Under the pieces are notes generated by a model that saw only the letters and a list, made by a program, of their open reading frames with translations, did not search any database and was not told the origin of the DNA. From an uncultured Solirubrobacterales bacterium (GTDB lineage: Bacteria > Actinomycetota > Thermoleophilia > Solirubrobacterales > 70-9), in assembly GCA_903939845.1 (NCBI GenBank), contig CAJAIJ010000007.1, positions 1 through 64,000 on the forward strand: 64,000 bases of DNA, read 5' to 3'. A program made the position numbers and the translations under genes. Positions 1 to 64,000 of this stretch are shown here, piece after piece; positions within the stretch are counted from its first letter, which is position 1; each line of letters opens with the position of its first letter.

Positions 1-147
1 ACGGACGTGCGTCGAGGTGGTTCTCCGGCCGAGCAGGGCCAGGAGTCGCGGTTCCCGGAATAGCAGCGCTATTTCGGGGTTCCGACGACGAAGCGATGCG
101 ACTGCCGGAGGGCCTCCGCGACGTGCGGGCGATGCAGGGGGGATGGC

Positions 148-1734
148 TCATACAGGCATGACCCCATGCTTCTTCCAGGGCTTTTCGACCTTCTTGTCCT
201 TCGCCATCTCGAGCGCCTGGATCACGGTCTGACGGGTCTCGCGGGGATCGATGATGTCGTCGATCATCGCGTTGCCGGCAGCGATGTAGGGGTCGATCTG
301 CTCGCGGACTGCGTTCAGCATCGCCTCACGGGTCGCTTCGGGATCGTCGGACGCCTCGATCGCCGAGCGGCCGATGATGTTGACCGCACCCTCGGCACCC
401 ATCACCGAGACCTCGGCCCCGGGCCAGGCCACGATCAGATCGGGTTCGTAGGCCCGGCCACACATCACGTAGTAGCCGGCCCCGTAGGCCTTTCTGACCA
501 GGACCGTGATCTTCGGGACGGTCGCCCGGGAGACTGCGTAGAGCATCTTCGCTCCGTGGCGGATGATGCCCTCCTGCTCGACCTTCGAGCCGACCATGAA
601 GCCGGGGACGTCCTGAAGGAAGAGGAGCGGGATTCCGAAGGCGTCACAGAGGTTGATGAAGCGGGCCGCCTTGTCGGCCGAGTCGACATCGAGAATCCCC
701 CCCAGATGCTTGGGCTGGTTGGCGACGATCCCGACCGGCCGTCCCCCGAACCTGGCCAGGCAGGTGATCAGAGACTTAGCGAACTTCGGCTTGATGTCGA
801 AATAGTCGCCGTCGTCGACGGTCTCGGAGATGACCTCGTACATGTCGTACGGCTGGCGCGGGGATTCGGGGATGATCTCCAGGAGGCGGTCGGAGCCCCG
901 ATCGACAGGGTCGTCTGACTCGATGACCGGCGGCTTCTGCTCGCAGTTGGAGGGAAAGAAGGAGAGGTACTTCTTGACCGACTCGATGCACTCGGGATCG
1001 TCTTTGACCTCGAGATCGCCGACTCCGGACTTGCGGCAGTGGACCTTGGCCCCGCCGAGCTCTTCCATCTCGATCTCCTCGCCGGTCACGGCCTTGACCA
1101 GGTGGGGTCCGGCCAGGGCCATCGCACCCTGGCCAGAGACCATCGGGACGAAATCGGCCAGGGCCGGGATGTAGGCGGTTCCGGCAGCGCAGGGACCCAT
1201 CATCGCCGCCACCATCGGGACGACGCCCGACATCTCGACCTCTTCCCTGAACAGGTGACCCGAGCCGGCGAAGAGCGACCCGGCTGCCTCCTGGATCCGG
1301 GCCCCGGCCGAGTCGAGCAGCCAGACCAGAGGCATCCGCTTGGTCAGGGCCATCTCCCGGATCCTCGAAACCTTTGTCTCCCCGGTCTGGCCCATCGAGC
1401 CGGCCATAACGGTGAAGTCGTAGGCGACGATCGCGCAGGGTCGCCCGTCGACATCGCCCCAACCGGTGACGACGCCGTCTGCCGGGGCATCCCTGCCGGC
1501 CATGGCCGGCTGCGAGTAGTGGGGCCTGCCCTGCAGTCCGATCTCGACGAAAGTCCCCTCGTCGACCAGCAGGTCGATCCGCTCACGGGCAGTCAGTTTC
1601 CCGGCCGCGTGCTGCTTCTCGATCTTCTCCGCCCCCCCTCCGAGTCGGGCCCTTCCCCTCCGCTCGTGGAGCTGCTCGGTCAGCTCGGTCAGTGGGGCGG
1701 TCCCCGGAAGCCTGTTCTCGCTCTGCTCGCTCAT
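148..1734 (-). CDS. Acyl-CoA carboxylase carboxyltransferase (beta) subunit
   Basis: Carboxyltransferase subunit of a biotin-dependent acyl-CoA carboxylase (acetyl/propionyl-CoA type); it moves the carboxyl group from carboxybiotin to an acyl-CoA in the cytoplasm. The 528 aa length fits the PccB/AccD5 family. Visible family features are an N-terminal AARERIDLL-like segment (TARERIDLLVDEGTFVEIG), the oxyanion-forming stretch GPCAAGTAYIPALADF, and a C-terminal half with PGFMVGSKVEQEGIIRHGAK and YGAGYYVM. The ORF track runs 67 residues too far upstream; the ATG at 1734 shares one base with the stop of the enoyl-CoA hydratase gene (TGATG), with GGAAGGGA upstream as ribosome site. It forms a two-gene unit with that hydratase. 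No biotin carboxylase gene lies in the window; the small biotin carrier at 10718 could serve it (inference). The exact acyl-CoA substrate cannot be read from sequence. Confidence 0.93.
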   Translation of the reverse strand: MSEQSENRLPGTAPLTELTEQLHERRGRARLGGGAEKIEKQHAAGKLTARERIDLLVDEGTFVEIGLQGRPHYSQPAMAGRDAPADGVVTGWGDVDGRPCAIVAYDFTVMAGSMGQTGETKVSRIREMALTKRMPLVWLLDSAGARIQEAAGSLFAGSGHLFREEVEMSGVVPMVAAMMGPCAAGTAYIPALADFVPMVSGQGAMALAGPHLVKAVTGEEIEMEELGGAKVHCRKSGVGDLEVKDDPECIESVKKYLSFFPSNCEQKPPVIESDDPVDRGSDRLLEIIPESPRQPYDMYEVISETVDDGDYFDIKPKFAKSLITCLARFGGRPVGIVANQPKHLGGILDVDSADKAARFINLCDAFGIPLLFLQDVPGFMVGSKVEQEGIIRHGAKMLYAVSRATVPKITVLVRKAYGAGYYVMCGRAYEPDLIVAWPGAEVSVMGAEGAVNIIGRSAIEASDDPEATREAMLNAVREQIDPYIAAGNAMIDDIIDPRETRQTVIQALEMAKDKKVEKPWKKHGVMPV

Positions 1735-2531
1735 CAACGTCCCTTCCATTCCGGTTCGCGCTTCTCGAAGAAGGCCTTGACGCCCTCGATCGCATCTTCG
1801 GTCGAGAGTTCGATCGCCAACTGAGACCGGAGGTAGTCCAGTGCGTCGGCCAGTTCCATGTCGAGCTGCCTCCACATCGCGTCCTTGCCCAGACGCATGA
1901 TCAGCGGCGACCTCGCGGCCAACATCCCTGCCCACTCGGCCACCGCGTCATCGACCTGATCATGCGGGACGACCTTGTTGACGATGCCGGCTTCCCGCGC
2001 CTGCTCGGCATCGAGGCGCTCGCCCAGCAGGAGCATCTCGTTCGTCTTCTTTCTGGGGACGTTCCGGTAGATCAGCGCCATGATCATGAACGGGAAGAGG
2101 CCGACCGTGATCTCGGGCGTCCCGAAGGTCGCGCGGTCGGAGGCGACGATCAGGTCGCAGGCGAGGGCCAGACCGAGTGAGCCGGCCAGGACATGTCCCT
2201 TGGCAGCGACGACGGTCGGTTTGCCGAGCTCACCGATGGCCTTGAAGCAGTCGGGGAAGCGCTTGGCGCCCTCGAACTTTTCGACCGTCCCGGCGTCACC
2301 GCCGAAGGCCGAGAGGTTTCCGCCTGCCGAGAAGACCTTCTCGTGCGACGAGGCCAGAACGACGACCCGAACCTCTTCGTCGGTCTTTGCCATCGACAAC
2401 GAGCAGAGCAGTTCATCCAGCAACTGGTCCGACAGGGCATTGCGGGTGTCGGGGTCGTCGAGGGTGATCGTGGCGATGTGCCCGTCGACCTCGTAGCGGA
2501 CTTTCTCAAATTCTCCTCCGGATTCGCTCAT
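1734..2531 (-). CDS. Enoyl-CoA hydratase/isomerase family protein
   Basis: Crotonase-fold enzyme of 265 aa acting on an acyl-CoA thioester, probably hydrating a trans-2-enoyl-CoA in fatty-acid or branched-chain breakdown. Seen in the sequence: the N-terminal ITLDDPDTRNALSDQL signature, the first oxyanion loop FSAGGNLSAFGG and the second region AAKGHVLAGSLGLALACDL. The start MSESGGEF at 2531 is preferred over the upstream GTG of the ORF track. The gene is translationally coupled to the carboxyltransferase downstream and divergent from the acyl-CoA dehydrogenase at 2678, sharing a short intergenic region with two inverted repeats. Such gene groups often degrade a specific CoA ester; the substrate is unknown. 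Confidence 0.9.
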   Translation of the reverse strand: MSESGGEFEKVRYEVDGHIATITLDDPDTRNALSDQLLDELLCSLSMAKTDEEVRVVVLASSHEKVFSAGGNLSAFGGDAGTVEKFEGAKRFPDCFKAIGELGKPTVVAAKGHVLAGSLGLALACDLIVASDRATFGTPEITVGLFPFMIMALIYRNVPRKKTNEMLLLGERLDAEQAREAGIVNKVVPHDQVDDAVAEWAGMLAARSPLIMRLGKDAMWRQLDMELADALDYLRSQLAIELSTEDAIEGVKAFFEKREPEWKGR

Positions 2532-2559
2532 GGCGCCGGACGATACCAATAAACGAGGA

Positions 2560-2580
2560 GTAGAAAGTGTTACTCTCTAC
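2560..2580. promoter_or_regulatory. Imperfect 21-bp palindrome, candidate TetR-type operator
   Basis: GTAGA-A-AGT-GTT-ACT-C-TCTAC pairs at 8 of 10 positions around a central T. It lies between the divergent enoyl-CoA hydratase and acyl-CoA dehydrogenase genes. Palindromes of this size between divergent fatty-acid genes are typical of TetR/FadR-like repressors in actinobacteria, but no regulator gene is adjacent, so the link is inference. Confidence 0.5.
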
Positions 2581-2596
2581 TTGCCCAAACGGGCAA
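2581..2596. repeat. Inverted repeat TTGCCC-AAAC-GGGCAA
   Basis: A perfect 6-bp inverted repeat with a 4-nt spacer, directly after the 21-bp palindrome and about 80 nt before the acyl-CoA dehydrogenase start. It could be a second operator or a small leader hairpin; the sequence alone does not decide. Confidence 0.45.
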
Positions 2597-2677
2597 TCAA
2601 GGATCAGAGATTCAGACGGAGCCACCCACCACCTGCCGATACCGCAGTGCCGGGATCCAGGGAGCAAGGAGACGAGA

Positions 2678-3877
2678 GTGAGCCAGACAGTCATCAAGCC
2701 CGACTACGAGAAGGCCCAGAAGCACTTCATCTTCACCCAGGAGCACGAAGACCTCAGGGAGTCGATGGAGGAGTGGGTCAAGAAGGAGCTCTACCCCCAT
2801 CGCAACGAGTGGGAAGAGACGAAGTGGCCCGATTCGGCCATGGAGCGGGCCGGTGAGCTCGGCTACCTCGGCCTCTGCTTCCCCGAGGAGTACGGAGGAC
2901 AGGGCGGCGACTACTACTACTCGCTGGTCCGTGCCGAGGCTCTCAGCCACGCCGGATCGGGCGGGCTCGGGATGGGCTTCGCGGTCCAGACCGACATGGT
3001 CCTTCCTCCGATCGAGATGCTCGGAACCGAGGAGCAGAAGCAGCAGTATCTGGTCCCCGGAATCCAGGGCAAGCGGATCGGGTGCCTCGGGATCACCGAG
3101 CCCGGAGCCGGCTCCGATGTGGCCTCGATCAGGACCACGGCAAAGCTCGACGGCGACGAATACGTGATCAACGGGTCGAAGACCTTCATCACCAACGCGG
3201 CCCGTGCCGACTTCATCGTGCTGGTCGCCAAGACCGACCCGGATGCCGGACACGACGGGATCTCCCTGCTCCTGATCGACATCAGGGACGAGGACGGCAA
3301 CGAGCTGCCGGGATTCTCGGTCGCCCAGAACCTGGAGAAGATGGGGATGGAGGCCTCGGACACCTGCGAGATCGCCTTCGAGGACATGCGGGTCCCGGCG
3401 GACTCGATCCTCGGTGAAGTCGGAAAGGGCTTCTACCACATCACCTGGGAGCTCCAGGGCGAGCGACTGGTGGCTGCTGCCGGCTCGAACGCCGGTGCCG
3501 AGAGGCTGCTGGAAACATCGATCCAGTACGCCCAGGAGCGCGAGGCGTTCGGACGGCCGATCGGGAAGTTCCAGACGATCCGGCACAAGATCGCCGCAAT
3601 GGCGACCAAGATCGAGGCCTCCAAGCAGTTCACCTACACGGTGGCCTGGAGGTTTGCCAACGGGGAGTACCCGGTTCGCGAGATCTCGATGGCGAAGCTG
3701 CTCTCGGCCCAGATGGCCTGTGAGGTCGCCGACGAGACGATCCAGATTCACGGTGGCTGGGGATACATGAAGGAGTACGAGGTCGAGCGCCACTACCGCG
3801 ACGTCCGGTTGAACCGGATCGGAGCGGGCACCGACGAGATCATGCTCGAGGTGATCGGCCGCTCCTACGGCCTGTAG
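2678..3877 (+). CDS. Acyl-CoA dehydrogenase
   Basis: FAD-dependent acyl-CoA dehydrogenase of 399 aa that introduces the 2,3-double bond into an acyl-CoA and passes electrons to an electron-transfer flavoprotein. Family signatures are plain: GCLGITEPGAGSDVASIRTTA (FAD/substrate loop), INGSKTFITNAARADF, and the C-terminal IQIHGGWGYMKEYEVERHYRD followed by GAGTDEIMLEVIGR. GTG at 2678 is chosen because AAGGAG sits 6 nt upstream; the 37 upstream residues of the ORF track cross the operator repeats and do not look coding. Divergent from the enoyl-CoA hydratase/carboxyltransferase pair, suggesting shared control and consecutive steps of one degradation pathway. Chain-length or branched-chain preference is not evident. 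Confidence 0.93.
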   Translation: MSQTVIKPDYEKAQKHFIFTQEHEDLRESMEEWVKKELYPHRNEWEETKWPDSAMERAGELGYLGLCFPEEYGGQGGDYYYSLVRAEALSHAGSGGLGMGFAVQTDMVLPPIEMLGTEEQKQQYLVPGIQGKRIGCLGITEPGAGSDVASIRTTAKLDGDEYVINGSKTFITNAARADFIVLVAKTDPDAGHDGISLLLIDIRDEDGNELPGFSVAQNLEKMGMEASDTCEIAFEDMRVPADSILGEVGKGFYHITWELQGERLVAAAGSNAGAERLLETSIQYAQEREAFGRPIGKFQTIRHKIAAMATKIEASKQFTYTVAWRFANGEYPVREISMAKLLSAQMACEVADETIQIHGGWGYMKEYEVERHYRDVRLNRIGAGTDEIMLEVIGRSYGL

Positions 3878-3921
3878 GTAGTTGAGCCGCCCCAGGGCGG
3901 CGAGAGTCACGCAGCACCCAG

Positions 3922-3953
3922 AGGCCCGGGTCCAAACAGTCGGACCCGGGCCT
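3922..3953 (+). terminator. Strong hairpin terminator after acyl-CoA dehydrogenase
   Basis: A 12-bp perfect stem (AGGCCCGGGTCC / GGACCCGGGCCT) with an 8-nt loop, followed by CATTTCATT. It lies 45 nt after the dehydrogenase stop and before the convergent toxin gene, so it may work for both strands. Confidence 0.75.
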
Positions 3954-4023
3954 CATTTCATTCAGCTCTTCCAGAGTTTCGCCCGGGCGCCCGTCTCCCG
4001 GTGGCGGCCGGGATTCGGAGCGA

Positions 4024-4443
4024 CTACTGGCCGAAGGGGTTCAGGGTGATGGCCGGAGAAGATGCGATGTCAGCGGTGTTGCGGGTGACCAGGGTCAGGT
4101 CGTGGACGATCGCGGTTGCCGCCAGAAGGCCATCGACCACAGGTAGAGGGTCGGGGACGTTGATCCGCCCCCACTCCTCGGCAACGATGACATCCACCGG
4201 CAGGATCCTGTCCTCGTACTCCCCGGCGATCCCGGCTAGCCAGCGATCGAGCACCTCGGCTGAAGCCTCGTCGCGCCGGGCGATTCGTTCGATGCCGCGC
4301 CTCAGCTCACCTATCACCAGAACACTCAGGAAGAGGCCTTCGTCGGCGACCGAGGAGATCCAATCCCGAACTCCGGGGTCGGCCCGGTTGCCCTTCCTCA
4401 GCTCCGACACGACATTCGTGTCGACCAGGTATCCGGCGGTCAC
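4024..4443 (-). CDS. PIN-domain toxin, VapC/FitB type
   Basis: Predicted PIN-domain ribonuclease toxin of 139 aa. The acidic metal-binding residues are in LVDTNVVSEL at the N-terminus, VIGELRRGIERI in the middle and VVDGLLAATA toward the C-terminus, the usual order for VapC-like nucleases that cleave tRNA or rRNA. The ORF track start lies inside the antitoxin gene; GTG at 4443 gives the normal PIN N-terminus (VTAGYLVDTNVV) and lies 7 nt after the antitoxin stop. It forms a two-gene operon with the upstream ribbon-helix-helix antitoxin. Its RNA target is unknown. Confidence 0.88.
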   Translation of the reverse strand: MTAGYLVDTNVVSELRKGNRADPGVRDWISSVADEGLFLSVLVIGELRRGIERIARRDEASAEVLDRWLAGIAGEYEDRILPVDVIVAEEWGRINVPDPLPVVDGLLAATAIVHDLTLVTRNTADIASSPAITLNPFGQ

Positions 4444-4450
4444 GGTCAGA

Positions 4451-4681
4451 TCAGAGTGCCGGCTCTCGGCCGAGGTCCGCTGGCCGCTCGAAGTCCTCGT
4501 CCTCCCCGACCTCGGGCATCCCGGCCAGAGCGTCAGCGAGCGAGATCCGGGACTCCCCGAACAGCGCGGCCCGAAGTATCTGCCGGTGCTCCTCCTCGGC
4601 CGAGTGGCCCTTGCGGGCCGCACGGACCTTGAGTCTGGTCACCAGATCAACTTCTATGCCGCGTACGAGTAGCTGGGCCAT
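4451..4681 (-). CDS. FitA/VapB-like ribbon-helix-helix antitoxin
   Basis: A 76 aa protein starting MAQLLVRGIEVDLVTRLKVR and continuing ARKGHSAEEEHRQILR, which matches the FitA-like RHS DNA-binding antitoxin pattern. The acidic C-terminal tail (VGEDEDFERPAD) would wrap the toxin. ATG at 4681 is preferred over the ORF-track start at 4723 because the extension crosses the putative operator. RHS antitoxins normally repress their own promoter, in complex with the toxin. Confidence 0.87.
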   Translation of the reverse strand: MAQLLVRGIEVDLVTRLKVRAARKGHSAEEEHRQILRAALFGESRISLADALAGMPEVGEDEDFERPADLGREPAL

Positions 4682-4686
4682 GGTGA

Positions 4687-4701
4687 TATCAATGCTATCA
4701 A
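4687..4701. promoter_or_regulatory. Direct repeat TATCAA-tgc-TATCAA upstream of antitoxin
   Basis: Two TATCAA copies with a 9-bp period sit just upstream of the antitoxin start, in a locally AT-rich patch of an otherwise GC-rich region. This fits a ribbon-helix-helix operator and autoregulation (inference). Confidence 0.45.
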
Positions 4702-4861
4702 GACTGGTGGAGGCTCTTTTCATCCTTCCTTAGGAGTTCCCGACCGGCGTAACTCTCCCCCTCTCCCAAGGCTGGCCGAGAAGGCGCCGCCGGTGTACCT
4801 GCTGGCCATTGCTCATATAGTCCGGCCCGCAACCGAGACAAGTGACAAGGAGCTGGAACTG

Positions 4862-5692
4862 ATGGGACTTCTGAACGGAAAGAACGCGATCGTCACGGGA
4901 TCTGCAAGGGGAATCGGCCGGGCGACGGCCGAGCTCTTCGCAGCCGAGGGCGCGAACGTAATGATCAACGACCTCGACGCCGACGCGGCCGAGCAGGCCT
5001 CCTCCGAGATCGAGGGCGCGACCGCCGTCTTCGCCGGTGACCTGACCGAAGCCGACGCCGCCGACCGCATGGTCGAGGCTGCGATGGAGGCATTCGACTC
5101 GATCGACATCGTCGTCAACAACGCCGGCTACACCTGGGACGGCGTCGCTCACAAGATGACCGACGAGCAGTTCCAGGCGATGCTCGACATCCACACGATC
5201 GTCCCGTTCCGGGTCGCCAGGGCGCTCGCACCTCACTGGCGGGATGCCGCCAAGGTCGAGGCCGGCGAGGGCCGCGAGGTCTTCCGCAAGCTGATCAACG
5301 TCTCCTCGGTCTCGGGGACGATGGGCAACGCCGGACAGGCCAACTACAGCGCCGCCAAGGCCGGCGTAGTCGGCCTGACCAAGACTCTGGCCAAGGAGTG
5401 GGGTCAGTTCAAGATCAACGTCAACGCGGTCGCCTTCGGGTTCGTCGAGACACGTCTGACGGCATCGAAGGATGGCGGCGAGACAGTGACCGGTCCGGGC
5501 GGCGAGGAGATCCAGCTCGGAATCCCGGACCAGCTCAGGGCGATGGCTTCGATGATCATCCCGCTCGGCCGTCCGGCAACTCCGGATGAGGCCTCGGGCC
5601 CGGTTCTATTCCTCGCCTCGGGACTCTCCGACTACGTTCACGGCCAGGTCCTGAACGTGACCGGTGGCCAGTTCGGAGGCATGTACACCTGA
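4862..5692 (+). CDS. SDR family NAD(P)-dependent oxidoreductase (FabG-like)
   Basis: Short-chain dehydrogenase of 276 aa. The Rossmann motif GSARGIGRA is at the N-terminus, NNAG follows, and the catalytic serine is in INVSSVSG with YSAAKAG supplying the YxxxK pair. An unusual insertion (KVEAGEGREVFRK) precedes the catalytic Ser strand, and the C-terminus is the classical FLASGLSDYVHGQVLNVTGG. ATG at 4862 has AAGGAG about 9 nt upstream, so the 23 residues before it in the ORF track are excluded. Likely a 3-oxoacyl or 3-hydroxyacyl-CoA/ACP reductase; the substrate is not determinable. It is monocistronic, ending in a clear terminator. Confidence 0.9.
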   Translation: MGLLNGKNAIVTGSARGIGRATAELFAAEGANVMINDLDADAAEQASSEIEGATAVFAGDLTEADAADRMVEAAMEAFDSIDIVVNNAGYTWDGVAHKMTDEQFQAMLDIHTIVPFRVARALAPHWRDAAKVEAGEGREVFRKLINVSSVSGTMGNAGQANYSAAKAGVVGLTKTLAKEWGQFKINVNAVAFGFVETRLTASKDGGETVTGPGGEEIQLGIPDQLRAMASMIIPLGRPATPDEASGPVLFLASGLSDYVHGQVLNVTGGQFGGMYT

Positions 5693-5728
5693 TCGGGACC
5701 CCGCCCTCGGGCGATATGCCGGCGAATC

Positions 5729-5750
5729 GGGGGCCGCAAGGCCCCTTTTT
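5729..5750 (+). terminator. Rho-independent terminator after SDR gene
   Basis: GGGGCC-GCAA-GGCCCC stem-loop with a GCAA tetraloop followed by five T residues, 37 nt after the SDR stop codon. Confidence 0.9.
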
Positions 5751-5772
5751 CGTGCCCCGGCAGGGGTCCGGG

Positions 5773-6621
5773 TCAGTCCCGGCTCTCGGCAGGGATGTCC
5801 TCGCCTCCGCCGGTGAAGGCCGGGGGCGGGAAGGGGCCGAACCAGTTGTCACGGCCCCCGTCGATCGTGATCACGGAGCCGGAGTGGAAGGCGCCGGCGT
5901 CGCTCGTCAGGAAGGCGATGATCCAGGCCATCTCCTCCTCCCTGCCGGCCCGTCCCATCGGGATCGTGCGGTCGATCGCATCGACGACCTCTTTCGGATA
6001 TTTGGTGACGAACGTGTCGGTCGTGAACTGGCCAGCTGCCAGAGCACATGTCCGGACCCCGAACCGCGCCCACTCGGTGGCGAGGGTTCGCATCATGTTC
6101 TCGACCGCGGCGCGGGCCGCTCCGGAATGGACCATCCCGGGCATTCCGTTGTGGGGCGAGAGGGTCACCGAGAGCACCGAACCGGACCCCTGCGGGATGA
6201 AGGCCCTGGTGGCGGCGGCATGGGTCATCAGCCAGGTCCCGGTCACATTGAGCTCGATCACGGTCCTGAAGCCCTTGGGGCTGATCGCCTCGGCCGGACT
6301 GAGGAACTGGCCGCCGGCGTTGTTGACGAGGGTGTCGATCCGGTCGTGGCGGGCCAGGATCTCGTCGAAGAAGGCGTCCACGGCCTCTTCCTCCCGGATG
6401 TCGAGAGTCGAGAACTCGAAGGTTCCGGGAAGCCCTTCCGCCAGCGAGGCGGTCTCCTCCAGCGGCTCGGACCGCCTGCCACACCCGATCACGGTGGCGC
6501 CGAGCCGGATCATCTCGAGCGATGCCGCTCTGCCCAGTCCGGTTCCGGCACCCGAGACCACGACGACCCTGCCTTCGAGGAGGCCGTCGCGGAAAATCTC
6601 CGATCGTGAACTGGGTCCCAT
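5773..6621 (-). CDS. SDR family oxidoreductase (2,4-dienoyl-CoA reductase-like)
   Basis: Short-chain dehydrogenase of 282 aa with GAGTGLGRA (NADP-binding), NNAGG, and a C-terminal GSVITIDGGRDNW. The segment GQFLSPAEAISPKGFRTVIE recalls the 2,4-dienoyl-CoA reductase/peroxisomal trans-enoyl reductase subgroup. The catalytic region reads SVTLSPHNGMPGMVHSGAARA, where the usual Tyr of YxxxK is replaced by His, so activity may be altered; dienoyl-CoA reductases also lack the canonical Tyr. Start at 6621 is supported by TAGGGT at 6633-6638, which would place transcription a few nt upstream; the ORF-track GTG lies upstream of that hexamer. Divergent from the MBL-fold gene. Confidence 0.85.
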   Translation of the reverse strand: MGPSSRSEIFRDGLLEGRVVVVSGAGTGLGRAASLEMIRLGATVIGCGRRSEPLEETASLAEGLPGTFEFSTLDIREEEAVDAFFDEILARHDRIDTLVNNAGGQFLSPAEAISPKGFRTVIELNVTGTWLMTHAAATRAFIPQGSGSVLSVTLSPHNGMPGMVHSGAARAAVENMMRTLATEWARFGVRTCALAAGQFTTDTFVTKYPKEVVDAIDRTIPMGRAGREEEMAWIIAFLTSDAGAFHSGSVITIDGGRDNWFGPFPPPAFTGGGEDIPAESRD

Positions 6622-6632
6622 TAGACCCGACA

Positions 6633-6638
6633 ACCCTA
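6633..6638 (-). promoter_or_regulatory. -10 hexamer TAGGGT for SDR gene
   Basis: TAGGGT read on the minus strand, 11 nt before the chosen ATG. It implies a very short 5' leader. Confidence 0.4.
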
Positions 6639-6657
6639 CTGTCACCCCGGTCGACTG

Positions 6658-6663
6658 TATCTT
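6658..6663 (+). promoter_or_regulatory. -10 hexamer TATCTT, leaderless MBL-fold gene
   Basis: TATCTT lies exactly 6 nt before the ATG at 6670, so transcription would begin at the A of the start codon. The same arrangement recurs through the window. Confidence 0.5.
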
Positions 6664-6669
6664 CGGGTC

Positions 6670-7575
6670 ATGGCAGTTCAGGCGCTACCGACTCCGTTGA
6701 CCTCGCCGCTTCCCGGCGGCTCCGCGGATGCCCATGTCGTAGTCGAGCCGATCATCACCGGTGAGGTGGGCGTCGTTCAGGAGATCCAGTCCAGCCCGTC
6801 GGGCGAGATGGGCTTCCTGAAGGCACTGAGAAAGATGCGCGGTCCGACCGTTGCGGTGCCGGTTCCGGCCTTTCTGGTCAGGCATCCGACCGCCGGGCTG
6901 GTCCTGATCGATACCGGGCTGCACCCCTCGATCGCGAGCGATCCCGAAGCCAACCTCGGCCGTCTGGCGGCCTCGTTCACGGAGTGGACCGTCCGTCCCG
7001 GAGAAGACGTCGCATCCCGCCTCAGGGCCAACGACACCGACCCTTCCGAAGTCGGGACGGTGATCATGACCCACCTCCACCTCGACCACGCGTCCGGCAT
7101 CTCGGAGTTCCCCGGGGCGACCTTCGTCGTTTCCTCGAAGGAATGGGACGACGCATGCTCAGGCCTCTTTCCGCTCCTCAAGTACTACCGTCGACAGCAG
7201 TTCGATCATGCCTTCGATTTCCGCACCGTCGACTACTCGTCCGACTCGACCAACTCCTTCTCGACCTTCGGTCGCTCCTTCGACCTTTTCGGGGACGGCT
7301 CGGTCGTCCTGGTCTCGACCCCCGGGCACTCGGCCGGGCACCAGTCGGTGGTGCTTCGACTCGCTGACCGCCCGATGCTCATCGCCGGAGATGCGATCTT
7401 CCTGGCCGGGCAGCTCGAGCCGGGGGCCGACCTCGCAGCCCGACCTGAAGACCGGCACGAGTACGAACGAAGCATTCGGGAGATGCAGCTTTTCCGACGC
7501 GAAAACCCGTCGGCGATCATCACCCCCGGACACGACCCCGAGTTCTACGACCGGCTCCCCGACCGGCTCGGCTGA
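6670..7575 (+). CDS. MBL-fold metallo-hydrolase (AHL-lactonase-like)
   Basis: Metallo-beta-lactamase-fold hydrolase of 301 aa. The dinuclear zinc motif HLHLDHASG (HxHxDH) is followed by the later ligands in STPGHSAGHQS (His), LIAGDAIFL (Asp) and ITPGHDPEF (His), the full set of the fold. Layout and length resemble N-acyl-homoserine-lactonase-like members of the family, but substrate assignment within MBL proteins is unreliable from sequence. No signal peptide, so cytoplasmic. It converges on plsC with only 11 nt between the stops and appears to be a single leaderless gene. Confidence 0.87.
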   Translation: MAVQALPTPLTSPLPGGSADAHVVVEPIITGEVGVVQEIQSSPSGEMGFLKALRKMRGPTVAVPVPAFLVRHPTAGLVLIDTGLHPSIASDPEANLGRLAASFTEWTVRPGEDVASRLRANDTDPSEVGTVIMTHLHLDHASGISEFPGATFVVSSKEWDDACSGLFPLLKYYRRQQFDHAFDFRTVDYSSDSTNSFSTFGRSFDLFGDGSVVLVSTPGHSAGHQSVVLRLADRPMLIAGDAIFLAGQLEPGADLAARPEDRHEYERSIREMQLFRRENPSAIITPGHDPEFYDRLPDRLG

Positions 7576-7586
7576 GCGGCCTCAGC

Positions 7587-8336
7587 TCAGTACGGTTCGC
7601 CCTCGGCCTCGAGCCGTGCGACCACACCCTCCCGGCCCTTCTCGCCCAGCTCCGTGTACATCTCCTTGACCCGGTCGAAGATCGCGTTCGAGGCCTCGAG
7701 CTGCCTCTCCCTGGTAGTGCCCTCTTCGATCTCGAACTGGAGCGGTCTTCCGTACTGGACCGTCACGCTCGGAAACCTGAACTTCCTCCACTTCCGGACG
7801 CCGGCCGAGCCGAAGATTGCGACCGGGACCACCGGGATTCCCGACTCCAGGGCCATCCGTCCGACTCCGGGCCGCGGCTTGCCGAGTTCCGAACTCCGCG
7901 ACCTGCCGCCCTCGGCATAGACCATCACGGCGCCCCCCTGATCGAAGATCGTCCGGACGGTCTCGAAGGCCTCCTCGTCCTGAACGCCTCGGCGGACCGG
8001 GAAGATCCCGCCGTGGAAGAGGATCCAGGTCAGCACCGGGGGTCCGAAAAGCTGCGACTTGGCCATGATCCGGAGTTTCCTCCAGGTGTAGATCCCGGCG
8101 AAGAAATGGTCCATCTGGCTGAAGTGGTTCGGGACCAGCAGGACCGGACCGGTGCGGGGAATGTTCTGGGTCGCGATCGCCCGGGTCCTGTAGAGGAAGA
8201 GGGCGATCGGGGTGACCACGGTCCTGACCAGCGTGTACATGTAACCGGGCCGACGGTTCCGTGCCCTCTCGTGAAACTTCTCGAAGAACTCGGCCGGACG
8301 CTCGTCCTTGTAGACCTGTGGCTTGATGTCAGGCAT
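7587..8336 (-). CDS. 1-acyl-sn-glycerol-3-phosphate acyltransferase (PlsC family)
   Basis: Membrane-associated lysophosphatidic-acid acyltransferase-like protein of 249 aa. Block I is NHFSQMD (the HxxxxD catalytic pair), GGIFPVRRG is block II and VYAEGGRSR is block III (EGxxS/R), so the active site looks intact. A hydrophobic stretch around residues 36-50 may dock the membrane. It lies downstream of glycerol kinase on the same strand, with a 135-nt gap, which would give a route glycerol -> glycerol-3-phosphate -> phosphatidate, although the first acyltransferase is not here. Confidence 0.88.
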   Translation of the reverse strand: MPDIKPQVYKDERPAEFFEKFHERARNRRPGYMYTLVRTVVTPIALFLYRTRAIATQNIPRTGPVLLVPNHFSQMDHFFAGIYTWRKLRIMAKSQLFGPPVLTWILFHGGIFPVRRGVQDEEAFETVRTIFDQGGAVMVYAEGGRSRSSELGKPRPGVGRMALESGIPVVPVAIFGSAGVRKWRKFRFPSVTVQYGRPLQFEIEEGTTRERQLEASNAIFDRVKEMYTELGEKGREGVVARLEAEGEPY

Positions 8337-8471
8337 TCGTTCTGGTCTCTCTGAAGGATTCGCCTCCGGGCGGTCGGACCTGCCGCCACACCGGTGAGCG
8401 AATCGAGTCGAAGGTGAAGTCGGCCCCGATCCTATTGGCCGGGGCGGATTCGGGGTTCGCCCGCGTCCGAC

Positions 8472-9923
8472 TCAGGGGCCGGCCTGGCCCCTCGATCGCC
8501 CGACCGCCGCATGCCACCCTTCCAGCAGGGACTCTGCCTCGTCCCGGGAGATCGACGGATGCCATTCGCGCTTCGCGGTCCAGCCCTGCCCGAGACTGTC
8601 GATCGTGGTCGCGCCGATACCGAGTGCGGCCAGGTCTGCCGCCCCTTTCGCGGTGGTCTCGATCGTCGCCGGAGCCGTGACGGGGACCCCGAGCACGTCG
8701 GCCTGAAACTGCATGAGCCAGTCGTTCGCGACCGCCCCGCCGTCCACTCTGAGGGCCTCGAGATCCCGACCGGAAGCTCTCTGCTGGGCATCGACCGCAT
8801 CGGCCGTCTGGTAGGCGATTGCCTCGAGGGTGGCCCTGGCGATCTGCGCCCTGCCGGTGCCCCGCGTCAAACCCGTGATCGTGCCGCGAGCGTAAGGATC
8901 CCACCAGGGCGAACCGAGTCCGGTCAATGCCGGGACGAAGTAGACCCCGTCATTGGAATCCAGCGAGGAGGCGAGCCCCTCGGTCTCCGAAGCCTCCCCG
9001 ATGATCCCGAGACCGTCTCTGAGCCATTGAACCGCAGACCCGGTTACGAAGATCGAAGCCTCGGAGGCATATGAAGCCTTGCCGTCGATGCCCCAGGCGA
9101 TGGTCGAGAGGGTCTCGCCCCTGCCCCTGGGTATCGCATCGCCGGCATTTTGGAGTACGAAGCTCCCGGTTCCGTAGGTGTTCTTGGTCATACCCGGCAG
9201 GAAGCAGGCTTGACCGAAAAGAGCGGCCTGCTGGTCACCGGCGACCCCGGCCACCGGGACCTCGCCCCCGAACTCAGTGGTAGTCCCGAAGATGCCGGCC
9301 GAGTCCCGAACGTCGGGGAGCGCCGCCGTGTCCACCCCGAAGATCGAGCAGAGCTCGTCGCTCCACTCGAGAGATTCGATGTCGAAAAGCATCGTCCGCG
9401 ACGCGTTCGACGGATCGGTGACGTGCTCGCCACAGAGCCTGTGGATCAGCCACGAATCGATCGTGCCGAAGACGGCCCCTGCGGCTTCAGGCACGTTCTC
9501 GATCAGCCACTCGATCTTGGTCGCCGAGAAGTAGGGATCGAGCAGGAGCCCGGTGGTCGACTCGACCACCTCCCCGAGTCCCTCGGACCTCAGCTGGTCG
9601 CACCGCGCTGCTCCCCGCCGGTCCTGCCAGACCAGCGCCCGATGCACCGGCCGACCGGTTCGGGGATCCCAGGCAACGACCGTCTCGCGCTGGTTGGTGA
9701 TCCCGATCGCATCGAGGTCCCTGCCGTCGATGGCGGCTTCATCGAGGGCCCGACCGGCGACGGCTCTGGTCGCCTCCCATATCTCGTCGGGGTCATGCTC
9801 CACCAGTCCGGGCTCCGGGAAGTACTGGGTGAACTCGGCGTAAGCCCTGCCCTTCACCTCGCCGTCGCCGTCGAAGACGAGACAGGTCGAACCGGTCGTG
9901 CCCTGGTCGATGGCGAGGATCAT
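8472..9923 (-). CDS. glpK: Glycerol kinase
   Basis: FGGY-family kinase of 483 aa phosphorylating glycerol to sn-glycerol-3-phosphate with ATP. N-terminal DQGTTGSTCLVFD (phosphate 1 loop), ITNQRETVVAWD, and the second FGGY signature region with RVDGGAVANDWLMQFQADVLG are present. The start is ATG at 9923, whose ATGA overlaps the stop of the glycosyltransferase gene; this beats the upstream GTG at 9935. The downstream plsC on the same strand suggests a glycerolipid role. Confidence 0.93.
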   Translation of the reverse strand: MILAIDQGTTGSTCLVFDGDGEVKGRAYAEFTQYFPEPGLVEHDPDEIWEATRAVAGRALDEAAIDGRDLDAIGITNQRETVVAWDPRTGRPVHRALVWQDRRGAARCDQLRSEGLGEVVESTTGLLLDPYFSATKIEWLIENVPEAAGAVFGTIDSWLIHRLCGEHVTDPSNASRTMLFDIESLEWSDELCSIFGVDTAALPDVRDSAGIFGTTTEFGGEVPVAGVAGDQQAALFGQACFLPGMTKNTYGTGSFVLQNAGDAIPRGRGETLSTIAWGIDGKASYASEASIFVTGSAVQWLRDGLGIIGEASETEGLASSLDSNDGVYFVPALTGLGSPWWDPYARGTITGLTRGTGRAQIARATLEAIAYQTADAVDAQQRASGRDLEALRVDGGAVANDWLMQFQADVLGVPVTAPATIETTAKGAADLAALGIGATTIDSLGQGWTAKREWHPSISRDEAESLLEGWHAAVGRSRGQAGP

Positions 9924-10648
9924 CGCCTCGACCACCAGGTGCTGATGAAGGAGAGGAGCTGCCTGAACCTGTGGATGAACCCGGCGGCCGTCCGGCCGGT
10001 GGAGCGATGAGACAGGTCGAGGCGCACCTCCGTGACCGTGAAGCCGGCCCGGACCGCATCTATCGTCATCCCGGTCTCCATCCCCCAGACAGGTGCGAAG
10101 GGGAGGACCGAGGAAAGGGCGTCCCGGGTGATCGCACGCTGACCCGAGATCGGTGCATTCGCCTCGAAACCACAGCGATTCCGGATCGCCCAGGCAGAGA
10201 ATCCCAGTGCGAGCCCGAACCCGCCACCGACACGGCGGGAGAAGTCGGCAACGGCAAGGTCGCTCCTTCCGGCCATGACTTCATCGACCAGCGCCACCAG
10301 CTCGGCCGCACTGGTGCCGAGATCGGCATCACAGAGCAGGAAGACCGAGGCTTCTTCCTCTCCGGAGAGAGCCTGTCGCGCGCACTCGGTCACGTTGCCG
10401 CCCTTGCCTACGGCCTTGGGCCGGGTGACGACCGTGGCCCCGGCCTCGCGGGCGACCTCTGCCGTGGCATCCCGGGAGGCATCGTCGGCAACCCAGATCG
10501 ATGCGCCCGGAAAGGCTGCCGCGAGCGCCTCGAGGGTCGACCCGATCCGATCGGCCTCGTCCCTGGCCGCGACCAGCACGACCGGGACTCCCCCCCGGTA
10601 GCCAGCGGGTCCGCCCGGACCGGGGTCCTGTTCGAGGTCGGCTCCCAT
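9920..10648 (-). CDS. Family 2 glycosyltransferase
   Basis: A GT-A fold glycosyltransferase of 242 aa. It has the nucleotide-sugar binding WVADDASRDAT stretch, the metal-binding LLCDADLG, and a C-terminal ISGQRAITRDAL plus WGMETGMTIDA (acceptor/catalytic ED-like region), similar to polyprenyl-phosphate sugar transferases and glucosyl-3-phosphoglycerate synthases. No transmembrane segment is obvious. It is translationally coupled (ATGA) to glpK, so a role in making a glycosylated glycerol or glycerolipid is possible but only inferred. TAGGGT lies 9 nt upstream of the start. Confidence 0.82.
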   Translation of the reverse strand: MGADLEQDPGPGGPAGYRGGVPVVLVAARDEADRIGSTLEALAAAFPGASIWVADDASRDATAEVAREAGATVVTRPKAVGKGGNVTECARQALSGEEEASVFLLCDADLGTSAAELVALVDEVMAGRSDLAVADFSRRVGGGFGLALGFSAWAIRNRCGFEANAPISGQRAITRDALSSVLPFAPVWGMETGMTIDAVRAGFTVTEVRLDLSHRSTGRTAAGFIHRFRQLLSFISTWWSRR

Positions 10649-10702
10649 TCCGGTCTGACCCTACATCCGTCGGGCGACCGGTGAACCGTGTGTCGGTTCG
10701 GT

Positions 10703-10708
10703 TAGGGT
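10703..10708 (+). promoter_or_regulatory. -10 hexamer TAGGGT upstream of biotin carrier gene
   Basis: TAGGGT ends 9 nt before ATG 10718, giving an almost leaderless message of the biotin carrier and the following enoyl-CoA hydratase. Confidence 0.4.
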
Positions 10709-10717
10709 TCCCGGTCG

Positions 10718-10930
10718 ATGGCCGATATCGAAGCCCACATAACCGGAAACGTCTGGAAGATCCAGGTGGCGGTCGGAGACTCCGTCGCCGACGGGGACGA
10801 AGTAATCATCCTCGAGTCGATGAAGATGGAGATCCCGGTCGAGTCCGAGGACGATGGCGTCGTCAAGGAGATCCGCTGCGAGGAAGGCCAGTCGGTGACC
10901 GAGGGCGACGTCCTGATCGTCCTCGAATAG
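10718..10930 (+). CDS. Biotin carboxyl carrier (biotinyl domain) protein
   Basis: A 70 aa stand-alone biotinyl domain with the biotinylation site ESMKMEIPV (lysine between two methionines) at mid-length and the symmetrical half-barrels on each side. Such small carriers act with separate biotin carboxylase and carboxyltransferase subunits of acyl-CoA carboxylases. It lies 6 nt upstream of an enoyl-CoA hydratase gene; the carboxyltransferase at 148-1734 is a possible partner (inference). Confidence 0.92.
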   Translation: MADIEAHITGNVWKIQVAVGDSVADGDEVIILESMKMEIPVESEDDGVVKEIRCEEGQSVTEGDVLIVLE

Positions 10931-10936
10931 ACGACC

Positions 10937-11794
10937 ATGGGGCCGGATCCACAGGATCCACCTGATTCTCCTGCCGCTTCCCCTGTTTCGAAGGTCGAGA
11001 CCGGGACCGAAAAGCTGCTGCTCGACTTCCCGGCCGAGGCCGTTGCCCGTCTGACGATCTCCAACCCGGATCGCCGCAATGCCCTCGACCACGAGATCCT
11101 CGATGCGATCTCGACGACCATTCCACGCCTCGACTCCGGAATAGATGTCCGGTGCCTGCTCCTGACCGGTGCCGATCCGGTCTTCTCGGCCGGCTATGAC
11201 ATCGGCTCGATCCCGGACGAGAGCTTCGAGCGCGACGCCGAGGCCCTGGTGGCACACCCCTTCCATGAGGCGCTCGAGGCCGTTGCGGCCTTCCCCTGGC
11301 CGACGGTTGCGGCGATAAACGGTCACTGCCTCGGAGGCGGCCTCGAGCTGGCCGTCACCTGTGACCTCAGGATCGCGGCCGAAGGCGCCCTGATGGGGAT
11401 GCCTCCGGCGAAGCTCGGCCTGATCTACAGCCACACCGGAATCGCCAAGTTCATCGACGTGATCGGATCGGCGCGCACCCGGGAGCTGTTCCTGACCGGT
11501 GATCGCTTCCCGGCCGATCGGGCCGAGTCGTTCGGCCTGGTCAACCGGGTCGCCCCGGACCGGGACCTGTCGGTCGAAGCGGTCGGGTTGGCGGCGGCGA
11601 TCGCAGCCAACGCACCTCTTTCGATGAAGGGAAACAAGAAGGTGATCAACGCCTTGATCGCCAATCCCGTGATCGACGAGGAGCTCGAACGTCAGCTGGT
11701 CGAGCTTCGGGAGTCCTGCTTTTCATCGGAGGATTTCCGCGAAGGGATCAGGGCATTCGGCGAGAAGCGACGTCCCGACTGGACCGGCCGGTAG
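10937..11794 (+). CDS. Enoyl-CoA hydratase/isomerase family protein
   Basis: Crotonase-fold protein of 285 aa, the second in the window. The core has LTISNPDRRNALDHEIL, the first oxyanion loop FSAGYDIGS, and AAINGHCLGGGLELAVTCDLR for the second. Roughly 25 N-terminal residues, rich in Pro and Ser, precede the core and may be a disordered tail. It is probably cotranscribed with the biotin carrier 6 nt upstream, linking carboxylation and hydration of acyl-CoA. Exact reaction is unknown. Confidence 0.88.
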   Translation: MGPDPQDPPDSPAASPVSKVETGTEKLLLDFPAEAVARLTISNPDRRNALDHEILDAISTTIPRLDSGIDVRCLLLTGADPVFSAGYDIGSIPDESFERDAEALVAHPFHEALEAVAAFPWPTVAAINGHCLGGGLELAVTCDLRIAAEGALMGMPPAKLGLIYSHTGIAKFIDVIGSARTRELFLTGDRFPADRAESFGLVNRVAPDRDLSVEAVGLAAAIAANAPLSMKGNKKVINALIANPVIDEELERQLVELRESCFSSEDFREGIRAFGEKRRPDWTGR

Positions 11795-11814
11795 GCCGGG
11801 ACCCCCGTCGGCTT

Positions 11815-12579
11815 TCAGGCCGACTCGATCACATCGAGGAAGCCGTCGGCCAGCTCGACACGGTGGCCGCCGCCCTCGACGAGTTCGGCCAGACCGGCCG
11901 GGTCCGAGGGCGGGTCTGATTCCTCGAGGGCGATCCGGGCGACCTCGCCCCGAACTGCCTTGGCCATGTGGGAGACGGGCTTCCTCTTGCCGTCCTTCTC
12001 GGTGAAAGCCCGCACCGAAACGAGCTCGGCCGCCTTCGGCTTCCAGGCAGCCGAGTAGGCGCCGGAGCGGAGATCGATGACGAGCTCTCCTTCCCGGTCG
12101 ATGTCGGCAGACTCGAGGGCCTCGCGAACTGCCGGTCTCCAGAGGGCAGCCAGACCGCCGACGCCCGGCAGCTTCGCCTTCATCGCACACCGGTACCAGG
12201 GGATTCGATCGGTCGGCCTCAACACTCCCCAGAGAGCGCTTGCGATCAGGAGGCTCGAGTCGGCCCTCTTCTTCGCCCCTACGGACATCGTTGAGTAATC
12301 GAGGCGGTCGTAGAGAACGCCTGAGTAGACCTCTATCGCCGGCCCGGCCGGTGCCTCGACCAGGTCGGCATTCCGGTCGACGTCCCCGGCCTGTCCGGCC
12401 GAGATGCCGAGCATCCGAATGGCTTCTTCCCGGTCGGTGGTGGCGATCTCCGCAAGTGCCGAAAGGACCGTCCTGCGCACCTCGCCGAGAGTGTCCGGAA
12501 AGGCAAGGGAGTCGAGCTCGACCGGGTCACCCTGGGCCGGTTCGGTCTTGCCTTCTGAAGGCGGCAGAAAGAGGATCAT
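11815..12579 (-). CDS. yaaA: YaaA family (peroxide-stress, DUF328) protein
   Basis: A 254 aa YaaA-family protein. It begins MILFLPPSEGKT, the family hallmark, and contains YSGVLYDRLDY, WGVLRPTDRIPWYRCAMK and VIDLRSGAYSAAW, all conserved blocks. In E. coli YaaA binds DNA and lowers free iron-driven damage during peroxide stress; the biochemical activity in actinobacteria is not established. TAATCT sits 6 nt upstream of the start, indicating a leaderless transcript. Confidence 0.88.
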   Translation of the reverse strand: MILFLPPSEGKTEPAQGDPVELDSLAFPDTLGEVRRTVLSALAEIATTDREEAIRMLGISAGQAGDVDRNADLVEAPAGPAIEVYSGVLYDRLDYSTMSVGAKKRADSSLLIASALWGVLRPTDRIPWYRCAMKAKLPGVGGLAALWRPAVREALESADIDREGELVIDLRSGAYSAAWKPKAAELVSVRAFTEKDGKRKPVSHMAKAVRGEVARIALEESDPPSDPAGLAELVEGGGHRVELADGFLDVIESA

Positions 12580-12585
12580 CGGGCG

Positions 12586-12591
12586 AGATTA
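12586..12591 (-). promoter_or_regulatory. -10 hexamer TAATCT, leaderless yaaA
   Basis: TAATCT on the minus strand with a 6-nt spacer to ATG at 12579. Confidence 0.45.
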
Positions 12592-12615
12592 TCCCTGCCC
12601 GGGGCGGCCGGTCCG

Positions 12616-13641
12616 TCAGTCGAACGCGGCCGGGTCCGGGAGACCCCGGGCAGCTGCATCGCCGGGCCAGGCCCGGAAGGCGTTGCCGAACAGATAGATC
12701 GGCTGACCGATCTTGGTCAGTTCGTAGATCCTCGGCTGGTCGGCGATGAATGTCCTCAGGCAGCCGTGGCTCGCCGGGTAGTCCGGGACCGACTTGTAGC
12801 CGTGGATCGCGTAGCCCCGGATGAAGTAGGAGGAGTAGTACATCCCCTTGGCGTTGTAGCCAGGGTCTTTCCAGTAGAAGGAGTAGGTCCCGAGGATCGT
12901 CGGGGTCGCCGGGGCTCCACTGGCGATTGGGAAGATCGCATACGGCTTCTTGCCTCTGGCAAAGACCATGACCTGGCGCGAGAGTGGCGCCTCGACGTGG
13001 TCACCCAGCTCGGGGCGTCGAACCCGGTAGCGCCCGGTGCGCGAGTAGACCTTCTTCACGATCCGACTCCCGGCCCGGGCGCTCCTGCCGAGCTGGTTGA
13101 GCTTGCGGTAGGCGAGCACCGCCCTCTCCATCTTGCCGTTGAAACAGCGCGACTTCGAGGGGACGAATGCCATCTCGTTGAGTGCCTTGCGGAAGCCCTC
13201 CACGACCGGTCCGCACTCGCCCTTCGTGAGGGTCGGAAAGCTGACGCCCCAGTGCTTGCGAACGGTCGAGTCCGGAGCTACGGGTTCGATCCCTCCCCGA
13301 CCGTAATACCGAACCTGAACCGCGTGGCGACCGGGCCGGCGAACGGTCGTCTTCACCCTGTAGGTACCCCAGTCGCCGCTGCCCTTGGTGACCGGGACCA
13401 GCTTCGAGAACAGGGGCTTGGTATCCCGATAGAAGAAGACCCGGACCTTCTGATCCGGCCTCCATGGCTCGAGGCTCCCGGCCGCCGTGACACGCCCCAG
13501 GATCGGGGCGTCTCCGCCCTGCGTTCCCCAGACCTTCACCTTGACCCTGGAAGGTTCAGGCGCCGCAGTCGCAGCCTCCGCACCTATCAGCGAAACGATC
13601 GCTGCCAAGGCCACGAGCCCGACTGTCGACATCCTTGCCAT
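12616..13641 (-). CDS. Secreted L,D-transpeptidase (YkuD-like)
   Basis: A 341 aa exported protein with signal peptide MARMSTVGLVALAAIVSLIG ending near AATAAPEP. The C-terminal catalytic domain has IHGYKSVPDYPASHGCLR, the YkuD HxX(n)SHGC(I/V/L)R motif with the nucleophilic Cys. A Cys pair and a helical segment in the middle (KGECGPVVEGFRKALNEM ... KSRCFNGKMERAVLAYRKLN) resemble a peptidoglycan-binding-like domain. It should form 3-3 cross-links in, or attach proteins to, peptidoglycan. ATG at 13641 gives the signal peptide; the longer ORF would run through the rubredoxin gene. TATCCT sits 7 nt upstream. Confidence 0.88.
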   Translation of the reverse strand: MARMSTVGLVALAAIVSLIGAEAATAAPEPSRVKVKVWGTQGGDAPILGRVTAAGSLEPWRPDQKVRVFFYRDTKPLFSKLVPVTKGSGDWGTYRVKTTVRRPGRHAVQVRYYGRGGIEPVAPDSTVRKHWGVSFPTLTKGECGPVVEGFRKALNEMAFVPSKSRCFNGKMERAVLAYRKLNQLGRSARAGSRIVKKVYSRTGRYRVRRPELGDHVEAPLSRQVMVFARGKKPYAIFPIASGAPATPTILGTYSFYWKDPGYNAKGMYYSSYFIRGYAIHGYKSVPDYPASHGCLRTFIADQPRIYELTKIGQPIYLFGNAFRAWPGDAAARGLPDPAAFD

Positions 13642-13648
13642 GGGGAAG

Positions 13649-13654
13649 AGGATA
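13649..13654 (-). promoter_or_regulatory. -10 hexamer TATCCT for L,D-transpeptidase
   Basis: TATCCT on the minus strand, 7 nt before the ATG at 13641; a leaderless arrangement that also supports this start. Confidence 0.45.
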
Positions 13655-13693
13655 GTGGTCGCGAGCCGGGGAACTGCACCCCGAGGCGCCAGA

Positions 13694-13879
13694 TCAGTCC
13701 TCGTAGATCGAGAAGTCCGACTTGCGGGCGCCGCAGACCGGACAGAACCAGTCTTCGGGGATCTCCTCGAACGAGGTGCCGGCGGGAATACCACCGTCGG
13801 GATCACCGATGGCCGGGTCGTAGATCCAGCCGCAGGCTTCACAGATCCACTTGGTCTCGGAAGTCGCTGAGTCGCTCAT
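13694..13879 (-). CDS. Rubredoxin
   Basis: A 61 aa iron-sulfur protein with the two rubredoxin knuckles, [12 protein letters not shown] and [13 protein letters not shown], giving the four Cys ligands of a single Fe. It is a small cytoplasmic electron carrier, commonly used by alkane hydroxylases or oxygen/peroxide reductases; no such partner lies beside it here. It reads on the minus strand, 52 nt upstream of the transpeptidase gene, with its own TATCCT 8 nt before the start. Confidence 0.95.
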
Positions 13880-13887
13880 CGGGGCTG

Positions 13888-13893
13888 AGGATA
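13888..13893 (-). promoter_or_regulatory. -10 hexamer TATCCT for rubredoxin
   Basis: TATCCT on the minus strand with an 8-nt spacer to the ATG at 13879. Confidence 0.4.
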
Positions 13894-13935
13894 GCCGAGC
13901 CGCCCGGCAGGGCGACCTCTGGCGAGGGGTATCGC

Positions 13936-13941
13936 TACGGT
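13936..13941 (+). promoter_or_regulatory. -10 hexamer TACGGT, leaderless Nudix gene
   Basis: TACGGT is exactly 6 nt upstream of GTG 13948 and is the main argument for that start. Confidence 0.45.
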
Positions 13942-13947
13942 ACCCCG

Positions 13948-14595
13948 GTGAGTCCGTTTCCCGAGCCCGGCGAAGCCGAGGCGGTCAACCTGGGCACCCC
14001 CACCGTTCCGAGGCCGGCCGCCACCGTCGTCCTGATGAGAGACAGCGCCGACGGGGGCACCCTCGAGGTCCTCCTGCTCAGAAGGTCGGCCGAATCGAAG
14101 TTCATGCCGAACGTCTGGGTGTTCCCGGGCGGATCGCTCGACGCCGAGGACGGCGAGGGTGAGGAGGGCCTGAGGGCCTGCGCCAGGCGAGAGCTGGCCG
14201 AGGAGGCCGGTGTCGAACTCCACCCCGAGGCCGAGATCGTCACGCTCTCGCGCTGGGTAACTCCCGAGGTCGTCCAGACCCGTTTCGACACCTGGTTCTT
14301 CCTCGCCCAGGCCCCGCACGGAGCCTCGGTCCAGCCCGACGGATATGAGATGACTGCGGCGATGTGGATCAACCCGGCCGCCGCTGTCGAACAGAGCGAG
14401 CGGGAGGAGCTCGCGATCGTGTTCCCGACCCTCAGACAGCTCGAAGCCCTGGCTCACCATCCTCACTCACAGGCAGCCCTCGATGCCGCCCTCGCCGACC
14501 GGGCGGCCGCGACGCCGATACTGCCCAAGGTGATCGGCGATCTCGAAGAGTGGCGCGTCGTCCTGCCGGACGACCCGGATTATCCGGCCGGCTGA
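13948..14595 (+). CDS. Nudix hydrolase
   Basis: A 215 aa Nudix protein. The Nudix box is [31 protein letters not shown] (GX5EX7REUXEEXGU with a slightly long first spacer), after VWVFPGG. Nudix enzymes hydrolyse nucleoside diphosphates linked to another moiety; an N-terminal box followed by a long helical C-terminus resembles CoA/NADH-type relatives, but the substrate is not assignable. The ORF track begins about 1.2 kb upstream, antisense to the transpeptidase gene; GTG at 13948 is chosen from the adjacent -10 hexamer and the start of the conserved region ([11 protein letters not shown]). Its 3' end overlaps the convergent hypothetical gene by 16 nt. Confidence 0.85.
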
Positions 14596-15281
14596 GTCCC
14601 GCCCTCGAATCGCCTTTCCGGGAAGGACTCGAGTCCGGCGTTCCACGGTCCGGGCCGGTAGTAGTCGGCTCCGTTCTCCTGCATCTCCCACTGGAGGCGC
14701 CTGAAGAGCTCGGCCGCATTCGAGAGTGCCATGCCGAGTTCCTCGGCCGTGCGCTCCCTCATGCGCCACAGGAACCAGAGTTGACGGTCATTGATCCCGA
14801 AGTCGACCTCGCGATCTATCCCGTTCGCCCAGTCGAGAAAACCGGGTGAGAAGAGCTCCCTCAGGGCGATCGGGTCGTACTCGTCCGGGACCGTCGCGAG
14901 GAAGTTCCGGTTGAACGCGATCGACTCGAACTCGACCCGGTTGGAGGTTCGCTGCCTCACGAAGTCCTCGGGCCGGGCCTCGATCGACTCGACGTTGAAG
15001 GCCCCGACGACTTCGGCGAGATCCGGCATGTGGGCCTTGACGATCACGGCGGTCGGCACCACTGAGCGCCGGAAGATTCCGCCCTCTTCCACTTCGTCGG
15101 CATCACAACTCGCACCCCAGAAGCCCTCGACGAGCTCACCGGTCAGCCGGTTGCGTCCTCCGACGCAGAGTGCCACCGGTCCGTCGGCCGGGTTTATCCC
15201 GCCGACCGGCTCGTAGCGCACCTCTCCACCGCCCCCGAAGGACTTCACGATCTCCGCCCATCGATCGGCCTCGCTCGCCAT
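14580..15281 (-). CDS. Hypothetical protein with DUF3137-like C-terminal half
   Basis: A 233 aa protein without signal peptide or membrane segment. Its C-terminal half (ESIAFNRNFLATVPDEYDP ... LFSPGFLDWANG) resembles the DUF3137 pattern of a domain often encoded near LemA; LemA is divergently encoded about 100 nt upstream, which supports the idea. The N-terminal half has a GVGGxN-like glycine stretch and no known motif. ATG at 15281 is supported by TAGGCT 7 nt upstream. No function is claimed. Confidence 0.7.
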   Translation of the reverse strand: MASEADRWAEIVKSFGGGGEVRYEPVGGINPADGPVALCVGGRNRLTGELVEGFWGASCDADEVEEGGIFRRSVVPTAVIVKAHMPDLAEVVGAFNVESIEARPEDFVRQRTSNRVEFESIAFNRNFLATVPDEYDPIALRELFSPGFLDWANGIDREVDFGINDRQLWFLWRMRERTAEELGMALSNAAELFRRLQWEMQENGADYYRPGPWNAGLESFPERRFEGGTQPAG

Positions 15282-15288
15282 GTCGGTG

Positions 15289-15294
15289 AGCCTA
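15289..15294 (-). promoter_or_regulatory. -10 hexamer TAGGCT for hypothetical gene
   Basis: TAGGCT on the minus strand, 7 nt before ATG 15281. Confidence 0.4.
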
Positions 15295-15385
15295 TCGGTG
15301 GCCGGCCAGCCCGCACCCCCCTTCCCACTCACTGCGCAGTCGCTAGGGTTGGAATCGGTCATCCCGACATGAAGGAGGAGTTGCC

Positions 15386-15958
15386 TTGAGTGGTGTTCTG
15401 ATCGCAGTGGTCGTCCTGGTCGTACTGGTGGTCGCTGTCGCGATCTGGTGGATCGCCACCCGCAACGGGATCATCGCCTCACGTAACCGGGTCGACGAAT
15501 CCTGGAGCGGTATCGACGTCCAGCTGAAGAGACGCCACGATCTCGTCCCGAATCTGGTCGAGACCGTCAAGGGTTACGCCACCCACGAGTCGAAGGTGTT
15601 CGAGAACGTGACCAAGGCCCGGTCCGAAGCGATGAGCTCGCAGGGAGTCGAGCAGACGGCCAAGGCCGAGGGCCAGCTCGACCGGGCGATGGCCGAGCTC
15701 AAGGCCGTTGCCGAGAACTACCCGGACCTGAAGGCGACCGAGAATTTCCAGCAATTGAGCGCCAACCTGACGCAGCTCGAGGATGAGATCCAGGCCTCTC
15801 GCAGGATCTACAACTCGAACGTCCAGAGCTACAACACGACGATCCAGCAGTTCCCGACCTCGGTCATCGCCAATCAGGGCGGATTCGGAGACAGGGAGTT
15901 CTTCGAGCTAGACGACGTAAGCGAGCGTCAGGCACCCTCGGTCAGCTTCGGCTCCTGA
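15386..15958 (+). CDS. LemA family protein
   Basis: A 190 aa LemA protein: one N-terminal membrane anchor (about residues 4-24, VLIAVVVLVVLVVAVAIWWI) and a long helical cytoplasm- or outside-facing domain with the hallmark RHDLVPNLVETVKGYATHE and NVQSYNTTIQQFPTSVIA near the C-terminus. The molecular role of LemA is poorly known in any organism. TTG start, with a strong GGAGGAG ribosome site 5 nt upstream, is one of the few clear Shine-Dalgarno cases here. Confidence 0.92.
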   Translation: MSGVLIAVVVLVVLVVAVAIWWIATRNGIIASRNRVDESWSGIDVQLKRRHDLVPNLVETVKGYATHESKVFENVTKARSEAMSSQGVEQTAKAEGQLDRAMAELKAVAENYPDLKATENFQQLSANLTQLEDEIQASRRIYNSNVQSYNTTIQQFPTSVIANQGGFGDREFFELDDVSERQAPSVSFGS

Positions 15959-15990
15959 GGCCAGCCGGAGCTCCGGCGGCAGACGTTCCC

Positions 15991-16779
15991 CTACCGGACG
16001 GCGGTCGGGGAAGCGATCTCGAAGCGGAAGGTGACCGGTCCGGCAATGTTGCCCGACTCGTCCGTAGCCCTGAGCAAACCGACGTAGCGTCCGGGCGTGG
16101 CCGGGAAGGTCTCTGACTCGATTCCGTAATCGACGATGTTGTAGCCGATGAAGGTCTGCCACTCGGAGTAACCGGCGTAACGCCGGACCCAGCGGGGCCG
16201 CTTCCTGGGCCCGGTCTTGACCACCCGGTAGTACTCGACGTCCGCCAGAGCCTTCTCGTTGATCCCGAACCTGAGCTCCCCGGAGGAACCGTCGATCAGG
16301 CGGGTGTCGAGCGGTCGAACCTCCTCGAGCTGAGGGGCCTCGTCATCCCAGAAGACCTCGGGGGCCGGCCCCGGGTCCGAGCCGGGATCCCCGGGCGTGT
16401 CCGAAACGGTGACCGTGCCCCCCACAGAGGCATGGACCTTGCAGGCGAATGTGAAGGTGCCGGGCTCCTCGAAGGTGTAATCGAAGGTGTCGCCGATTGG
16501 ATGGCTCGGGTAAGCGGTCAGCGGATCGGAATCGACACGGACTCCGCCGGGTCCGGTTCCGGTGATCGAGTGGGCCGTGTCGGGCCCGATCCAGTCCCAG
16601 ATCACCTTCTCGCCCAGGTCGATCCCGGGGTCCTTCGACCAGACGAAGTTCCCGACCGATACCCGGGTATTGGCCGCATCTGCACCACCGGCGAAGACCG
16701 AGAGTCCGACCACGGTCAGGACCAGAGCGACCACGCCCGGGCAGACAGCGAGTCCGAATCTGTTGCCTCGCCCCGTCAC
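15991..16779 (-). CDS. Secreted cupredoxin-like protein lacking the axial Met
   Basis: A 262 aa exported protein, signal peptide around LAVCPGVVALVLTVVGLSVF. An N-terminal plastocyanin-like domain carries His (TAHSITGTG), Cys and His ligands (FACKVHASVGG), but the fifth position after the His, where its two neighbours have Met, is Gly, so a type 1 site would be altered or absent. After a GDPGSDPGP linker, the C-terminal half looks like an Ig/fibronectin-type beta domain (GPVTFRFEI). GTG at 16779 overlaps the multicopper oxidase stop (GTGA), so the two are coupled. Possible electron-transfer or copper-handling partner of the oxidase. Confidence 0.82.
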   Translation of the reverse strand: MTGRGNRFGLAVCPGVVALVLTVVGLSVFAGGADAANTRVSVGNFVWSKDPGIDLGEKVIWDWIGPDTAHSITGTGPGGVRVDSDPLTAYPSHPIGDTFDYTFEEPGTFTFACKVHASVGGTVTVSDTPGDPGSDPGPAPEVFWDDEAPQLEEVRPLDTRLIDGSSGELRFGINEKALADVEYYRVVKTGPRKRPRWVRRYAGYSEWQTFIGYNIVDYGIESETFPATPGRYVGLLRATDESGNIAGPVTFRFEIASPTAVR

Positions 16780-17810
16780 TCGACGATGTACCAACCGCTC
16801 ATCCCGTTGTGCAGGTGAGAGAACACATGGCAGTGGTAGAGCCACCGCCCGGGGTTGTCCTCGGTGAACCTGACCCCGAACGAGTCTCCCGGCCCGAAGG
16901 TCTTGTTGTCGACGACGTTGCCTGCCGGCTCGGCCCATTTGTGGCCGTGCAGATGGAAGGTATGGAAGTTGTCGTCGACTCCGATCACGTGGATCTGGAC
17001 GTCGTCGCCGATGGTGGCCTGGAGGTTGGGGGTCACTCCCGTGTAGGCCCTGCCGTTCACGCAGGAGTAAGCGGTCCTCAGTCCGGTTGCCGGAGGGAGG
17101 AAGTCGTGGAAGGCGAGCACGTATTCCCGGTCCGGAAGGGGCTCGTCGGCCGTCCTGACGATGAGTCCGCCGAACAGGCCCTTGTAGATCGGAAGCGGAT
17201 CGAGCGGGCCGTGGTCATGGTAGAACCAGGAACCGGCCGTTCCCTCCGGGCACTCCCAGAGGTAGGTGACGGTCCGGCCACGCTGCACGAAGCCCCCGGG
17301 ATCGGTGTGAATGCCCTTGTAGGAGCCGTCCATCTCGTTCGAATAGAAGACTCCATGCGGATGCATGGTGACCGGAACCGGGCACTGGTTGCGGAAGTGG
17401 ACCACGAGGGTCTCTCCCTCGCGTGCCTCCAGGGTCGGACCGGGGATCGATGCCGGACCGAGCGGCTGCCCGAAGTTGGCCGAGTAGGCGCGGTAGGCAT
17501 ATGCCGTGAACTTCGTCGGCCCCTTCTTGACCTTCTGGGCCATCATCTCGTCGGTCTTGGTCGGCATGATGTCCCAGGGCGTCGGCTCGGCCTGGATCCA
17601 GTACTCGCGCCTGGTACCCGAAGTCGAGAACCTGGTCAGTCTCGGGTTGTCGCGGGAGGCGGCCACCTTCGGCGGGACGGGAACTCCTCCGGCCAGCTTC
17701 TTCATGTTCGCCTGTCGGTCCATGCGGACCTCCTGACCGGCGATCGTGCAGAGGAGCGCTCCGCCGGTCAGGCCGAGAAATCCTCTTCTGTCCATCGATT
17801 CGAAATCCAT
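16776..17810 (-). CDS. Multicopper oxidase, two-domain-sized, exported
   Basis: A 344 aa multicopper oxidase with all copper-binding motifs: HPHGVFYS (HxH), WFYHDHG (HxH), FHTFHLHGH (HxxHxH) and YHCHVFSHLHNGM (HCHxxxHxxxxM, type 1 plus T2/T3). The length is far below the roughly 500 aa three-domain laccases and nearer two-domain enzymes. The N-terminus MDRRGFLGLTGGALL looks like a Tat-type twin-arginine signal, as expected for a folded metalloenzyme. It is flanked on both sides by cupredoxin genes on the same strand, 4 nt from the upstream one. Substrate (phenols, Cu(I), Mn(II) or nitrite-like) cannot be told. Confidence 0.88.
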   Translation of the reverse strand: MDFESMDRRGFLGLTGGALLCTIAGQEVRMDRQANMKKLAGGVPVPPKVAASRDNPRLTRFSTSGTRREYWIQAEPTPWDIMPTKTDEMMAQKVKKGPTKFTAYAYRAYSANFGQPLGPASIPGPTLEAREGETLVVHFRNQCPVPVTMHPHGVFYSNEMDGSYKGIHTDPGGFVQRGRTVTYLWECPEGTAGSWFYHDHGPLDPLPIYKGLFGGLIVRTADEPLPDREYVLAFHDFLPPATGLRTAYSCVNGRAYTGVTPNLQATIGDDVQIHVIGVDDNFHTFHLHGHKWAEPAGNVVDNKTFGPGDSFGVRFTEDNPGRWLYHCHVFSHLHNGMSGWYIVE

Positions 17811-17814
17811 GTTT

Positions 17815-18369
17815 CTAGCCTCCGACCTCGACCGTCATCTCCATCAGGTGATGGAGTGAACAGGCGAAACGGTATGTGCCCGGAACCTCGAACCTCCTCT
17901 TGAACGTGTAGTTCACCGAAGGCGAGAGGGGCGTCTCGAAATCATAGGGAGAGACCCCTTTCGGTCCGCCCAGGAGAGTCACGTTGTGGGCGTCGACATT
18001 CTGGTTGCCCCAGAGCCAGAGCACCGATCCGCCCTTCGGAATTCCTACCTCGGTCGGGAAGAAGTACTTGTCCCTCACCAGGACCTCCTCGACCGGACCG
18101 GTCGGCGGGGTCACCGGGTTAGTAGAGGGCTGTCCGTATTTGCGGTTCACCTTCCGGACGCAGGCCTTCCTCTTCGAAACAGCATCGATCTTCCGGCACC
18201 TGGCCAGCGCCCGTGCCCGTGCCTTCTTCTGAGCCGGTCCGAGACTCCTCGTTGCCGACCCTGCCTCGGCCGGAGTGGCTCCGGCCGGGATCCCGGAGGA
18301 CGGCCAGAGCGATGGGGCCGCGACCAGCGCCACGGTGATCACCAGGGCTGTGGCGAGTGGCCGGTGCAC
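17815..18369 (-). CDS. Secreted plastocyanin-like cupredoxin with Lys/Arg-rich linker
   Basis: A 184 aa exported protein: signal peptide (LATALVITVALVAAPSL), then a basic two-Cys segment (AQKKARARALARC ... KACVRKVNRKY), a PTNPVTPPTGP linker and a cupredoxin domain. Copper ligands are His (DAHNVTLL), Cys, His and Met (FACSLHHLMEM, C-x2-H-x4-M), a complete type 1 set. It is a tandem paralogue of the next gene (identical SPYDFE and similar KRRFEVPGTY) and lies 4 nt from the oxidase start, so it likely passes electrons to or from it. Confidence 0.85.
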   Translation of the reverse strand: MHRPLATALVITVALVAAPSLWPSSGIPAGATPAEAGSATRSLGPAQKKARARALARCRKIDAVSKRKACVRKVNRKYGQPSTNPVTPPTGPVEEVLVRDKYFFPTEVGIPKGGSVLWLWGNQNVDAHNVTLLGGPKGVSPYDFETPLSPSVNYTFKRRFEVPGTYRFACSLHHLMEMTVEVGG

Positions 18370-18378
18370 GAAGCGGGC

Positions 18379-18933
18379 CTACTTCCGGGCGTTGACCTGC
18401 ATCTGCATCCCGGCGTGGAGGCTGCAGAAGAAGGTGTAGGTGCCGGCGACCTTGATCTGTCGCTTGAACTTGCTCCCGTCGTCATAGATGACCCTGGACT
18501 CGAAGTCGTAGGGCGACACGCCCCTCGGACCTTCGAGAAGGCTGACGTTGTGGCCCTCCCTGCTGTCTTCCTTCCAGACCCACTCGATCGCGTCGTTGAC
18601 CTCGACGTCGAGGATGCCGGGCGCGTAGTAGTTGTCCCAGACGTCGACCGTCCAGGTCCTGCCGACGGCCGGACCGCTGGGCGCGAACTTCTTGTTCACC
18701 TGCTTGATGCAGGCGTTTCGCTTCGCCTTGGACTTGATCTGCTTGCACTTGGCCATGGCCCTTGCCTTGGCCTTCTTCTGGGCCGGGGTGAGAGACCTCA
18801 ACTCGGTGCCGCCGACCGATCCCGAGAAAGAGGAAGCCGGCATGAAGAGCGCCACGCCGAGAATCGCGATCGAGGTGATCATCGCCGCCTTCAGTCGCGC
18901 TCCAGGCGCCCTATTTCTTCTGGTCATCTCCAT
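18379..18933 (-). CDS. Secreted plastocyanin-like cupredoxin with Lys-rich linker
   Basis: A 184 aa paralogue of the preceding gene, 9 nt upstream of it. Signal peptide MITSIAILGVALFMPAS; basic two-Cys segment AQKKAKARAMAKCK ... NACIKQVNKKF; cupredoxin domain with His (EGHNVSLLEG) and the Cys/His/Met cluster FFCSLHAGMQM. The Met start could be residue 1 or 3. It is the first gene of the four-gene copper cluster in transcription order. Confidence 0.85.
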   Translation of the reverse strand: MEMTRRNRAPGARLKAAMITSIAILGVALFMPASSFSGSVGGTELRSLTPAQKKAKARAMAKCKQIKSKAKRNACIKQVNKKFAPSGPAVGRTWTVDVWDNYYAPGILDVEVNDAIEWVWKEDSREGHNVSLLEGPRGVSPYDFESRVIYDDGSKFKRQIKVAGTYTFFCSLHAGMQMQVNARK

Positions 18934-18978
18934 CGCCTTCTTTCCCCTGCCCGATGGTTACAACCCGTCGGGGTCCCC

Positions 18979-20724
18979 TCAGTTGCGCGGAGGCAGCTGA
19001 GGATCCCCGCTTCGGCCATAGAGCTCGTCACAGTCGGCCCCGGAGACCGGGTCTGCCCTGAGCTCGGTGAAGCCCGGGTAAGCCGGGTGCGGAGTCTGGA
19101 TGTCCCAGGCGCACTCCTGGAGCTTCGAGGGCCTGACCTCGGCGACGCCGAAGATCGTGGTCAGGTCCTTCCAGGCCTTGTTCTCGAAGTCAGTGAGCGA
19201 GGCGTTGGCCTGGAGTCCGGCGAACAGATCGACCGAGAGAACGTCGACCCAGTTGACTTCGCTGGCCGGACAGTTCGGGTAGACCGAGGACAGCGATACG
19301 GAGCCGTTGCCCGGGGCGAAGGTGACTTCGCCGGAGGCCGTGTTGCCCTGCCAGCAGTTGCCGCCTCCCGAGTTGTCGTTGAAGAAGTCGATCGCGTTCG
19401 GGTCGACACCGTTTCGGCCCATCTTGTTGCCGATGAAGCTGTTGTTCATGTTCCTCGCGTCGTCACCTGTGTTGACGCCGAAGAGCTCCGGACCCGAGAA
19501 CGAGGCGGCGCCCCACTTCTCGTTGCCGAAGATCTCGTTGTTGCGGACGGTGACGCCATCGGTCCCGTAGAGCAGGATGCCTGCGCCGATCGGGTTACCG
19601 TTGCCGATCACGGTCTCGATCGGGGAACCGGTCGAGTAGTAGTTGAGGTTGTTCCAGAAAATCTTGTTGTTCTCGATGATCAGGTCACCGCTCGGCTCGT
19701 ACCTCTCGGAGTCGAGCGTGTTCGGGACCAGACCGGCACCGTTGTTGTAGAAGGCCGAGTTCGTGATCTTCACGTACTTGGAGTTGGTGCCCGAGTAGCC
19801 GAGCGAACCCTGGTGGCTCTTGATTCCCGAGACCAGCGTCCACTTCGGGTTCGCCTGGCAGGGCCCGTTAGCCGGGTTCCTGTTGTTCCAGTCGTCGCTG
19901 TCACAGGGCGTCTCGCCGATGTAGATGGCGGAGTCGCCGTGGTTCCAGCCTTCCGAGTTCAGCATCTTGCCGCCGTAGCAGTTGCGGGCGAAGAGTCCGT
20001 AGGACCTGGTGTCGGAGCTGGCCAGGTTGTCCATCACATATCCGTCGCACCGCTCGTCGAAGGCCGGGTTCGTGGAGGCCCAGACGAAGAAGGTGTTGTT
20101 CGAGTAGTTCCTCGCCCACATGTTCTTCATGACGAGGTCGTTGACGCTCCTGCCCTCGATCGCGTTGTTGGCCGGAACGCTGGCCGGATCGCCCTCCTGC
20201 CAGCCGGGGTTACCGCTGACGATGGTCTGGGCATCGGTTCCGTCGAGGATCACGGCGCGGGAGTTGGGGTTCGGCTTCTTCGCCGCGGTGACGCCCATGA
20301 TCGTGAGGCCGTCGAAGTCGTGGCCCGCCTTCTTGCCGTGGAGCAGGACACCCTCGCTGTAGGTGCCGGGCTGGATCCGGACGGTCGCCCTCTCCTTGGT
20401 GCCGTCCTGCCACTTGCCGGCCGCCATCGCTCCCTCGTGGATGGTGCGGTACTTGCAGCCCCTCTTGCAGACGTCGAAGTAGCCGGAGGCGGCCTTCGAA
20501 CGGGCCTTGCGGGCGTCGGCCTTCGCCTTGTTGCAGGCGACTCTGGCCTTGGCCTTCGCCGAGCCCTTTGCCTTCTGGACCTTGGCGCAGGTGGCCTTCG
20601 CCTTCTTGTCGGCCTTGTCGGCCTTGGCGGCGAGAGTGTTGGCCTGGGCCGGACCGGCCATGGCGAGGACTCCGAAGAGCATTGCGATTACGAGACCTGC
20701 GGCAGTAGCAAGACGAAGACGCAT
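18979..20724 (-). CDS. Secreted right-handed parallel beta-helix protein
   Basis: A 581 aa exported protein with signal peptide LATAAGLVIAMLFGVLAMAG ending at PAQAN. A Lys/Ala-rich segment with two Cys follows (residues about 30-80), then many short N-rich turns typical of a right-handed parallel beta-helix (for example TVRNNEIFGNEKWG, LIIENNKIFWNNLNYYS, VKITNSAFYNNGAG). Such folds occur in pectate lyases, alginate epimerases and NosD-like proteins; no catalytic triad could be recognised, so carbohydrate binding or cleavage is only a possibility. It lies immediately upstream of the cupredoxin genes on the same strand. Confidence 0.83.
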   Translation of the reverse strand: MRLRLATAAGLVIAMLFGVLAMAGPAQANTLAAKADKADKKAKATCAKVQKAKGSAKAKARVACNKAKADARKARSKAASGYFDVCKRGCKYRTIHEGAMAAGKWQDGTKERATVRIQPGTYSEGVLLHGKKAGHDFDGLTIMGVTAAKKPNPNSRAVILDGTDAQTIVSGNPGWQEGDPASVPANNAIEGRSVNDLVMKNMWARNYSNNTFFVWASTNPAFDERCDGYVMDNLASSDTRSYGLFARNCYGGKMLNSEGWNHGDSAIYIGETPCDSDDWNNRNPANGPCQANPKWTLVSGIKSHQGSLGYSGTNSKYVKITNSAFYNNGAGLVPNTLDSERYEPSGDLIIENNKIFWNNLNYYSTGSPIETVIGNGNPIGAGILLYGTDGVTVRNNEIFGNEKWGAASFSGPELFGVNTGDDARNMNNSFIGNKMGRNGVDPNAIDFFNDNSGGGNCWQGNTASGEVTFAPGNGSVSLSSVYPNCPASEVNWVDVLSVDLFAGLQANASLTDFENKAWKDLTTIFGVAEVRPSKLQECAWDIQTPHPAYPGFTELRADPVSGADCDELYGRSGDPQLPPRN

Positions 20725-20894
20725 AAGGTGGTGATCCCTTCCTCTGGTCGGTCGGCCATCCCCTACGGAGACCGCTCCCTAGTTCCGTGAATACTAAAAC
20801 ATCGCGTTGGCGGGGGTTGCGGTCCGGGCCGAAGGATGTGATCCGGTCGGACAGCAACCCGGGTGACCCGAGGTCGGATCGCGACCGATCCGGC

Positions 20895-20922
20895 TTGCAC
20901 GGGCCGCCGGTCTGGCTACACT
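20895..20922 (+). promoter_or_regulatory. Promoter TTGCAC-N16-TACACT of GMC oxidoreductase gene
   Basis: A -35-like TTGCAC and a -10 TACACT spaced by 16 nt, the latter 7 nt before ATG 20930. This is one of the clearest housekeeping-type promoters in the window and implies a leaderless mRNA. Confidence 0.55.
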
Positions 20923-20929
20923 CGGCTTC

Positions 20930-22675
20930 ATGGACGGCGAGCAGGTTTCGACTTCGAACGGAGGGCTGCCGGGCCGAAGCGAGGACTTCGACTTCGACTG
21001 GGTCATCGTCGGATCGGGATTCGGCGGCAGCGTCTCGGCCCTCAGGCTGGCCGAGAAGGGCTACCGGGTCGCCGTGATCGAAGTCGGTCGCAGGTTCCGG
21101 GACGACGACTTCGCGAAGACGGCCTGGAACATGCGCCGCTACTTCTGGATGCCGAGGCTGGGCCTCCGCGGGATCATGAGGATGACGACCTTCAAGGATC
21201 TCTTCGTGGTTTCCGGGAGCGGGGTCGGGGGCGGAAGTCTCGGGTACGCGAACACGCTTTATCGCCCGAGACCGGCCTTCTACACCGCCGACCAGTGGGG
21301 TCACATGGCCGACTGGGCAGCCGAACTGGGCCCCCACTACGACACCGCCGAGCGGATGCTCGGCGTCGAGCAGTATCCGGATCAAGGTCCGGCCGACGCC
21401 CTGCTCGAGGAATATGCGAGAGAGGTCGGCGTCGGCGACAGCTACGCCAACACACGAGTCGGCGTCCACATCGGTACGCCCGGCGTGACCGTGGAAGACC
21501 CCTACTTCGGCGGCGAGGGCCCGGATCGAACCGGCTGCATGCGTTGCGGCTCCTGCATGGTCGGCTGCCGTCACGGTGCCAAGAACACCCTGGTGAAGAA
21601 CTACCTCTGGTTTGCCGAGAAGCTGGGTGTCGAGGTCCGGCCCGGTCGCCAGGTCACGGCGATCCGACCGATCGGTGAGAGCGACGGCTCGGGTGGCTAC
21701 CGGCTCCTCACCCAGCGGTCCGGGTCGATCTTCCGGAAGCAGAAAAACGAGATCACGGCGAGGGGCATCGTCGTGTCAGCCGGAGCACTCGGCACCAACG
21801 CGCTGCTCGCCAACTGCCGCCACAACGGCGACCTGCCGAGGCTCTCGAGCCGGGTCGGACACGTGGTCAGGTCGAACTCCGAGTCGATCCAGGCCGTCAC
21901 CGTGCCCGACGACTCCTACGACTTCAGCGAGTCGATCGCGATCACCTCGAGCATCTACCCCGACCCCGACACCCACATCGAGGTCGTGACCTATGGCGAG
22001 GCCGGAGACATCATGAGTCGGCTGTTCTCGGTGATGACGGGTGACGGCACCCGACTGACCCGGCCGGTCAAGTGGATCGGAGCGATGCTCAGGCATCCCC
22101 TCCAGACCGCCCGCCTCATCTTCCTTCCGAAGAACTGGTCGCGCCGGACCGTGATCCTGCTGGTCATGCAGAGCCTCGACTCGGCGATGCGCCTGAAGCC
22201 GAAGCGCAAACTCTTCGGCCGCGGAGTGAAACTCCAGACCGAGCAGGATCCGGAGAGGCCAAACCCGACTTACATCGAGGCGGCCGAGAAGGTGACGAGA
22301 TGGTTTGCCGACCGGACCGGTGGCATACCCCAGAGCGGTATCACCGAGTCGACCCTCAACATCCCGACCACCGCCCACATCCTCGGCGGCGCAGTCGTGG
22401 GCGACGGTCCGGAGTCCGGTGTGATCGACGCCGACAACCGGGCCTTCGGCTATCTCAATCTGCTCGTATGCGACGGCTCTGCCGTCCCGGCCAACCCCGG
22501 AGTCAATCCGAGCCTGACGATCACGGCGATGACCGAGAGGGCGATGAGCAAGGTGCCGATGGCCGAAGGATCCGAGGATCTGCTCCACCTCCCCACTCAG
22601 GCCCGTGCGGCCGATGGTCCTCCGCCGATCACGATCTCGTCCACCGGTGCCGTTACCGAGACCTGGTCGCCCTGA
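20930..22675 (+). CDS. GMC-family FAD oxidoreductase (cholesterol-oxidase-like)
   Basis: A 581 aa flavoprotein. The Rossmann motif VIVGSGFGGSVSALRLAEKG binds FAD, GSGVGGGSLGYANTL follows, and the C-terminus has HILGGAVVG and VCDGSAVPANPGVNPSLTI, as in GMC cholesterol oxidases and related dehydrogenases. A four-Cys run TGCMRCGSCMVGCRHGAKNT (CxxCxxCxxxC) sits mid-protein, a feature of the actinobacterial subgroup with an unclear metal or iron-sulfur role. No signal peptide. The substrate is probably a lipophilic alcohol or sterol-like molecule (inference). Confidence 0.88.
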   Translation: MDGEQVSTSNGGLPGRSEDFDFDWVIVGSGFGGSVSALRLAEKGYRVAVIEVGRRFRDDDFAKTAWNMRRYFWMPRLGLRGIMRMTTFKDLFVVSGSGVGGGSLGYANTLYRPRPAFYTADQWGHMADWAAELGPHYDTAERMLGVEQYPDQGPADALLEEYAREVGVGDSYANTRVGVHIGTPGVTVEDPYFGGEGPDRTGCMRCGSCMVGCRHGAKNTLVKNYLWFAEKLGVEVRPGRQVTAIRPIGESDGSGGYRLLTQRSGSIFRKQKNEITARGIVVSAGALGTNALLANCRHNGDLPRLSSRVGHVVRSNSESIQAVTVPDDSYDFSESIAITSSIYPDPDTHIEVVTYGEAGDIMSRLFSVMTGDGTRLTRPVKWIGAMLRHPLQTARLIFLPKNWSRRTVILLVMQSLDSAMRLKPKRKLFGRGVKLQTEQDPERPNPTYIEAAEKVTRWFADRTGGIPQSGITESTLNIPTTAHILGGAVVGDGPESGVIDADNRAFGYLNLLVCDGSAVPANPGVNPSLTITAMTERAMSKVPMAEGSEDLLHLPTQARAADGPPPITISSTGAVTETWSP

Positions 22676-22699
22676 CCCGGCACTCGGCCCGCGTCACTC

Positions 22700-23671
22700 T
22701 CAGGAGTCGTTCTTCTTCAGTCTGAGGACGGCGGCCCGGAGGTCCTCGACCCCGAAGGCACCTTCGATCCGCTCTTCGACCCGGCCGTCCCTGCCGATCA
22801 GGAAGACCCAGGGCTCGGTCGGCAGTCCGAACGCCTCTACCTGGGGCCGGAAGCCCTTGCCCGGATCGTTGTCTTCGTAGATCTCCATGAAGATGAATTC
22901 GACTCCGTCGCCGACCTCGTCCTTGACCTGCTCGGCCGCATCGACGACCGGCCCGCAGACCCTGCTCTGGCAGAAGGCCGGAGTCGCGAAGAGGAGAACC
23001 ACTGGCTTCTTTCCGACAACGTCCTGGAAGTCGGCCTCGTGCATGGTCGACGGCGGCTGACGGGTGTCGATCTTCGCGAGGTTCCCACCGACGCTATCGG
23101 CCGTCGGGGTGCTGATGATCGGGGCCTTCTGACCGACCGCGGCGACGAGCGGGAACTTGCCGACCACGGGACTCGGTATCCGGGTGGACTCCGGCCCGTC
23201 CTCACCCAGGACCACTGCGATCGCCAGCCACGGTCCGGCCCGGTCGAACCGGACGTCCTCCACCACGTAGTAGGACCTCGGCTCGCCCGGAGCGCCGGCA
23301 TTCTGGGCCCTGTAGGCAGGCTTGGTCTCCAGCGATCTGACCGTCGCCGGTAGTGGTCCCTCGACCGGGGTGGTCGGGCTCTTGGCGAAGTAGAGGGCGA
23401 CCTCGGCGTCATCGACCGGCGTTCCGTCCAGCTCGAAGACACCGAACGCGTAACGGTTGACGCCGGTCTCGAAGGTCAGGCCTGCCGGGGAGACCACGTA
23501 CTGGCTCTCCTGCTGGGCCTCGAAGATCTCCTCGATCGTCTGGCCCTCGACCTGGGGAAAGTCGGATGCCGAAGGAGTGAAGCTATCCGTCGCCCCTCCA
23601 CCATCACCGCCACCGCAGGCCGTGATCCAGGCGACCCCGAACAGGAGCGCGACAGCAATCGCCACCCGCAT
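22700..23671 (-). CDS. Putative lipoprotein with thioredoxin-like domain
   Basis: A 323 aa protein beginning MRVAIAVALLFGVAWITACGGG, a lipoprotein signal with lipobox TAC. After a Ser/Gly-rich stretch comes a beta domain (residues about 40-170), then a thioredoxin-like fold with VVLLFATPAFCQSRVCGP; the Cys pair is spaced C-x4-C rather than the CxxC of thioredoxin, and PTEPWVFLIGRDGRV carries the cis-Pro-type strand. It may be a membrane-anchored thiol or peroxide-handling protein; the spacing makes classic disulfide exchange uncertain. An upstream Met at 23725 is possible. Confidence 0.75.
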   Translation of the reverse strand: MRVAIAVALLFGVAWITACGGGDGGGATDSFTPSASDFPQVEGQTIEEIFEAQQESQYVVSPAGLTFETGVNRYAFGVFELDGTPVDDAEVALYFAKSPTTPVEGPLPATVRSLETKPAYRAQNAGAPGEPRSYYVVEDVRFDRAGPWLAIAVVLGEDGPESTRIPSPVVGKFPLVAAVGQKAPIISTPTADSVGGNLAKIDTRQPPSTMHEADFQDVVGKKPVVLLFATPAFCQSRVCGPVVDAAEQVKDEVGDGVEFIFMEIYEDNDPGKGFRPQVEAFGLPTEPWVFLIGRDGRVEERIEGAFGVEDLRAAVLRLKKNDS

Positions 23672-23786
23672 CGGATCGAAACGGTTCGCGGTGGATCGAG
23701 GGCGAAGTCTGGTGTTCGGAGTCACGGGCCGGTCAGGCTACCGGACCGGATCACCACCGCCGCCACCGCGTCGGGGCACGACGACG

Positions 23787-23810
23787 AGGGGCCGCCCGAA
23801 GGCGGCCCCT
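23787..23810 (-). terminator. GC-rich hairpin after superoxide dismutase
   Basis: A perfect 10-bp stem AGGGGCCGCC / GGCGGCCCCT with a CGAA loop, 40 nt past the sod stop. There is no following U-tract, so it is a likely but imperfect terminator. Confidence 0.5.
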
Positions 23811-23849
23811 GCCGAACGACGATGCCGCGGCGAGACGCGGCAGGCCTGC

Positions 23850-24458
23850 TCAGCCCCTGGCCTCGGCCAGTCGGGAGGCGACGTAGTCCCAGTTGACCAC
23901 GTTCCAGAAGGCGTCCAGGTAGTCCGGACGGCGGTTCTGGTACTTGAGGTAGTAGGCGTGTTCCCAGACGTCGGCTCCCAGCAGTGGAACCTGACCGTCC
24001 GAGACCGGCGAGTCCTGGTTGGCGGTCGAGACAACGGCGAGGCCGGAGCCGTCCCAGACCAGCCAGGCCCAGCCCGAGCCGAACCGGGTGATCCCGGCGT
24101 TGTTGAACTCATCCTTGAAGGCGTCGAACGATCCGAAGGCCTCGTCGATGGCTGCCCCGAGGTCGCCCTCCGGAGCCCCACCGCCGTCCGGGCTCAACAT
24201 CTCCCAGAAGAGGGAGTGGTTGTAATGGCCGCCAGCGTTGTTCCGGACCGGGCCCTGCTTGTCGGCCGGCAGCGAATCGAGACTCTTGAGGACGTCCTCG
24301 ACGTCAGCGTCTGCCCACTCCGTACCTTCGAGGGCGGCATTCGCCTTGTCGACATATGCCTGGTGGTGCTTGTCGTGGTGGACCTTCATCGTCGCCTCGT
24401 CGATGTGCGGCTCGAGAGCGTCGTAGGCGTAAGGCAGGTCGGGTACTTCGTAGGCCAT
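23850..24458 (-). CDS. sodA: Superoxide dismutase (Mn/Fe family)
   Basis: A 202 aa Fe/Mn superoxide dismutase. Metal ligands are in [11 protein letters not shown] (His), NHSLFWEML (His) and [11 protein letters not shown] (Asp and His). ANQDSPV carries the Gln typical of manganese-preferring forms, but cambialistic use cannot be excluded. Cytoplasmic. ATG 24458 has AAAGGAG upstream; the ORF-track extension is not coding. The upstream region holds a 10-bp palindrome that may be a regulatory site. Confidence 0.95.
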
Positions 24459-24520
24459 CAGTGGCTCCTTTGTTCTCGTTGCTCGTGGTTTTCGGATACC
24501 GGGGCCGTCATTGAGGGAAG

Positions 24521-24552
24521 CGAGTTCCGACTCCGGTGGAAACTCGAGTTCC
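24521..24552. promoter_or_regulatory. Repeat CGAGTTCC x2 and palindrome AACTCGAGTT upstream of sod
   Basis: CGAGTTCC occurs at 24521 and 24545, the second overlapping the perfect palindrome AACTCGAGTT (24541-24550). It lies about 90 nt upstream of the sod start and 110 nt upstream of the divergent SGNH gene. A possible operator of either; no regulator is known. Confidence 0.35.
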
Positions 24553-24663
24553 AACTCTAAGGAAATCCCCCGGCATTCGTCGGGATTGGTGCCTGATCAC
24601 TGTTATCCTCGGCCCCGACGTGTTACGGAGAACGGGTCAGGGAGACACCGGGAGTTCGGGTCC

Positions 24664-27600
24664 GTGCTGATCGGACGGACCTCCGGCCGGCTGCGCCCGA
24701 TCCTGCTCTCCCGTCTGCCTGCGGTTCTGACCGCCGGTCTCCTCACCTCACTGATTCTCGTGGCTGTCGTGGCCCCTCTGTCGGAGGCCGCACCGGGGAC
24801 GCAGTCGGCCAGGCCGGGCCTTCCAAACCGGATCGCGGTGGTCGGTGACTCGATCTCGGCCGGGACCGGGACCGAGGGTCTCAACATCCTCGATCCGGAC
24901 CAGACCCATCCGAACAACTCCTGGTCGACCGGCACCAACAACAACTCGCTGTACCTTCGCCTGCTCGCAATCAACCCTTCCATCAACGGCAATCGCCAGA
25001 ACGCCTCCGACAACGGAAAGCAGATGACCGATGCCGATGACCAGGCGAACACGCTGAGTACCGGGACCGACCTGGTCACGATCCAGATGGGCGGGAACGA
25101 TCTCTGCAAGGACTCGGTAGGCCAGATGACCTCGGTTTCCACCTACCGCAACCAGTTCGTACAGTTCCTCAACGCGGTCCGAAACCGCATGCCGAACGCC
25201 CTGATCCTGGTCGCCTCGGTCCCTGACATCTTCAACCTCTGGTACGTCAGGGGTGCGCCGGGCTCGGTCAATGGCCGGGAGAGCTCCCGAGCGGGGACTG
25301 CCCGGACCTTCTGGGACAACATCTTCGGGGGCTTCGTCCCCTGTCGGTCCCTGATCACCAACCCGACCAGTACCTCGGCCTCGGACACCCTGAGGCGAAA
25401 CCAGGTCCGGCAGCGCAACATCGAGTTCAACTACGTCCTCGAGGAGGAGTGCGCCAAGGTCATCAGGTGCAGGTTCGACGACTGGGCGGCCTTCGACCTG
25501 AGCTCGAACCGGGACATTTCGACAGAGGCCAATCGCCAGAGGTACAACCGCTCCACCAACATCGCCGACTGGGGCAACTACGAGGGCATCGTGCAACCGC
25601 CCCAGTGGGGTTTCGTGGACGACGACGTCAGCACGGCCGACCACTTCCACCCGTCGAACTCGGGCCACCGGAAGCTGGCCGAAGGCGCCTGGGAGACCGG
25701 CTACGACTTCGACGACCGGACCTACCCCCAGCTCTCCTCGGCCACGCTCTCGCCCGCCGCGATGTCCAACGGGATCAGTCGCATCAAGCCGACGGTGACC
25801 GTCAACTGGTCGGACGCTGCAGGGATCAGGGGGGTCGAATACCGGGTCCGGACCGACTCCGACGGAGGGGGCGGATCCTGGTCGGAGGCCAGGAACACGG
25901 CCACGGTCTCGGTCCCGATGTCGGGCAACGGCGTCTCCTATCTGGAGAGTCGGGCATTCGACATGAATGGCAACCGCTCGGCCTCGACGATGACCAGGGT
26001 CGAATATGACCCGGCAGGGATTCCCAGCCTGATCCTTTCCGGTGTGCCTCCGCGAAACTCGAACCTGACCAACGCGACGATCCAGACCAGTATCGAGGCC
26101 GGCCTGACGCTCGAGTGCTCCCTGAACGGAGCGTCCTTCTCGGCCTGTCCGAACCCGATCGCCTTCCAGAACATGACCGAGGGCAACTACGACCTGCTGG
26201 TCAGGCAGACCGACGGTCAGGGCAACCGGAGCGCGGCCACCTCGGCCTCCTGGACGATCAACCTCAGCGCACCCCCGGCACCGATCCTCAGTGGCATCCC
26301 GGCGGCGATCACCAATGCCCGGTCGGCCTCAGTGGCGATCTCGAGCACACCCGGCCATATCGTCGAGTGCAGCTACAACGAGGGGGCCTTTCAGGAATGC
26401 GCCTCGCCCTGGAACCTCGGGCCCCTCGCCCCGGGTGAGCACCGGATCGCAGTAAGGGAAAAAGACCTGGCTGGCAACATCGGAGCGGTGACCTCGAGAT
26501 CGTGGGTGGTCGATATCGATCCTCCCGGTATCGCACAGATCACCAACGGCCCGCCCGCCGTGACCAACCGGGACAACCCGACCTTCGAGTTCACCGGTGA
26601 GGACTCGGCCGCCTTCGAGTGCCGGCTGGACCGGGGCAGCACCACGGGGTCCTGGCAGGCCTGCACGAGCCCCTGGACGGTCTCGAACGCGACCACCAAC
26701 GGCTTCCAGTACGTATTCAGGGTTCGCCAGACCGACGAGGCCGGCAACAAGAGCATCGTTGAGGCCCAACAGACCTGGCGTCTGGACAGGACATCGCCGG
26801 TTGCACCGCAGGCTTCCGGTGCCCCAGACGGTCTGGTGCCCACCAATCAGGCGACACTCGCCTTCCAGGTCACCGGCAACGAGACCGGGTCCAGTTTCGA
26901 GTGCTCGACCAACGAGTCGGCCTGGGCTGTCTGTCAGTCGCCGCTCGAGCTGACCGACCTGCCCCAGGGTCCCAATTCCTTCTCGGTCAGACAGGTCGAC
27001 TGGGCCGGCAACCAGGGGCCCGCAACGTCTTTCTCCTGGCAGGTCAAGTCCGTCACCGATTCACCACTGATCACCACGGCGCCCGCAGCCCAGACCAACG
27101 CCCGGGATGCCTCGATCACCTTCATCGGCGAGCCGCTCGGTGAGTTCGCATGCTCCCTCGACGGCGGGCCATTCACTCTCTGCTCGAGCCCCTGGACCAC
27201 ATCCGGGCTGCCGGATGGCGAGCACACCATGCGAGTCAGGCAGACCGATGCGCTCGGGACGGCCAGCACGGTCGCTTTCGTGACCTGGGAGGTCGATGGC
27301 ACCCCGCCCGCTGCCCCGACTGTGCCAACGAAGCCGGGTGCCGCGACCAATGTCGCATCCCAGACGATCACCTTCTCTGGTGAGTCCGGCGGAACGTTCT
27401 CCTGCCGGTTCGGCGGCGGTGAGTGGACTTCCTGCGCTTCGCCATTTGCAACCGGCTCCCTGACGGACGGCAACCACCGGTTCGAGGTCAGGCAGACCGA
27501 TGGCGCAGGCAACACCGGCCCGGCGACGGTGGCCGAGTGGCAGCTGAAGACCACGAAGCCGGAGCCGCCAACGGTGAGCGGTGCCCCTACCGGGACCGTC

Positions 27601-28071
27601 CGCTCGAAGGTCGCGACCATGACCGTGAACGGTGAGGCCGGTGCCAGGATCGAGTGTCGCCTGAACGGTGCGACCTGGGCATCCTGCCCCTCCCCGATGT
27701 CGGTCACCGGTCTGGCCGAGGGGACCAACCGGATGGAGGTCCGACAGGTCGATCTGGCTGGCAACGTGAGCGACATCGTCTCGGCTGTCTGGGCCGTGGA
27801 CACGATCGGACCGAAGCTGAAGGGACAGGTCACGGCGTCCCGATCGAAGAAGGCCACCGTGATCCGATCCGGCTTCGAAGCCTCGGCCGGACGGCCGGCG
27901 CGGGCCGAGTACTCGACGGCGAGCAAATCACCTCCGACCGCCCCGGGGCCTGCCTCCTCCCGATCACTGGCGTGGGCGCCCTCGATGACTGTCAAGGGCT
28001 CCATGAAGGTGACCTGGCTGAGGGTCTTCGATCCGGTCGGAAACGCCTCACCCTGGTATCCGGTCCGGTAG
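24664..28071 (+). CDS. Large secreted SGNH/GDSL hydrolase with Ig-like repeats
   Basis: A 1135 aa exported protein. After a signal peptide (SRLPAVLTAGLLTSLILVAV), an SGNH hydrolase domain spans about residues 45-350, with VVGDSISAGTG (catalytic Ser), MGGNDLC (Asn) and DHFHPSNSGH (Asp/His). A bridging domain follows, then seven tandem beta-domains of about 84 aa, each with one Cys pair (such as FACSLDGGPFTLCSSPW) and a closing VRQTD.AGN motif. It would act outside the cell on an ester (lipid, polysaccharide acetyl or similar). GTG at 24664 gives the signal peptide; the ORF track adds 51 non-coding residues. No sortase or membrane anchor is visible at the C-terminus. Confidence 0.88.
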   Translation: MLIGRTSGRLRPILLSRLPAVLTAGLLTSLILVAVVAPLSEAAPGTQSARPGLPNRIAVVGDSISAGTGTEGLNILDPDQTHPNNSWSTGTNNNSLYLRLLAINPSINGNRQNASDNGKQMTDADDQANTLSTGTDLVTIQMGGNDLCKDSVGQMTSVSTYRNQFVQFLNAVRNRMPNALILVASVPDIFNLWYVRGAPGSVNGRESSRAGTARTFWDNIFGGFVPCRSLITNPTSTSASDTLRRNQVRQRNIEFNYVLEEECAKVIRCRFDDWAAFDLSSNRDISTEANRQRYNRSTNIADWGNYEGIVQPPQWGFVDDDVSTADHFHPSNSGHRKLAEGAWETGYDFDDRTYPQLSSATLSPAAMSNGISRIKPTVTVNWSDAAGIRGVEYRVRTDSDGGGGSWSEARNTATVSVPMSGNGVSYLESRAFDMNGNRSASTMTRVEYDPAGIPSLILSGVPPRNSNLTNATIQTSIEAGLTLECSLNGASFSACPNPIAFQNMTEGNYDLLVRQTDGQGNRSAATSASWTINLSAPPAPILSGIPAAITNARSASVAISSTPGHIVECSYNEGAFQECASPWNLGPLAPGEHRIAVREKDLAGNIGAVTSRSWVVDIDPPGIAQITNGPPAVTNRDNPTFEFTGEDSAAFECRLDRGSTTGSWQACTSPWTVSNATTNGFQYVFRVRQTDEAGNKSIVEAQQTWRLDRTSPVAPQASGAPDGLVPTNQATLAFQVTGNETGSSFECSTNESAWAVCQSPLELTDLPQGPNSFSVRQVDWAGNQGPATSFSWQVKSVTDSPLITTAPAAQTNARDASITFIGEPLGEFACSLDGGPFTLCSSPWTTSGLPDGEHTMRVRQTDALGTASTVAFVTWEVDGTPPAAPTVPTKPGAATNVASQTITFSGESGGTFSCRFGGGEWTSCASPFATGSLTDGNHRFEVRQTDGAGNTGPATVAEWQLKTTKPEPPTVSGAPTGTVRSKVATMTVNGEAGARIECRLNGATWASCPSPMSVTGLAEGTNRMEVRQVDLAGNVSDIVSAVWAVDTIGPKLKGQVTASRSKKATVIRSGFEASAGRPARAEYSTASKSPPTAPGPASSRSLAWAPSMTVKGSMKVTWLRVFDPVGNASPWYPVR
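26020..27830 (+). repeat. Seven tandem Cys-paired Ig-like repeats within the SGNH gene
   Basis: The first Cys of each repeat falls near 26115, 26367, 26622, 26902, 27151, 27403 and 27655, a spacing of about 250-280 nt (83-93 aa). The protein repeats are clearly related (E/S-C-x(7-12)-C-x-(S/N)-P), but the DNA has diverged, so the expansion is old. Confidence 0.75.
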
Positions 28072-28101
28072 ACCCGTCCAGACCGCCCGACGCCGTCCGG
28101 C

Positions 28102-28128
28102 TTCGACCTCTCCGGCCGGGAGTAGGAT
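28102..28128 (+). promoter_or_regulatory. Candidate promoter TTCGAC-N15-TAGGAT of the chemosensory operon
   Basis: A -35-like TTCGAC and a -10 TAGGAT; the -10 lies exactly 6 nt before a short ORF (ATG 28135) and 67 nt before the response regulator start. It is the only good promoter between the SGNH gene and the regulator. Confidence 0.45.
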
Positions 28129-28134
28129 CGAACG

Positions 28135-28188
28135 ATGGCGATCTGGGTCAACGAATTCGGCCGGGAACCGGCTTCCGGTCGTGAGTAG
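28135..28188 (+). CDS. Possible 17-aa leader peptide
   Basis: ATG 28135 begins a 17-codon reading frame (MAIWVNEFGREPASGRE) ending in TAG 6 nt before the response regulator start, in the same frame. It sits at the expected transcription start. It may be a translated leader of the chemosensory operon or an accident; no family is recognised. Confidence 0.3.
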   Translation: MAIWVNEFGREPASGRE

Positions 28189-28194
28189 AGCCGG

Positions 28195-29277
28195 ATGAAG
28201 GTCCTCTGTGCATCCGACTCGCCGACCTGGCAGCTGCTTTTGCAGAGGTCGGTCGAGGCGCTCGGGCACGAACCGACCCTGGCCTCGGACGGAGACGAGG
28301 CCTGGGACCGGATCCTCACCGACGAAGAGATCGATGCCTGCATCACCGACCGCCAGATGCCGGGACTGAGCGGAGACGAGCTGGTGGCCCGGATCAGGAC
28401 CGAACTAGGGAATCGCTACGTCTACACGGTCCTCCTGACCGCTCAGGACAGCTCTGAGGAAGTGATCGACGGCATGGAGGGTGGGGCCGACGACTACCTG
28501 ATCAAACCCCTCGATCAGGTGGCACTCGCGACCCGTCTGATCGCGGCCGAACGGGTGACCGGACTGCACCGGACGATCGCCGAGCAGCAGGAAGAAATCG
28601 AGCGTCTGTACGGCAAGCTCAAGGATGCCTTCAAGCGGTTCGTGCCGGAATCGGTCGCCGAACAGATCATCACTCGATCCGATGAGGGCGTGCGCCTCGG
28701 TGGGGTCTCCCGGACCGCGACCGTCATGTTCACCGACCTCAGGGGCTTCACCCAGTTCTCCGAGCACCAGGAACCGGAGAAGGTCATCGACGTCGTCAAT
28801 CGTTACCTCGGCGAGATGTCCGAGGCGATCCTGAACGAAGAGGGGACCATCGTCGCCTACATGGGCGACGGGATCATGGCTGTCTTCGGGGCCCCGATCG
28901 AGCAGGAGGACCACGCCGACCGGGCGCTCAGGGCAGCAAGGGCGATGCTCGACACCCACCTGCCGAGGTTCGGCGAGTGGATGAAGGAACAGGGCTACGG
29001 GGAGGGGTTCCGGATGGGGATCGGGCTGAACTCCGGAGGGGTGGTCTCGGGCAACGTCGGATCCGAGAAGCGTCTGGAATACACGGCCCTCGGGGACACG
29101 ACCAACACCGCAGCGAGGCTCGAGGGAATGACCAAGGGCACCGCACATCAGCTCTACTGCTCCGAGACGACCAGAGAGATGCTCCAGGATCCTCCCCCGG
29201 ATCTGGTCTTCGTCGACGAAGTCGACATCCGGGGCCGCGACCAGCCGCTCGGGGTCTGGTCGCTCGACGGGGATTGA
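28195..29277 (+). CDS. Response regulator with class III nucleotide cyclase output
   Basis: A 360 aa protein: receiver domain (residues 1-115; phospho-acceptor D52 in ITDRQMPG, T82, K104 in YLIKP), a helical linker ([20 protein letters not shown]), then a class III cyclase domain. Metal-binding Asp residues are D181 ([13 protein letters not shown]) and D225 ([12 protein letters not shown]); the transition-state pair is N304 and R308 ([10 protein letters not shown]). The purine-specifying Lys is replaced by Ala221 and the Asp by Thr297, so ATP versus GTP use is not certain. It starts the chemosensory gene run and is the natural phosphorylation target of the CheA downstream, as no CheY is present. 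Product: cAMP (more likely) or cGMP. Confidence 0.88.
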
Positions 29278-29297
29278 GGGTCGGGGACCAGCAGCGA

Positions 29298-29303
29298 TAG
29301 AGT
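29298..29303 (+). promoter_or_regulatory. -10 hexamer TAGAGT upstream of MCP gene
   Basis: TAGAGT ends 8 nt before ATG 29312; may give the chemoreceptor its own near-leaderless transcript besides read-through from the regulator gene. Confidence 0.35.
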
Positions 29304-29311
29304 CTCACTCG

Positions 29312-31306
29312 ATGTTCAGACCGGGCGACCCAACCCCGGAGGGGGCGAGCGAAGAACAGGAGGCCGAACCCGGCGCACCGCGTCGCAGCTGGCTGCTTGC
29401 CTCATCCGGCCGCCTGCCGGCGCTGTTGGTCGCACTGGCCGTCATCCCGGCCGCGGTGATCGCTCTCATCTCCTGGAACCAGAGCCGGATGCTGCTGGAG
29501 AGGGGAGCAGGTGACAGCCTGGCCAACACGGCATCCTCGCTGGTCGGATACACCGAAGCATCCTTCGAGAACTTCCTCAAGGAGACAGAAGCGGTCTCGC
29601 AATACCCGGAGATCAGGGCGATGAATCCGACCAGATCAACTGCCCTCCTGACCAACGAGGTCGAGGCGTTCTCCCCCCTCTACCGTCAGGCGCTCCTGGC
29701 AGACCCCCGGGGAAGGGTGATCGCCGCTGCAACGAGGCCACCAGACGTCCGTGAAGAGATAGCTCTGTCTGATTTCCGCGGGGTCGATGTTCGGGGGGAG
29801 GACTGGTTCCGGGATGCTCTCGAGGGATTCGACGGCAGCCGTGCAAAGGCCAACCTCGAAACGGTCGAGTACCGGCCGATCATCGGGAAGGTCGAGGGCT
29901 CCGGTTCGAAACCGCCGGCCCCGGTGGTCTCGATCGCCGTCCTCGAAGGGCCGTCCGGCGACCGTCGAGTGACGGGAGTCCTCGCGCTGTTTCCCAACTG
30001 GCCGGTGCTCGCCGTGGAGTTCTCGGAGGACGTCTCCGAGCAGGCCCGCCGTGCCGGCAAAGAGGGGGTCGCGGGGCTGCTCGTCGATCGCAAGGGCCGC
30101 ACCCTGGCCGGCCCCGACGGAACGGTCGCACTCGACACCGACTTCAGCAAGGACGGCGTGATCCAGAAGGCCTTCGAGGAAAAGACGGCCGGATGGGTGA
30201 AGTACTACGACGACCCGAACGACGGCGGCTGGCTCGGTGGCGAGACGATCGGGGCCTACGACACCTTCAGCCAGAGCTTCATCGATCAGGGCATCGACTG
30301 GGCCTGGATTATCGGTCAGGAGGAAAAGGATGCCCTTGCCGACACAAAGGGGCTCCGGACCAATCTGATCCTGCTGACCCTGGCGATCGCGATTGCGGCA
30401 GGGCTGATCGCACTCCTCGTCGGCAGGGGCCTGGCCAGCCGTGCCGGGCGGCTGCGCTCCAGTGCCCGGGAAGTAGAGGAGGGTGCCGTCTCGCTGAAGG
30501 GAAGCGCCGAGAAGGGTCGGGGTCGGGCCCAAAGGACGGCCGAGCTCGCCTCGGACCAGGTCCTGGGACTCGAGGACATGCGAAGGCGCGTCGAGGACAT
30601 GCGGGAGACCGGGCTCAGGATCGGCGACAGCGCCAAGCTGGTCGCCGAACAGGCCGGTCGGGCAGCCGCAGCCGGAGAAGAGGGCCGGACGGCAGCGATC
30701 GAGGTAGACAGGTCGATGGCCGAAATCGACGAAAGGGTCAGGACCCTGGCCTCGGAGATCGGTGCCCTGACCCGCCAGACGGACCAGATCGGAGAGATCA
30801 TCGCGACCGTTTCGAGCATCGCCGACCAGTCGAATCTGCTGGCCTTCAACGCGACCATCGAGGCGGCCAAGGCCGGTGAGCACGGGGCAGGCTTCAGCGT
30901 CGTGGCAGAAGAGGTCCGGACCCTTGCCGAGCAGTCGAAACGGGCGACCGCCCAGATCCGTTCGATCCTGAGCGAGATTGATCGTGCCACCCAGGAGGCC
31001 CAGAGGTCTGCGGTCGAAGGCATCGAGGCGGTCGAATCCGGCAGAGAGCGTGCCGAGAGTGCCGCCCGCACGATCGAACAGCTGGCAGAGGCGAATCAGG
31101 AGGCCGAGAAGACGACCTCTGAGATCGCGGGCCTTGCTCCGGCCCAGCAGGAGGAAAGCGCGAGGGTCATCTCCGCGGCCGAGAAGTCACTGGAGAGGGC
31201 TACCAAGGTCCGGTCCGAGGCCGAGGAATCGGCCCACTCGACCGCGGAGCTAGATCGCCTCGCCGAACGTCTCCGGGAGCTTTCCTCGACCCTGACCGGT
31301 GGGTAG
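29312..31306 (+). CDS. Methyl-accepting chemotaxis-type receptor
   Basis: A 664 aa chemoreceptor. An N-terminal cytoplasmic segment precedes membrane helix 1 ([21 protein letters not shown], near residue 34), followed by an extracytoplasmic sensor of about 290 residues of dCache-like shape, membrane helix 2 ([21 protein letters not shown]) and a long coiled-coil signalling domain. The hairpin tip reads [20 protein letters not shown] and [20 protein letters not shown], recognisable as the MCP tip. HAMP is poorly conserved. Ligand unknown. No CheR or CheB gene is in the window, so adaptation by methylation may be absent or encoded elsewhere. It shares one base (TAGTG) with the next gene. Confidence 0.9.
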
Positions 31307-31734
31307 TGGAACTCGACGAAGTCCAGGTCGGCGACCTGATCGAACTTTCCCCGGGCGGCCGGGCGTTCAGGCAGTCCGACCTGATCCACATCGTCAGTGA
31401 CCCCTCGATCGCACCGCTGGTCGGTGCCGGTGAAGCCTGGGTCGGACTCGCGAACCTCTCGGGAAACCTGATCCCGGTCGCAGACCTCGGAATCCTCGAT
31501 TCGGGGAGGCCGGGCGAGGGGAAAACGATGCTCGCGATCAGGGCCGACGGGGTCTCCTTCGGCCTGCTCTGCGAAGGGGTGCTCCGGACCTGCGCCTCGC
31601 CACCGAACGATGCGCTTGCCGACGAGCCGCTGCCTGACGACCCTGCCTGGCTGCTCGCTTCACCTCCGGGAGAGCCGCGACTGATCGAACCTCGGCTCCT
31701 GCTCGAAGATCCCAGGCTGGGCCCGATCAGGTGA
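31306..31734 (+). CDS. cheW: CheW-like coupling protein
   Basis: A 142 aa CheW-domain protein linking receptor to kinase. It has the typical mid-domain NLSGNLIPVADLGIL, corresponding to the N-x-R-G-x-x-x-P-V-x-D-L region; the R is replaced by S. GTG at 31306 overlaps the MCP stop, and its own stop overlaps the CheA start (GTGA), so the three are tightly coupled. Confidence 0.8.
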   Translation: MELDEVQVGDLIELSPGGRAFRQSDLIHIVSDPSIAPLVGAGEAWVGLANLSGNLIPVADLGILDSGRPGEGKTMLAIRADGVSFGLLCEGVLRTCASPPNDALADEPLPDDPAWLLASPPGEPRLIEPRLLLEDPRLGPIR

Positions 31735-33821
31735 CCCGAGCGTTCAGACCTGATGACGAGCTGAGGAGGGAGCTCCTGCAGCTGTTCGCCGCCGAATCGC
31801 GGGATGAGGTCGAGGTGATCTCCAGCGGGCTGGTGGCGCTGGAGTCCGATGCCGCAGGTGCGATCGGGGCCGGCAGGACCGACGAGATGATGAGGGCGGC
31901 ACACAGCCTCAAGGGAGGGGCCCGGGCGGTCGAACTCGAGTCGGTAGATCGGCTGGCGCACGCCCTCGAGGGGCTTCTCAAGGCGGCCGGTGACCGGGGC
32001 GCCTTCGACGGCGAGACGGTCGACCTCGCCTACCGTGCCCTGGATGGAATCGAAGCGATAATCGCGGCCGCCACCGGTGGTCCTCCGGCCGAAGTCAACG
32101 TCACGGGCCTCACCGACGAGCTCCAGACAGCCATCACCGGCCTGCCGGGAGAAAGGCCGGCTCCGACCGAACCTTCGCCCCGCTCGACTGCCCCTGCTCC
32201 CGCACCGGCGCCCGAAGCCCTTCCCGAGCCGACCGGGCCCTCTCCCCTCGGCCAGCCCGATGCCACCGTCAGGGTCAGGGTTTCGAAACTCGACGGCCTG
32301 ATGGCGGCCGTCAGGGAGCTCGAGGCCGCCCGGGTCGGGGTAGAGCACGCGACCGGCATTCTCACCGAGCGGGCCGAGGCCGACGACCTCAAGGCGAGGG
32401 AATACGACGTTCGCGCGGGGAACATAAGAGAGACGACTGCCGCCCCTCTGACCCGGCTCGAGAGGGCCGCTCGCGAGGTCGCGGGAGAGGTCTCCGAAGC
32501 CCGGACCGTCCCCCTTTCGCTGGCATTCGACCCGCTCCCGAGGACGGTTCGTGACCTTGGGCGCGACCTCGGACGGGAGGTCGAGCTAACGACCTCGGGC
32601 GGCGAGGTGGACGTCGACCGGGCCGTGATGGAGGTCCTGAGGCCCGCCTTCGTCCACGTGATCAGAAACGCGATCGACCACGGGATCGAGTCGCCTGCCG
32701 CACGAGCAGCAGGAGGCAAGGACGAAAAGGGACGGGTGACGGTCACGGGCAGAACATCGGCGGGACTGCTCGAGATCGAGGTGGCAGACGACGGCGCAGG
32801 AATCGACGCCGATGCCATCCGTCGCTCTGCCATCTCCAGGGAGCTGATCACGGCCGAAGAGGCCGACGCCCTTCCCTACGCGGAGTTGATCGAGTTCGTG
32901 ACGAGGCCTGGATTCAGTACTCGGGACAAGGTGACCGAGATCTCGGGACGGGGAGTCGGACTCGACGCAGTCAACGAGGGGCTCGGCTCGATTCAGGGCA
33001 CCCTCGGGATCACCTCGATCCCCGGATCGGGCTCGAAGGTCACCATGACGGTTCCCCTTGCGATCGCCGCCACTGAGGTGATCGTGGCCGAGCTCGGAGG
33101 CCTGCCGATCGGGATATCTCTGAGCGATGCAGCCCGGATAGTGGCGCTCGAAGGCCCCTCGGACGAGGCGATCGAGGTCGATGGTGCTCCGGTCCCCTTC
33201 TGCTCGGACACGACCCTCGAGGCTCTCGCTCCTCACGGTCGTGGCGAAGCGACCTGTGCGATCGCCGTCGAGGTGGGAGGTCGACGGATCGCTCTGCCTG
33301 TGGAGCGGCTCCGCACCGTCCAGAGACTCTCGACCATGCCACTTCCCGAACCCCTGCCAAGGGTCAGCCTGATCAGGTCCGCTGCGATTCTCCCGGACGG
33401 AGACGTGCTCAGGGTTATCGAGGTCCGGACCCTGATCGAGGATCTCCCTCCCCCACCCGTAGTCCTGATCGCCGACGACTCGGCCGCCTGGCTGGAGAGA
33501 GCGAGACGCCATCTGGCGAACCACGGCTGGCGGGTCGAGACGGCCCCCGACGGTCGAGTCGCCCTCGCGATGCTCGGGGAAGGGAATTTCGACGCCCTCC
33601 TGACCGATGTCGAGATGCCGGGGCACGATGGGATCGAGCTCACCGACATGGTCAGGAAGGACTCCGAACTGGCCGACATCCGGGTTGTCGTCTGGTCAGC
33701 CTCTGCCGAAGACGCCGGGCCGGCTGCGCTGGCTGCAGGTGCCGACGCCTTCCTGATCAAGGAACCCGGGGCCGAGGATGACGCCGCAGCGGCCCTCAGG
33801 CCGGACGATCCGGAGGACTGA
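31731..33821 (+). CDS. cheA: Hybrid CheA histidine kinase with C-terminal receiver
   Basis: A 696 aa chemosensory kinase. P1/Hpt domain with phospho-His in AAHSLKGGARAVEL (H58); a Pro/Ala linker; dimerisation region; ATPase with HVIRNAIDHGIES (N box), DDGAGID (G1) and SGRGVGLDAV (G2) and GSGSKVTMTVPLAIA; a CheW-like regulatory domain; and a C-terminal receiver with the phospho-Asp in ALLTDVEMPGHDG. No P2 domain is obvious. The receiver may be a phosphate sink or an intermediate. No CheY, CheB or CheR lies nearby; the receiver-cyclase at 28195 is the likely output. The 3' end overlaps the convergent patatin gene by 26 nt. Confidence 0.92.
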   Translation: MTRAFRPDDELRRELLQLFAAESRDEVEVISSGLVALESDAAGAIGAGRTDEMMRAAHSLKGGARAVELESVDRLAHALEGLLKAAGDRGAFDGETVDLAYRALDGIEAIIAAATGGPPAEVNVTGLTDELQTAITGLPGERPAPTEPSPRSTAPAPAPAPEALPEPTGPSPLGQPDATVRVRVSKLDGLMAAVRELEAARVGVEHATGILTERAEADDLKAREYDVRAGNIRETTAAPLTRLERAAREVAGEVSEARTVPLSLAFDPLPRTVRDLGRDLGREVELTTSGGEVDVDRAVMEVLRPAFVHVIRNAIDHGIESPAARAAGGKDEKGRVTVTGRTSAGLLEIEVADDGAGIDADAIRRSAISRELITAEEADALPYAELIEFVTRPGFSTRDKVTEISGRGVGLDAVNEGLGSIQGTLGITSIPGSGSKVTMTVPLAIAATEVIVAELGGLPIGISLSDAARIVALEGPSDEAIEVDGAPVPFCSDTTLEALAPHGRGEATCAIAVEVGGRRIALPVERLRTVQRLSTMPLPEPLPRVSLIRSAAILPDGDVLRVIEVRTLIEDLPPPPVVLIADDSAAWLERARRHLANHGWRVETAPDGRVALAMLGEGNFDALLTDVEMPGHDGIELTDMVRKDSELADIRVVVWSASAEDAGPAALAAGADAFLIKEPGAEDDAAAALRPDDPED

Positions 33822-35526
33822 CCAGGTCCCGGACCCGTTCCAGGGCGGCCTCCCCGGCCGCCCGCCCGATCTCGATCGCACGATCGAAGTCCCCGAACGC
33901 GAGCATCTTCAGCTCCGCCACCTCGGGTTCGATCACCAGATCGGCCCTTCCGGTTGCGGTCTCGCCGGCTGCGGCCGAGCCCAGCATCACGGAACGCATC
34001 AAGGTCTCCCCGATGGCCGGCAGGGTCGGCAGGCCGTCGGGGTCGGTCTCGGCCCGGAACTTCCCTCCGACCTCGACCGCCACTACAGGCCCCTCGACCA
34101 TGTCGGCCATAACGTCGACCGGCAGGTTCCTGATCAGGCCGCCGTCTACCAGGAGCCTGCCTTCGGAGCGACCCGGCGGCAAGAAGGCCGGAATCCGGGC
34201 CGTATTCATCGCCGCCTCGGCCACCGGCCCGGTCCTCTGGACGACCATCTCGGCCCTGACCATGTCTGCCGCGATCGTGAACAGGTCGACCGGAAGGGTC
34301 TCGATCGCCCGATCTCCAAAGATCCTGTCGAGAACCCGCTCGGCCCCTTCGGTGCGGGCCATGGCACTCCTGGGAGGGAGCTGGTAGCGATGTCTGACCC
34401 TGCCGCTGAAGACGGCCTTCAGGGCCCTCCGCCGCGACGGGGCATCGAGTCCTGCCGCGAATGCCGATGCCGCGACCCCGCCCATGCTGGTGCCACCGAT
34501 CCGGTCGATCGCGATCCCGTTCTCCTCGAACACTTCGATCAGGCCGAGATGGGCGAACCCCCTCGCTCCGCCACCGCCGAGGACGAGCCCCAGGGAAGAG
34601 CCGGTGAGCCTCCGGGCGGTCCGGGCGAGGTCTGCTTCACGCTCGGCACCCGCACGGATCCTGTGGCGAGCCCGGGGCTTCAGCCTCTCGATCCAGGCCA
34701 TCGCGATCCCGGGTGGATGATCGGCACCGGCCAGGACGAGGTCGCACCCCTTGAGCCTCGGCATCTCCTTGCCGGGAGGAGGCCTCCGGGGCGGGGCGAC
34801 ACAGACCAGGCGATCGGCCTGGCGAACGCAGAACTTCCGCCACTCCCCCTCGTTTCGGTCGGCGACGAGCATCACCCGTTCGTGCCGGCGCTCCGACTCG
34901 TCGAGCAGGTGACCCCACGAAATCGGATCGCCGGACTCGGCAGTGGAGGGATCGAGGACCGTCACGCCCCCGAGGTCGGCGAAGGCCCTCCTGACGCCAT
35001 CGGCCAGGACGGCGACGTCCATGCCGTCGAGGAGCGGCACGACCGCGAAGGTCGAGGCTTCGGGAAGATCGTCGGGGAGGCCTCCACTGGCCTGTAGCTG
35101 ACGGCCGAGTGCCGAAACCAGGGCGCTGGTGAAACTCGGCACCGTGGTCATCAGCTCCCGGAAGTCTTCGAACGTGAGCCTGAGAAGGCTCGAGTCCCGA
35201 CTCGCCCTGACCGAGGCCGAACGCACGTCGCCCGTGACCAGCGCGAGCTCACCGACGGTTGCGCCCGGACCGAGGACCCGGAGGACCTCAATCCCCTGGT
35301 CGTCCAGACCGGACTCCGGCCCGTCGCCCCGGACCACCTCGAGCCTCCCGGTCTCGACCAGGTAGAGGGCGTCGCCGGGATCGCCCTTCCTCATGAGCCA
35401 GTCTCCCGACTCGATCCGGACCGGTTCGAGCCGGCCGAGGATCAGTTCACGGGCATCGTCAGGGAGGATCCCGAAGAGCGGGCTGTGGGCCAGAATGGCC
35501 TCGATCTGTCTTCCGTTGCCTTCCAA
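33796..35526 (-). CDS. Patatin-like phospholipase with N-terminal cNMP-binding domain
   Basis: A 576 aa protein joining a cyclic-nucleotide-binding domain (about residues 12-130) to a patatin hydrolase domain (about 300-500). The phosphate-binding cassette VGELALVTGDVRSASVRA keeps the Glu and Arg that contact cNMP. The hydrolase has GGGGARGFAHLG (oxyanion hole), GTSMGG (nucleophilic Ser) and DGGLIRNLPVD (catalytic Asp). The arrangement parallels neuropathy-target-esterase-like lipases. TTG 35526 is chosen because TAGACT lies 8 nt upstream; the ORF track start is deep inside the sulfotransferase gene on the other strand. It is divergent from that gene and convergent with CheA. Confidence 0.88.
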   Translation of the reverse strand: MEGNGRQIEAILAHSPLFGILPDDARELILGRLEPVRIESGDWLMRKGDPGDALYLVETGRLEVVRGDGPESGLDDQGIEVLRVLGPGATVGELALVTGDVRSASVRASRDSSLLRLTFEDFRELMTTVPSFTSALVSALGRQLQASGGLPDDLPEASTFAVVPLLDGMDVAVLADGVRRAFADLGGVTVLDPSTAESGDPISWGHLLDESERRHERVMLVADRNEGEWRKFCVRQADRLVCVAPPRRPPPGKEMPRLKGCDLVLAGADHPPGIAMAWIERLKPRARHRIRAGAEREADLARTARRLTGSSLGLVLGGGGARGFAHLGLIEVFEENGIAIDRIGGTSMGGVAASAFAAGLDAPSRRRALKAVFSGRVRHRYQLPPRSAMARTEGAERVLDRIFGDRAIETLPVDLFTIAADMVRAEMVVQRTGPVAEAAMNTARIPAFLPPGRSEGRLLVDGGLIRNLPVDVMADMVEGPVVAVEVGGKFRAETDPDGLPTLPAIGETLMRSVMLGSAAAGETATGRADLVIEPEVAELKMLAFGDFDRAIEIGRAAGEAALERVRDLVSPPDRPA

Positions 35527-35534
35527 GGCTGGGC

Positions 35535-35540
35535 AGTCTA
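35535..35540 (-). promoter_or_regulatory. -10 hexamer TAGACT for cNMP-patatin gene
   Basis: TAGACT on the minus strand, 8 nt before the TTG start at 35526; it supports the start choice. Confidence 0.45.
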
Positions 35541-35571
35541 CGGCGAACCCGGCCAACCGCCCTCCGGGCGC

Positions 35572-35577
35572 TACTGT
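35572..35577 (+). promoter_or_regulatory. -10 hexamer TACTGT for sulfotransferase gene
   Basis: TACTGT lies exactly 6 nt before an in-frame TTG at 35584, 51 nt upstream of the ATG chosen for the sulfotransferase. Transcription would start at that TTG, so the message is either leaderless with a 17-residue longer protein or has a 51-nt leader. Confidence 0.4.
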
Positions 35578-35634
35578 GGCATCTTGCGATTCGGCTCCTC
35601 CAGGCCCGAAGCCGCGCGATCGAAGTTCCGCCTG

Positions 35635-36462
35635 ATGAAACCGGATGAAAAAAGACCTGACGCCTGGCTCTGCTCCTACCCCAAGAGCGGCCGCACCTGG
35701 ATGCGCTTCGCTCTCTCGAATCTGATCGAGGAGACCTTCGACCTCGGGGTCGACATCGATACGGCCAACATGTTCGGCCTCATTCCCAACGATGACGGGC
35801 CCGACCACACCAGGCCCTGGAAGACGATCGACAACTTCTCTTACGGGGACCACCAGGGCCTGCCGCTCATCGCGATGAGTCACCTTCCCCGGGACGACCG
35901 ATTCGCCTCGATCCCGGTCGTCCTCCTGATCAGGAACCCGGCTGCCTCGCTCGTGTCCCGGTTCTTCCACATGTCCAGACACGCCGGACAGTTCGAGGGC
36001 GGTCTGCCCGAGTTCGCCCGCGACGAGTTCTACGGGGTGCCCGGAATCGTCCATTACTTCTCCTCATGGGAGCCCCATCTCGACGATCCGAACGTCGAGG
36101 TCGTCTCCTACGAGGAGCTGAGGTCCGAGCCGCTCGAACCCTTTGGGAGAATCGCCCGTCAGCTTGGCATCCAGGCCGATGATGCAGCGCTCGAGAAGGC
36201 TCTGGACGCAGCCCGGGTGGACAGGATGAGGGCCGTGGAGAAGAAGTCCGGCGTCGGCCAGCCGAACGAGTACGACCGCAACGACCCCGGAGCCCTGAGG
36301 GTCAGGAAGGCGAGCGCCACCGGATGGCGGGACGAGATCGACGAGGAGACGCTCGAGTTCCTGATCCGTTCCCTCGAGGAGGATCGGGCCGCGCGCTCGC
36401 TGCTCGAGCGCTTTGGACTGATGCCCGACAGCCCTGCGGTCGAACCCTGTCCCAACCGGTAG
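35635..36462 (+). CDS. PAPS-dependent sulfotransferase
   Basis: A 275 aa cytosolic sulfotransferase (Sulfotransfer_1 type). The 5'-phosphosulfate loop is CSYPKSGRTWMRF and the 3'-phosphate site is LLIRNPAASLVSRFFH; VRKASATGWRDEID is the C-terminal adenine/PAPS motif (RKGxxGxWK-like). It transfers sulfate from PAPS to a hydroxyl or amine on an unknown acceptor. It is a paralogue of the gene at 38318, which starts with the same WLCSYPKSGRTWMRF. The stop is 11 nt before the acyltransferase start, so they are cotranscribed. An upstream TTG at 35584 is an alternative start. Confidence 0.87.
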   Translation: MKPDEKRPDAWLCSYPKSGRTWMRFALSNLIEETFDLGVDIDTANMFGLIPNDDGPDHTRPWKTIDNFSYGDHQGLPLIAMSHLPRDDRFASIPVVLLIRNPAASLVSRFFHMSRHAGQFEGGLPEFARDEFYGVPGIVHYFSSWEPHLDDPNVEVVSYEELRSEPLEPFGRIARQLGIQADDAALEKALDAARVDRMRAVEKKSGVGQPNEYDRNDPGALRVRKASATGWRDEIDEETLEFLIRSLEEDRAARSLLERFGLMPDSPAVEPCPNR

Positions 36463-36465
36463 ATT
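36460..36465 (+). promoter_or_regulatory. -10-like hexamer TAGATT upstream of acyltransferase gene
   Basis: TAGATT, overlapping the sulfotransferase stop, lies 7 nt before ATG 36473; possible internal leaderless promoter. Confidence 0.3.
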
Positions 36466-36472
36466 GCGGCGA

Positions 36473-38302
36473 ATGAGCGAGCAAGGCCAGCAGACGATCG
36501 AGAGGCTCGGCCCCGCCGATGCGTCGAACCTGGGCGGCGGGATCAACCATCTGGTGATCGGCCTCTGCCGCCTCGATCGCCGCTCCGATGGATCCATCCC
36601 CTCCTTCGACGAAGTCCGTGACCTCGTCTCGGAGAGGCTTGAGAGATCGCCTCGATTCCGCCAGTTTCCCTACCTCCCCGAAGGAGCATCGGGTCTACCC
36701 GTTTGGGCGGACGCACAGGACTTCGACATCGACGATCACCTCATCGAGGCGACGGTCGATGGTCCGGTGGACCGGCATGAGCTCGACGTCCTGCTTGCCG
36801 AATGGATGACGACGCCGATCGACGAGTCGAAGCCGCTCTGGATGGTGCAGTACGTCCCGACCACGGAGGGAACGGCCCTGATGGTCAAGTCGAGCCACGC
36901 CCTCGCCGACGGCCTCGGCTCGATCGCACTCTTCGCGATGCTCCTCTTCGACATCTCGGAGGACTCGGAGCGAAGCGAGGCGTCCCCCTGGACGTCAGGC
37001 CCCCTTCCCGACGCCGCCGACCTGAAGGCCGCCCACGGGCCGGGCGACTCCGAGTCCGGGGATGCCGCCGAGACGCCTCTCCAGAAGGCCATCTCGCTCG
37101 TCTCGAGTCCGACGGCCCTGAGGGAGACCGCATCGAATACCGCCGACATCAGCGGCTACCTGATCCGGAAGGCGAGGACCGAGGTTCCTGCGAGTCCGCT
37201 GGCCGATGGTTCCGGCGCTCCGCTCGAACTCCACACGCTCGAATACCCGCTCGACCGCCTCAAGCTCCTCGGGCGGGGCCTCGGTACCGGGGCGACGATG
37301 AACGACGTGATCCTCGGACTGACCGCAGGTGGGTTGAGGCAGTGGTGCATCGAAAACGGCCATCAACTCGACGACCTCATGGTCAGGGTCCCGGTGGCAC
37401 TGAAGAAGGAGCGCAAGGAGGGCGAGGGCGGCAACCCCGGCGTCGCTCCGATGATCGTGCCCCTCCCCATGGCCGAGGAGGACCCGGTCCGGCGGGTCCG
37501 ACTCCTGCGGGAGCGGACCGAGGCGATCAAGGCCGCAGGTGAGCCGGCGCTGAACCTCGCCGTCAGGAACCTCTCGAGGGAGGCCCCGGGAGCCGTCGGT
37601 GACCGGATGCTGAAGCTGATCACCGGCCGTGGCCAGGCGAACATCGCGATCCACAACCTTCCCGGGCCGCCCCTGAAGCTCTTCGTGCTCGGAGCGCCGA
37701 CCGCCTCTTTCCACAGCTTCACCCTGCCCCGCCCGGGCCTCGCGATCCATCTCAACGTGGTCTCGGTGGGAGGTGTCGTATCGATTGGTCTCGCGGCAGA
37801 CCAGGGCGTCGTCGGAGAACTCGACTCATTCGTGCGTGGGGTCGAGGAGACCGAGAAGGCCCTTGCCGGCGGAGTCTCGAAGCTGGACCTCGTCAGGCGC
37901 GTTCCGATGCTCGCACCGCTCGACGACGAAATGCAGGAAGACCTCGCTTCACGGATGGTCGAGCGAAAGGTGGAGGCAGGCGAGACGCTCGTCGCAGAAG
38001 GCGATCCGGCCGAGGAGTTCTTCCTGATCGTCGAAGGAACGTTCGACACCCTGATTCAGGGTGATCCCGTCCGGACGATGCAGCCCGGTGACTCGTTCGG
38101 AGAGATCGGTCTCCTGAGGGATTCCGAGAGAACGGCGACCGTGGTGGCACGCGACGACGGAGCCGTGATGGTCCTCGGCCGCGACGACTTCCTGGGGGCC
38201 GTCGCGGCGGATCCTTCGAGCATGGTCGTGGCGGACGCGATCATCAACACCCGCCTCGGAGACCTCGGTCGCTACCAGGTCTTCGGCGACCCGGAAGCCT
38301 GA
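36473..38302 (+). CDS. WS/DGAT acyltransferase fused to a cNMP-binding domain
   Basis: A 609 aa fusion. Residues about 1-450 are a wax-ester synthase/diacylglycerol acyltransferase: SSHALADGLGS carries the catalytic HxxxDG (H142, D146; the first His of the usual HHxxxDG is Ser), ATMNDVILGLTAGGLRQW is the PLN/ND motif, and NLPGPPLKLFVLG is typical. Residues about 475-590 form a cyclic-nucleotide-binding domain with FGEIGLLRDSERTATVVA, keeping the Glu and Arg of the phosphate cassette. This would place acyl-CoA transfer to alcohol or diacylglycerol under cNMP control. ATG 36473 is chosen over TTG 36464. It lies between two sulfotransferases. Confidence 0.9.
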   Translation: MSEQGQQTIERLGPADASNLGGGINHLVIGLCRLDRRSDGSIPSFDEVRDLVSERLERSPRFRQFPYLPEGASGLPVWADAQDFDIDDHLIEATVDGPVDRHELDVLLAEWMTTPIDESKPLWMVQYVPTTEGTALMVKSSHALADGLGSIALFAMLLFDISEDSERSEASPWTSGPLPDAADLKAAHGPGDSESGDAAETPLQKAISLVSSPTALRETASNTADISGYLIRKARTEVPASPLADGSGAPLELHTLEYPLDRLKLLGRGLGTGATMNDVILGLTAGGLRQWCIENGHQLDDLMVRVPVALKKERKEGEGGNPGVAPMIVPLPMAEEDPVRRVRLLRERTEAIKAAGEPALNLAVRNLSREAPGAVGDRMLKLITGRGQANIAIHNLPGPPLKLFVLGAPTASFHSFTLPRPGLAIHLNVVSVGGVVSIGLAADQGVVGELDSFVRGVEETEKALAGGVSKLDLVRRVPMLAPLDDEMQEDLASRMVERKVEAGETLVAEGDPAEEFFLIVEGTFDTLIQGDPVRTMQPGDSFGEIGLLRDSERTATVVARDDGAVMVLGRDDFLGAVAADPSSMVVADAIINTRLGDLGRYQVFGDPEA

Positions 38303-38317
38303 TCCTCCGGGGGGATC

Positions 38318-39118
38318 GTGGCCGACTCGCCGACCGCCTGGCTCTGTTCCTACCCGAAGAGCGGCAGGACCTGGATGAGGTTCGCCCTGGTCGACCTGCT
38401 CGACCGCAGGCACGACCTCGGCGGGGAGTTCGACATGGAAAACATGTTCGGCCTTGTCCCGAACAGCGACGGCGAAGGAAAGACGCAGCCGTGGAAGACG
38501 CCGGAGAACTACCGGTTCCGCGACCGGTCCGACGTCCCGTTCGTCATTGCGAGCCACCTGAGATGGGAGCCGGCCTTCTCAGAGCTTCCAAACGTCTTCC
38601 TGGTTCGTAACCCGGGTGACGTGGTCGTCTCCCGCTTCCACCACATGCGCCGCCACGAAGGGAAGTTCTCGGGGTCGCTCGCCGAGTTCGTCGGTGACCG
38701 GGAATGGGGGCTTCCGGACCTTCTCGGCTACCTCGAGTCCTGGCAGCCGCACATCGGTGATCCCGGCACGACCGTCGTCACCTACGAGGCCCTGAAGGCC
38801 GATCCGGTCACGTCCTTCGGGCGACTTGTCGGGGGACTCGGCATCGAGGCTTCCCGAGAGGAACTCGAGACAGCTCTGGAGTCGGCCTCGGTGGATCGGA
38901 TGCGAAAGGTCGAGGCCAGCAGCGGAGTTGGTCAGCCGCAGGCCTACGACTTCGACGACCCCGACGCAAGGCGAGTCCGAAAGGCCAAGGTGGGAAGCTG
39001 GCGCGAGGAGATGGACGACGACACGATCGCGATGATGCTCGCCGAGATCGAGACCTCACCCGCAGTTCGGGAGATGCTCGAGAAACTGGGCATCATGCCC
39101 GGGCCCGAAGCCGTCTGA
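38318..39118 (+). CDS. PAPS-dependent sulfotransferase
   Basis: A 266 aa paralogue of the enzyme at 35635. The PAPS sites are WLCSYPKSGRTWMRF, LVRNPGDVVVSRFHH and VRKAKVGSWREEMD. GTG 38318 follows a GGGGGGAT ribosome site, 15 nt after the acyltransferase stop. Two homologous sulfotransferases bracketing a neutral-lipid acyltransferase suggest sulfation of a lipid or lipid head group; this is an inference. Convergent with the MFS gene, 5 nt between stops. Confidence 0.87.
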   Translation: MADSPTAWLCSYPKSGRTWMRFALVDLLDRRHDLGGEFDMENMFGLVPNSDGEGKTQPWKTPENYRFRDRSDVPFVIASHLRWEPAFSELPNVFLVRNPGDVVVSRFHHMRRHEGKFSGSLAEFVGDREWGLPDLLGYLESWQPHIGDPGTTVVTYEALKADPVTSFGRLVGGLGIEASREELETALESASVDRMRKVEASSGVGQPQAYDFDDPDARRVRKAKVGSWREEMDDDTIAMMLAEIETSPAVREMLEKLGIMPGPEAV

Positions 39119-39123
39119 ACTGC

Positions 39124-40530
39124 TCAGGCCTGCGCCAGGGACTCGTCTTCGCCGGTCTCCTCGACGTCCAGGCCCCCTTCGCCCGGACCGGGGCCCCTGA
39201 ACATCCTCATTGCCCAGGCTGCTGCGAGCGCGAGCACGATGATTCCGGCCCCGATCAGGGCCGCCTCGGACATGCTGTCGGCAAACACCTGAAGGCCTTC
39301 ATTCAGCTCGGCCACGGGGAGAGTGGAGGAATCCGCCGGGTGCTGGATCTGCTGGTAGATCTGTTCGGCCTTGTCGGCAGCGTAGGTCGCTCCGAGCGAT
39401 CCCAGGATCAGGGCGTTGGTGATCGCACCCAGTATCAGCGAACCGACCACGTTCCCGGCCTGGGATGCGACCGTCATGGTGCCCGAGATCATTCCCCGCT
39501 GGACCGGGTCGGCGTCGGCGATCGCATGGACGTTGACCGGGGTGGTCGCGAGGTTGACGGCGATCCCGAGGACGAACATCGGAATCACGATCAGGGCATA
39601 GGACTCGACCGTCAGGGCGAACGCGATGAACCCCAGACAGACGGCAACCAGCAGGAAGCCGACGATGGTCGGTGGACGCCACCCGATCTTGTCCTTCAGA
39701 CGCCCCGAAAGAACACCACCGATCGCGATCCCGAGGATCCCGGGGAGCATCGCCAGGCCGGCCTGTATGGGGCTGAAGCCGAGCACGCTCTGGAAGTAGA
39801 TCCCGGAGTAGATGAAGACCCAGATCAAGGGGAGCCGGATCCAGAAGATGAGGAAGATCCCGGCCCTCAGCGACGGCCTCTTCAGCATCTCCATCGTGAC
39901 CAGTCGCTTCTTGTTGCGGTCGACGCCCTCCCCGGCCGATCTGAGGAAGACGTGGTTCATGATCAGGAGCGGCGCGATGATGATCGGGTTCACCAGGAAG
40001 ATCCATTCCCAGGCGACCAGGTCCACGATCGCGCCGCCGAGCAGTGGGCCGATCGCAAGGCCGACCGCGCTGACCGCGGCGTAGACGCCGAACGCCGTCC
40101 CGGTCTTGCCCTCGGGCGCGACCCTGGTCACGAGTGCCTGGATGCAGGGCATCAGGATCGCGGCGCCGATTCCCTGAACGACGCGTCCCCCGATGATCAT
40201 CGGTGCATCGGCGGCCAGCCCGCACATCAATGAACCGATCCCGAAGATGACCAGCCCGACGTTCATGCCCCTCAACTGCCCGATCCGGTCGCCGAACATC
40301 CCGCCCGGAATCAGAAGGAAGGTGAAGGAGAGAAGGTAGGCGTTGACGACCCACTGGCCCTGGGCGGGGGACAGCCCGAGATCCTCCTCGACCGTCGGCA
40401 GGGCGACCGAGATGATCGTGAGATCGATGGCAGTGACCAGGCTCGCCATTGCCAGGACGAAGATCGAGACCTTCCAGCCACGCGCCGAAAGGCCCCCGCC
40501 GCCTCCCTGGTTTGTCTCAGGCATAGCCAT
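39124..40530 (-). CDS. MFS transporter, DHA2 (EmrB/QacA) type
   Basis: A 468 aa integral membrane exporter with about 12-14 hydrophobic helices. Motif A is visible as GGMFGDRIGQLRGMN, motif C-like GLAIGPLLGGAIVDL follows, and QWVVNAYLLSF is typical of DHA2 proton antiporters. Substrate unknown; drug or lipid efflux are family roles. The start overlaps the upstream sulfotransferase stop by 8-14 nt (Met 1 at 40530 or Met 3 at 40524), so the two genes are translationally coupled and could act on the same molecule. Confidence 0.88.
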   Translation of the reverse strand: MAMPETNQGGGGGLSARGWKVSIFVLAMASLVTAIDLTIISVALPTVEEDLGLSPAQGQWVVNAYLLSFTFLLIPGGMFGDRIGQLRGMNVGLVIFGIGSLMCGLAADAPMIIGGRVVQGIGAAILMPCIQALVTRVAPEGKTGTAFGVYAAVSAVGLAIGPLLGGAIVDLVAWEWIFLVNPIIIAPLLIMNHVFLRSAGEGVDRNKKRLVTMEMLKRPSLRAGIFLIFWIRLPLIWVFIYSGIYFQSVLGFSPIQAGLAMLPGILGIAIGGVLSGRLKDKIGWRPPTIVGFLLVAVCLGFIAFALTVESYALIVIPMFVLGIAVNLATTPVNVHAIADADPVQRGMISGTMTVASQAGNVVGSLILGAITNALILGSLGATYAADKAEQIYQQIQHPADSSTLPVAELNEGLQVFADSMSEAALIGAGIIVLALAAAWAMRMFRGPGPGEGGLDVEETGEDESLAQA

Positions 40531-41395
40531 CTGCGACGAGCCTATCCCCCAGCACGGCCTCCATCGCAGTCACTTCCTCGGGCGTGAGGTTTTCCTGCCA
40601 GGTCCCGGGCTTTGCGAAACGGATCTCGTGACCGGGTCCCTTCCGGTCCTGCGGGACGTTCCGGTGGGCCTCGGCCTCGACCAGATCACCGACCAGCTTC
40701 GGGTCGGCATCGAGTTCGAGGGTCTCGAGGATCGCACCCAGGTGGCGAACCGGCTCGGAGAGGAGATCCTCGTAACGGACCTTGATCCGGCGAGCGGGAT
40801 CGTGTGCGTCGTAGGCGGCCTGGACGGCCTCGGTCCGGTACTTCCAGACCGCCGCCTGCCACCGGATGAACCCGACCCGGCCTTCCTGTCCAACCGCGTA
40901 GGCGCCGTCGTTGGAGGCCCAGGTTCCCTCCCGGTAGGCGTCGAGCCAGGAGTCGACGACATCCCTGCCATCCCTGAGCAGGAAGACGAGGCGCGAGCCC
41001 GGAGTGATCGAGACCAGCTCGGAAGCCATGTGGGAGCCGCCGGGCTCCTTGATGACCACCCGCTTCGAATCTTCCCTCCAGCCCGGCTCGGAGTTATCCA
41101 ACTGATGCTCGAGCCTCTCCCGGAAGAGTCTCTCGAGTCCGGGCCTCCAGACGTGCTCGTACTCCTCATTGAAGAAGTAGTCCTTACGTTCTTCCTTGAT
41201 CTTCTTGAAGGTGGTCAGCTCAGGCGGACCGGGCGACTGCCACGCGAGCGCGATGGGCCTCCAGACCCCGAGGTGGTGACCGAGGCCGGTCTCGTCGATC
41301 CCGACCACGTCGGGGTGGTGCCGGAGCATCCTGAGCAACCAGGTCGATCCGCTTCGGGAAGATCCGAAGATCCAGGTCAGGTCGGGCGAGGCCAA
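40517..41395 (-). CDS. Sulfotransferase family protein
   Basis: A 292 aa PAPS sulfotransferase of a different subgroup from the pair at 35.6 and 38.3 kb. The 5'-phosphosulfate loop is FGSSRSGSTWLLRML and the 3'-phosphate site is VFLLRDGRDVVDSWLDAYREG; KEPGGSHMASEL may form part of the acceptor region. TTG 41395 is the start, with TAGGAT 9 nt upstream. It is coupled to the MFS exporter gene downstream. Acceptor unknown. Confidence 0.83.
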   Translation of the reverse strand: MASPDLTWIFGSSRSGSTWLLRMLRHHPDVVGIDETGLGHHLGVWRPIALAWQSPGPPELTTFKKIKEERKDYFFNEEYEHVWRPGLERLFRERLEHQLDNSEPGWREDSKRVVIKEPGGSHMASELVSITPGSRLVFLLRDGRDVVDSWLDAYREGTWASNDGAYAVGQEGRVGFIRWQAAVWKYRTEAVQAAYDAHDPARRIKVRYEDLLSEPVRHLGAILETLELDADPKLVGDLVEAEAHRNVPQDRKGPGHEIRFAKPGTWQENLTPEEVTAMEAVLGDRLVADGYA

Positions 41396-41477
41396 GGCGG
41401 GAGGATCCTACCCCGAAATCACCGGCCCCGTGCGGGCCGGACATTCGGGCCTCCCGGTCGGTGAGGGAGGCAATACG

Positions 41478-41496
41478 CCCTGCCGCTTCGGCAGGG
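41478..41496 (-). terminator. Hairpin after tRNA-Pro
   Basis: CCCTGCC / GGCAGGG with a 5-nt loop, 9 nt beyond the tRNA 3' end on the minus strand; no long U-tract. Confidence 0.5.
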
Positions 41497-41505
41497 ACTC
41501 GATAA

Positions 41506-41579
41506 TCGGGGCGCCCGGATTTGAACCGGGGACCTCACCGTCCCGAACGGTGCGCGCTACCAAGCTGCGCCACGCCCCG
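41506..41579 (-). tRNA. tRNA-Pro (anticodon CGG)
   Basis: Reading the minus strand: acceptor CGGGGCG/CGCCCCG (7 bp), D stem GCGC/GCGC, anticodon stem CACCG/CGGTG with loop TTCGGGA, T stem CCCGG/CCGGG with loop TTCAAAT. It folds as a canonical 74-nt cloverleaf including the discriminator A. The anticodon is CGG, decoding CCG. No CCA is encoded after the discriminator. Confidence 0.95.
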
Positions 41580-41592
41580 AGAGATCCGGACC

Positions 41593-42339
41593 CTACCGGA
41601 CGGTATTGATCGCCTGTCGGACCGTTGCGAGGTCGGGCGAGTCCTGGAGGACCTTGGTTCCGGACTGCCCGGCCACGACCATGGCTGGGGCGGCCCTCAG
41701 CCCCAGGTCGATCGCGACCTTGTCGTAGTCCTCGAGCCGCTGGGTCACCTCGCTGTCGGGCTCCAGGCCGGCTCTGTAGTCACGGCGCCAGATCGGGAGC
41801 TCCACTCGTTCGATCGCCTCGGCCAGCAACGCCAGGAACTCTTCGTCGATCCCGTCCTTCTCGGCGAGGTCGAGGTTCTGGGTCATCAACCAGGCGTAGT
41901 TCCAGCCGGCGTCCTGTGCGGCAGCGGCCTCGATCCCGAAGAAGCTCAGCTGGGTCGCGTTCCGGGTGAGGGACCGGTTGCGGAGCAGGAGTTTGACCTC
42001 TCCCTGCCGGGCTTCTTCATTGGCAAGCGGTGCCACCACCTCGACGAAGTCCTCTGCGGCCCCGACGCTCTGGACGTCGGTGAAGACCTGAATCTGGACG
42101 GGGGCATCCTCTTTTCCGAGCCGATCCCCGAGTTGCCTCACCCCGCCGAAGATCCGCTGGCCGTCGTTGACCCCGGAAATCCGGGTGTACTCGTCGCCCG
42201 GCTCCCTGGTCGAGATCCCGGCGATCGCGATCAGGAGCGCCCCGGCTCCGATTGCAAGCAGGATGATCACCCGCAGGCGCCCGGGCCGAATTCCGGCCGA
42301 AGTCCCGTTCGGGGATCCGTTCGATCCCTTCTTGCTCAT
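41593..42339 (-). CDS. Membrane-anchored DsbA-like protein lacking catalytic cysteines
   Basis: A 248 aa protein with a basic N-terminus, one membrane helix (LRVIILLAIGAGALLIAIAG) and an extracytoplasmic thioredoxin/DsbA-type domain. The strand VQIQVFTDVQS followed by a helix is where FSDFQCPYC normally sits, but no Cys is present (DVQSVGAAEDF). The cis-Pro strand (LRAAPAMVVAG) is kept. It is therefore unlikely to be an oxidoreductase and may bind peptides or act as a structural partner. Its ATG overlaps the stop of the 90-aa gene upstream (ATGA). Confidence 0.78.
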   Translation of the reverse strand: MSKKGSNGSPNGTSAGIRPGRLRVIILLAIGAGALLIAIAGISTREPGDEYTRISGVNDGQRIFGGVRQLGDRLGKEDAPVQIQVFTDVQSVGAAEDFVEVVAPLANEEARQGEVKLLLRNRSLTRNATQLSFFGIEAAAAQDAGWNYAWLMTQNLDLAEKDGIDEEFLALLAEAIERVELPIWRRDYRAGLEPDSEVTQRLEDYDKVAIDLGLRAAPAMVVAGQSGTKVLQDSPDLATVRQAINTVR

Positions 42340-42608
42340 CCCGCCACCGACTTGTAATAACGCACCGCCAGGCCGGTCAAGAGCGTCCGAAAGGCCTCCT
42401 CGATGTCTACCCCCTCCTCGCTGGACCAGGCCCTGAGTCCCCTCTCCTCGATCTCGATGCTGCGGGCGATCAACTCATCCACCAGCTCGGGGTTGGTATC
42501 GGAAAACCAGGCCCCCATCGAGTAGAGGTCTGTGTCCATCAGGGACTCGATGAACGAGTCGCCGGCTTCGGAGTCGGGTGCTGGTTCGGGCTCGGCCACT
42601 TTCGACAT
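42336..42608 (-). CDS. Small acidic hypothetical protein
   Basis: A 90 aa acidic protein (MSKVAEPEPAPDSEAG...) with a helix-rich body (DELIARSIEIEERGLRAW, EAFRTLLTGLAVRYYK). It is not recognised. The ORF track over-extends it upstream across the Nif3-like gene; ATG 42608 gives a protein coupled by ATGA overlap to the DsbA-like gene, so they may form a functional pair. Confidence 0.6.
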   Translation of the reverse strand: MSKVAEPEPAPDSEAGDSFIESLMDTDLYSMGAWFSDTNPELVDELIARSIEIEERGLRAWSSEEGVDIEEAFRTLLTGLAVRYYKSVAG

Positions 42609-42662
42609 CCTACGACCACCGGGACCCCGTCCGGCACCGTGGGAAACCCCGGGAGATCGCTG

Positions 42663-42668
42663 TATCGT
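42663..42668 (+). promoter_or_regulatory. -10 hexamer TATCGT, leaderless Nif3-like gene
   Basis: TATCGT lies exactly 6 nt before ATG 42675. Confidence 0.5.
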
Positions 42669-42674
42669 CACGTC

Positions 42675-43436
42675 ATGGCTTCGCGCGACGCGATCATCGC
42701 CTTCTGCGACGACCTCCTCGAAGTCTCCGCGTTCGGGGACTGGTGCCCCAACGGCCTCCAGGTTCCGGGGGCGGATGAGGTCGGGAAGGTCGCGACTGCG
42801 GTCTCGGCGCACCAGGCCTCGATCGAGGCCGCGATCGAGAGCGGTGCGGAGATGCTGATCACCCACCACGGGCTGTTCTGGGACTTCCACGAAAGGGCGC
42901 TGACGGAAGCGATGGCGTCGCGACTTCGGACCGCACTCATTGCCGACCTCTCCCTGGTCGGCTACCACCTGCCGCTGGACGCCCACCCCGGAATCGGGAA
43001 CAACGCGGTCCTCTGCACCGAGCTCGGTCTGAAACCGGCCCCGGAGAGGATGGGCGAGGCCAAGGGGAGTCGGGTCGGCGTCGTCGGCATCTCCGACCCC
43101 CCGATCCCGGCAGCGGAGCTGTTCGATCGGGTCCGAAAGGTGACGGACCGCGAGCCGCTGGTCTTCGATTCCGGCCCCTCTGAGGTGGCCAGAGTCGGGA
43201 TCGTGAGCGGCGCGGCGGCGTCCTCGATCCACGAGGCGATCGCCCTCGACCTCGATGCCTTCATCACCGGGGAGCCGGCCGAACATGTGATGGCCGACTC
43301 CACCGAAGGCCTAATACACTTCATCGCGGCCGGTCATTACGCGACCGAAGTGGGCGGCATCAAGAGTCTTGGTGAAGCGGTCGCGGGGGAGTTCGGGGTC
43401 GAAACTGAGTTTCTCGACATCCCGAATCCGATTTGA
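42675..43436 (+). CDS. Nif3-like dinuclear metal centre protein
   Basis: A 253 aa NIF3/YbgI family protein. Metal-binding His residues appear as MLITHHGLFWD, in GYHLPLDAHPGIGNN and in FIAAGHYATEVGGIKSL; DWCPNGLQVPG is the conserved N-terminal block. Members form hexameric rings with a two-metal site. In some bacteria they are linked to GTP cyclohydrolase-like or DNA-related roles, but the reaction is unproven. The ATG at 42675 is preferred over the ORF-track start (12 residues earlier). It is followed 40 nt later by the acyl-CoA ligase. Confidence 0.9.
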   Translation: MASRDAIIAFCDDLLEVSAFGDWCPNGLQVPGADEVGKVATAVSAHQASIEAAIESGAEMLITHHGLFWDFHERALTEAMASRLRTALIADLSLVGYHLPLDAHPGIGNNAVLCTELGLKPAPERMGEAKGSRVGVVGISDPPIPAAELFDRVRKVTDREPLVFDSGPSEVARVGIVSGAAASSIHEAIALDLDAFITGEPAEHVMADSTEGLIHFIAAGHYATEVGGIKSLGEAVAGEFGVETEFLDIPNPI

Positions 43437-43476
43437 GGCATGGAATCCAGAAGATCGACGGAAAGGGAAGACTGAA

Positions 43477-45255
43477 ATGAGTGAGACCACCGGCACGCTG
43501 GCAGGGCTTCTTTCGGCCGCAGCAGCCGACCACGGCACGGCAGACGCCTTCATGTGGAAGAACGGCGCCGGCTCCTGGGTAACGGCCTCTTATGCGGACG
43601 TTGATTCCAGGGTGGACGCGCTCGCGCTCGGCCTGATCGATCTCGGCCTCGAAGCCGGCGACAAGGTCGCGATCATCGGCAACACCCGCCCGGAGTGGAC
43701 GATCTCCGACCTGGCCGCGATGTCGGCCGGTGCGACCGTGGTGCCGATCTACCAGACCAACTCCCCCACGGAGTGTCATTACGTCCTCGAACACTCCGAA
43801 TCCCGCTTCGTGATCGTCGAGAACGAGGCACAGATGGACAAGATCCGTGAGATCCGGGACCGCCTGCCCAACCTCGAGCACGTGATCATCATGCTCGGCA
43901 CGACCGACGGCGCCACCTCGATGGACGAACTCGAGGCAAAGGGTGCCGGGATGGATCGGGCAGCCCTCGTGTCCAGGCGAGAGGCCGTGACGCCTGATGT
44001 TCTCTGCAAGATCGTCTACACGTCGGGAACGACCGGCCCGCCGAAGGGCTGCATGATCAGCCACGGGAACTACCGGTCGATGCTCGACATGGCCGATGAG
44101 GTCAGCATCCTCGGCACCGGCGAGAAGACCTACCTCTATCTCCCGCTGGCACATGTCTTCGCCCTGCTGCTCCAGTACGGCGTCCTGGACGTCGGCGGGT
44201 GTCTTGCCTACTGGGAGTGCGACCAGACCAAGATCGTCCCGAACCTCTCCGAGGTCAAGCCCGAGAACTTCCCCTCGGTGCCCCGGATCTTCGAGAAGGT
44301 CCATGACGCCGCCCGGGCCAGCGCGACCGAATCCGGAGGCCTGAAGGCGAAGATCTTCGACTGGGCGATCGGCGTAGGCGCCAAGTACGACGAGACCGTC
44401 AAGGCCGGCAGGAAGCCGGGGCTCCTGCTCGAGAAGAAGCACGGCCTGGCCGACAAGCTCGTGCTCTCCAAGGTCAGGGACATCTTCGGCGGGAACGTCA
44501 AGCTCGCCCTGACGGGCGCGGCCCCGATCGACCCCGAGATCATCCGCTTCTTCCACGCGGCCGGAGTGCCGGTGTACGAAGCCTGGGGGATGACCGAGAC
44601 CTCGACCGGTGGCTCCACCAACCTCCCCGGCGCCTCGAAGGTCGGCTCGGTCGGCCGTGCTCTCCCGGGTGTCGAGCTGAAGCTGTCCGACCAGGGCGAG
44701 CTCCTGGTCAAGGGTCCGAACGTCTTCAAGGGCTACTACAAGAACCAGGAAGCGACCGACGAGACGGTCCGGGACGGCTGGCTCCACACCGGTGACATCG
44801 CCACGATCGACGACGATGGCTACGTCAGCATCACCGGCCGGATCAAGGAGATCATCATCACGGCCGGCGGCAAGAACATCACTCCGGTCAACATCGAGGC
44901 CGAGATCAAGCGCCACCCGCTGGTTGCCCAGTGCGTCGTGATCGGTGATCGTCGTCCCTACCTGGTCGCCCTCGTCACGCTCGATCCCGAGGCCCTCTCG
45001 GCATACGCGGCGAAGAACCAGAAGCTCGACGAGATCGATGAGCTGTACATGGATCCCGCGATCAAGAAGTCGATCGACGACCATCTGGCCGAGGTCAACC
45101 AGAACCTCGCCCCGGTCCAGCAGGTCAAGAAGATCACGATCCTGCCGAAGGATCTGAGCCAGGAGGGCGGCGAGCTGACTCCGACTCTGAAGCTCAAGCG
45201 TCCGGTCATCGCCGAGAAGTACTCGGCCGAGATCGACGAGCTCTACGCGAAGTAG
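43477..45255 (+). CDS. fadD: Long-chain acyl-CoA synthetase (AMP-forming)
   Basis: A 592 aa adenylate-forming enzyme that activates fatty acids as acyl-CoA via acyl-AMP. The ATP loop is YTSGTTGPPKGCMISHGNY; YEAWGMTETST is the acyl-adenylate motif; GWLHTGDIATIDDDGYVSI and the final KIVITA-like IKEIIITAGGKNITP follow. The family form with this N-terminus is FadD15-like. GAAAGGGAAG precedes ATG 43477. Its product would feed the acyltransferases in the window (PlsC, WS/DGAT), a plausible but unproven link. The upstream gap holds no other gene. Confidence 0.95.
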   Translation: MSETTGTLAGLLSAAAADHGTADAFMWKNGAGSWVTASYADVDSRVDALALGLIDLGLEAGDKVAIIGNTRPEWTISDLAAMSAGATVVPIYQTNSPTECHYVLEHSESRFVIVENEAQMDKIREIRDRLPNLEHVIIMLGTTDGATSMDELEAKGAGMDRAALVSRREAVTPDVLCKIVYTSGTTGPPKGCMISHGNYRSMLDMADEVSILGTGEKTYLYLPLAHVFALLLQYGVLDVGGCLAYWECDQTKIVPNLSEVKPENFPSVPRIFEKVHDAARASATESGGLKAKIFDWAIGVGAKYDETVKAGRKPGLLLEKKHGLADKLVLSKVRDIFGGNVKLALTGAAPIDPEIIRFFHAAGVPVYEAWGMTETSTGGSTNLPGASKVGSVGRALPGVELKLSDQGELLVKGPNVFKGYYKNQEATDETVRDGWLHTGDIATIDDDGYVSITGRIKEIIITAGGKNITPVNIEAEIKRHPLVAQCVVIGDRRPYLVALVTLDPEALSAYAAKNQKLDEIDELYMDPAIKKSIDDHLAEVNQNLAPVQQVKKITILPKDLSQEGGELTPTLKLKRPVIAEKYSAEIDELYAK

Positions 45256-45269
45256 GAGTCAGGCCGAAC

Positions 45270-45293
45270 GGCGCGTCCCGCAAGGGGCGCGCC
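45270..45293 (+). terminator. GC-rich hairpin between acyl-CoA synthetase and patatin genes
   Basis: GGCGCGTCCC-GCAA-GGGGCGCGCC, 10 bp with one G-T pair and a GCAA loop, between two convergent genes. It may terminate both; a U-tract is lacking. Confidence 0.45.
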
Positions 45294-45296
45294 CGG

Positions 45297-46589
45297 TCAG
45301 CCCCGCCCCGAGCCTGCCCGGCCGGTCTCGTCGCCGCTTGCGGCGCCGGTCTGCCTGAGCAGGGAGCCCGTGGTCTGGTCGAAGATCCGGCGCCAGACAG
45401 AGGCCTCGGAGGCCTCCTGTTCCTTGACCTTCCTGACCACTTTGCGCAGCCGGGTGGCCGAGATTTCGAGACCGTGCTTCTCCGTGATCGCCTTGAACTC
45501 GTCGTAGTCCTTCGCGAGGCGAGCCGTGATCGACTCGAAGCCGTGGCCCGCGATCTCGAGCCGTCGTGAGTAATCCATGATCGAGGTGCCGAACATCAAC
45601 TCGTCGTCGAGTTCGGGCTCGATCAGGAGGATGTCCACGCCGGGATACTTCTCCTTCCAGACCTCGACCGCCCTGTGGAGCCGGTTGTGGAGCAGCAGCC
45701 TGAAGGTCTGATTGCCGATCGCCGGCAGGCCCATGTCGGCAATCCGTCTGACCCGGTTGCCGGCCACCGTCTCGATTCCTCCGGCCCGATCCCCGATGTA
45801 GGGGACCAGGGGGTTGACCACGACGATGAACTCGGCGCCCCGCTCTACGGCTACGTCGACGTTGGTGGTCGAGTGGATCCCGCCATCGATCAGCGAACGG
45901 CCATTGACCTCGACCGGCTCGTAGACCATCGGCAGGGCGGTCGAGCACTCGACCGCCTTCGAGACCGGAACGTCGGCCCACTCGGTCCCCTCTTCCCCGA
46001 GAACGATCCTCTCGCCGGAGTCGAGGTCGGTCGCGGTGATGAACAGGTCCTTCTCGACCGCCCGGAAGTCATCGGTGATTCCCTGGGTGGCGAGTGCCTC
46101 CTTCACATAGGCCCCTATCCCTTCGTTCGAGTAGAGACCGTTCGGGAGGTGCTCGGCAAGGCCCCAGCCGACATCGATCACCGAAATGTCACGGAATCTC
46201 GGAAGCATGCTCCGAGCCATCCCGGCAACGTGGAAGGGAAGCGAGACGGTTCGCCGTGCGAACTCGGTCAGGCTGGGCTTGAGCATCGTGTCCTGTGTCA
46301 TCCGATCGATCGGGGCGTCCTCGTCGTCGGTCAGGACGCGCATCATCTCGTCCGGAGTCACGCCGGCCGCCAGCATCGAGCCGACGAACGATCCGGCGCT
46401 GGTCCCGACGAACATGTCGAAGTCGTTCACTCCGGCATTGACCGCCAGCAGGTCGAGTGCCCTCAACGCTCCGATCTCGTAGACCCCGCCGGTGAACCCG
46501 CCGCCGCCGAGCACGAGTGCCGTCTTGGACGGCCTCTTCGCCTGCTTCGACCTCCTGCCCTTGCGGTCGATGTCGACTACTTTCCCCAT
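45297..46589 (-). CDS. Patatin-like phospholipase
   Basis: A 430 aa patatin-fold serine hydrolase without signal peptide. Oxyanion loop LGGGGFTGGVYEIGAL, catalytic Ser in FVGTSAGSFVGS, and catalytic Asp in LIDGGIHSTTNVD are intact. It has no cNMP-binding domain, unlike the patatin at 33.8 kb. It probably hydrolyses acyl ester bonds of lipids. The C-terminal ~60 residues are basic and may be disordered. Divergent from the D,D-carboxypeptidase gene, with repeated ACTCCCG elements between. Confidence 0.87.
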   Translation of the reverse strand: MGKVVDIDRKGRRSKQAKRPSKTALVLGGGGFTGGVYEIGALRALDLLAVNAGVNDFDMFVGTSAGSFVGSMLAAGVTPDEMMRVLTDDEDAPIDRMTQDTMLKPSLTEFARRTVSLPFHVAGMARSMLPRFRDISVIDVGWGLAEHLPNGLYSNEGIGAYVKEALATQGITDDFRAVEKDLFITATDLDSGERIVLGEEGTEWADVPVSKAVECSTALPMVYEPVEVNGRSLIDGGIHSTTNVDVAVERGAEFIVVVNPLVPYIGDRAGGIETVAGNRVRRIADMGLPAIGNQTFRLLLHNRLHRAVEVWKEKYPGVDILLIEPELDDELMFGTSIMDYSRRLEIAGHGFESITARLAKDYDEFKAITEKHGLEISATRLRKVVRKVKEQEASEASVWRRIFDQTTGSLLRQTGAASGDETGRAGSGRG

Positions 46590-46666
46590 GTGTCAAGTAT
46601 GGCACCGGCCGATGACGGGGCAGCCCGATAAAACCTGCTCCCGGGTGCGAAATCGACGGTGGGGAT

Positions 46667-46717
46667 ACTCCCGAAGGCGGGGAAAGGGGAGATTCCGGAA
46701 CTCCCGCTACCGGGAGT
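46667..46717. promoter_or_regulatory. Three ACTCCCG elements, two forming an inverted repeat
   Basis: ACTCCCG occurs at 46667 and 46700, and its complement CGGGAGT at 46711, the latter two forming a 7-bp inverted repeat with a 4-nt spacer. They lie between the divergent patatin and carboxypeptidase genes. This suggests a repressor or activator site; no regulator is known. Confidence 0.35.
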
Positions 46718-46733
46718 ACGGGCCGATGACAGG

Positions 46734-46739
46734 TAGCGT
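46734..46739 (+). promoter_or_regulatory. -10 hexamer TAGCGT for D-alanyl-D-alanine carboxypeptidase gene
   Basis: TAGCGT lies 8 nt before ATG 46748, immediately downstream of the inverted repeat, so a protein bound there would block transcription start. Confidence 0.4.
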
Positions 46740-46747
46740 GTATCGGG

Positions 46748-48085
46748 ATGGCAGGCAGGCTCAGGCATCTTCCCCTCATCGCCGTCCTGGTCTGGCTCCA
46801 GGCGGCCCAGGGTGCCGCGGCGTCCCCTCCCGTACCGCTCCCGAACCCGGACTCCCCCGCCTTCACGCCGGTCGTCGGGCCTCCCGGTCCGGCCGTCCGT
46901 GCGGTCGGACCGACTTCAGATTCCTGCCAGCGGATGCGCAAGCAGGTTCGTACCGGGAACTCACGTCCTGCCCTGATGGTGAGGGATCTCGCGACCGGAA
47001 AGCGGATCTGCTCCCTGAACCCGAAGGCGACCCGATCGCTCGCCTCGAACACCAAGCTGTTCACGACCTCTACCGCCTTCGGCCGACTCGGCAAGGAACA
47101 CCGGATGAGGACCAGACTCCTCGCTGACGCCCCGATCGGGCCCGATGGCGTACTCGACGGCAACCTGTTCCTGAAAGGTGGAGGGGACCCCAGCCTCGGG
47201 GTCGAGTCCTTCCTCGGCGTCTACTTCGGCGGTGGTGGGACCGACATAGCCGATCTCGCGATCAAGGCCAGGAAGGCCGGCCTGAAGGAGGTCACCGGTC
47301 GTCTCTATGCGGACGAGTCGGTGTTCGACTCGCTCCGGGGGGTGGCCGACTCCGGTTTTGCCACGAGCCCTTACATCGGACCGCTCTCGGGCCTTTCGAT
47401 CAACACCGGCTACACCAGCTCGAAGCTCTCCTCCTTCAGCGGGAACCCGGCCCGACTGGCCGCGCGAAGCCTGGTTCGGGAGCTGCGCAGCCGTAGCGTC
47501 GCGATCCGACCGGAGATCGCACTGAGGAAGGCTCCGCGATCGATCCGCTCCAGGGTGGTGGCCGAGCTGAAGTCGCCCGGGACCTTCTGGATGTCGCGGA
47601 TCACCAACGTCTACTCGAACAACTTCTTCGCCGAGATGATGCTCAAGGCGATCGGAGCCCACGTCTCAGGCAAGGGGAGCACCTCTGGCGGAGCCGACGT
47701 GGTTCGGGCCTACTCGGCCTCACTGGGCTCCAAGGTATCGCCCGTCGACGGCTCCGGCCTCACGGTCTCGAACCGATCGACCGCGGAAGAGGTGGTCGAC
47801 CTGTTGTCCGGGATCCGGAGGAAGCCCTGGTACGGCTCCTTCAGGGCCTCCCTGCCTCTGGCCGGCCGGGAAGGGACCGTCGCCGGACGTATGCGTGGCA
47901 GCACGGCCGAGGGCAGGTGCAGGCTGAAGACCGGAACGCTCACCGGTGTCAGCGCGCTCTCGGGCTACTGTCGGACCCGCTCCGGCAGGCAGCTGGCATT
48001 CTCGGTCCTGATGAACGGGGTCTCCGACACCTACGCCGCCCGGGCGGCCCAGGACCGGATTGCGGCGATCGTGGCCGGACCCTGA
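46748..48085 (+). CDS. dacB: D-alanyl-D-alanine carboxypeptidase/endopeptidase (PBP4/S13 family)
   Basis: A 445 aa exported penicillin-binding protein. After a signal peptide (LIAVLVWLQAAQGAAA) and a Pro-rich linker, the three active-site motifs appear: SNTK (SxxK, in SLASNTKLFTTS), YSNNFFAEMML (SxN) and LKTGTLTGVSALSGY (KTG). It removes or cuts terminal D-Ala of peptidoglycan peptides outside the membrane. S13-type length. Convergent with ligA, 19 nt between stops. Confidence 0.93.
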   Translation: MAGRLRHLPLIAVLVWLQAAQGAAASPPVPLPNPDSPAFTPVVGPPGPAVRAVGPTSDSCQRMRKQVRTGNSRPALMVRDLATGKRICSLNPKATRSLASNTKLFTTSTAFGRLGKEHRMRTRLLADAPIGPDGVLDGNLFLKGGGDPSLGVESFLGVYFGGGGTDIADLAIKARKAGLKEVTGRLYADESVFDSLRGVADSGFATSPYIGPLSGLSINTGYTSSKLSSFSGNPARLAARSLVRELRSRSVAIRPEIALRKAPRSIRSRVVAELKSPGTFWMSRITNVYSNNFFAEMMLKAIGAHVSGKGSTSGGADVVRAYSASLGSKVSPVDGSGLTVSNRSTAEEVVDLLSGIRRKPWYGSFRASLPLAGREGTVAGRMRGSTAEGRCRLKTGTLTGVSALSGYCRTRSGRQLAFSVLMNGVSDTYAARAAQDRIAAIVAGP

Positions 48086-48104
48086 CGAGACTCCCGCCCC
48101 TCGG

Positions 48105-50141
<2,037 letters not shown>

Positions 50142-50954
50142 CTACCCGACCGAGGCCCGCAATACCCGCTCGAAGTCGCGCTGCCTGAGGCCGTCGAGGC
50201 TGCCGTGATGAGTCAGGTCGAGGTGTAGCGGCGTCACCGAGATCCTCGATCGCGCGATCGATCCGACGTCGGTTCCTTCCTCGTCGTCGAGGCCGGGTTC
50301 GTAGCCGTAGATCCGGTATTGCCGCCGACCGGAACCGGGGTCGCCACCATCGACCAGCTCGAGCTCGTCCCGGTAGAGCCGTCTGCCGAGCCGGGTCACG
50401 TCGACCCCCTCGGGGGTCCCACCAGGGACGTTGATGTTCAGCAGGGTGCCCTCCGGCAGGGGGTGATCGATGATCTCGCGGACCGTTGCGGCCGTGAACC
50501 GGGCTCCGACATCGAAGTCGTAGGCCCGCTGTGGCCGATAGTCCATCTCGAGTTCGATCGACTGCTGAGAGACGGCCACGGCAGGCAGCCCCAGGACGAC
50601 ACCCTCCAGGGCGGCAGCGACCGTGCCAGAGTAGGTGACATCGTCGCCGAGGTTCAGTCCGTGGTTGATGCCCGACACGATCAGGTCCGGTCTCTCCCCC
50701 AGCAGGCCTACGTCTGCGAACCGGACGCAGTCGACCGGCGTCCCGTCGGTCGCGTGGCCGAGCTCACCGTCGTCGAACCTGATCTCCTCGACCGTGAGCG
50801 GGGAGCGGGTGGTGATGCTCCGGGCGGAGGCACTCCGGTTCGAGTCCGGTGCGATCAGATCGACCCGAACCCCCTCGATCTTTCGAAGCTCACGCCTCAG
50901 GGCCTGTATTCCCTGGGCACCTATGCCGTCGTCATTGGTAAGGAGGATTCTCAC
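50142..50954 (-). CDS. surE: 5'/3'-nucleotidase SurE
   Basis: A 270 aa SurE-family metal-dependent phosphatase for nucleoside monophosphates. N-terminal LLTNDDGIGAQGIQAL holds the metal-binding Asp-Asp, and SGINHGLNLGDDVTYSGTVA is the second conserved block. It forms a probable surE-ligA unit, with ligA 3 nt downstream. Confidence 0.95.
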   Translation of the reverse strand: MRILLTNDDGIGAQGIQALRRELRKIEGVRVDLIAPDSNRSASARSITTRSPLTVEEIRFDDGELGHATDGTPVDCVRFADVGLLGERPDLIVSGINHGLNLGDDVTYSGTVAAALEGVVLGLPAVAVSQQSIELEMDYRPQRAYDFDVGARFTAATVREIIDHPLPEGTLLNINVPGGTPEGVDVTRLGRRLYRDELELVDGGDPGSGRRQYRIYGYEPGLDDEEGTDVGSIARSRISVTPLHLDLTHHGSLDGLRQRDFERVLRASVG

Positions 50955-50984
50955 CGGTCAAGGATATGGCAGAGAGCGGGCGTC

Positions 50985-51767
50985 TCAGGAAGGCGGTCGG
51001 TAGCCGACCTCGACCAGATACAGCCCCTCGGGTGGGGCCGTCTGACCGGCATCGCTGCGGTCGGCTCCGTCGAGCAGTCGCCGGAAGTCCTCGATGTTCC
51101 TGCTCCCGTCTGCAACCTCGACCATCGTGCCGACCAGAATCCGGACCATGTTGCGCATGAAGCTGTCGGCCGTAATCCAGAACTGGAGGAAATCGGCCCC
51201 CGCCGGTCGATCGCCGTCCGGCCGGAAGAACGTCCCTTCGTCCCGCCAGGAGGCAGCCTCGACCACACGCTCGAACCTGCGGTGGTAGGTATCGGTCGGG
51301 GTGAAGGCCGTGAAGTCGTGCTCCCCGATCAGGCACCGGGCCGCCTCTTCGAGCAGCGCCCGATCGAGGTCTCTGGTCACTGACCACGCGCGACCGCGGG
51401 CGAGGGGACTCGGGGGCCGAGCGGCATTGACCCGGTAGCAGTAGGTCCTGCTGATCGCGTCGCGACGGGCATCGAACCCTCCCGGGGCCGGCTCGACCGC
51501 GAGGATCGCAATCTCGGGCGGAGTCAGTCCGTTCAGACTGCGGACGATGTCGGGTGGCATCTCGCCCCCGAAATCGAAACTCGCCACCTGCCGGAGGGCG
51601 TGGACTCCACCATCGGTTCGTCCGGCCACGGTCAGGACGATCGGATCCGGGCCGAGCACGACCCCGAGAGCGTGTTCGATCTCGCCCTGAACGGTGCGCT
51701 GGTCATCCTGGCGGGCCCAGCCCTTGAACGGGCCACCGTCGTAGGCGATGGTCAGTCTGAAGTCCAT
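50985..51767 (-). CDS. truA: tRNA pseudouridine(38-40) synthase TruA
   Basis: A 260 aa TruA that modifies U38-40 in the tRNA anticodon arm. The catalytic Asp is in VAGRTDGGVHALRQV; the N-terminus IAYDGGPFKGWARQDDQRTV is standard. It is downstream of the rplQ end of the ribosomal cluster, from which it is separated here by a glycosyltransferase gene, and 30 nt before surE. Confidence 0.95.
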   Translation of the reverse strand: MDFRLTIAYDGGPFKGWARQDDQRTVQGEIEHALGVVLGPDPIVLTVAGRTDGGVHALRQVASFDFGGEMPPDIVRSLNGLTPPEIAILAVEPAPGGFDARRDAISRTYCYRVNAARPPSPLARGRAWSVTRDLDRALLEEAARCLIGEHDFTAFTPTDTYHRRFERVVEAASWRDEGTFFRPDGDRPAGADFLQFWITADSFMRNMVRILVGTMVEVADGSRNIEDFRRLLDGADRSDAGQTAPPEGLYLVEVGYRPPS

Positions 51768-51777
51768 CCCGCAGAGT

Positions 51778-52617
51778 TCAGCCCGGAACGACCTCGTCGC
51801 CCGGCGGGTCGCCTCGGCGTCCGGTCGCGGTCGGTCGCCAGAGGCCTGCCCTCTGGGCCGCGAGGAAGGCGAGGTAAAGGGGGTTCAGGAAGAGGAAGCG
51901 CCTCCACAACCGCCGGGGCTCCGACTGGAGCCTGAAGACCCACTCCAAGCCCGACCGCTTCATCCAGTCCGGTGCCGATGGCTTGGTACCGGCGATGAAC
52001 TCGAAGGAACCGCCGACCCCGGCCATGGCGACGCCCGATCGGGGGGCCATGACATCGATGAAGTTCTCCTGGCGCGGGCAGCCGAGCCCTACGAGACAGA
52101 TCGACGCTCCCGAGCCGGCGATCTCGGCCGCGATCTCATCCTGCTCGGCCTCGGAGATCGGTCGGAAGGTCGAAGCCCTCCTGCCGGCGATCACCAGGCC
52201 GGGGAAGCGTCCTGAAAGCTCCTCCGCCAGACGATCGAGCACCGTCTGGCTGCTCCCGTAGAGGAATATCTTGAGTCCCTCCCGAGCGGCGGCTTCGGAG
52301 ATGGCGAGGGTGAAGTCGGGTCCATAGACCCGGGTGCGCAGGTCAGCGGAGTCGAGGAGATTGAGGGCCCACCGCACCGGCTGGCCACAGGTGAGATTCA
52401 GCTCGAACCGATTCAGGAGTCGCCGGCGCTGGCCGTGTAGCGCTCCTCCCATCACTCCGTGGACGGCCAGCAGCGAGATCCGCCAGGGCATCTTTTGACG
52501 CATTGCGGCGAGCGCGAGCTCGACCGCCTCTCGATGTTCGAGCCGGTCTACTCCGACGCCGAGAACATTCCCGCGAATCGGTTCTTCGAGTGGAGCGTGA
52601 TCCGGCGCGCCCGCCAT
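51778..52617 (-). CDS. WecG/TagA/CpsF-family glycosyltransferase
   Basis: A 279 aa GT26-type enzyme, adding ManNAc(A)- or related sugars to lipid-linked precursors at the membrane face. Signatures: RGNVLGVGVDRLEHREAVEL at the N-terminus, LYGSSQTVLDRLAEELSGRFPGL and GLGCPRQENFIDVMAP, then GVGGSFEFIAGTKPSAPDWM with LEWVFRLQSEPRRLWRRF. ATG 52617 is 7 nt after the rplQ stop; the ORF track extends into rplQ. Its place between rplQ and truA is unusual and suggests an insertion or rearrangement. Confidence 0.88.
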   Translation of the reverse strand: MAGAPDHAPLEEPIRGNVLGVGVDRLEHREAVELALAAMRQKMPWRISLLAVHGVMGGALHGQRRRLLNRFELNLTCGQPVRWALNLLDSADLRTRVYGPDFTLAISEAAAREGLKIFLYGSSQTVLDRLAEELSGRFPGLVIAGRRASTFRPISEAEQDEIAAEIAGSGASICLVGLGCPRQENFIDVMAPRSGVAMAGVGGSFEFIAGTKPSAPDWMKRSGLEWVFRLQSEPRRLWRRFLFLNPLYLAFLAAQRAGLWRPTATGRRGDPPGDEVVPG

Positions 52618-52624
52618 ATCGGAC

Positions 52625-52978
52625 TCAGACCAACTCGAGGAAGACCATCTCGGTCGAGTCCGACCGGCGCGGTCCGAGCTTGACGATCCGGGTGTAGCCG
52701 CCTTCGCGCTCGGCATACCGCGGTGCGATCTCCTCGAAAAGCTTGTGGACGAGGAACTTGTCCTGCCTCAAGGTCGCCAGTGCCTGGCGTCGGGCATGCA
52801 GATCTCCACGCTTTGCCAGAGTGATCAGCTTCTCGATCTCCGGCTTCGCGGCCTTTGCCTTGACCTGGCTGGTCTTGATCCGCTCGTGCTCGATCAGTTC
52901 CTTCGAGAGGTTCATCAGGAGGGCCTTGCGGTGGGCCGAGTCCCTTCCCAGCTTGTTTCTCTTCTTCTGGTGACGCAT
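52625..52978 (-). CDS. rplQ: 50S ribosomal protein L17
   Basis: A 117 aa L17, beginning MRHQKKRNKLGRDSAHRKAL with the conserved middle LITLAKRGDLHARRQAL. It is the last ribosomal gene of the alpha part of the cluster, after rpoA, as in most bacteria. Normal length. Confidence 0.97.
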   Translation of the reverse strand: MRHQKKRNKLGRDSAHRKALLMNLSKELIEHERIKTSQVKAKAAKPEIEKLITLAKRGDLHARRQALATLRQDKFLVHKLFEEIAPRYAEREGGYTRIVKLGPRRSDSTEMVFLELV

Positions 52979-53007
52979 GGTCTCTCTCCGTCCGCGATAC
53001 CGGTCCC

Positions 53008-53964
53008 TCAGGCCCGGAGGTCGTATCCCCGCTCTTGAAGGGTCTCGATCACTTCTTCGATCGACTTCTGACCAAAGTTCGGGATCGCCGAGAGCTCGGA
53101 TTCCGACTTCGTCAGGAGCTGGCCGATCGTCTCGACGCCGGCCCTCTTGAGGCAGTTGTAGGACCTCACGCTGAGCTCGAGTTCGTCGATCAGGATCTCG
53201 CCCTCGGGACCGTCGACGACGACGGTCTCCTCGATCACGCCGACCGGCACCGGCTCACGAGCGGTCAGCTCCTCGACCCGGTCCGGGTCGCTGAAGATGG
53301 CCAGGGTCTTGATCAGGATCTCGGAAGCCTCACGGAGCGCCGTCTTCGGCTCGATCGAGCCGTCGGTCTCCATCTCGAGCGTGAGCTTGTCGAAGTCGGT
53401 GCGCTGTCCGACACGTGCAGCCTCGACCTTGTAGGAGGCGCGCCTGATCGGGGAGAAGATCGAATCGATCGGGATCACGCCGATCGGCTGGTCGTCGTCC
53501 TTGTTCTCCTCGGCCGGCCTGTATCCCCTGCCCCTGCCGATGGTCAGGTAGACCTCGAGCTTGACCTTCTTCTCGAGGGTCGCGATCGGGGCCTTCGGGT
53601 TGAGGATCTCGACTCCGGCCGGGAGGTCGATGTCGGCGGCCGTGACGTTGCCCGGGCCGGTGACGACCAATGGGGCCTCGACCGCGTCGGCATCGGTGTG
53701 CATCTTGATGACGAGGTCCTTCAGGTTCAGGACGATGTCGGTCACGTCCTCTTTGACGCCCGAGATGCTCGAGAACTCATGGGAGACGCCTTCGATCCGG
53801 ACGCTGATGATGGCGGCGCCCCCGAGGGACGAGAGCAGGACTCGCCTCAGGCTCGATCCGAAGGTGTAGCCGAAGCCCTTGTCGAGAGGCTCGACCGTGA
53901 ACACGCCCCTGGTGTCGTCGATCTGCTCGGCGGTGATTCTCGGTACCTGAAAGTCTGTGCTCAT
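53008..53964 (-). CDS. rpoA: RNA polymerase alpha subunit
   Basis: A 318 aa alpha subunit: N-terminal dimerisation domain (TFGSSLRRVLLSSLGGAAI) and a C-terminal alpha-CTD (LELSVRSYNCLKRAGVETIG) that contacts activators and UP elements. It follows rpsK directly; rpsD, which commonly lies between rpsK and rpoA, is absent here (gap only 79 nt). Confidence 0.97.
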   Translation of the reverse strand: MSTDFQVPRITAEQIDDTRGVFTVEPLDKGFGYTFGSSLRRVLLSSLGGAAIISVRIEGVSHEFSSISGVKEDVTDIVLNLKDLVIKMHTDADAVEAPLVVTGPGNVTAADIDLPAGVEILNPKAPIATLEKKVKLEVYLTIGRGRGYRPAEENKDDDQPIGVIPIDSIFSPIRRASYKVEAARVGQRTDFDKLTLEMETDGSIEPKTALREASEILIKTLAIFSDPDRVEELTAREPVPVGVIEETVVVDGPEGEILIDELELSVRSYNCLKRAGVETIGQLLTKSESELSAIPNFGQKSIEEVIETLQERGYDLRA

Positions 53965-54043
53965 CTGTTCCTTGGTCTGTCGTTGACTGGGGGCGAAAGC
54001 CGCCCGTTTCCATGATCGGCCCTGGGGCCGCCGCTAACTCTTC

Positions 54044-54442
54044 TCAGACGCGACGCCGCTTGCGGGGGCGGCATCCGTTGTGCGCCTGCGGAGTCACATC
54101 CCTGACCGCACTTACCTCGAGTCCGGCAGCCTGAAGAGACCTCACGGCCGTGTCCCTGCCGGATCCTGCCCCCTTGGCGAACACTTCCACCTTCTGGAGA
54201 CCGTGCTCCATCCCCTTGCGGGCAGCAGCATCTGCCGTGACCTGGGCGGCGAACGGAGTCGACTTGCGCGACCCCTTGAACCCCGCGCTCCCGGCCGACT
54301 CCCAGGCAATCACGTTGCCTTCGAGGTCGGTGAGGGTGACGATCGTGTTGTTGAACGAAGTCTTGATGTGGGCCTGCCCGATGGCGACGTTCTTCTTCGC
54401 CTTGCGGCGTCCCTTGGTCTTTGCCGGTTTCTTCGGTGCCAT
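54044..54442 (-). CDS. rpsK: 30S ribosomal protein S11
   Basis: A 132 aa S11 with [12 protein letters not shown]-like [33 protein letters not shown] and the C-terminal [18 protein letters not shown]. It has a Lys-rich N-terminus ([15 protein letters not shown]). It lies 19 nt downstream of rpsM. Confidence 0.97.
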
Positions 54443-54461
54443 GACTAGTTGCTGACGCTCC

Positions 54462-54845
54462 TCACTTCGGTCCCGGCGCCTTCTTGCGGCCGGTCACGCT
54501 GGTCCTCTTCGGTCCCTTGCGGCTACGGGCATTGGTCTTGGTCCTCTGACCGCGAACCGGCAGCCCCCTTCGATGCCTGAGTCCCCGATAGGCGCCGATC
54601 TCCATCAGGCGCTTGACGTTCTGGGAACGCTCCCTGCGAAGGTCTCCCTCGACCTCCAGCGACTCGATCGCGTCCCTGAGCCTGACGATTTCGTCCTCGG
54701 TCAGGTCCTTGATCTGGGTGTCACGGTCGATCCCGGCATCGTCGAGCAGCTGGGCGGCAGTCGTCCTGCCGATTCCGTAGACATAGGTCAGGCCGACCTC
54801 TGCCCGCTTGTTGACCGGAAGGTTGACTCCAGCGATTCGTGCCAT
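54462..54845 (-). CDS. rpsM: 30S ribosomal protein S13
   Basis: A 127 aa S13 starting [19 protein letters not shown], with [18 protein letters not shown] and the C-terminal [22 protein letters not shown]. The ORF track adds 26 residues that run through rpmJ; ATG 54845 is the family start and lies 2 nt after the rpmJ stop. Confidence 0.97.
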
Positions 54846-54847
54846 TG

Positions 54848-54961
54848 CTAGCCCTGCCTCTGCTTGTGACGAGGGTTTTCGCAGATGACCATGACCCGGC
54901 CGCGTCGCCGGATTATCTTGCACTTTTCACACATCGGTTTTACCGAGGCTCGGACCTTCAT
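54848..54961 (-). CDS. rpmJ: 50S ribosomal protein L36
   Basis: A 37 aa L36 missing from the ORF track because of length. The translation runs [20 protein letters not shown] then [17 protein letters not shown]. The zinc ribbon is present (CEKC ... CENPRH). It is between the map and rpsM genes, its usual place except that infA, which normally comes just before it, is missing. Confidence 0.96.
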
Positions 54962-54993
54962 CGTTCCTGAATTCCTTTGGAAGAGATCTCCCT

Positions 54994-55015
54994 GAAGCCC
55001 CAGTAGACGGGCTTC
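54994..55015 (-). other. Hairpin in leader upstream of rpmJ
   Basis: GAAGCCC / GGGCTTC with an 8-nt loop in the 104-nt gap between map and rpmJ. It could be an attenuator, a ribosomal-protein binding site or an internal terminator. This gap is too short for an infA gene. Confidence 0.35.
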
Positions 55016-55065
55016 GGGCGCGAAAATCTGCCCCTGAGGGCGAATGAGAACGATAGCAGGAAGAT

Positions 55066-55821
55066 TCAGTCCTCGTCCCAGGGGGTGAGCACGCGAGGGC
55101 CTTCCCGCGTTGCAGCCACCGTGTACTCGAAGTGAGTAGCCATCGATCCGTCTTCGGAATAGACCGACCAGCCGTCCTCATCCATCACGATGCCCGGCCC
55201 GCCGGCATTGACCATGGGTTCGATCGCGAACACCATTCCGACCTCGATCTCGGCGCCCCGGCCAGGTGGGCCGTAGTTCGGGATCTGGGGCTCTTCGTGC
55301 ATCGCCTGGCCGATTCCGTGACCGACCAGGGACCTGATCACCGAGAATCCCTCGGCCTCGACCCTGGTCTGGACCGCATGGGAGATGTCGCTCACCCGGT
55401 TGCCAGGGATCATCTGGGCGGCCCCGACCCGGAGTGCGTCGTGGGTTACCTCGAGCAGCCTCTCGGTCTCGGGATCGATCTCGCTGACCGGGAAGGTTGC
55501 AGCGCCATCGGCGATCCAGCCGTCGAGCGTGACGCCGACGTCGATCGAGAGGATGTCGCCCTTCTCGAGCTCGTACGGCCCCGGAATCCCGTGGACGACC
55601 AGGGAGTTGGGAGAGGCACAGATGGATGCCGGGAAGCCCCGGTAACCCTTGAAGGTCGGTATCGCACCCTGAGAGAGGATGAACTTCTCGGCTGCCTCGT
55701 CGAGCTCGGCCGTGGTCACGCCCGGCCTGACCTTCGACCCGAGCATCTTCAGGCAGCGGGCATGGACGTCCCCGGCCCGCGCCATGGCCTCGATCTGCTC
55801 CTCGGTCCTGCGATGGATCAT
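55066..55821 (-). CDS. map: Methionine aminopeptidase, type I
   Basis: A 251 aa MetAP removing the initiator Met of nascent proteins. The metal ligands are D ([16 protein letters not shown]), H ([18 protein letters not shown]), E ([10 protein letters not shown]) and the final E ([10 protein letters not shown]). It is in the classical secY-adk-map order, 25 nt after adk. Confidence 0.96.
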
Positions 55822-55846
55822 CCGTCAGATGCCGCTCGGACCCGGC

Positions 55847-56521
55847 TCAGGTTCCCTCTTCGAGACTCAAGGTCGAAACCAGAGTCCTGATCGCCTCGCC
55901 GACGCGGTCCGGATCCATCGAGCCGTCGACTCTGTTCAGCAGCGCCTGTCCATCGTAGAAGTCGACCAGAGGCGCAGTCTTGTCGTGGTACTGGACGAGC
56001 CTGTTCCTGATCACTTCGGCGTTGTCGTCGTCCCGGACGATCAGCTCCGAGCCGTCGATGTCGCAGACGCCCTCCTGCTCGGGCGGACTGAAGTCGACGT
56101 GGTAGACGTGATTGCCTTCGGTGCAGACGCGGCGGCCCGAAAGACGGCGCACGATCTCGTCGTCGGGGACGTCGATCAGGATCACGGCGGTCAACTGCCT
56201 CGAGATCTCCCCGAGCTTCTGGTCCAGCGCCTCGGCCTGGGGCACGGTCCTGGGAAAGCCATCGAGGATGAAGCCGTGGTCGGCCTCACCGCTCTCGAGT
56301 CGATCGGCGATCACTCCGATGATCACCTCGTCCGGGACGAGGTCACCTCTGTCCATGTACTCCTTCGCCTTCAGGCCGACATCGGTGCCGTCCTTGACGG
56401 CCCCGCGCAGGATGTCACCGGTGGCGTAGTAGGGCAGCTCCAGATCCTCCTGGAGGCGTTCGCCCTGAGTGCCCTTGCCGGAGCCGGGTGGGCCGAGGAG
56501 TATCAGGTTCAGGTCAGCCAT
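55847..56521 (-). CDS. adk: Adenylate kinase
   Basis: A 224 aa adenylate kinase catalysing ATP + AMP <-> 2 ADP. The P-loop GPPGSGKGTQGERL is present; the LID domain reads RRVCTEGNHVYHVDF ... GVCDIDG. Gram-positive long-type enzymes usually have C-x2-C ... C-x2-C/D for zinc; here the second Cys is Gly while the first, the third Cys and the Asp are kept, so zinc binding is uncertain. Standard place between secY and map. Confidence 0.96.
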   Translation of the reverse strand: MADLNLILLGPPGSGKGTQGERLQEDLELPYYATGDILRGAVKDGTDVGLKAKEYMDRGDLVPDEVIIGVIADRLESGEADHGFILDGFPRTVPQAEALDQKLGEISRQLTAVILIDVPDDEIVRRLSGRRVCTEGNHVYHVDFSPPEQEGVCDIDGSELIVRDDDNAEVIRNRLVQYHDKTAPLVDFYDGQALLNRVDGSMDPDRVGEAIRTLVSTLSLEEGT

Positions 56522-56608
56522 CGTGTGGAGTCCGGTCCGGGTGACACCGGGACGAGATCAGACCGGGGTCAGGAGGGTAGCGCAGCGAGCCGGGCCGGAG
56601 GGTTCCTG

Positions 56609-57880
56609 TTACTTGAGGAAGCCTTCGTAGTTCCGCATCATCAGCTGGGCTTCGAGCTGCTTGACGAAGTCCAGGGCGACGCCGACCACGATCAGGATCG
56701 AGGTTCCGGCGAAGAAGAATCCGCCGCCGACGTTGTTGAAGAGGATCGTCGGGAAGGCCGCTACGGCGCCGAGGTAGAGGGCGCCGGGGAAGGTCAACCG
56801 TGACAGGACCCGGTCGAGGTACTCGGCCGTCGGTCTGCCTGGCCGCACGCCGGGAATGAATCCGCCGTACTTCTTGAGGTTGTCGGCCTGGTCCACCGGA
56901 TTGAAGGTGACGGCCGTGTAGAAGTAGGTGAAGATGATGATGAAGAAGACCTCTCCGACCACGTAGGCCCAGCCGCCCGGGTTGAGGAAGGCGGCCACGT
57001 CCAGAGCCCACGGCGTGTTGATCAACTGGCCGACCGTCGGGGGAAGGGCCATGATCGATGCCGCGAAGATGACCGGGATCACTCCGGCCATGTTCACCCT
57101 CAGGGGCAGGTAGGTGGAGCCGCCGGAGGTCATCTTCCTGCCGACCACGCGCTTTGCGTACTGGACCGGGATCCGTCGCTGCCCTTCCTGGACGAAGACG
57201 ATCGCCACGATCACGCCGAGGATCACGAAAGGCAGAAGTACGACGAAGACCTGATCCGGGTTGGTCCACCACTGCTGGATGCCCGGCAGGACGCCGGAGA
57301 CGATGGAGGCGAAGATCAGGAGCGATATTCCGTTGCCGACCCCGCGCTGGGTGATCAGCTCGCCCATCCACATCAGGAGCGTCGTGCCGGCTGTCAGGCA
57401 GATGACGATCAGGAACACGTTCGGGGCGTTCAGGCTCTCGACGACGCTCTCGCCGCCGGCCGGAGCCAGCGAGTTGAAGAGGAATACGTAGGCGAACGAC
57501 TGCATCGCGGCGAGGCCGACGGTCAGATACCGGGTGTACTGGGTGATCTTCTGCTGACCGACCTCGCCCTCCTTCTGGAGCTTCTCGAGCGACGGCAGCA
57601 CCACGGTCAACAGCTGCAGGATGATCGAGGCCGTGATGTAGGGCATGATCCCGAGCGCGAAGAGCGACAGTCGGGACAGGCTTCCGCCCGAGAACAGGTT
57701 CAGGAAGCCGAGGATGTTGGAGCCGGTCAGCTGACTTTCCAGCTGCTCGATCGCATCGATGTTGACCCCGGGAACCGGTATGTAGGCACCGAGCCGGTAG
57801 AGGGCGAGGATCGCCGCGACGAAGAGCAGCTTGCGCCGGATCTCCGGGACCGAGAAGGCCTTGGCGATGGTTGCGATCAT
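56609..57880 (-). CDS. secY: Protein translocase subunit SecY
   Basis: A 423 aa central channel subunit with ten predicted membrane helices. ALYRLGAYIPVPGVN at helix 1 and the signature regions ALGIMPYITASIILQLL and VFFIIIFTYFYTAV are clear. Start ATG overlaps the rplO stop (TGATG). It forms SecYEG for protein export. Confidence 0.97.
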   Translation of the reverse strand: MIATIAKAFSVPEIRRKLLFVAAILALYRLGAYIPVPGVNIDAIEQLESQLTGSNILGFLNLFSGGSLSRLSLFALGIMPYITASIILQLLTVVLPSLEKLQKEGEVGQQKITQYTRYLTVGLAAMQSFAYVFLFNSLAPAGGESVVESLNAPNVFLIVICLTAGTTLLMWMGELITQRGVGNGISLLIFASIVSGVLPGIQQWWTNPDQVFVVLLPFVILGVIVAIVFVQEGQRRIPVQYAKRVVGRKMTSGGSTYLPLRVNMAGVIPVIFAASIMALPPTVGQLINTPWALDVAAFLNPGGWAYVVGEVFFIIIFTYFYTAVTFNPVDQADNLKKYGGFIPGVRPGRPTAEYLDRVLSRLTFPGALYLGAVAAFPTILFNNVGGGFFFAGTSILIVVGVALDFVKQLEAQLMMRNYEGFLK

Positions 57881-58398
57881 CAGTCTTCGATCAGCTCACA
57901 GCTTCCGCCGGCGGCCTCGATCTTCTCGCGCGCGGTGGCGCTGAATCCGTGAGCCGTGACCTTGAGTGCCTTGGTGACTTCGCCCCTGGCCAGAATCTTG
58001 ACCGGATCGGATCGCTTGGCCAGGCCGACTTCCCTGAGCGTCTCCGGGTTCACCTCTGCTCCGGCGTCGAATCGCGCCTCGAGATCCGACAGGTTGACCG
58101 GCTGGGTCGAGGTTCGGAAGTTCTCGAACGGCATCGACTTCTTCATGTGGGGTCCGCGCAGCTTGCGCATCCGCATCTGGATCGGGTTCTGGCCGCCTTC
58201 GAGATTGACCTTCTGCTTGTTGCCCGAGCGCTGTCCCTGGCCGCCGTGTCCGCGGCCGGAGGTCTTGCCGACCCCGGAGCCCTCGCCCCTGCCGACCCGC
58301 TTGCGCGGACGCCGGGAACCGGGCTTCGGCCTGAGGTTGTGCAGGCCGATCTCCTCGGACCTGCCGCCTGTGGTCTCTTTCTTCTCGTTCTCGGCCAT
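57880..58398 (-). CDS. rplO: 50S ribosomal protein L15
   Basis: A 172 aa L15 with LHNLRPKPGSRRPRKRVGRG and GSGVGKTSGRGHGGQGQRSG near the N-terminus. Overlaps the stop of rpmD. Normal length plus a short N-terminal tail (MAENEKKETTGG). Confidence 0.96.
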   Translation of the reverse strand: MAENEKKETTGGRSEEIGLHNLRPKPGSRRPRKRVGRGEGSGVGKTSGRGHGGQGQRSGNKQKVNLEGGQNPIQMRMRKLRGPHMKKSMPFENFRTSTQPVNLSDLEARFDAGAEVNPETLREVGLAKRSDPVKILARGEVTKALKVTAHGFSATAREKIEAAGGSCELIED

Positions 58399-58577
58399 CA
58401 GGAACCCTCGACCTCGACCAGGTGGGACACGATCCTGAGCTGACCCTGCAGCTGTGGGCCGTCTTCACGTTCGACGGTCGAGCCGATCTTGCTGAGTCCG
58501 AGCGCCTCCAGAGTCTTCCTCTGGTGCGGGTTGGTCTTGATGTTCGACCGGATCTGCCGGATCTTGACCTTGGCCAT
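58398..58577 (-). CDS. rpmD: 50S ribosomal protein L30
   Basis: A 59 aa L30 missing from the ORF track. Translation begins [20 protein letters not shown] and ends LRIVSHLVEVEGS, matching family length. Its ATG overlaps the stop of rpsE (TGATG at 58577) and its stop overlaps the rplO start. Placed between rpsE and rplO as expected. Confidence 0.96.
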   Translation of the reverse strand: MAKVKIRQIRSNIKTNPHQRKTLEALGLSKIGSTVEREDGPQLQGQLRIVSHLVEVEGS

Positions 58578-59419
58578 CAGGAGCCCTCCTCCTGCTGCTC
58601 GACTTCTGCCTGCTCCTCTGCCACCTCGGCAGCTGCCGGCTCCTCTGAAGCGCCCTCTGCCAGCTCTTCCTCGGCCTTTACCTCGGCCTCGACTTCGGAC
58701 GGCGCGACGGTCCCGGAATCATCCGCGACGACCGTCTGGTCGGCATGGGACTCCTGGGCTGCCTTCTCCTCGATGCCTTCGACATCGGCAGGGGTCGCCT
58801 CGGCAGCGGCGTCGGCTGCCTGTTCGACTGCGGCTGCACTCTCGGCGTCGTCCTCGCCGCCGTCGCCGGCGGGCTTGGCGTCATGATCGATGCCGAGCAC
58901 CTCGGATACGGAAAGGCCGCGCATCTTGGCCACTTCCTCCGGGCGACGGAGGCGCATGATGCCGTCCATCGTCGCCTTGACGAGGTTGATCGGGTTCTGG
59001 GTGCCGATGCTCTTGGTCAGGACGTCGCGGACGCCACCGAGCTCGAGCACGGCACGGACGCCGCCTCCGGCGATCACGCCAGTTCCGGGGCTGGCCGGCC
59101 TCAGCACCACATGACCGGCGCCGTAGCGGCCGATGATCTTGTGGGTGATGGTGTCGCCGTACTTCGGGATCTGGATCAGGTTCTTGCGGGCGTTCTCGAC
59201 CGCCTTCTGGATCGCAAGGGGAACTTCCTGGGCCTTGCCGTAGCCGATCCCGACGACCGAGTCCTCGTCGCCCACGGCGACGAGCGCGGTGAACTGGAAT
59301 CTCCGTCCGCCCTTGACGACCTTGGCCACGCGGTTGATCTCCACGACCCGCTCCTGGAGCTCGCCCTTGACGTCCTTGGGGCTGACATTCTCGACGTAAG
59401 CTGTGTTCATGCCTTTCAT
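58577..59419 (-). CDS. rpsE: 30S ribosomal protein S5 with long acidic C-terminal tail
   Basis: A 280 aa S5. The conserved core ([39 protein letters not shown]) ends around residue 175; the remaining ~105 residues are Ala/Glu/Asp-rich ([20 protein letters not shown]), a tail most S5 proteins lack. Start at 59419 or nine bases later at Met 4. The tail is probably disordered and highly negative; its role is unknown. Shares overlap with rpmD downstream. Confidence 0.95.
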
Positions 59420-59447
59420 TTCTTCGTTCGCACCGTAGCGGAGAGCC

Positions 59448-59801
59448 TCAGAACTCCAGTCCGCCCTCTCTCGCTCCCTCGGCCAGGGCCTTCACCCTGC
59501 CGTGGTAGCGGTAGCCGCTCCGATCGAACACACAGGTCCCGATCCCGGCGTCTTTCGCCCGGGCAGCGATCAACTCGCCTGCCTTGCGGGCCTGCTCCAT
59601 CTTGCCGAGCGCCTTGAGTTCCGGCTCGGTCCAGTTGGCCGAGGCAAGCGTCTTGCCCTCGACGTCGTCGATCAGCTGGGCAAAGATTCCGCGGTTCGAT
59701 CGGTAGACCGAGAGCCGGGGCCGCTCGGCGCTGCCGGAGACCTTTGCCCGCACTCGATAGCGGCGCCTCTGCCTGCGCTGTCTGCTGGTCATCACCGTCA
59801 T
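59448..59801 (-). CDS. rplR: 50S ribosomal protein L18
   Basis: A 117 aa L18 with [21 protein letters not shown] and the C-terminal [20 protein letters not shown]. Overlaps rplF by 4 nt (ATGA type). Normal length. Confidence 0.96.
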
Positions 59802-60331
59802 ACGCGCTTGCCGACCTTCCTCGCGACGTGCTCGCCGCGGTAACGGATCCCCTTGCCCTTGTAGGGCTCGGGCGGCCGCTTCTCGCGAATGTTGGCCGCC
59901 ACCTGACCGACCTTCTGCTTGTCGATGCCACGGACCACGATCGCGGTCGGCTCGGGGACTTCCAGCTCGATGCCCTCGACCGCTTCGATCGGGACCGGGT
60001 GGGAGTAGCCCAGGGCCAACTCGATTCCCTTGCCCTTCGACTGGGCGCGGTAGCCAACGCCCTGAATCTCGAGATGCTTCTCGTAGCCATCGGTCACTCC
60101 GGTGACCATGTTCTGGACCAGGCTCCTGGTCAAGCCATGCAGGGCACGGTGAGGACCGCGGTCGGTCGGACGCGAGACCTTGATGATCCCGTCGTCGAGC
60201 TCGACCGTGATGTCGCGGGAGATCTCCTGCGAGAGCTCGCCCTTGGGCCCCTTGACCTTGACCATGCCGGGCGTGATCTCGATCTCGACTCCCGAGGGTA
60301 CGTCGATCGGCTTGTTTCCGATTCTGCTCAT
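59798..60331 (-). CDS. rplF: 50S ribosomal protein L6
   Basis: A 177 aa L6 starting [19 protein letters not shown], with [22 protein letters not shown] at the end. Normal length and place after rpsH. Confidence 0.97.
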
Positions 60332-60356
60332 GTTCTCTTCCTCGCGGTCGTCCGGG

Positions 60357-60752
60357 TCACCAGACGTATGCGAGGACCTCCCCCCCGATTCCTTCCTTCT
60401 TGGCCTCGTGGCCGGTCATCACGCCCTTCGAGGTCGTGACGATCGCGGTCCCGGTGCCACCCTGAACCCTGGGAACGGAGCCCCTGTCCACGTAGCGACG
60501 ACGGCCGGGGCGGGAGACGCGCTCGATGCCGGTGATCACCGGGCGACGGTCGTCGGTGTACTTGAGCTGGACGGTGATCTTCTCGCCCACCTCTGCCGGC
60601 TCGCGCTCGAACCCGACGATGTATCCCTGCTCGACGAGAATCCTCGAGATCTCCAGCTTCAGGCGCGACGACGGAACCTCGATCGTCATCAGGCCAGCGG
60701 TGAGACCGTTGCGGATCCTGGTCAGGTAATCGGCTATCGGATCGGTAAGCAT
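60357..60752 (-). CDS. rpsH: 30S ribosomal protein S8
   Basis: A 131 aa S8 with [13 protein letters not shown] at the N-terminus and [20 protein letters not shown] at the C-terminus. S8 of E. coli also represses its own operon by binding spc mRNA; that control is not shown here. Confidence 0.97.
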
Positions 60753-60759
60753 CTGGTCC

Positions 60760-60945
60760 CTACCAGCTCGACTTGGTCATTCCGGGGACGTACCCCTCGT
60801 GAGCGGCTTCGCGCAGGCAGATCCGGCAGAGGCCGAACTTGCGGTAGTAGGCGCGCGGCCTGCCGCAACGACGGCACCGGTTGTAGGCGCGTGTCTTGTA
60901 CTTGGGCTTGCGCTGCTGGCGAACCCTCTGGGAAGTCTTGGCCAT
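60760..60945 (-). CDS. rpsN: 30S ribosomal protein S14, zinc type (type Z)
   Basis: A 61 aa S14 with the zinc-binding CRRCGRPR ... [15 protein letters not shown] four-Cys site and the C-terminal [10 protein letters not shown]. This short zinc-containing form is typical of the spc operon of many Gram-positive bacteria. Confidence 0.97.
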
Positions 60946-60951
60946 CTCGGA

Positions 60952-61791
60952 CTAGCCCTCCTGCTCCTGGTCGTTTGCCACTTCCGGGGATCCCTCCCCC
61001 TCCTTGTCCTTCTCGGCCTCTTCGGCCCCTGCTTCGGACTCATCCGCAGCACCCTCTTCGCCCTCGGGCGCAGCAGGTGCTGCCGACTGCGGTGCAATCT
61101 CGGCCGCCTGGGCCTTGAGGGCTTCGGCCTGTTCGGCCTTCTCGGCCGCCTCGGCCGCCGCAGCGGCTTCGGCTGCCTCGCGCTCCGCCCTGCCCTCGGC
61201 AGTCGGCCTTCCCTCCTTGGCGAACGGCATTCCGAGCGCCAGGAGGAGCTCGAAGGCCTCCTCATCGGTAGGAGCGGTAGTGGTGATGGTGATGTCGAAG
61301 CCCCGTGTCTCGTCGACCGTGTCGTAGTCGATCTCGGGGAAGATCAGCTGCTCGCGAACGCCCATCGAGTAGTTGCCCCGACCGTCGAAGGATGTCGCCT
61401 TGAGGCCGCGGAAGTCCCGGATCCGGGGAATAGCGACCGAGCAGAGGCGGTCGAGGAACTCCCACATCCGGGCGCTCCTCAGGGTGACCGATGCTCCGAC
61501 CGGCATTCCCTCCCGCACCTTGAAGGATGCGATCGACTTCCTGGCGATCCTGATGTTCGGCTGCTGGCCGGCGATCAGGGCGAGTTCGCCGATCGCCTTC
61601 TCCCGGCCCTTGGTGTCGGTGCCGGCATCGAGCCCCATGTTCAGGGTGATCTTGACCAGGCGCGGTGCCCGCATCGTGTTCGGGTAGTCGAACTTCTCCA
61701 TCAGCATCGGGAGGATCTCGGCGCGATACCTGTCACGCAGCCTCGGCGGCGGCGCCGGCTGCTGTGTGGCTGTCTCGGTCGTTGCTTCCAT
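60952..61791 (-). CDS. rplE: 50S ribosomal protein L5 with long C-terminal extension
   Basis: A 279 aa L5; the usual length is about 180. The core includes [26 protein letters not shown] and [23 protein letters not shown]. After the core, ~85 residues are Ala/Glu-rich ([20 protein letters not shown] then acidic), and likely coiled/disordered. The start overlaps rplX by one base. Unusual in the same way as S5 and S17 here. Confidence 0.95.
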
Positions 61792-62123
61792 CAGACCGTC
61801 TCCCCCGTCCGCTTCGAGAAGCGCTGGCGCTTGCCGTCGTCGGTCACCCGGATTCCCACCCGGGTCGGCTTGTTGTCGGTCGGGTCGAGGAGCATCACGT
61901 TGGAGATGTGGATCGGACCCTCCATCTCGATGATGCCGCCCTCCTTGCCCGGGCCCTGACCACTCGGCGAGGGCATGGCACGCTGGTGACGCTTGACCAT
62001 GTTCGCGTTCTCGACGAACACGACCGACTTCTTCGGGTCGGTCCTGAGCACCTGGCCCTGCTTGCCCTTGTCCTTGCCCGAGATCACCTCGACCTGATCA
62101 CCGCTCTTGATCTTCATGGCCAT
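61791..62123 (-). CDS. rplX: 50S ribosomal protein L24
   Basis: A 110 aa L24 with [22 protein letters not shown] (KOW motif) near the N-terminus. One nt gap to rplN and overlap with rplE. Confidence 0.97.
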
Positions 62124-62124
62124 C

Positions 62125-62493
62125 TCAGAGCACCTCCGGGGCGAGCGAAATGATCTTCATGAAGTCGCGGTCGCGAAGCTCGCGGGCGACCGGGCCGAAG
62201 ATGCGGGTTCCACGCGGGTTCTTCTGATCGTCGATCAGGACGGCCGCGTTCTCGTCGAAGGCGATGTAGGTGCCGTCGGCACGGCCCAGTTCCTTGCGGG
62301 TCCTCACGATCACGGCCTGGACGACCTCGCCCTTGCGGACGTTGCCCTGGGGGCTGGCCGACTTGACGGTCGCCGTGATCACGTCGCCGATCGATCCGTA
62401 CTTGCGGTGGGAGCCACCCTTGACCCTGATGCAGAGGATTTCCCTCGCACCGGAGTTGTCGGCGACGGTGAGTCTGGATTCCTGCTGGATCAT
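62125..62493 (-). CDS. rplN: 50S ribosomal protein L14
   Basis: A 122 aa L14: [20 protein letters not shown], then [20 protein letters not shown] and the C-terminal [11 protein letters not shown]. Standard length; 4 nt after rpsQ. Confidence 0.98.
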
Positions 62494-62497
62494 CCCT

Positions 62498-63172
62498 CTA
62501 CCTCGCCTTCTCCACGATCTCGATCAGTCGCCAGTGCTTGGTGCGTGAGAGCTTGCGGGTCTCGATCACCCTGACCACGTCTCCCTCGCCGGCCTCGTTC
62601 GTCTCGTCGTGCGCGTAGATCTTGTGGCTCTGACGGACGATCTTCTCGTAGACCGGATGGCGGCGGGCCGTATCGATCCGGACCGTGATCGTCTTGTCTG
62701 CCTTGCTGGAGACGACCACGCCCTGGCGTTCCTTCGGCTTGCCGGTCCTGACCTTTTCGGCCGGGGGCGTTCCGCCCTTTCCGTCGGCGGAGGGCTTCTT
62801 CTCGGCCTTTGCCTTCTCGCGGCGGGTGCGACGGACCTTGGCCGTCTTCGCCCGGTCGGCTTCGCGCTCGGCATTCCGCTCCTCGGGGGACATCTGCGGC
62901 TTGGCCTCGACCGGCTCCCGGGACTTCAGAAGTCTCGCCCGGTCCTTCCAGGACATGTCGCCGAATTCGTCTTCACCCTCGTCCGAATCGCCTTCGGATG
63001 CGGGGGCTTCGCCGGCCTCGTCAGACCCGGAATCCTCGGCAGGGGCCTCTTCGGCCGCAGGCTCCTCGGCCGGAGTCTCCTCTACCGGGGTCTCTTCGGC
63101 TGCAGGCTCCTCGGCCGGAGTCTCCTCCACCGGGGCCTCTTCGACCGTCTCTTCCTTTTCTTCTTCAGACAT
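62498..63172 (-). CDS. rpsQ: 30S ribosomal protein S17 with long acidic N-terminal extension
   Basis: A 224 aa S17; usual length is about 85. The S17 core starts near residue 140 ([19 protein letters not shown]) and ends [18 protein letters not shown]. Before it are ~70 acidic residues containing 15-aa repeats ([15 protein letters not shown]) and a Lys/Arg-rich bridge. No alternative start near the core fits the operon spacing, and the N-terminal reading frame is open and GC-biased, so the extension appears genuine. Function unknown. Confidence 0.93.
63046..63145 (-). repeat. 45-bp tandem repeat inside rpsQ extension
   Basis: Just over two copies of a 45-bp unit (for example TCTTCGGCxGCAGGCTCCTC repeated at 63048 and 63093, with a third partial at 63138), encoding EE(A/T)[12 protein letters not shown]. 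Repeat number could vary between strains. Confidence 0.75.
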
Positions 63173-63188
63173 TGCTTGCTGCTTTCAC

Positions 63189-63404
63189 CTAGTTGGAACG
63201 CTGCTCGCGCTCGATGTCGATGTTCCTCGCTCTGGCCACGGTCAGGAGCCTGGCCACGTCGCGCTTGGCCTGCCTCAGTCCGGCCGTGTTCTCGAGCTCG
63301 CCCGTCGCGTGTCGGAGGCGGAGGTTGAAGAACTCGACCCGTGCCTCACCCAGTTTCTCGACCAGTTCGACGTCGCTCATGCTGTTGACCTCGCCGCCCT
63401 TCAC
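63189..63404 (-). CDS. rpmC: 50S ribosomal protein L29
   Basis: A 71 aa L29 containing [20 protein letters not shown] and [20 protein letters not shown]. The start is GTG 63404, which overlaps the rplP stop (GTGA) and gives the N-terminal GGEVNSMSD region that aligns with other L29; an internal Met at 63380 is less likely. Confidence 0.95.
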
Positions 63405-63820
63405 TCGCCCGCTCCTTCGCGCTTGACGAACTTGGTCCTGATCGGCAGCTTGTGGCCTGCGACCCTCATCGCCTCCCGGGCCAGTTCCTCGTCGACGCCG
63501 GCCAGTTCGAACATCACCCTTCCGGGCTTGACCACGGCGACCCACGCTTCGGGGTTGCCCTTGCCGGATCCCATCCGGGTCTCGGCCGGCTTCTTGGTCA
63601 CGGGCTTGTCGGGGAAGATGTTGATCCAGACCTTGCCGCCACGCTTGATCTTCCTGGTCATCGCGACTCGAGCGGCCTCGATCTGACGGTTGGTCAGCCA
63701 GCCACGGTCGAGCGCCTTCAGGCCGTACTCGCCGAAGTTCACCTCGGTGCCGCCCTTGGAGTTGCCCTTGCGGCGGCCGCGCATCACCTTGCGGTGCTTG
63801 ACCCTCTTCGGCATCAACAT
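63401..63820 (-). CDS. rplP: 50S ribosomal protein L16
   Basis: A 139 aa L16, [20 protein letters not shown] at the N-terminus, [20 protein letters not shown] and the [16 protein letters not shown] segment. The first ATG at 63820 overlaps the rpsC stop (TGATG); Met 3 is an alternative. Confidence 0.97.
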
Positions 63821-64000
63821 CAGCGACCACCACCCCTCGGCGGACGACCGCCCGGGAGCTCCTGCTCATCGTCGGCGTTGTCGCGGTTGAAACCTTCCGG
63901 CATGACCTCGCCCTTGTTGATCCAGCACTTGACCCCGATCCGGCCGGTGCCGGTCTTGGCCTCGACGAATCCGTAGTCGATGTCGGCCCTGAGGGTGTGC
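63820..64000 (-). CDS. rpsC: 30S ribosomal protein S3, C-terminal part (cut by window edge)
   Basis: The last 59 residues of S3 (reading on the minus strand from the edge): [20 protein letters not shown] then [19 protein letters not shown] and a Gly/Arg tail ending in GGGR. The 5' part lies outside the window. Expected upstream neighbour of rplP; its stop overlaps the rplP start. Confidence 0.95.

What the first reader, a model, noticed from the sequence alone, without database searches (positions are those of the whole stretch)
28195..29277. Receiver-cyclase as the apparent sole output of a CheA pathway
The regulator carries a complete receiver (D52, T82, K104) on a class III cyclase with both metal Asp residues and the N/R transition-state pair. 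No CheY, CheB, CheR or flagellar gene is in the window. The purine-specifying Lys is Ala221 and the partner position is Thr297, so the product could be cAMP or cGMP.
Basis: partly seen in the sequence, partly recalled or inferred. Interest (0 to 1): 0.62.

Follow-up and report, generated by a model that had tools for sequence, protein, structure and literature searches.

The report
Chemoreceptor-run cyclase beside cyclic-nucleotide lipid enzymes
A lake bacterium carries a six-gene cassette in which a chemotaxis-type sensor appears to switch on a cyclic-nucleotide-making enzyme, and the genes right beside it encode two lipid enzymes that each carry a built-in cyclic-nucleotide receptor, so an outside signal may directly control lipid breakdown and storage.

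Summary
The receiver-cyclase is real: REC (res. 3-114) plus class III cyclase (174-351), first gene of an MCP-CheW-CheA cluster. In the genome I found one CheA, one free-standing CheW, one MCP, no CheR, and no CheB among nine receivers.

Immediately after cheA lie a cNMP-binding/NTE-like patatin phospholipase (33796-35526, -) and a WS/DGAT acyltransferase fused to a C-terminal cNMP-binding domain (36464-38302, +). These are two of the three cNMP-binding proteins found in the genome; the third is Crp-like.

The order cyclase-MCP-CheW-CheA-patatin-DGAT is intact in six genomes from two families. In 232 genomes of the order the DGAT-cNMP fusion occurs in nine, always with that patatin and CheA. 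The cyclase domain derives from CHASE2 cyclases, which also often sit beside cNMP-binding proteins (12/39 loci versus 0/15 controls).

Best reading: dCache receptor, CheA, receiver-cyclase, cAMP (or cGMP), then direct allosteric control of a phospholipase and a storage-lipid synthase. No step is shown biochemically. REC-cyclases in non-motility chemosensory clusters were already reported; the built-in lipid effectors appear new.

The parts
28195..29277 (+). Receiver-cyclase: REC 28201-28536, linker, class III cyclase domain 28714-29247
   Evidence: PF00072 and PF00211; catalytic residues conserved; 81-85% identical orthologues
29312..31306 (+). Chemoreceptor (MCP): dCache-like sensor, signalling domain 30695-31183
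   Evidence: PF00015 E 6.3e-30; PF02743 dCache below its cut-off; only MCP found in the genome
31306..31734 (+). CheW-like coupling protein
   Evidence: PF01584 22.5 bits, just under the cut-off of 23.5; syntenic in all cassettes that reach it
31731..33821 (+). Hybrid CheA: Hpt, ATPase, CheW-like domain, C-terminal receiver
   Evidence: PF01627, PF02518, PF01584, PF00072; phospho-His, ATP-site and receiver motifs conserved; only CheA found in the genome
33796..35526 (-). cNMP-binding domain (35146-35421) + NTE P-loop-like region + patatin phospholipase; start codon uncertain (TTG 35526 or 35556)
   Evidence: PF00027, PF01734 over cut-off, PF24179 weak; GGGGxRG, GxSMG, DGG and the cNMP pocket Glu/Arg conserved; syntenic
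35635..36462 (+). Sulfotransferase; accessory, not part of the conserved core
   Evidence: PF00685; absent from this position in the f2 cassettes; start inferred from homologue alignment
36464..38302 (+). WS/DGAT acyltransferase with C-terminal cNMP-binding domain (37964-38206)
   Evidence: PF03007, PF06974, PF00027; HxxxDG and cNMP pocket Glu/Arg conserved; fusion found in 9 of 232 genomes of the order
38318..39118 (+). Second sulfotransferase; accessory
   Evidence: PF00685; variable between cassettes

Best explanation
A self-contained non-motility chemosensory pathway. A dCache-type chemoreceptor with CheW controls a hybrid CheA. CheA phosphorylates the receiver-cyclase, and also its own receiver, which is probably a phosphate sink or feedback point since no CheR or CheB was found. 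Phosphorylation favours the active cyclase dimer through the linker and raises cAMP (less likely cGMP). The nucleotide binds the cNMP-binding domains of the two neighbouring enzymes and gates them directly: the NTE-like patatin releases acyl chains from (lyso)phospholipids, and the WS/DGAT puts acyl chains into triacylglycerol or wax ester. Shown here: gene content, domain architecture, conserved residues, synteny and co-occurrence. Inferred: phosphotransfer, cyclase activation, product identity, cNMP binding and gating, and lipid substrates.
For: Four che/cyclase genes abut or overlap on one strand. Two of three cNMP-binding proteins in the genome are the next conserved genes. The six-gene order is intact in the window, G007, G008, G107, G113 and G114, and agrees with contig-cut copies. 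The DGAT-cNMP fusion occurs in 9 of 232 genomes, each beside the close patatin homologue and CheA. CheA in the 37 family genomes searched occurs only in the four with the cassette. Catalytic and ligand-pocket residues are conserved throughout, with purifying selection. CHASE2 relatives of the cyclase have a cNMP-binding protein within 4 kb at 12 of 39 loci versus none on 15 control stretches, including a convergent cNMP-patatin at L097.
Against: No biochemistry. The genome has three other class III cyclase-like genes and a Crp-like protein that could share the nucleotide pool. The receiver has one acidic-pocket Asp. A221 leaves the product open. The DGAT has Ser (Gly in one copy) for the first His of HHxxxDG and scores below TIGR02946's cut-off. 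The patatin and DGAT are not in the same transcription unit as the cyclase by orientation. Cyclase identities correlate only moderately with those of the two effectors (r 0.54-0.58). Human NTE has similar domains without shown cNMP binding (PMC6995513).
Confidence: 0.58

Rival explanations
1. CheA drives the cyclase, but the product acts on gene expression through the Crp-like protein; the cNMP-binding domains of the two lipid enzymes are structural or respond to something else.
For: A Crp-like regulator is encoded in the genome and related cNMP domains occur widely in the family. cNMP binding is unproven for the NTE-like architecture (PMC6995513, PMC9319352).
Against: Both fused domains keep the pocket Glu and Arg in all copies; the link between cyclase and fused effectors is conserved in two families and recurs at CHASE2 loci. 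No E. coli-type Crp site in the window, though the site of this Crp is unknown.
Confidence: 0.2
2. The cyclase is not phosphorylated by this CheA. It is driven by another kinase, or CheA acts mainly on its own receiver.
For: CheA has its own receiver with conserved Asp, Ser and Lys; other histidine kinases exist in the genome.
Against: The cyclase is the first gene of the cluster in every cassette long enough to show it, and no other che genes exist to use it or be used by this CheA.
Confidence: 0.1
3. Same wiring, but the messenger is cGMP rather than cAMP.
For: Lys at the specificity site is replaced by Ala; the closest solved relative, CHASE2-type Cya2, is naturally a guanylate cyclase (PMC5995499); the DGAT cNMP domain has Arg-Thr-Ala and its best solved matches include cGMP-dependent kinases.
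Against: No Glu at position 221 and Thr at 297, which suits adenine better (established knowledge, inference); Arg-Ser/Thr is also usual in bacterial cAMP receptors (own knowledge).
Confidence: 0.2
4. The cyclase is catalytically dead, and the protein only relays phosphorylation or binds nucleotide.
For: Loss of the purine-specifying Lys.
Against: Metal, transition-state and partner residues are invariant in 32 sequences, and the cyclase domain is the most conserved domain of the cassette at 88% mean identity.
Confidence: 0.05

Closest known systems
ACF (alternative cellular functions) chemosensory pathways, including Wsp (WspE-WspR)
   Same: MCP-CheW-CheA(REC) cluster ending in a multidomain response regulator that makes a second messenger; REC-mononucleotidyl cyclases are listed among regulators of such clusters (PMC3447774).
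   Different: No CheR or CheB found; the messenger is a cyclic mononucleotide, not c-di-GMP; lipid effectors with cNMP-binding domains are part of the conserved cassette.
Pseudomonas aeruginosa Pil-Chp / CyaB / Vfr
   Same: A chemosensory system raises cAMP (PMC12632253).
   Different: There PilG activates a separate cyclase, CyaB, and cAMP acts through the transcription factor Vfr; here the receiver is fused to the cyclase and the neighbours are enzymes.
CHASE2 class III cyclases (e.g. Synechocystis Cya2; CHASE2 cyclases of Solirubrobacterales)
   Same: Same catalytic-domain subfamily, 55-68% identical in Solirubrobacterales, sharing Ala at 221; often beside cNMP-binding proteins.
   Different: The sensor is CHASE2 with transmembrane segments, not a receiver; no CheA cluster.
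NTE-type phospholipases (PNPLA6/7)
   Same: cNMP-binding domain, NTE P-loop-like region and patatin domain in that order.
   Different: One cNMP-binding domain instead of three, and a cyclase gene in the same conserved cassette.
Bacterial WS/DGAT acyltransferases
   Same: PF03007 and PF06974 domains and HxxxDG; relatives 7nxg and 6chj.
   Different: C-terminal cNMP-binding domain; Ser-His (Gly-His in one copy) instead of His-His; below the TIGR02946 cut-off.

Membership tests
ACF chemosensory pathway | Multidomain response regulator as output of a CheA cluster | tested here: met
   REC-cyclase is the first gene of the cluster in all cassettes long enough
ACF chemosensory pathway | CheR (often CheR-TPR) and CheB adaptation enzymes | tested here: not met
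   No CheR in the genome; no CheB among nine receivers. Hence described as ACF-like, not filed as a member
ACF chemosensory pathway | No flagellar or type IV pilus output | not tested
   No genome-wide flagellar or pilus search was made
Class III nucleotide cyclase | Two metal Asp, transition-state Asn/Arg, PF00211 over cut-off | tested here: met
   90.4 bits vs 21.9; D181, D225, N304, R308 invariant
Class III nucleotide cyclase | Purine-specifying Lys (adenylate) or Glu (guanylate) | tested here: not met
   Ala221, subfamily-wide
Phosphorylatable receiver | Phospho-Asp, Thr/Ser, Lys and acidic pair | tested here: inconclusive
   D52, T82, K104 and D8 present; second pocket acid replaced by Ser/Thr
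cNMP-binding domain (both effectors) | PF00027 over cut-off with phosphate-cassette Glu and Arg | tested here: met
   65.5 and 68 bits vs 27.5; G-E...R-[ST]-A in all copies
cNMP-binding domain (both effectors) | Binds cAMP or cGMP | not testable with these tools
   Needs a binding assay
NTE-like patatin phospholipase | cNMP domain + NTE P-loop-like region + patatin with Ser-Asp dyad | tested here: met
   PF01734 94.7 bits; PF24179 weak at 21.2, under its cut-off of 27; GxSMG and DGG conserved
WS/DGAT | HHxxxDG motif, PF03007 + PF06974, TIGR02946 over cut-off | tested here: inconclusive
   Both Pfam domains over cut-off; motif is SHALADG (GHALADG in one copy); TIGR02946 216.9 vs 310 bits

The most novel reading that the evidence does not exclude
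A portable receptor-to-enzyme cassette in which a chemosensory array controls lipid turnover directly through a cyclic mononucleotide, with a cNMP-gated NTE-like phospholipase and a cNMP-gated WS/DGAT as allosteric targets.
Probability: 0.5. Interest if true: 0.85.

Novelty: new variant of a known kind. Interest (0 to 1): 0.72.

Why it matters
Chemosensory systems are mostly tied to motility, development or c-di-GMP; a cassette that runs from receptor to lipid enzymes by way of cAMP or cGMP would be a new output class. It also offers a compact, genetically linked model for an open question: whether the cNMP-binding domains of NTE-type phospholipases bind and respond to cyclic nucleotides. For animal NTE, direct binding had not been shown (PMC6995513; PMC9319352).

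Tried and rejected
(1) E. coli-type Crp sites in the window: none. (2) Sigma-70 promoter scan of the region: nothing. (3) AlphaFold model of the DGAT-cNMP protein: mean pLDDT 49, discarded; the patatin model (mean pLDDT 71) was used only for fold identity, matching PlpD and cNMP-binding domains. (4) Idea that A221 is special to this protein: rejected, shared by the CHASE2 subfamily. (5) Idea that the cassette is a one-off: rejected. (6) Sulfotransferases as core parts: rejected, variable between cassettes. (7) Literature searches for WS/DGAT-cNMP fusions or for a CheA-linked response regulator with an adenylate cyclase domain: no papers in the library held, but a mention of REC-mononucleotidyl cyclases in ACF-type clusters was found.

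Full report
CHECKING THE OBSERVATION. The ORF at 28195-29277 (+) is a 360-residue receiver plus class III cyclase. One correction: the receiver's acidic pocket is S/T7-D8 in all nine copies, so one of the two usual acidic residues is missing, although the metal-binding one (D8, CheY D13 equivalent) is kept. Synonymous change far exceeds non-synonymous change (dN/dS 0.09-0.13), so this is a maintained gene.

THE CLUSTER. Next come a dCache-type chemoreceptor (29312), a CheW-like protein (31306) and a CheA with Hpt, ATPase, CheW-like and C-terminal receiver domains (31731). The genes overlap or nearly abut. In the genome (1.9 Mb, 59 contigs, about 92% complete) this is the only CheA, the only free-standing CheW and the only MCP found; CheR was not found. 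Nine receivers were found: one in CheA, one in the cyclase, five of OmpR type, one of NarL type, and one free-standing receiver that lies beside a PAS histidine kinase, not beside che genes. None is CheB. Flagellar genes were not searched genome-wide.

Immediately after cheA, converging with it by a 26-base overlap, is a gene (33796 to about 35526, -) for a protein with a cNMP-binding domain, an NTE P-loop-like region and a patatin phospholipase domain. Beyond a sulfotransferase gene comes a WS/DGAT acyltransferase with a C-terminal cNMP-binding domain (36464-38302, +). Only three cNMP-binding proteins were found in the genome: these two and a Crp-like regulator. Both fused domains keep the Glu and Arg of the phosphate-binding cassette in all copies. 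The patatin keeps its oxyanion, GxSMG and DGG motifs. The DGAT keeps HxxxDG but has Ser (Gly in one copy) for the first His.

CONSERVATION OF THE CASSETTE. The order cyclase, MCP, CheW, CheA, patatin (-), DGAT (+) is intact in the window and in five other genomes (G007, G008, G107, G113, G114), and agrees with contig-cut copies in G016, G101, G109 and on L074 and L080. Two families of the order are represented (f1 and f2). Flanking genes and the sulfotransferases vary. Pairwise identities co-vary between the genes (r mostly 0.7-0.95; 0.54-0.67 for the cyclase against MCP and the two effectors, partly because the cyclase varies little). The cyclase catalytic domain is the most conserved part (88% mean identity) and the receptor's sensor among the least (41%), as expected for a fixed output with varied input. 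In 232 genomes of the order the DGAT-cNMP fusion occurs in nine; each has the close patatin homologue and CheA next to it. A lone extra paralogue in G114 carries an in-frame TGA. Among the 37 family genomes searched, CheA is present only in the four with the cassette. Records of the orthologues are titled mostly Solirubrobacterales or Solirubrobacteraceae MAGs; several sample names look like lakes or reservoirs, which is my reading of the names.

ORIGIN OF THE CYCLASE. Pfam finds CHASE2 in all 24 non-REC relatives of the alignment. In a maximum-likelihood tree the REC forms are one clade (100/100) within a supported group (96/90) that also holds ten non-REC cyclases, so one replacement of the CHASE2 sensor by a receiver is the simplest account (the exact sister group is unresolved). 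Ala at 221 is nearly invariant across this subfamily.

INDEPENDENT SUPPORT FOR A cNMP-EFFECTOR LINK. At 12 of 39 non-REC loci a cNMP-binding protein lies within 4 kb of the cyclase, versus none on 15 control stretches totalling 256 kb. These neighbours include MFS-cNMP fusions, a cNMP-patatin directly convergent with the cyclase (L097), and one MFS-cNMP-NTE_Ploop-patatin fusion (L087). The controls are few and not random, so the enrichment is indicative, not conclusive.

MECHANISM. Receptor and CheW set CheA activity; CheA phosphorylates the cyclase's receiver; the linker couples this to cyclase dimerisation; the product binds the cNMP-binding domains of the patatin and DGAT and relieves or imposes inhibition. 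The two enzymes together could move acyl chains from membrane lipid to storage lipid, or be set in opposition. CheA's own receiver may be a phosphate sink, useful where no CheR/CheB adaptation exists. Every step after gene content is inferred. For the product I favour cAMP over cGMP because of Thr297 and the absence of Glu at 221, but position 221 is exactly where Cya2 specificity switches (E488K; PMC5995499), so this stays open.

COMPARISON WITH THE KNOWN. REC-mononucleotidyl cyclases in chemosensory clusters of the ACF type were listed in 2012 (PMC3447774). Wsp couples a chemosensory system to the diguanylate cyclase WspR, and Pil-Chp raises cAMP through CyaB, acting on the transcription factor Vfr (PMC12632253). 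What I found no precedent for, in the library held, is a conserved cassette with cNMP-binding lipid enzymes, or a WS/DGAT-cNMP fusion; that library is partial. For animal NTE, direct cyclic-nucleotide binding had not been shown (PMC6995513, PMC9319352).

VERDICT. Observation confirmed; interpretation partly supported and substantially extended. New variant of a known kind.

Noticed in passing
L045, L054, L087, L093, L094: Soil and other Solirubrobacterales carry MFS transporters with a C-terminal cNMP-binding domain, and at L087 an MFS-cNMP-NTE_Ploop-patatin fusion, near CHASE2 cyclases. They look like directly gated transporters.
   Followed up: partly
L160:10052-11866 (G114:C6): A second DGAT-cNMP paralogue (63% identical) without che genes on its contig stretch carries one in-frame TGA, so it may be decaying or contain an assembly error.
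   Followed up: no
24511-28071 (+): A 1186-aa GDSL lipase with Big_13 Ig-like repeats sits just upstream of the cyclase; Ig-repeat sequence similar to it also lies beside CHASE2 cyclases at L044 and L045.
   Followed up: no
16776-18933 (-): A copper cluster: a multicopper oxidase and two plastocyanin-like proteins in a row.
   Followed up: no
L075, L101 (record titles): Two MAG records titled 'Bifidobacterium breve' carry genes that group with Solirubrobacterales, so the titles are probably wrong.
   Followed up: no
41505-41580 (-): tRNA-Pro (CGG), about 2.4 kb beyond the second sulfotransferase; a possible integration landmark, not examined.
   Followed up: no
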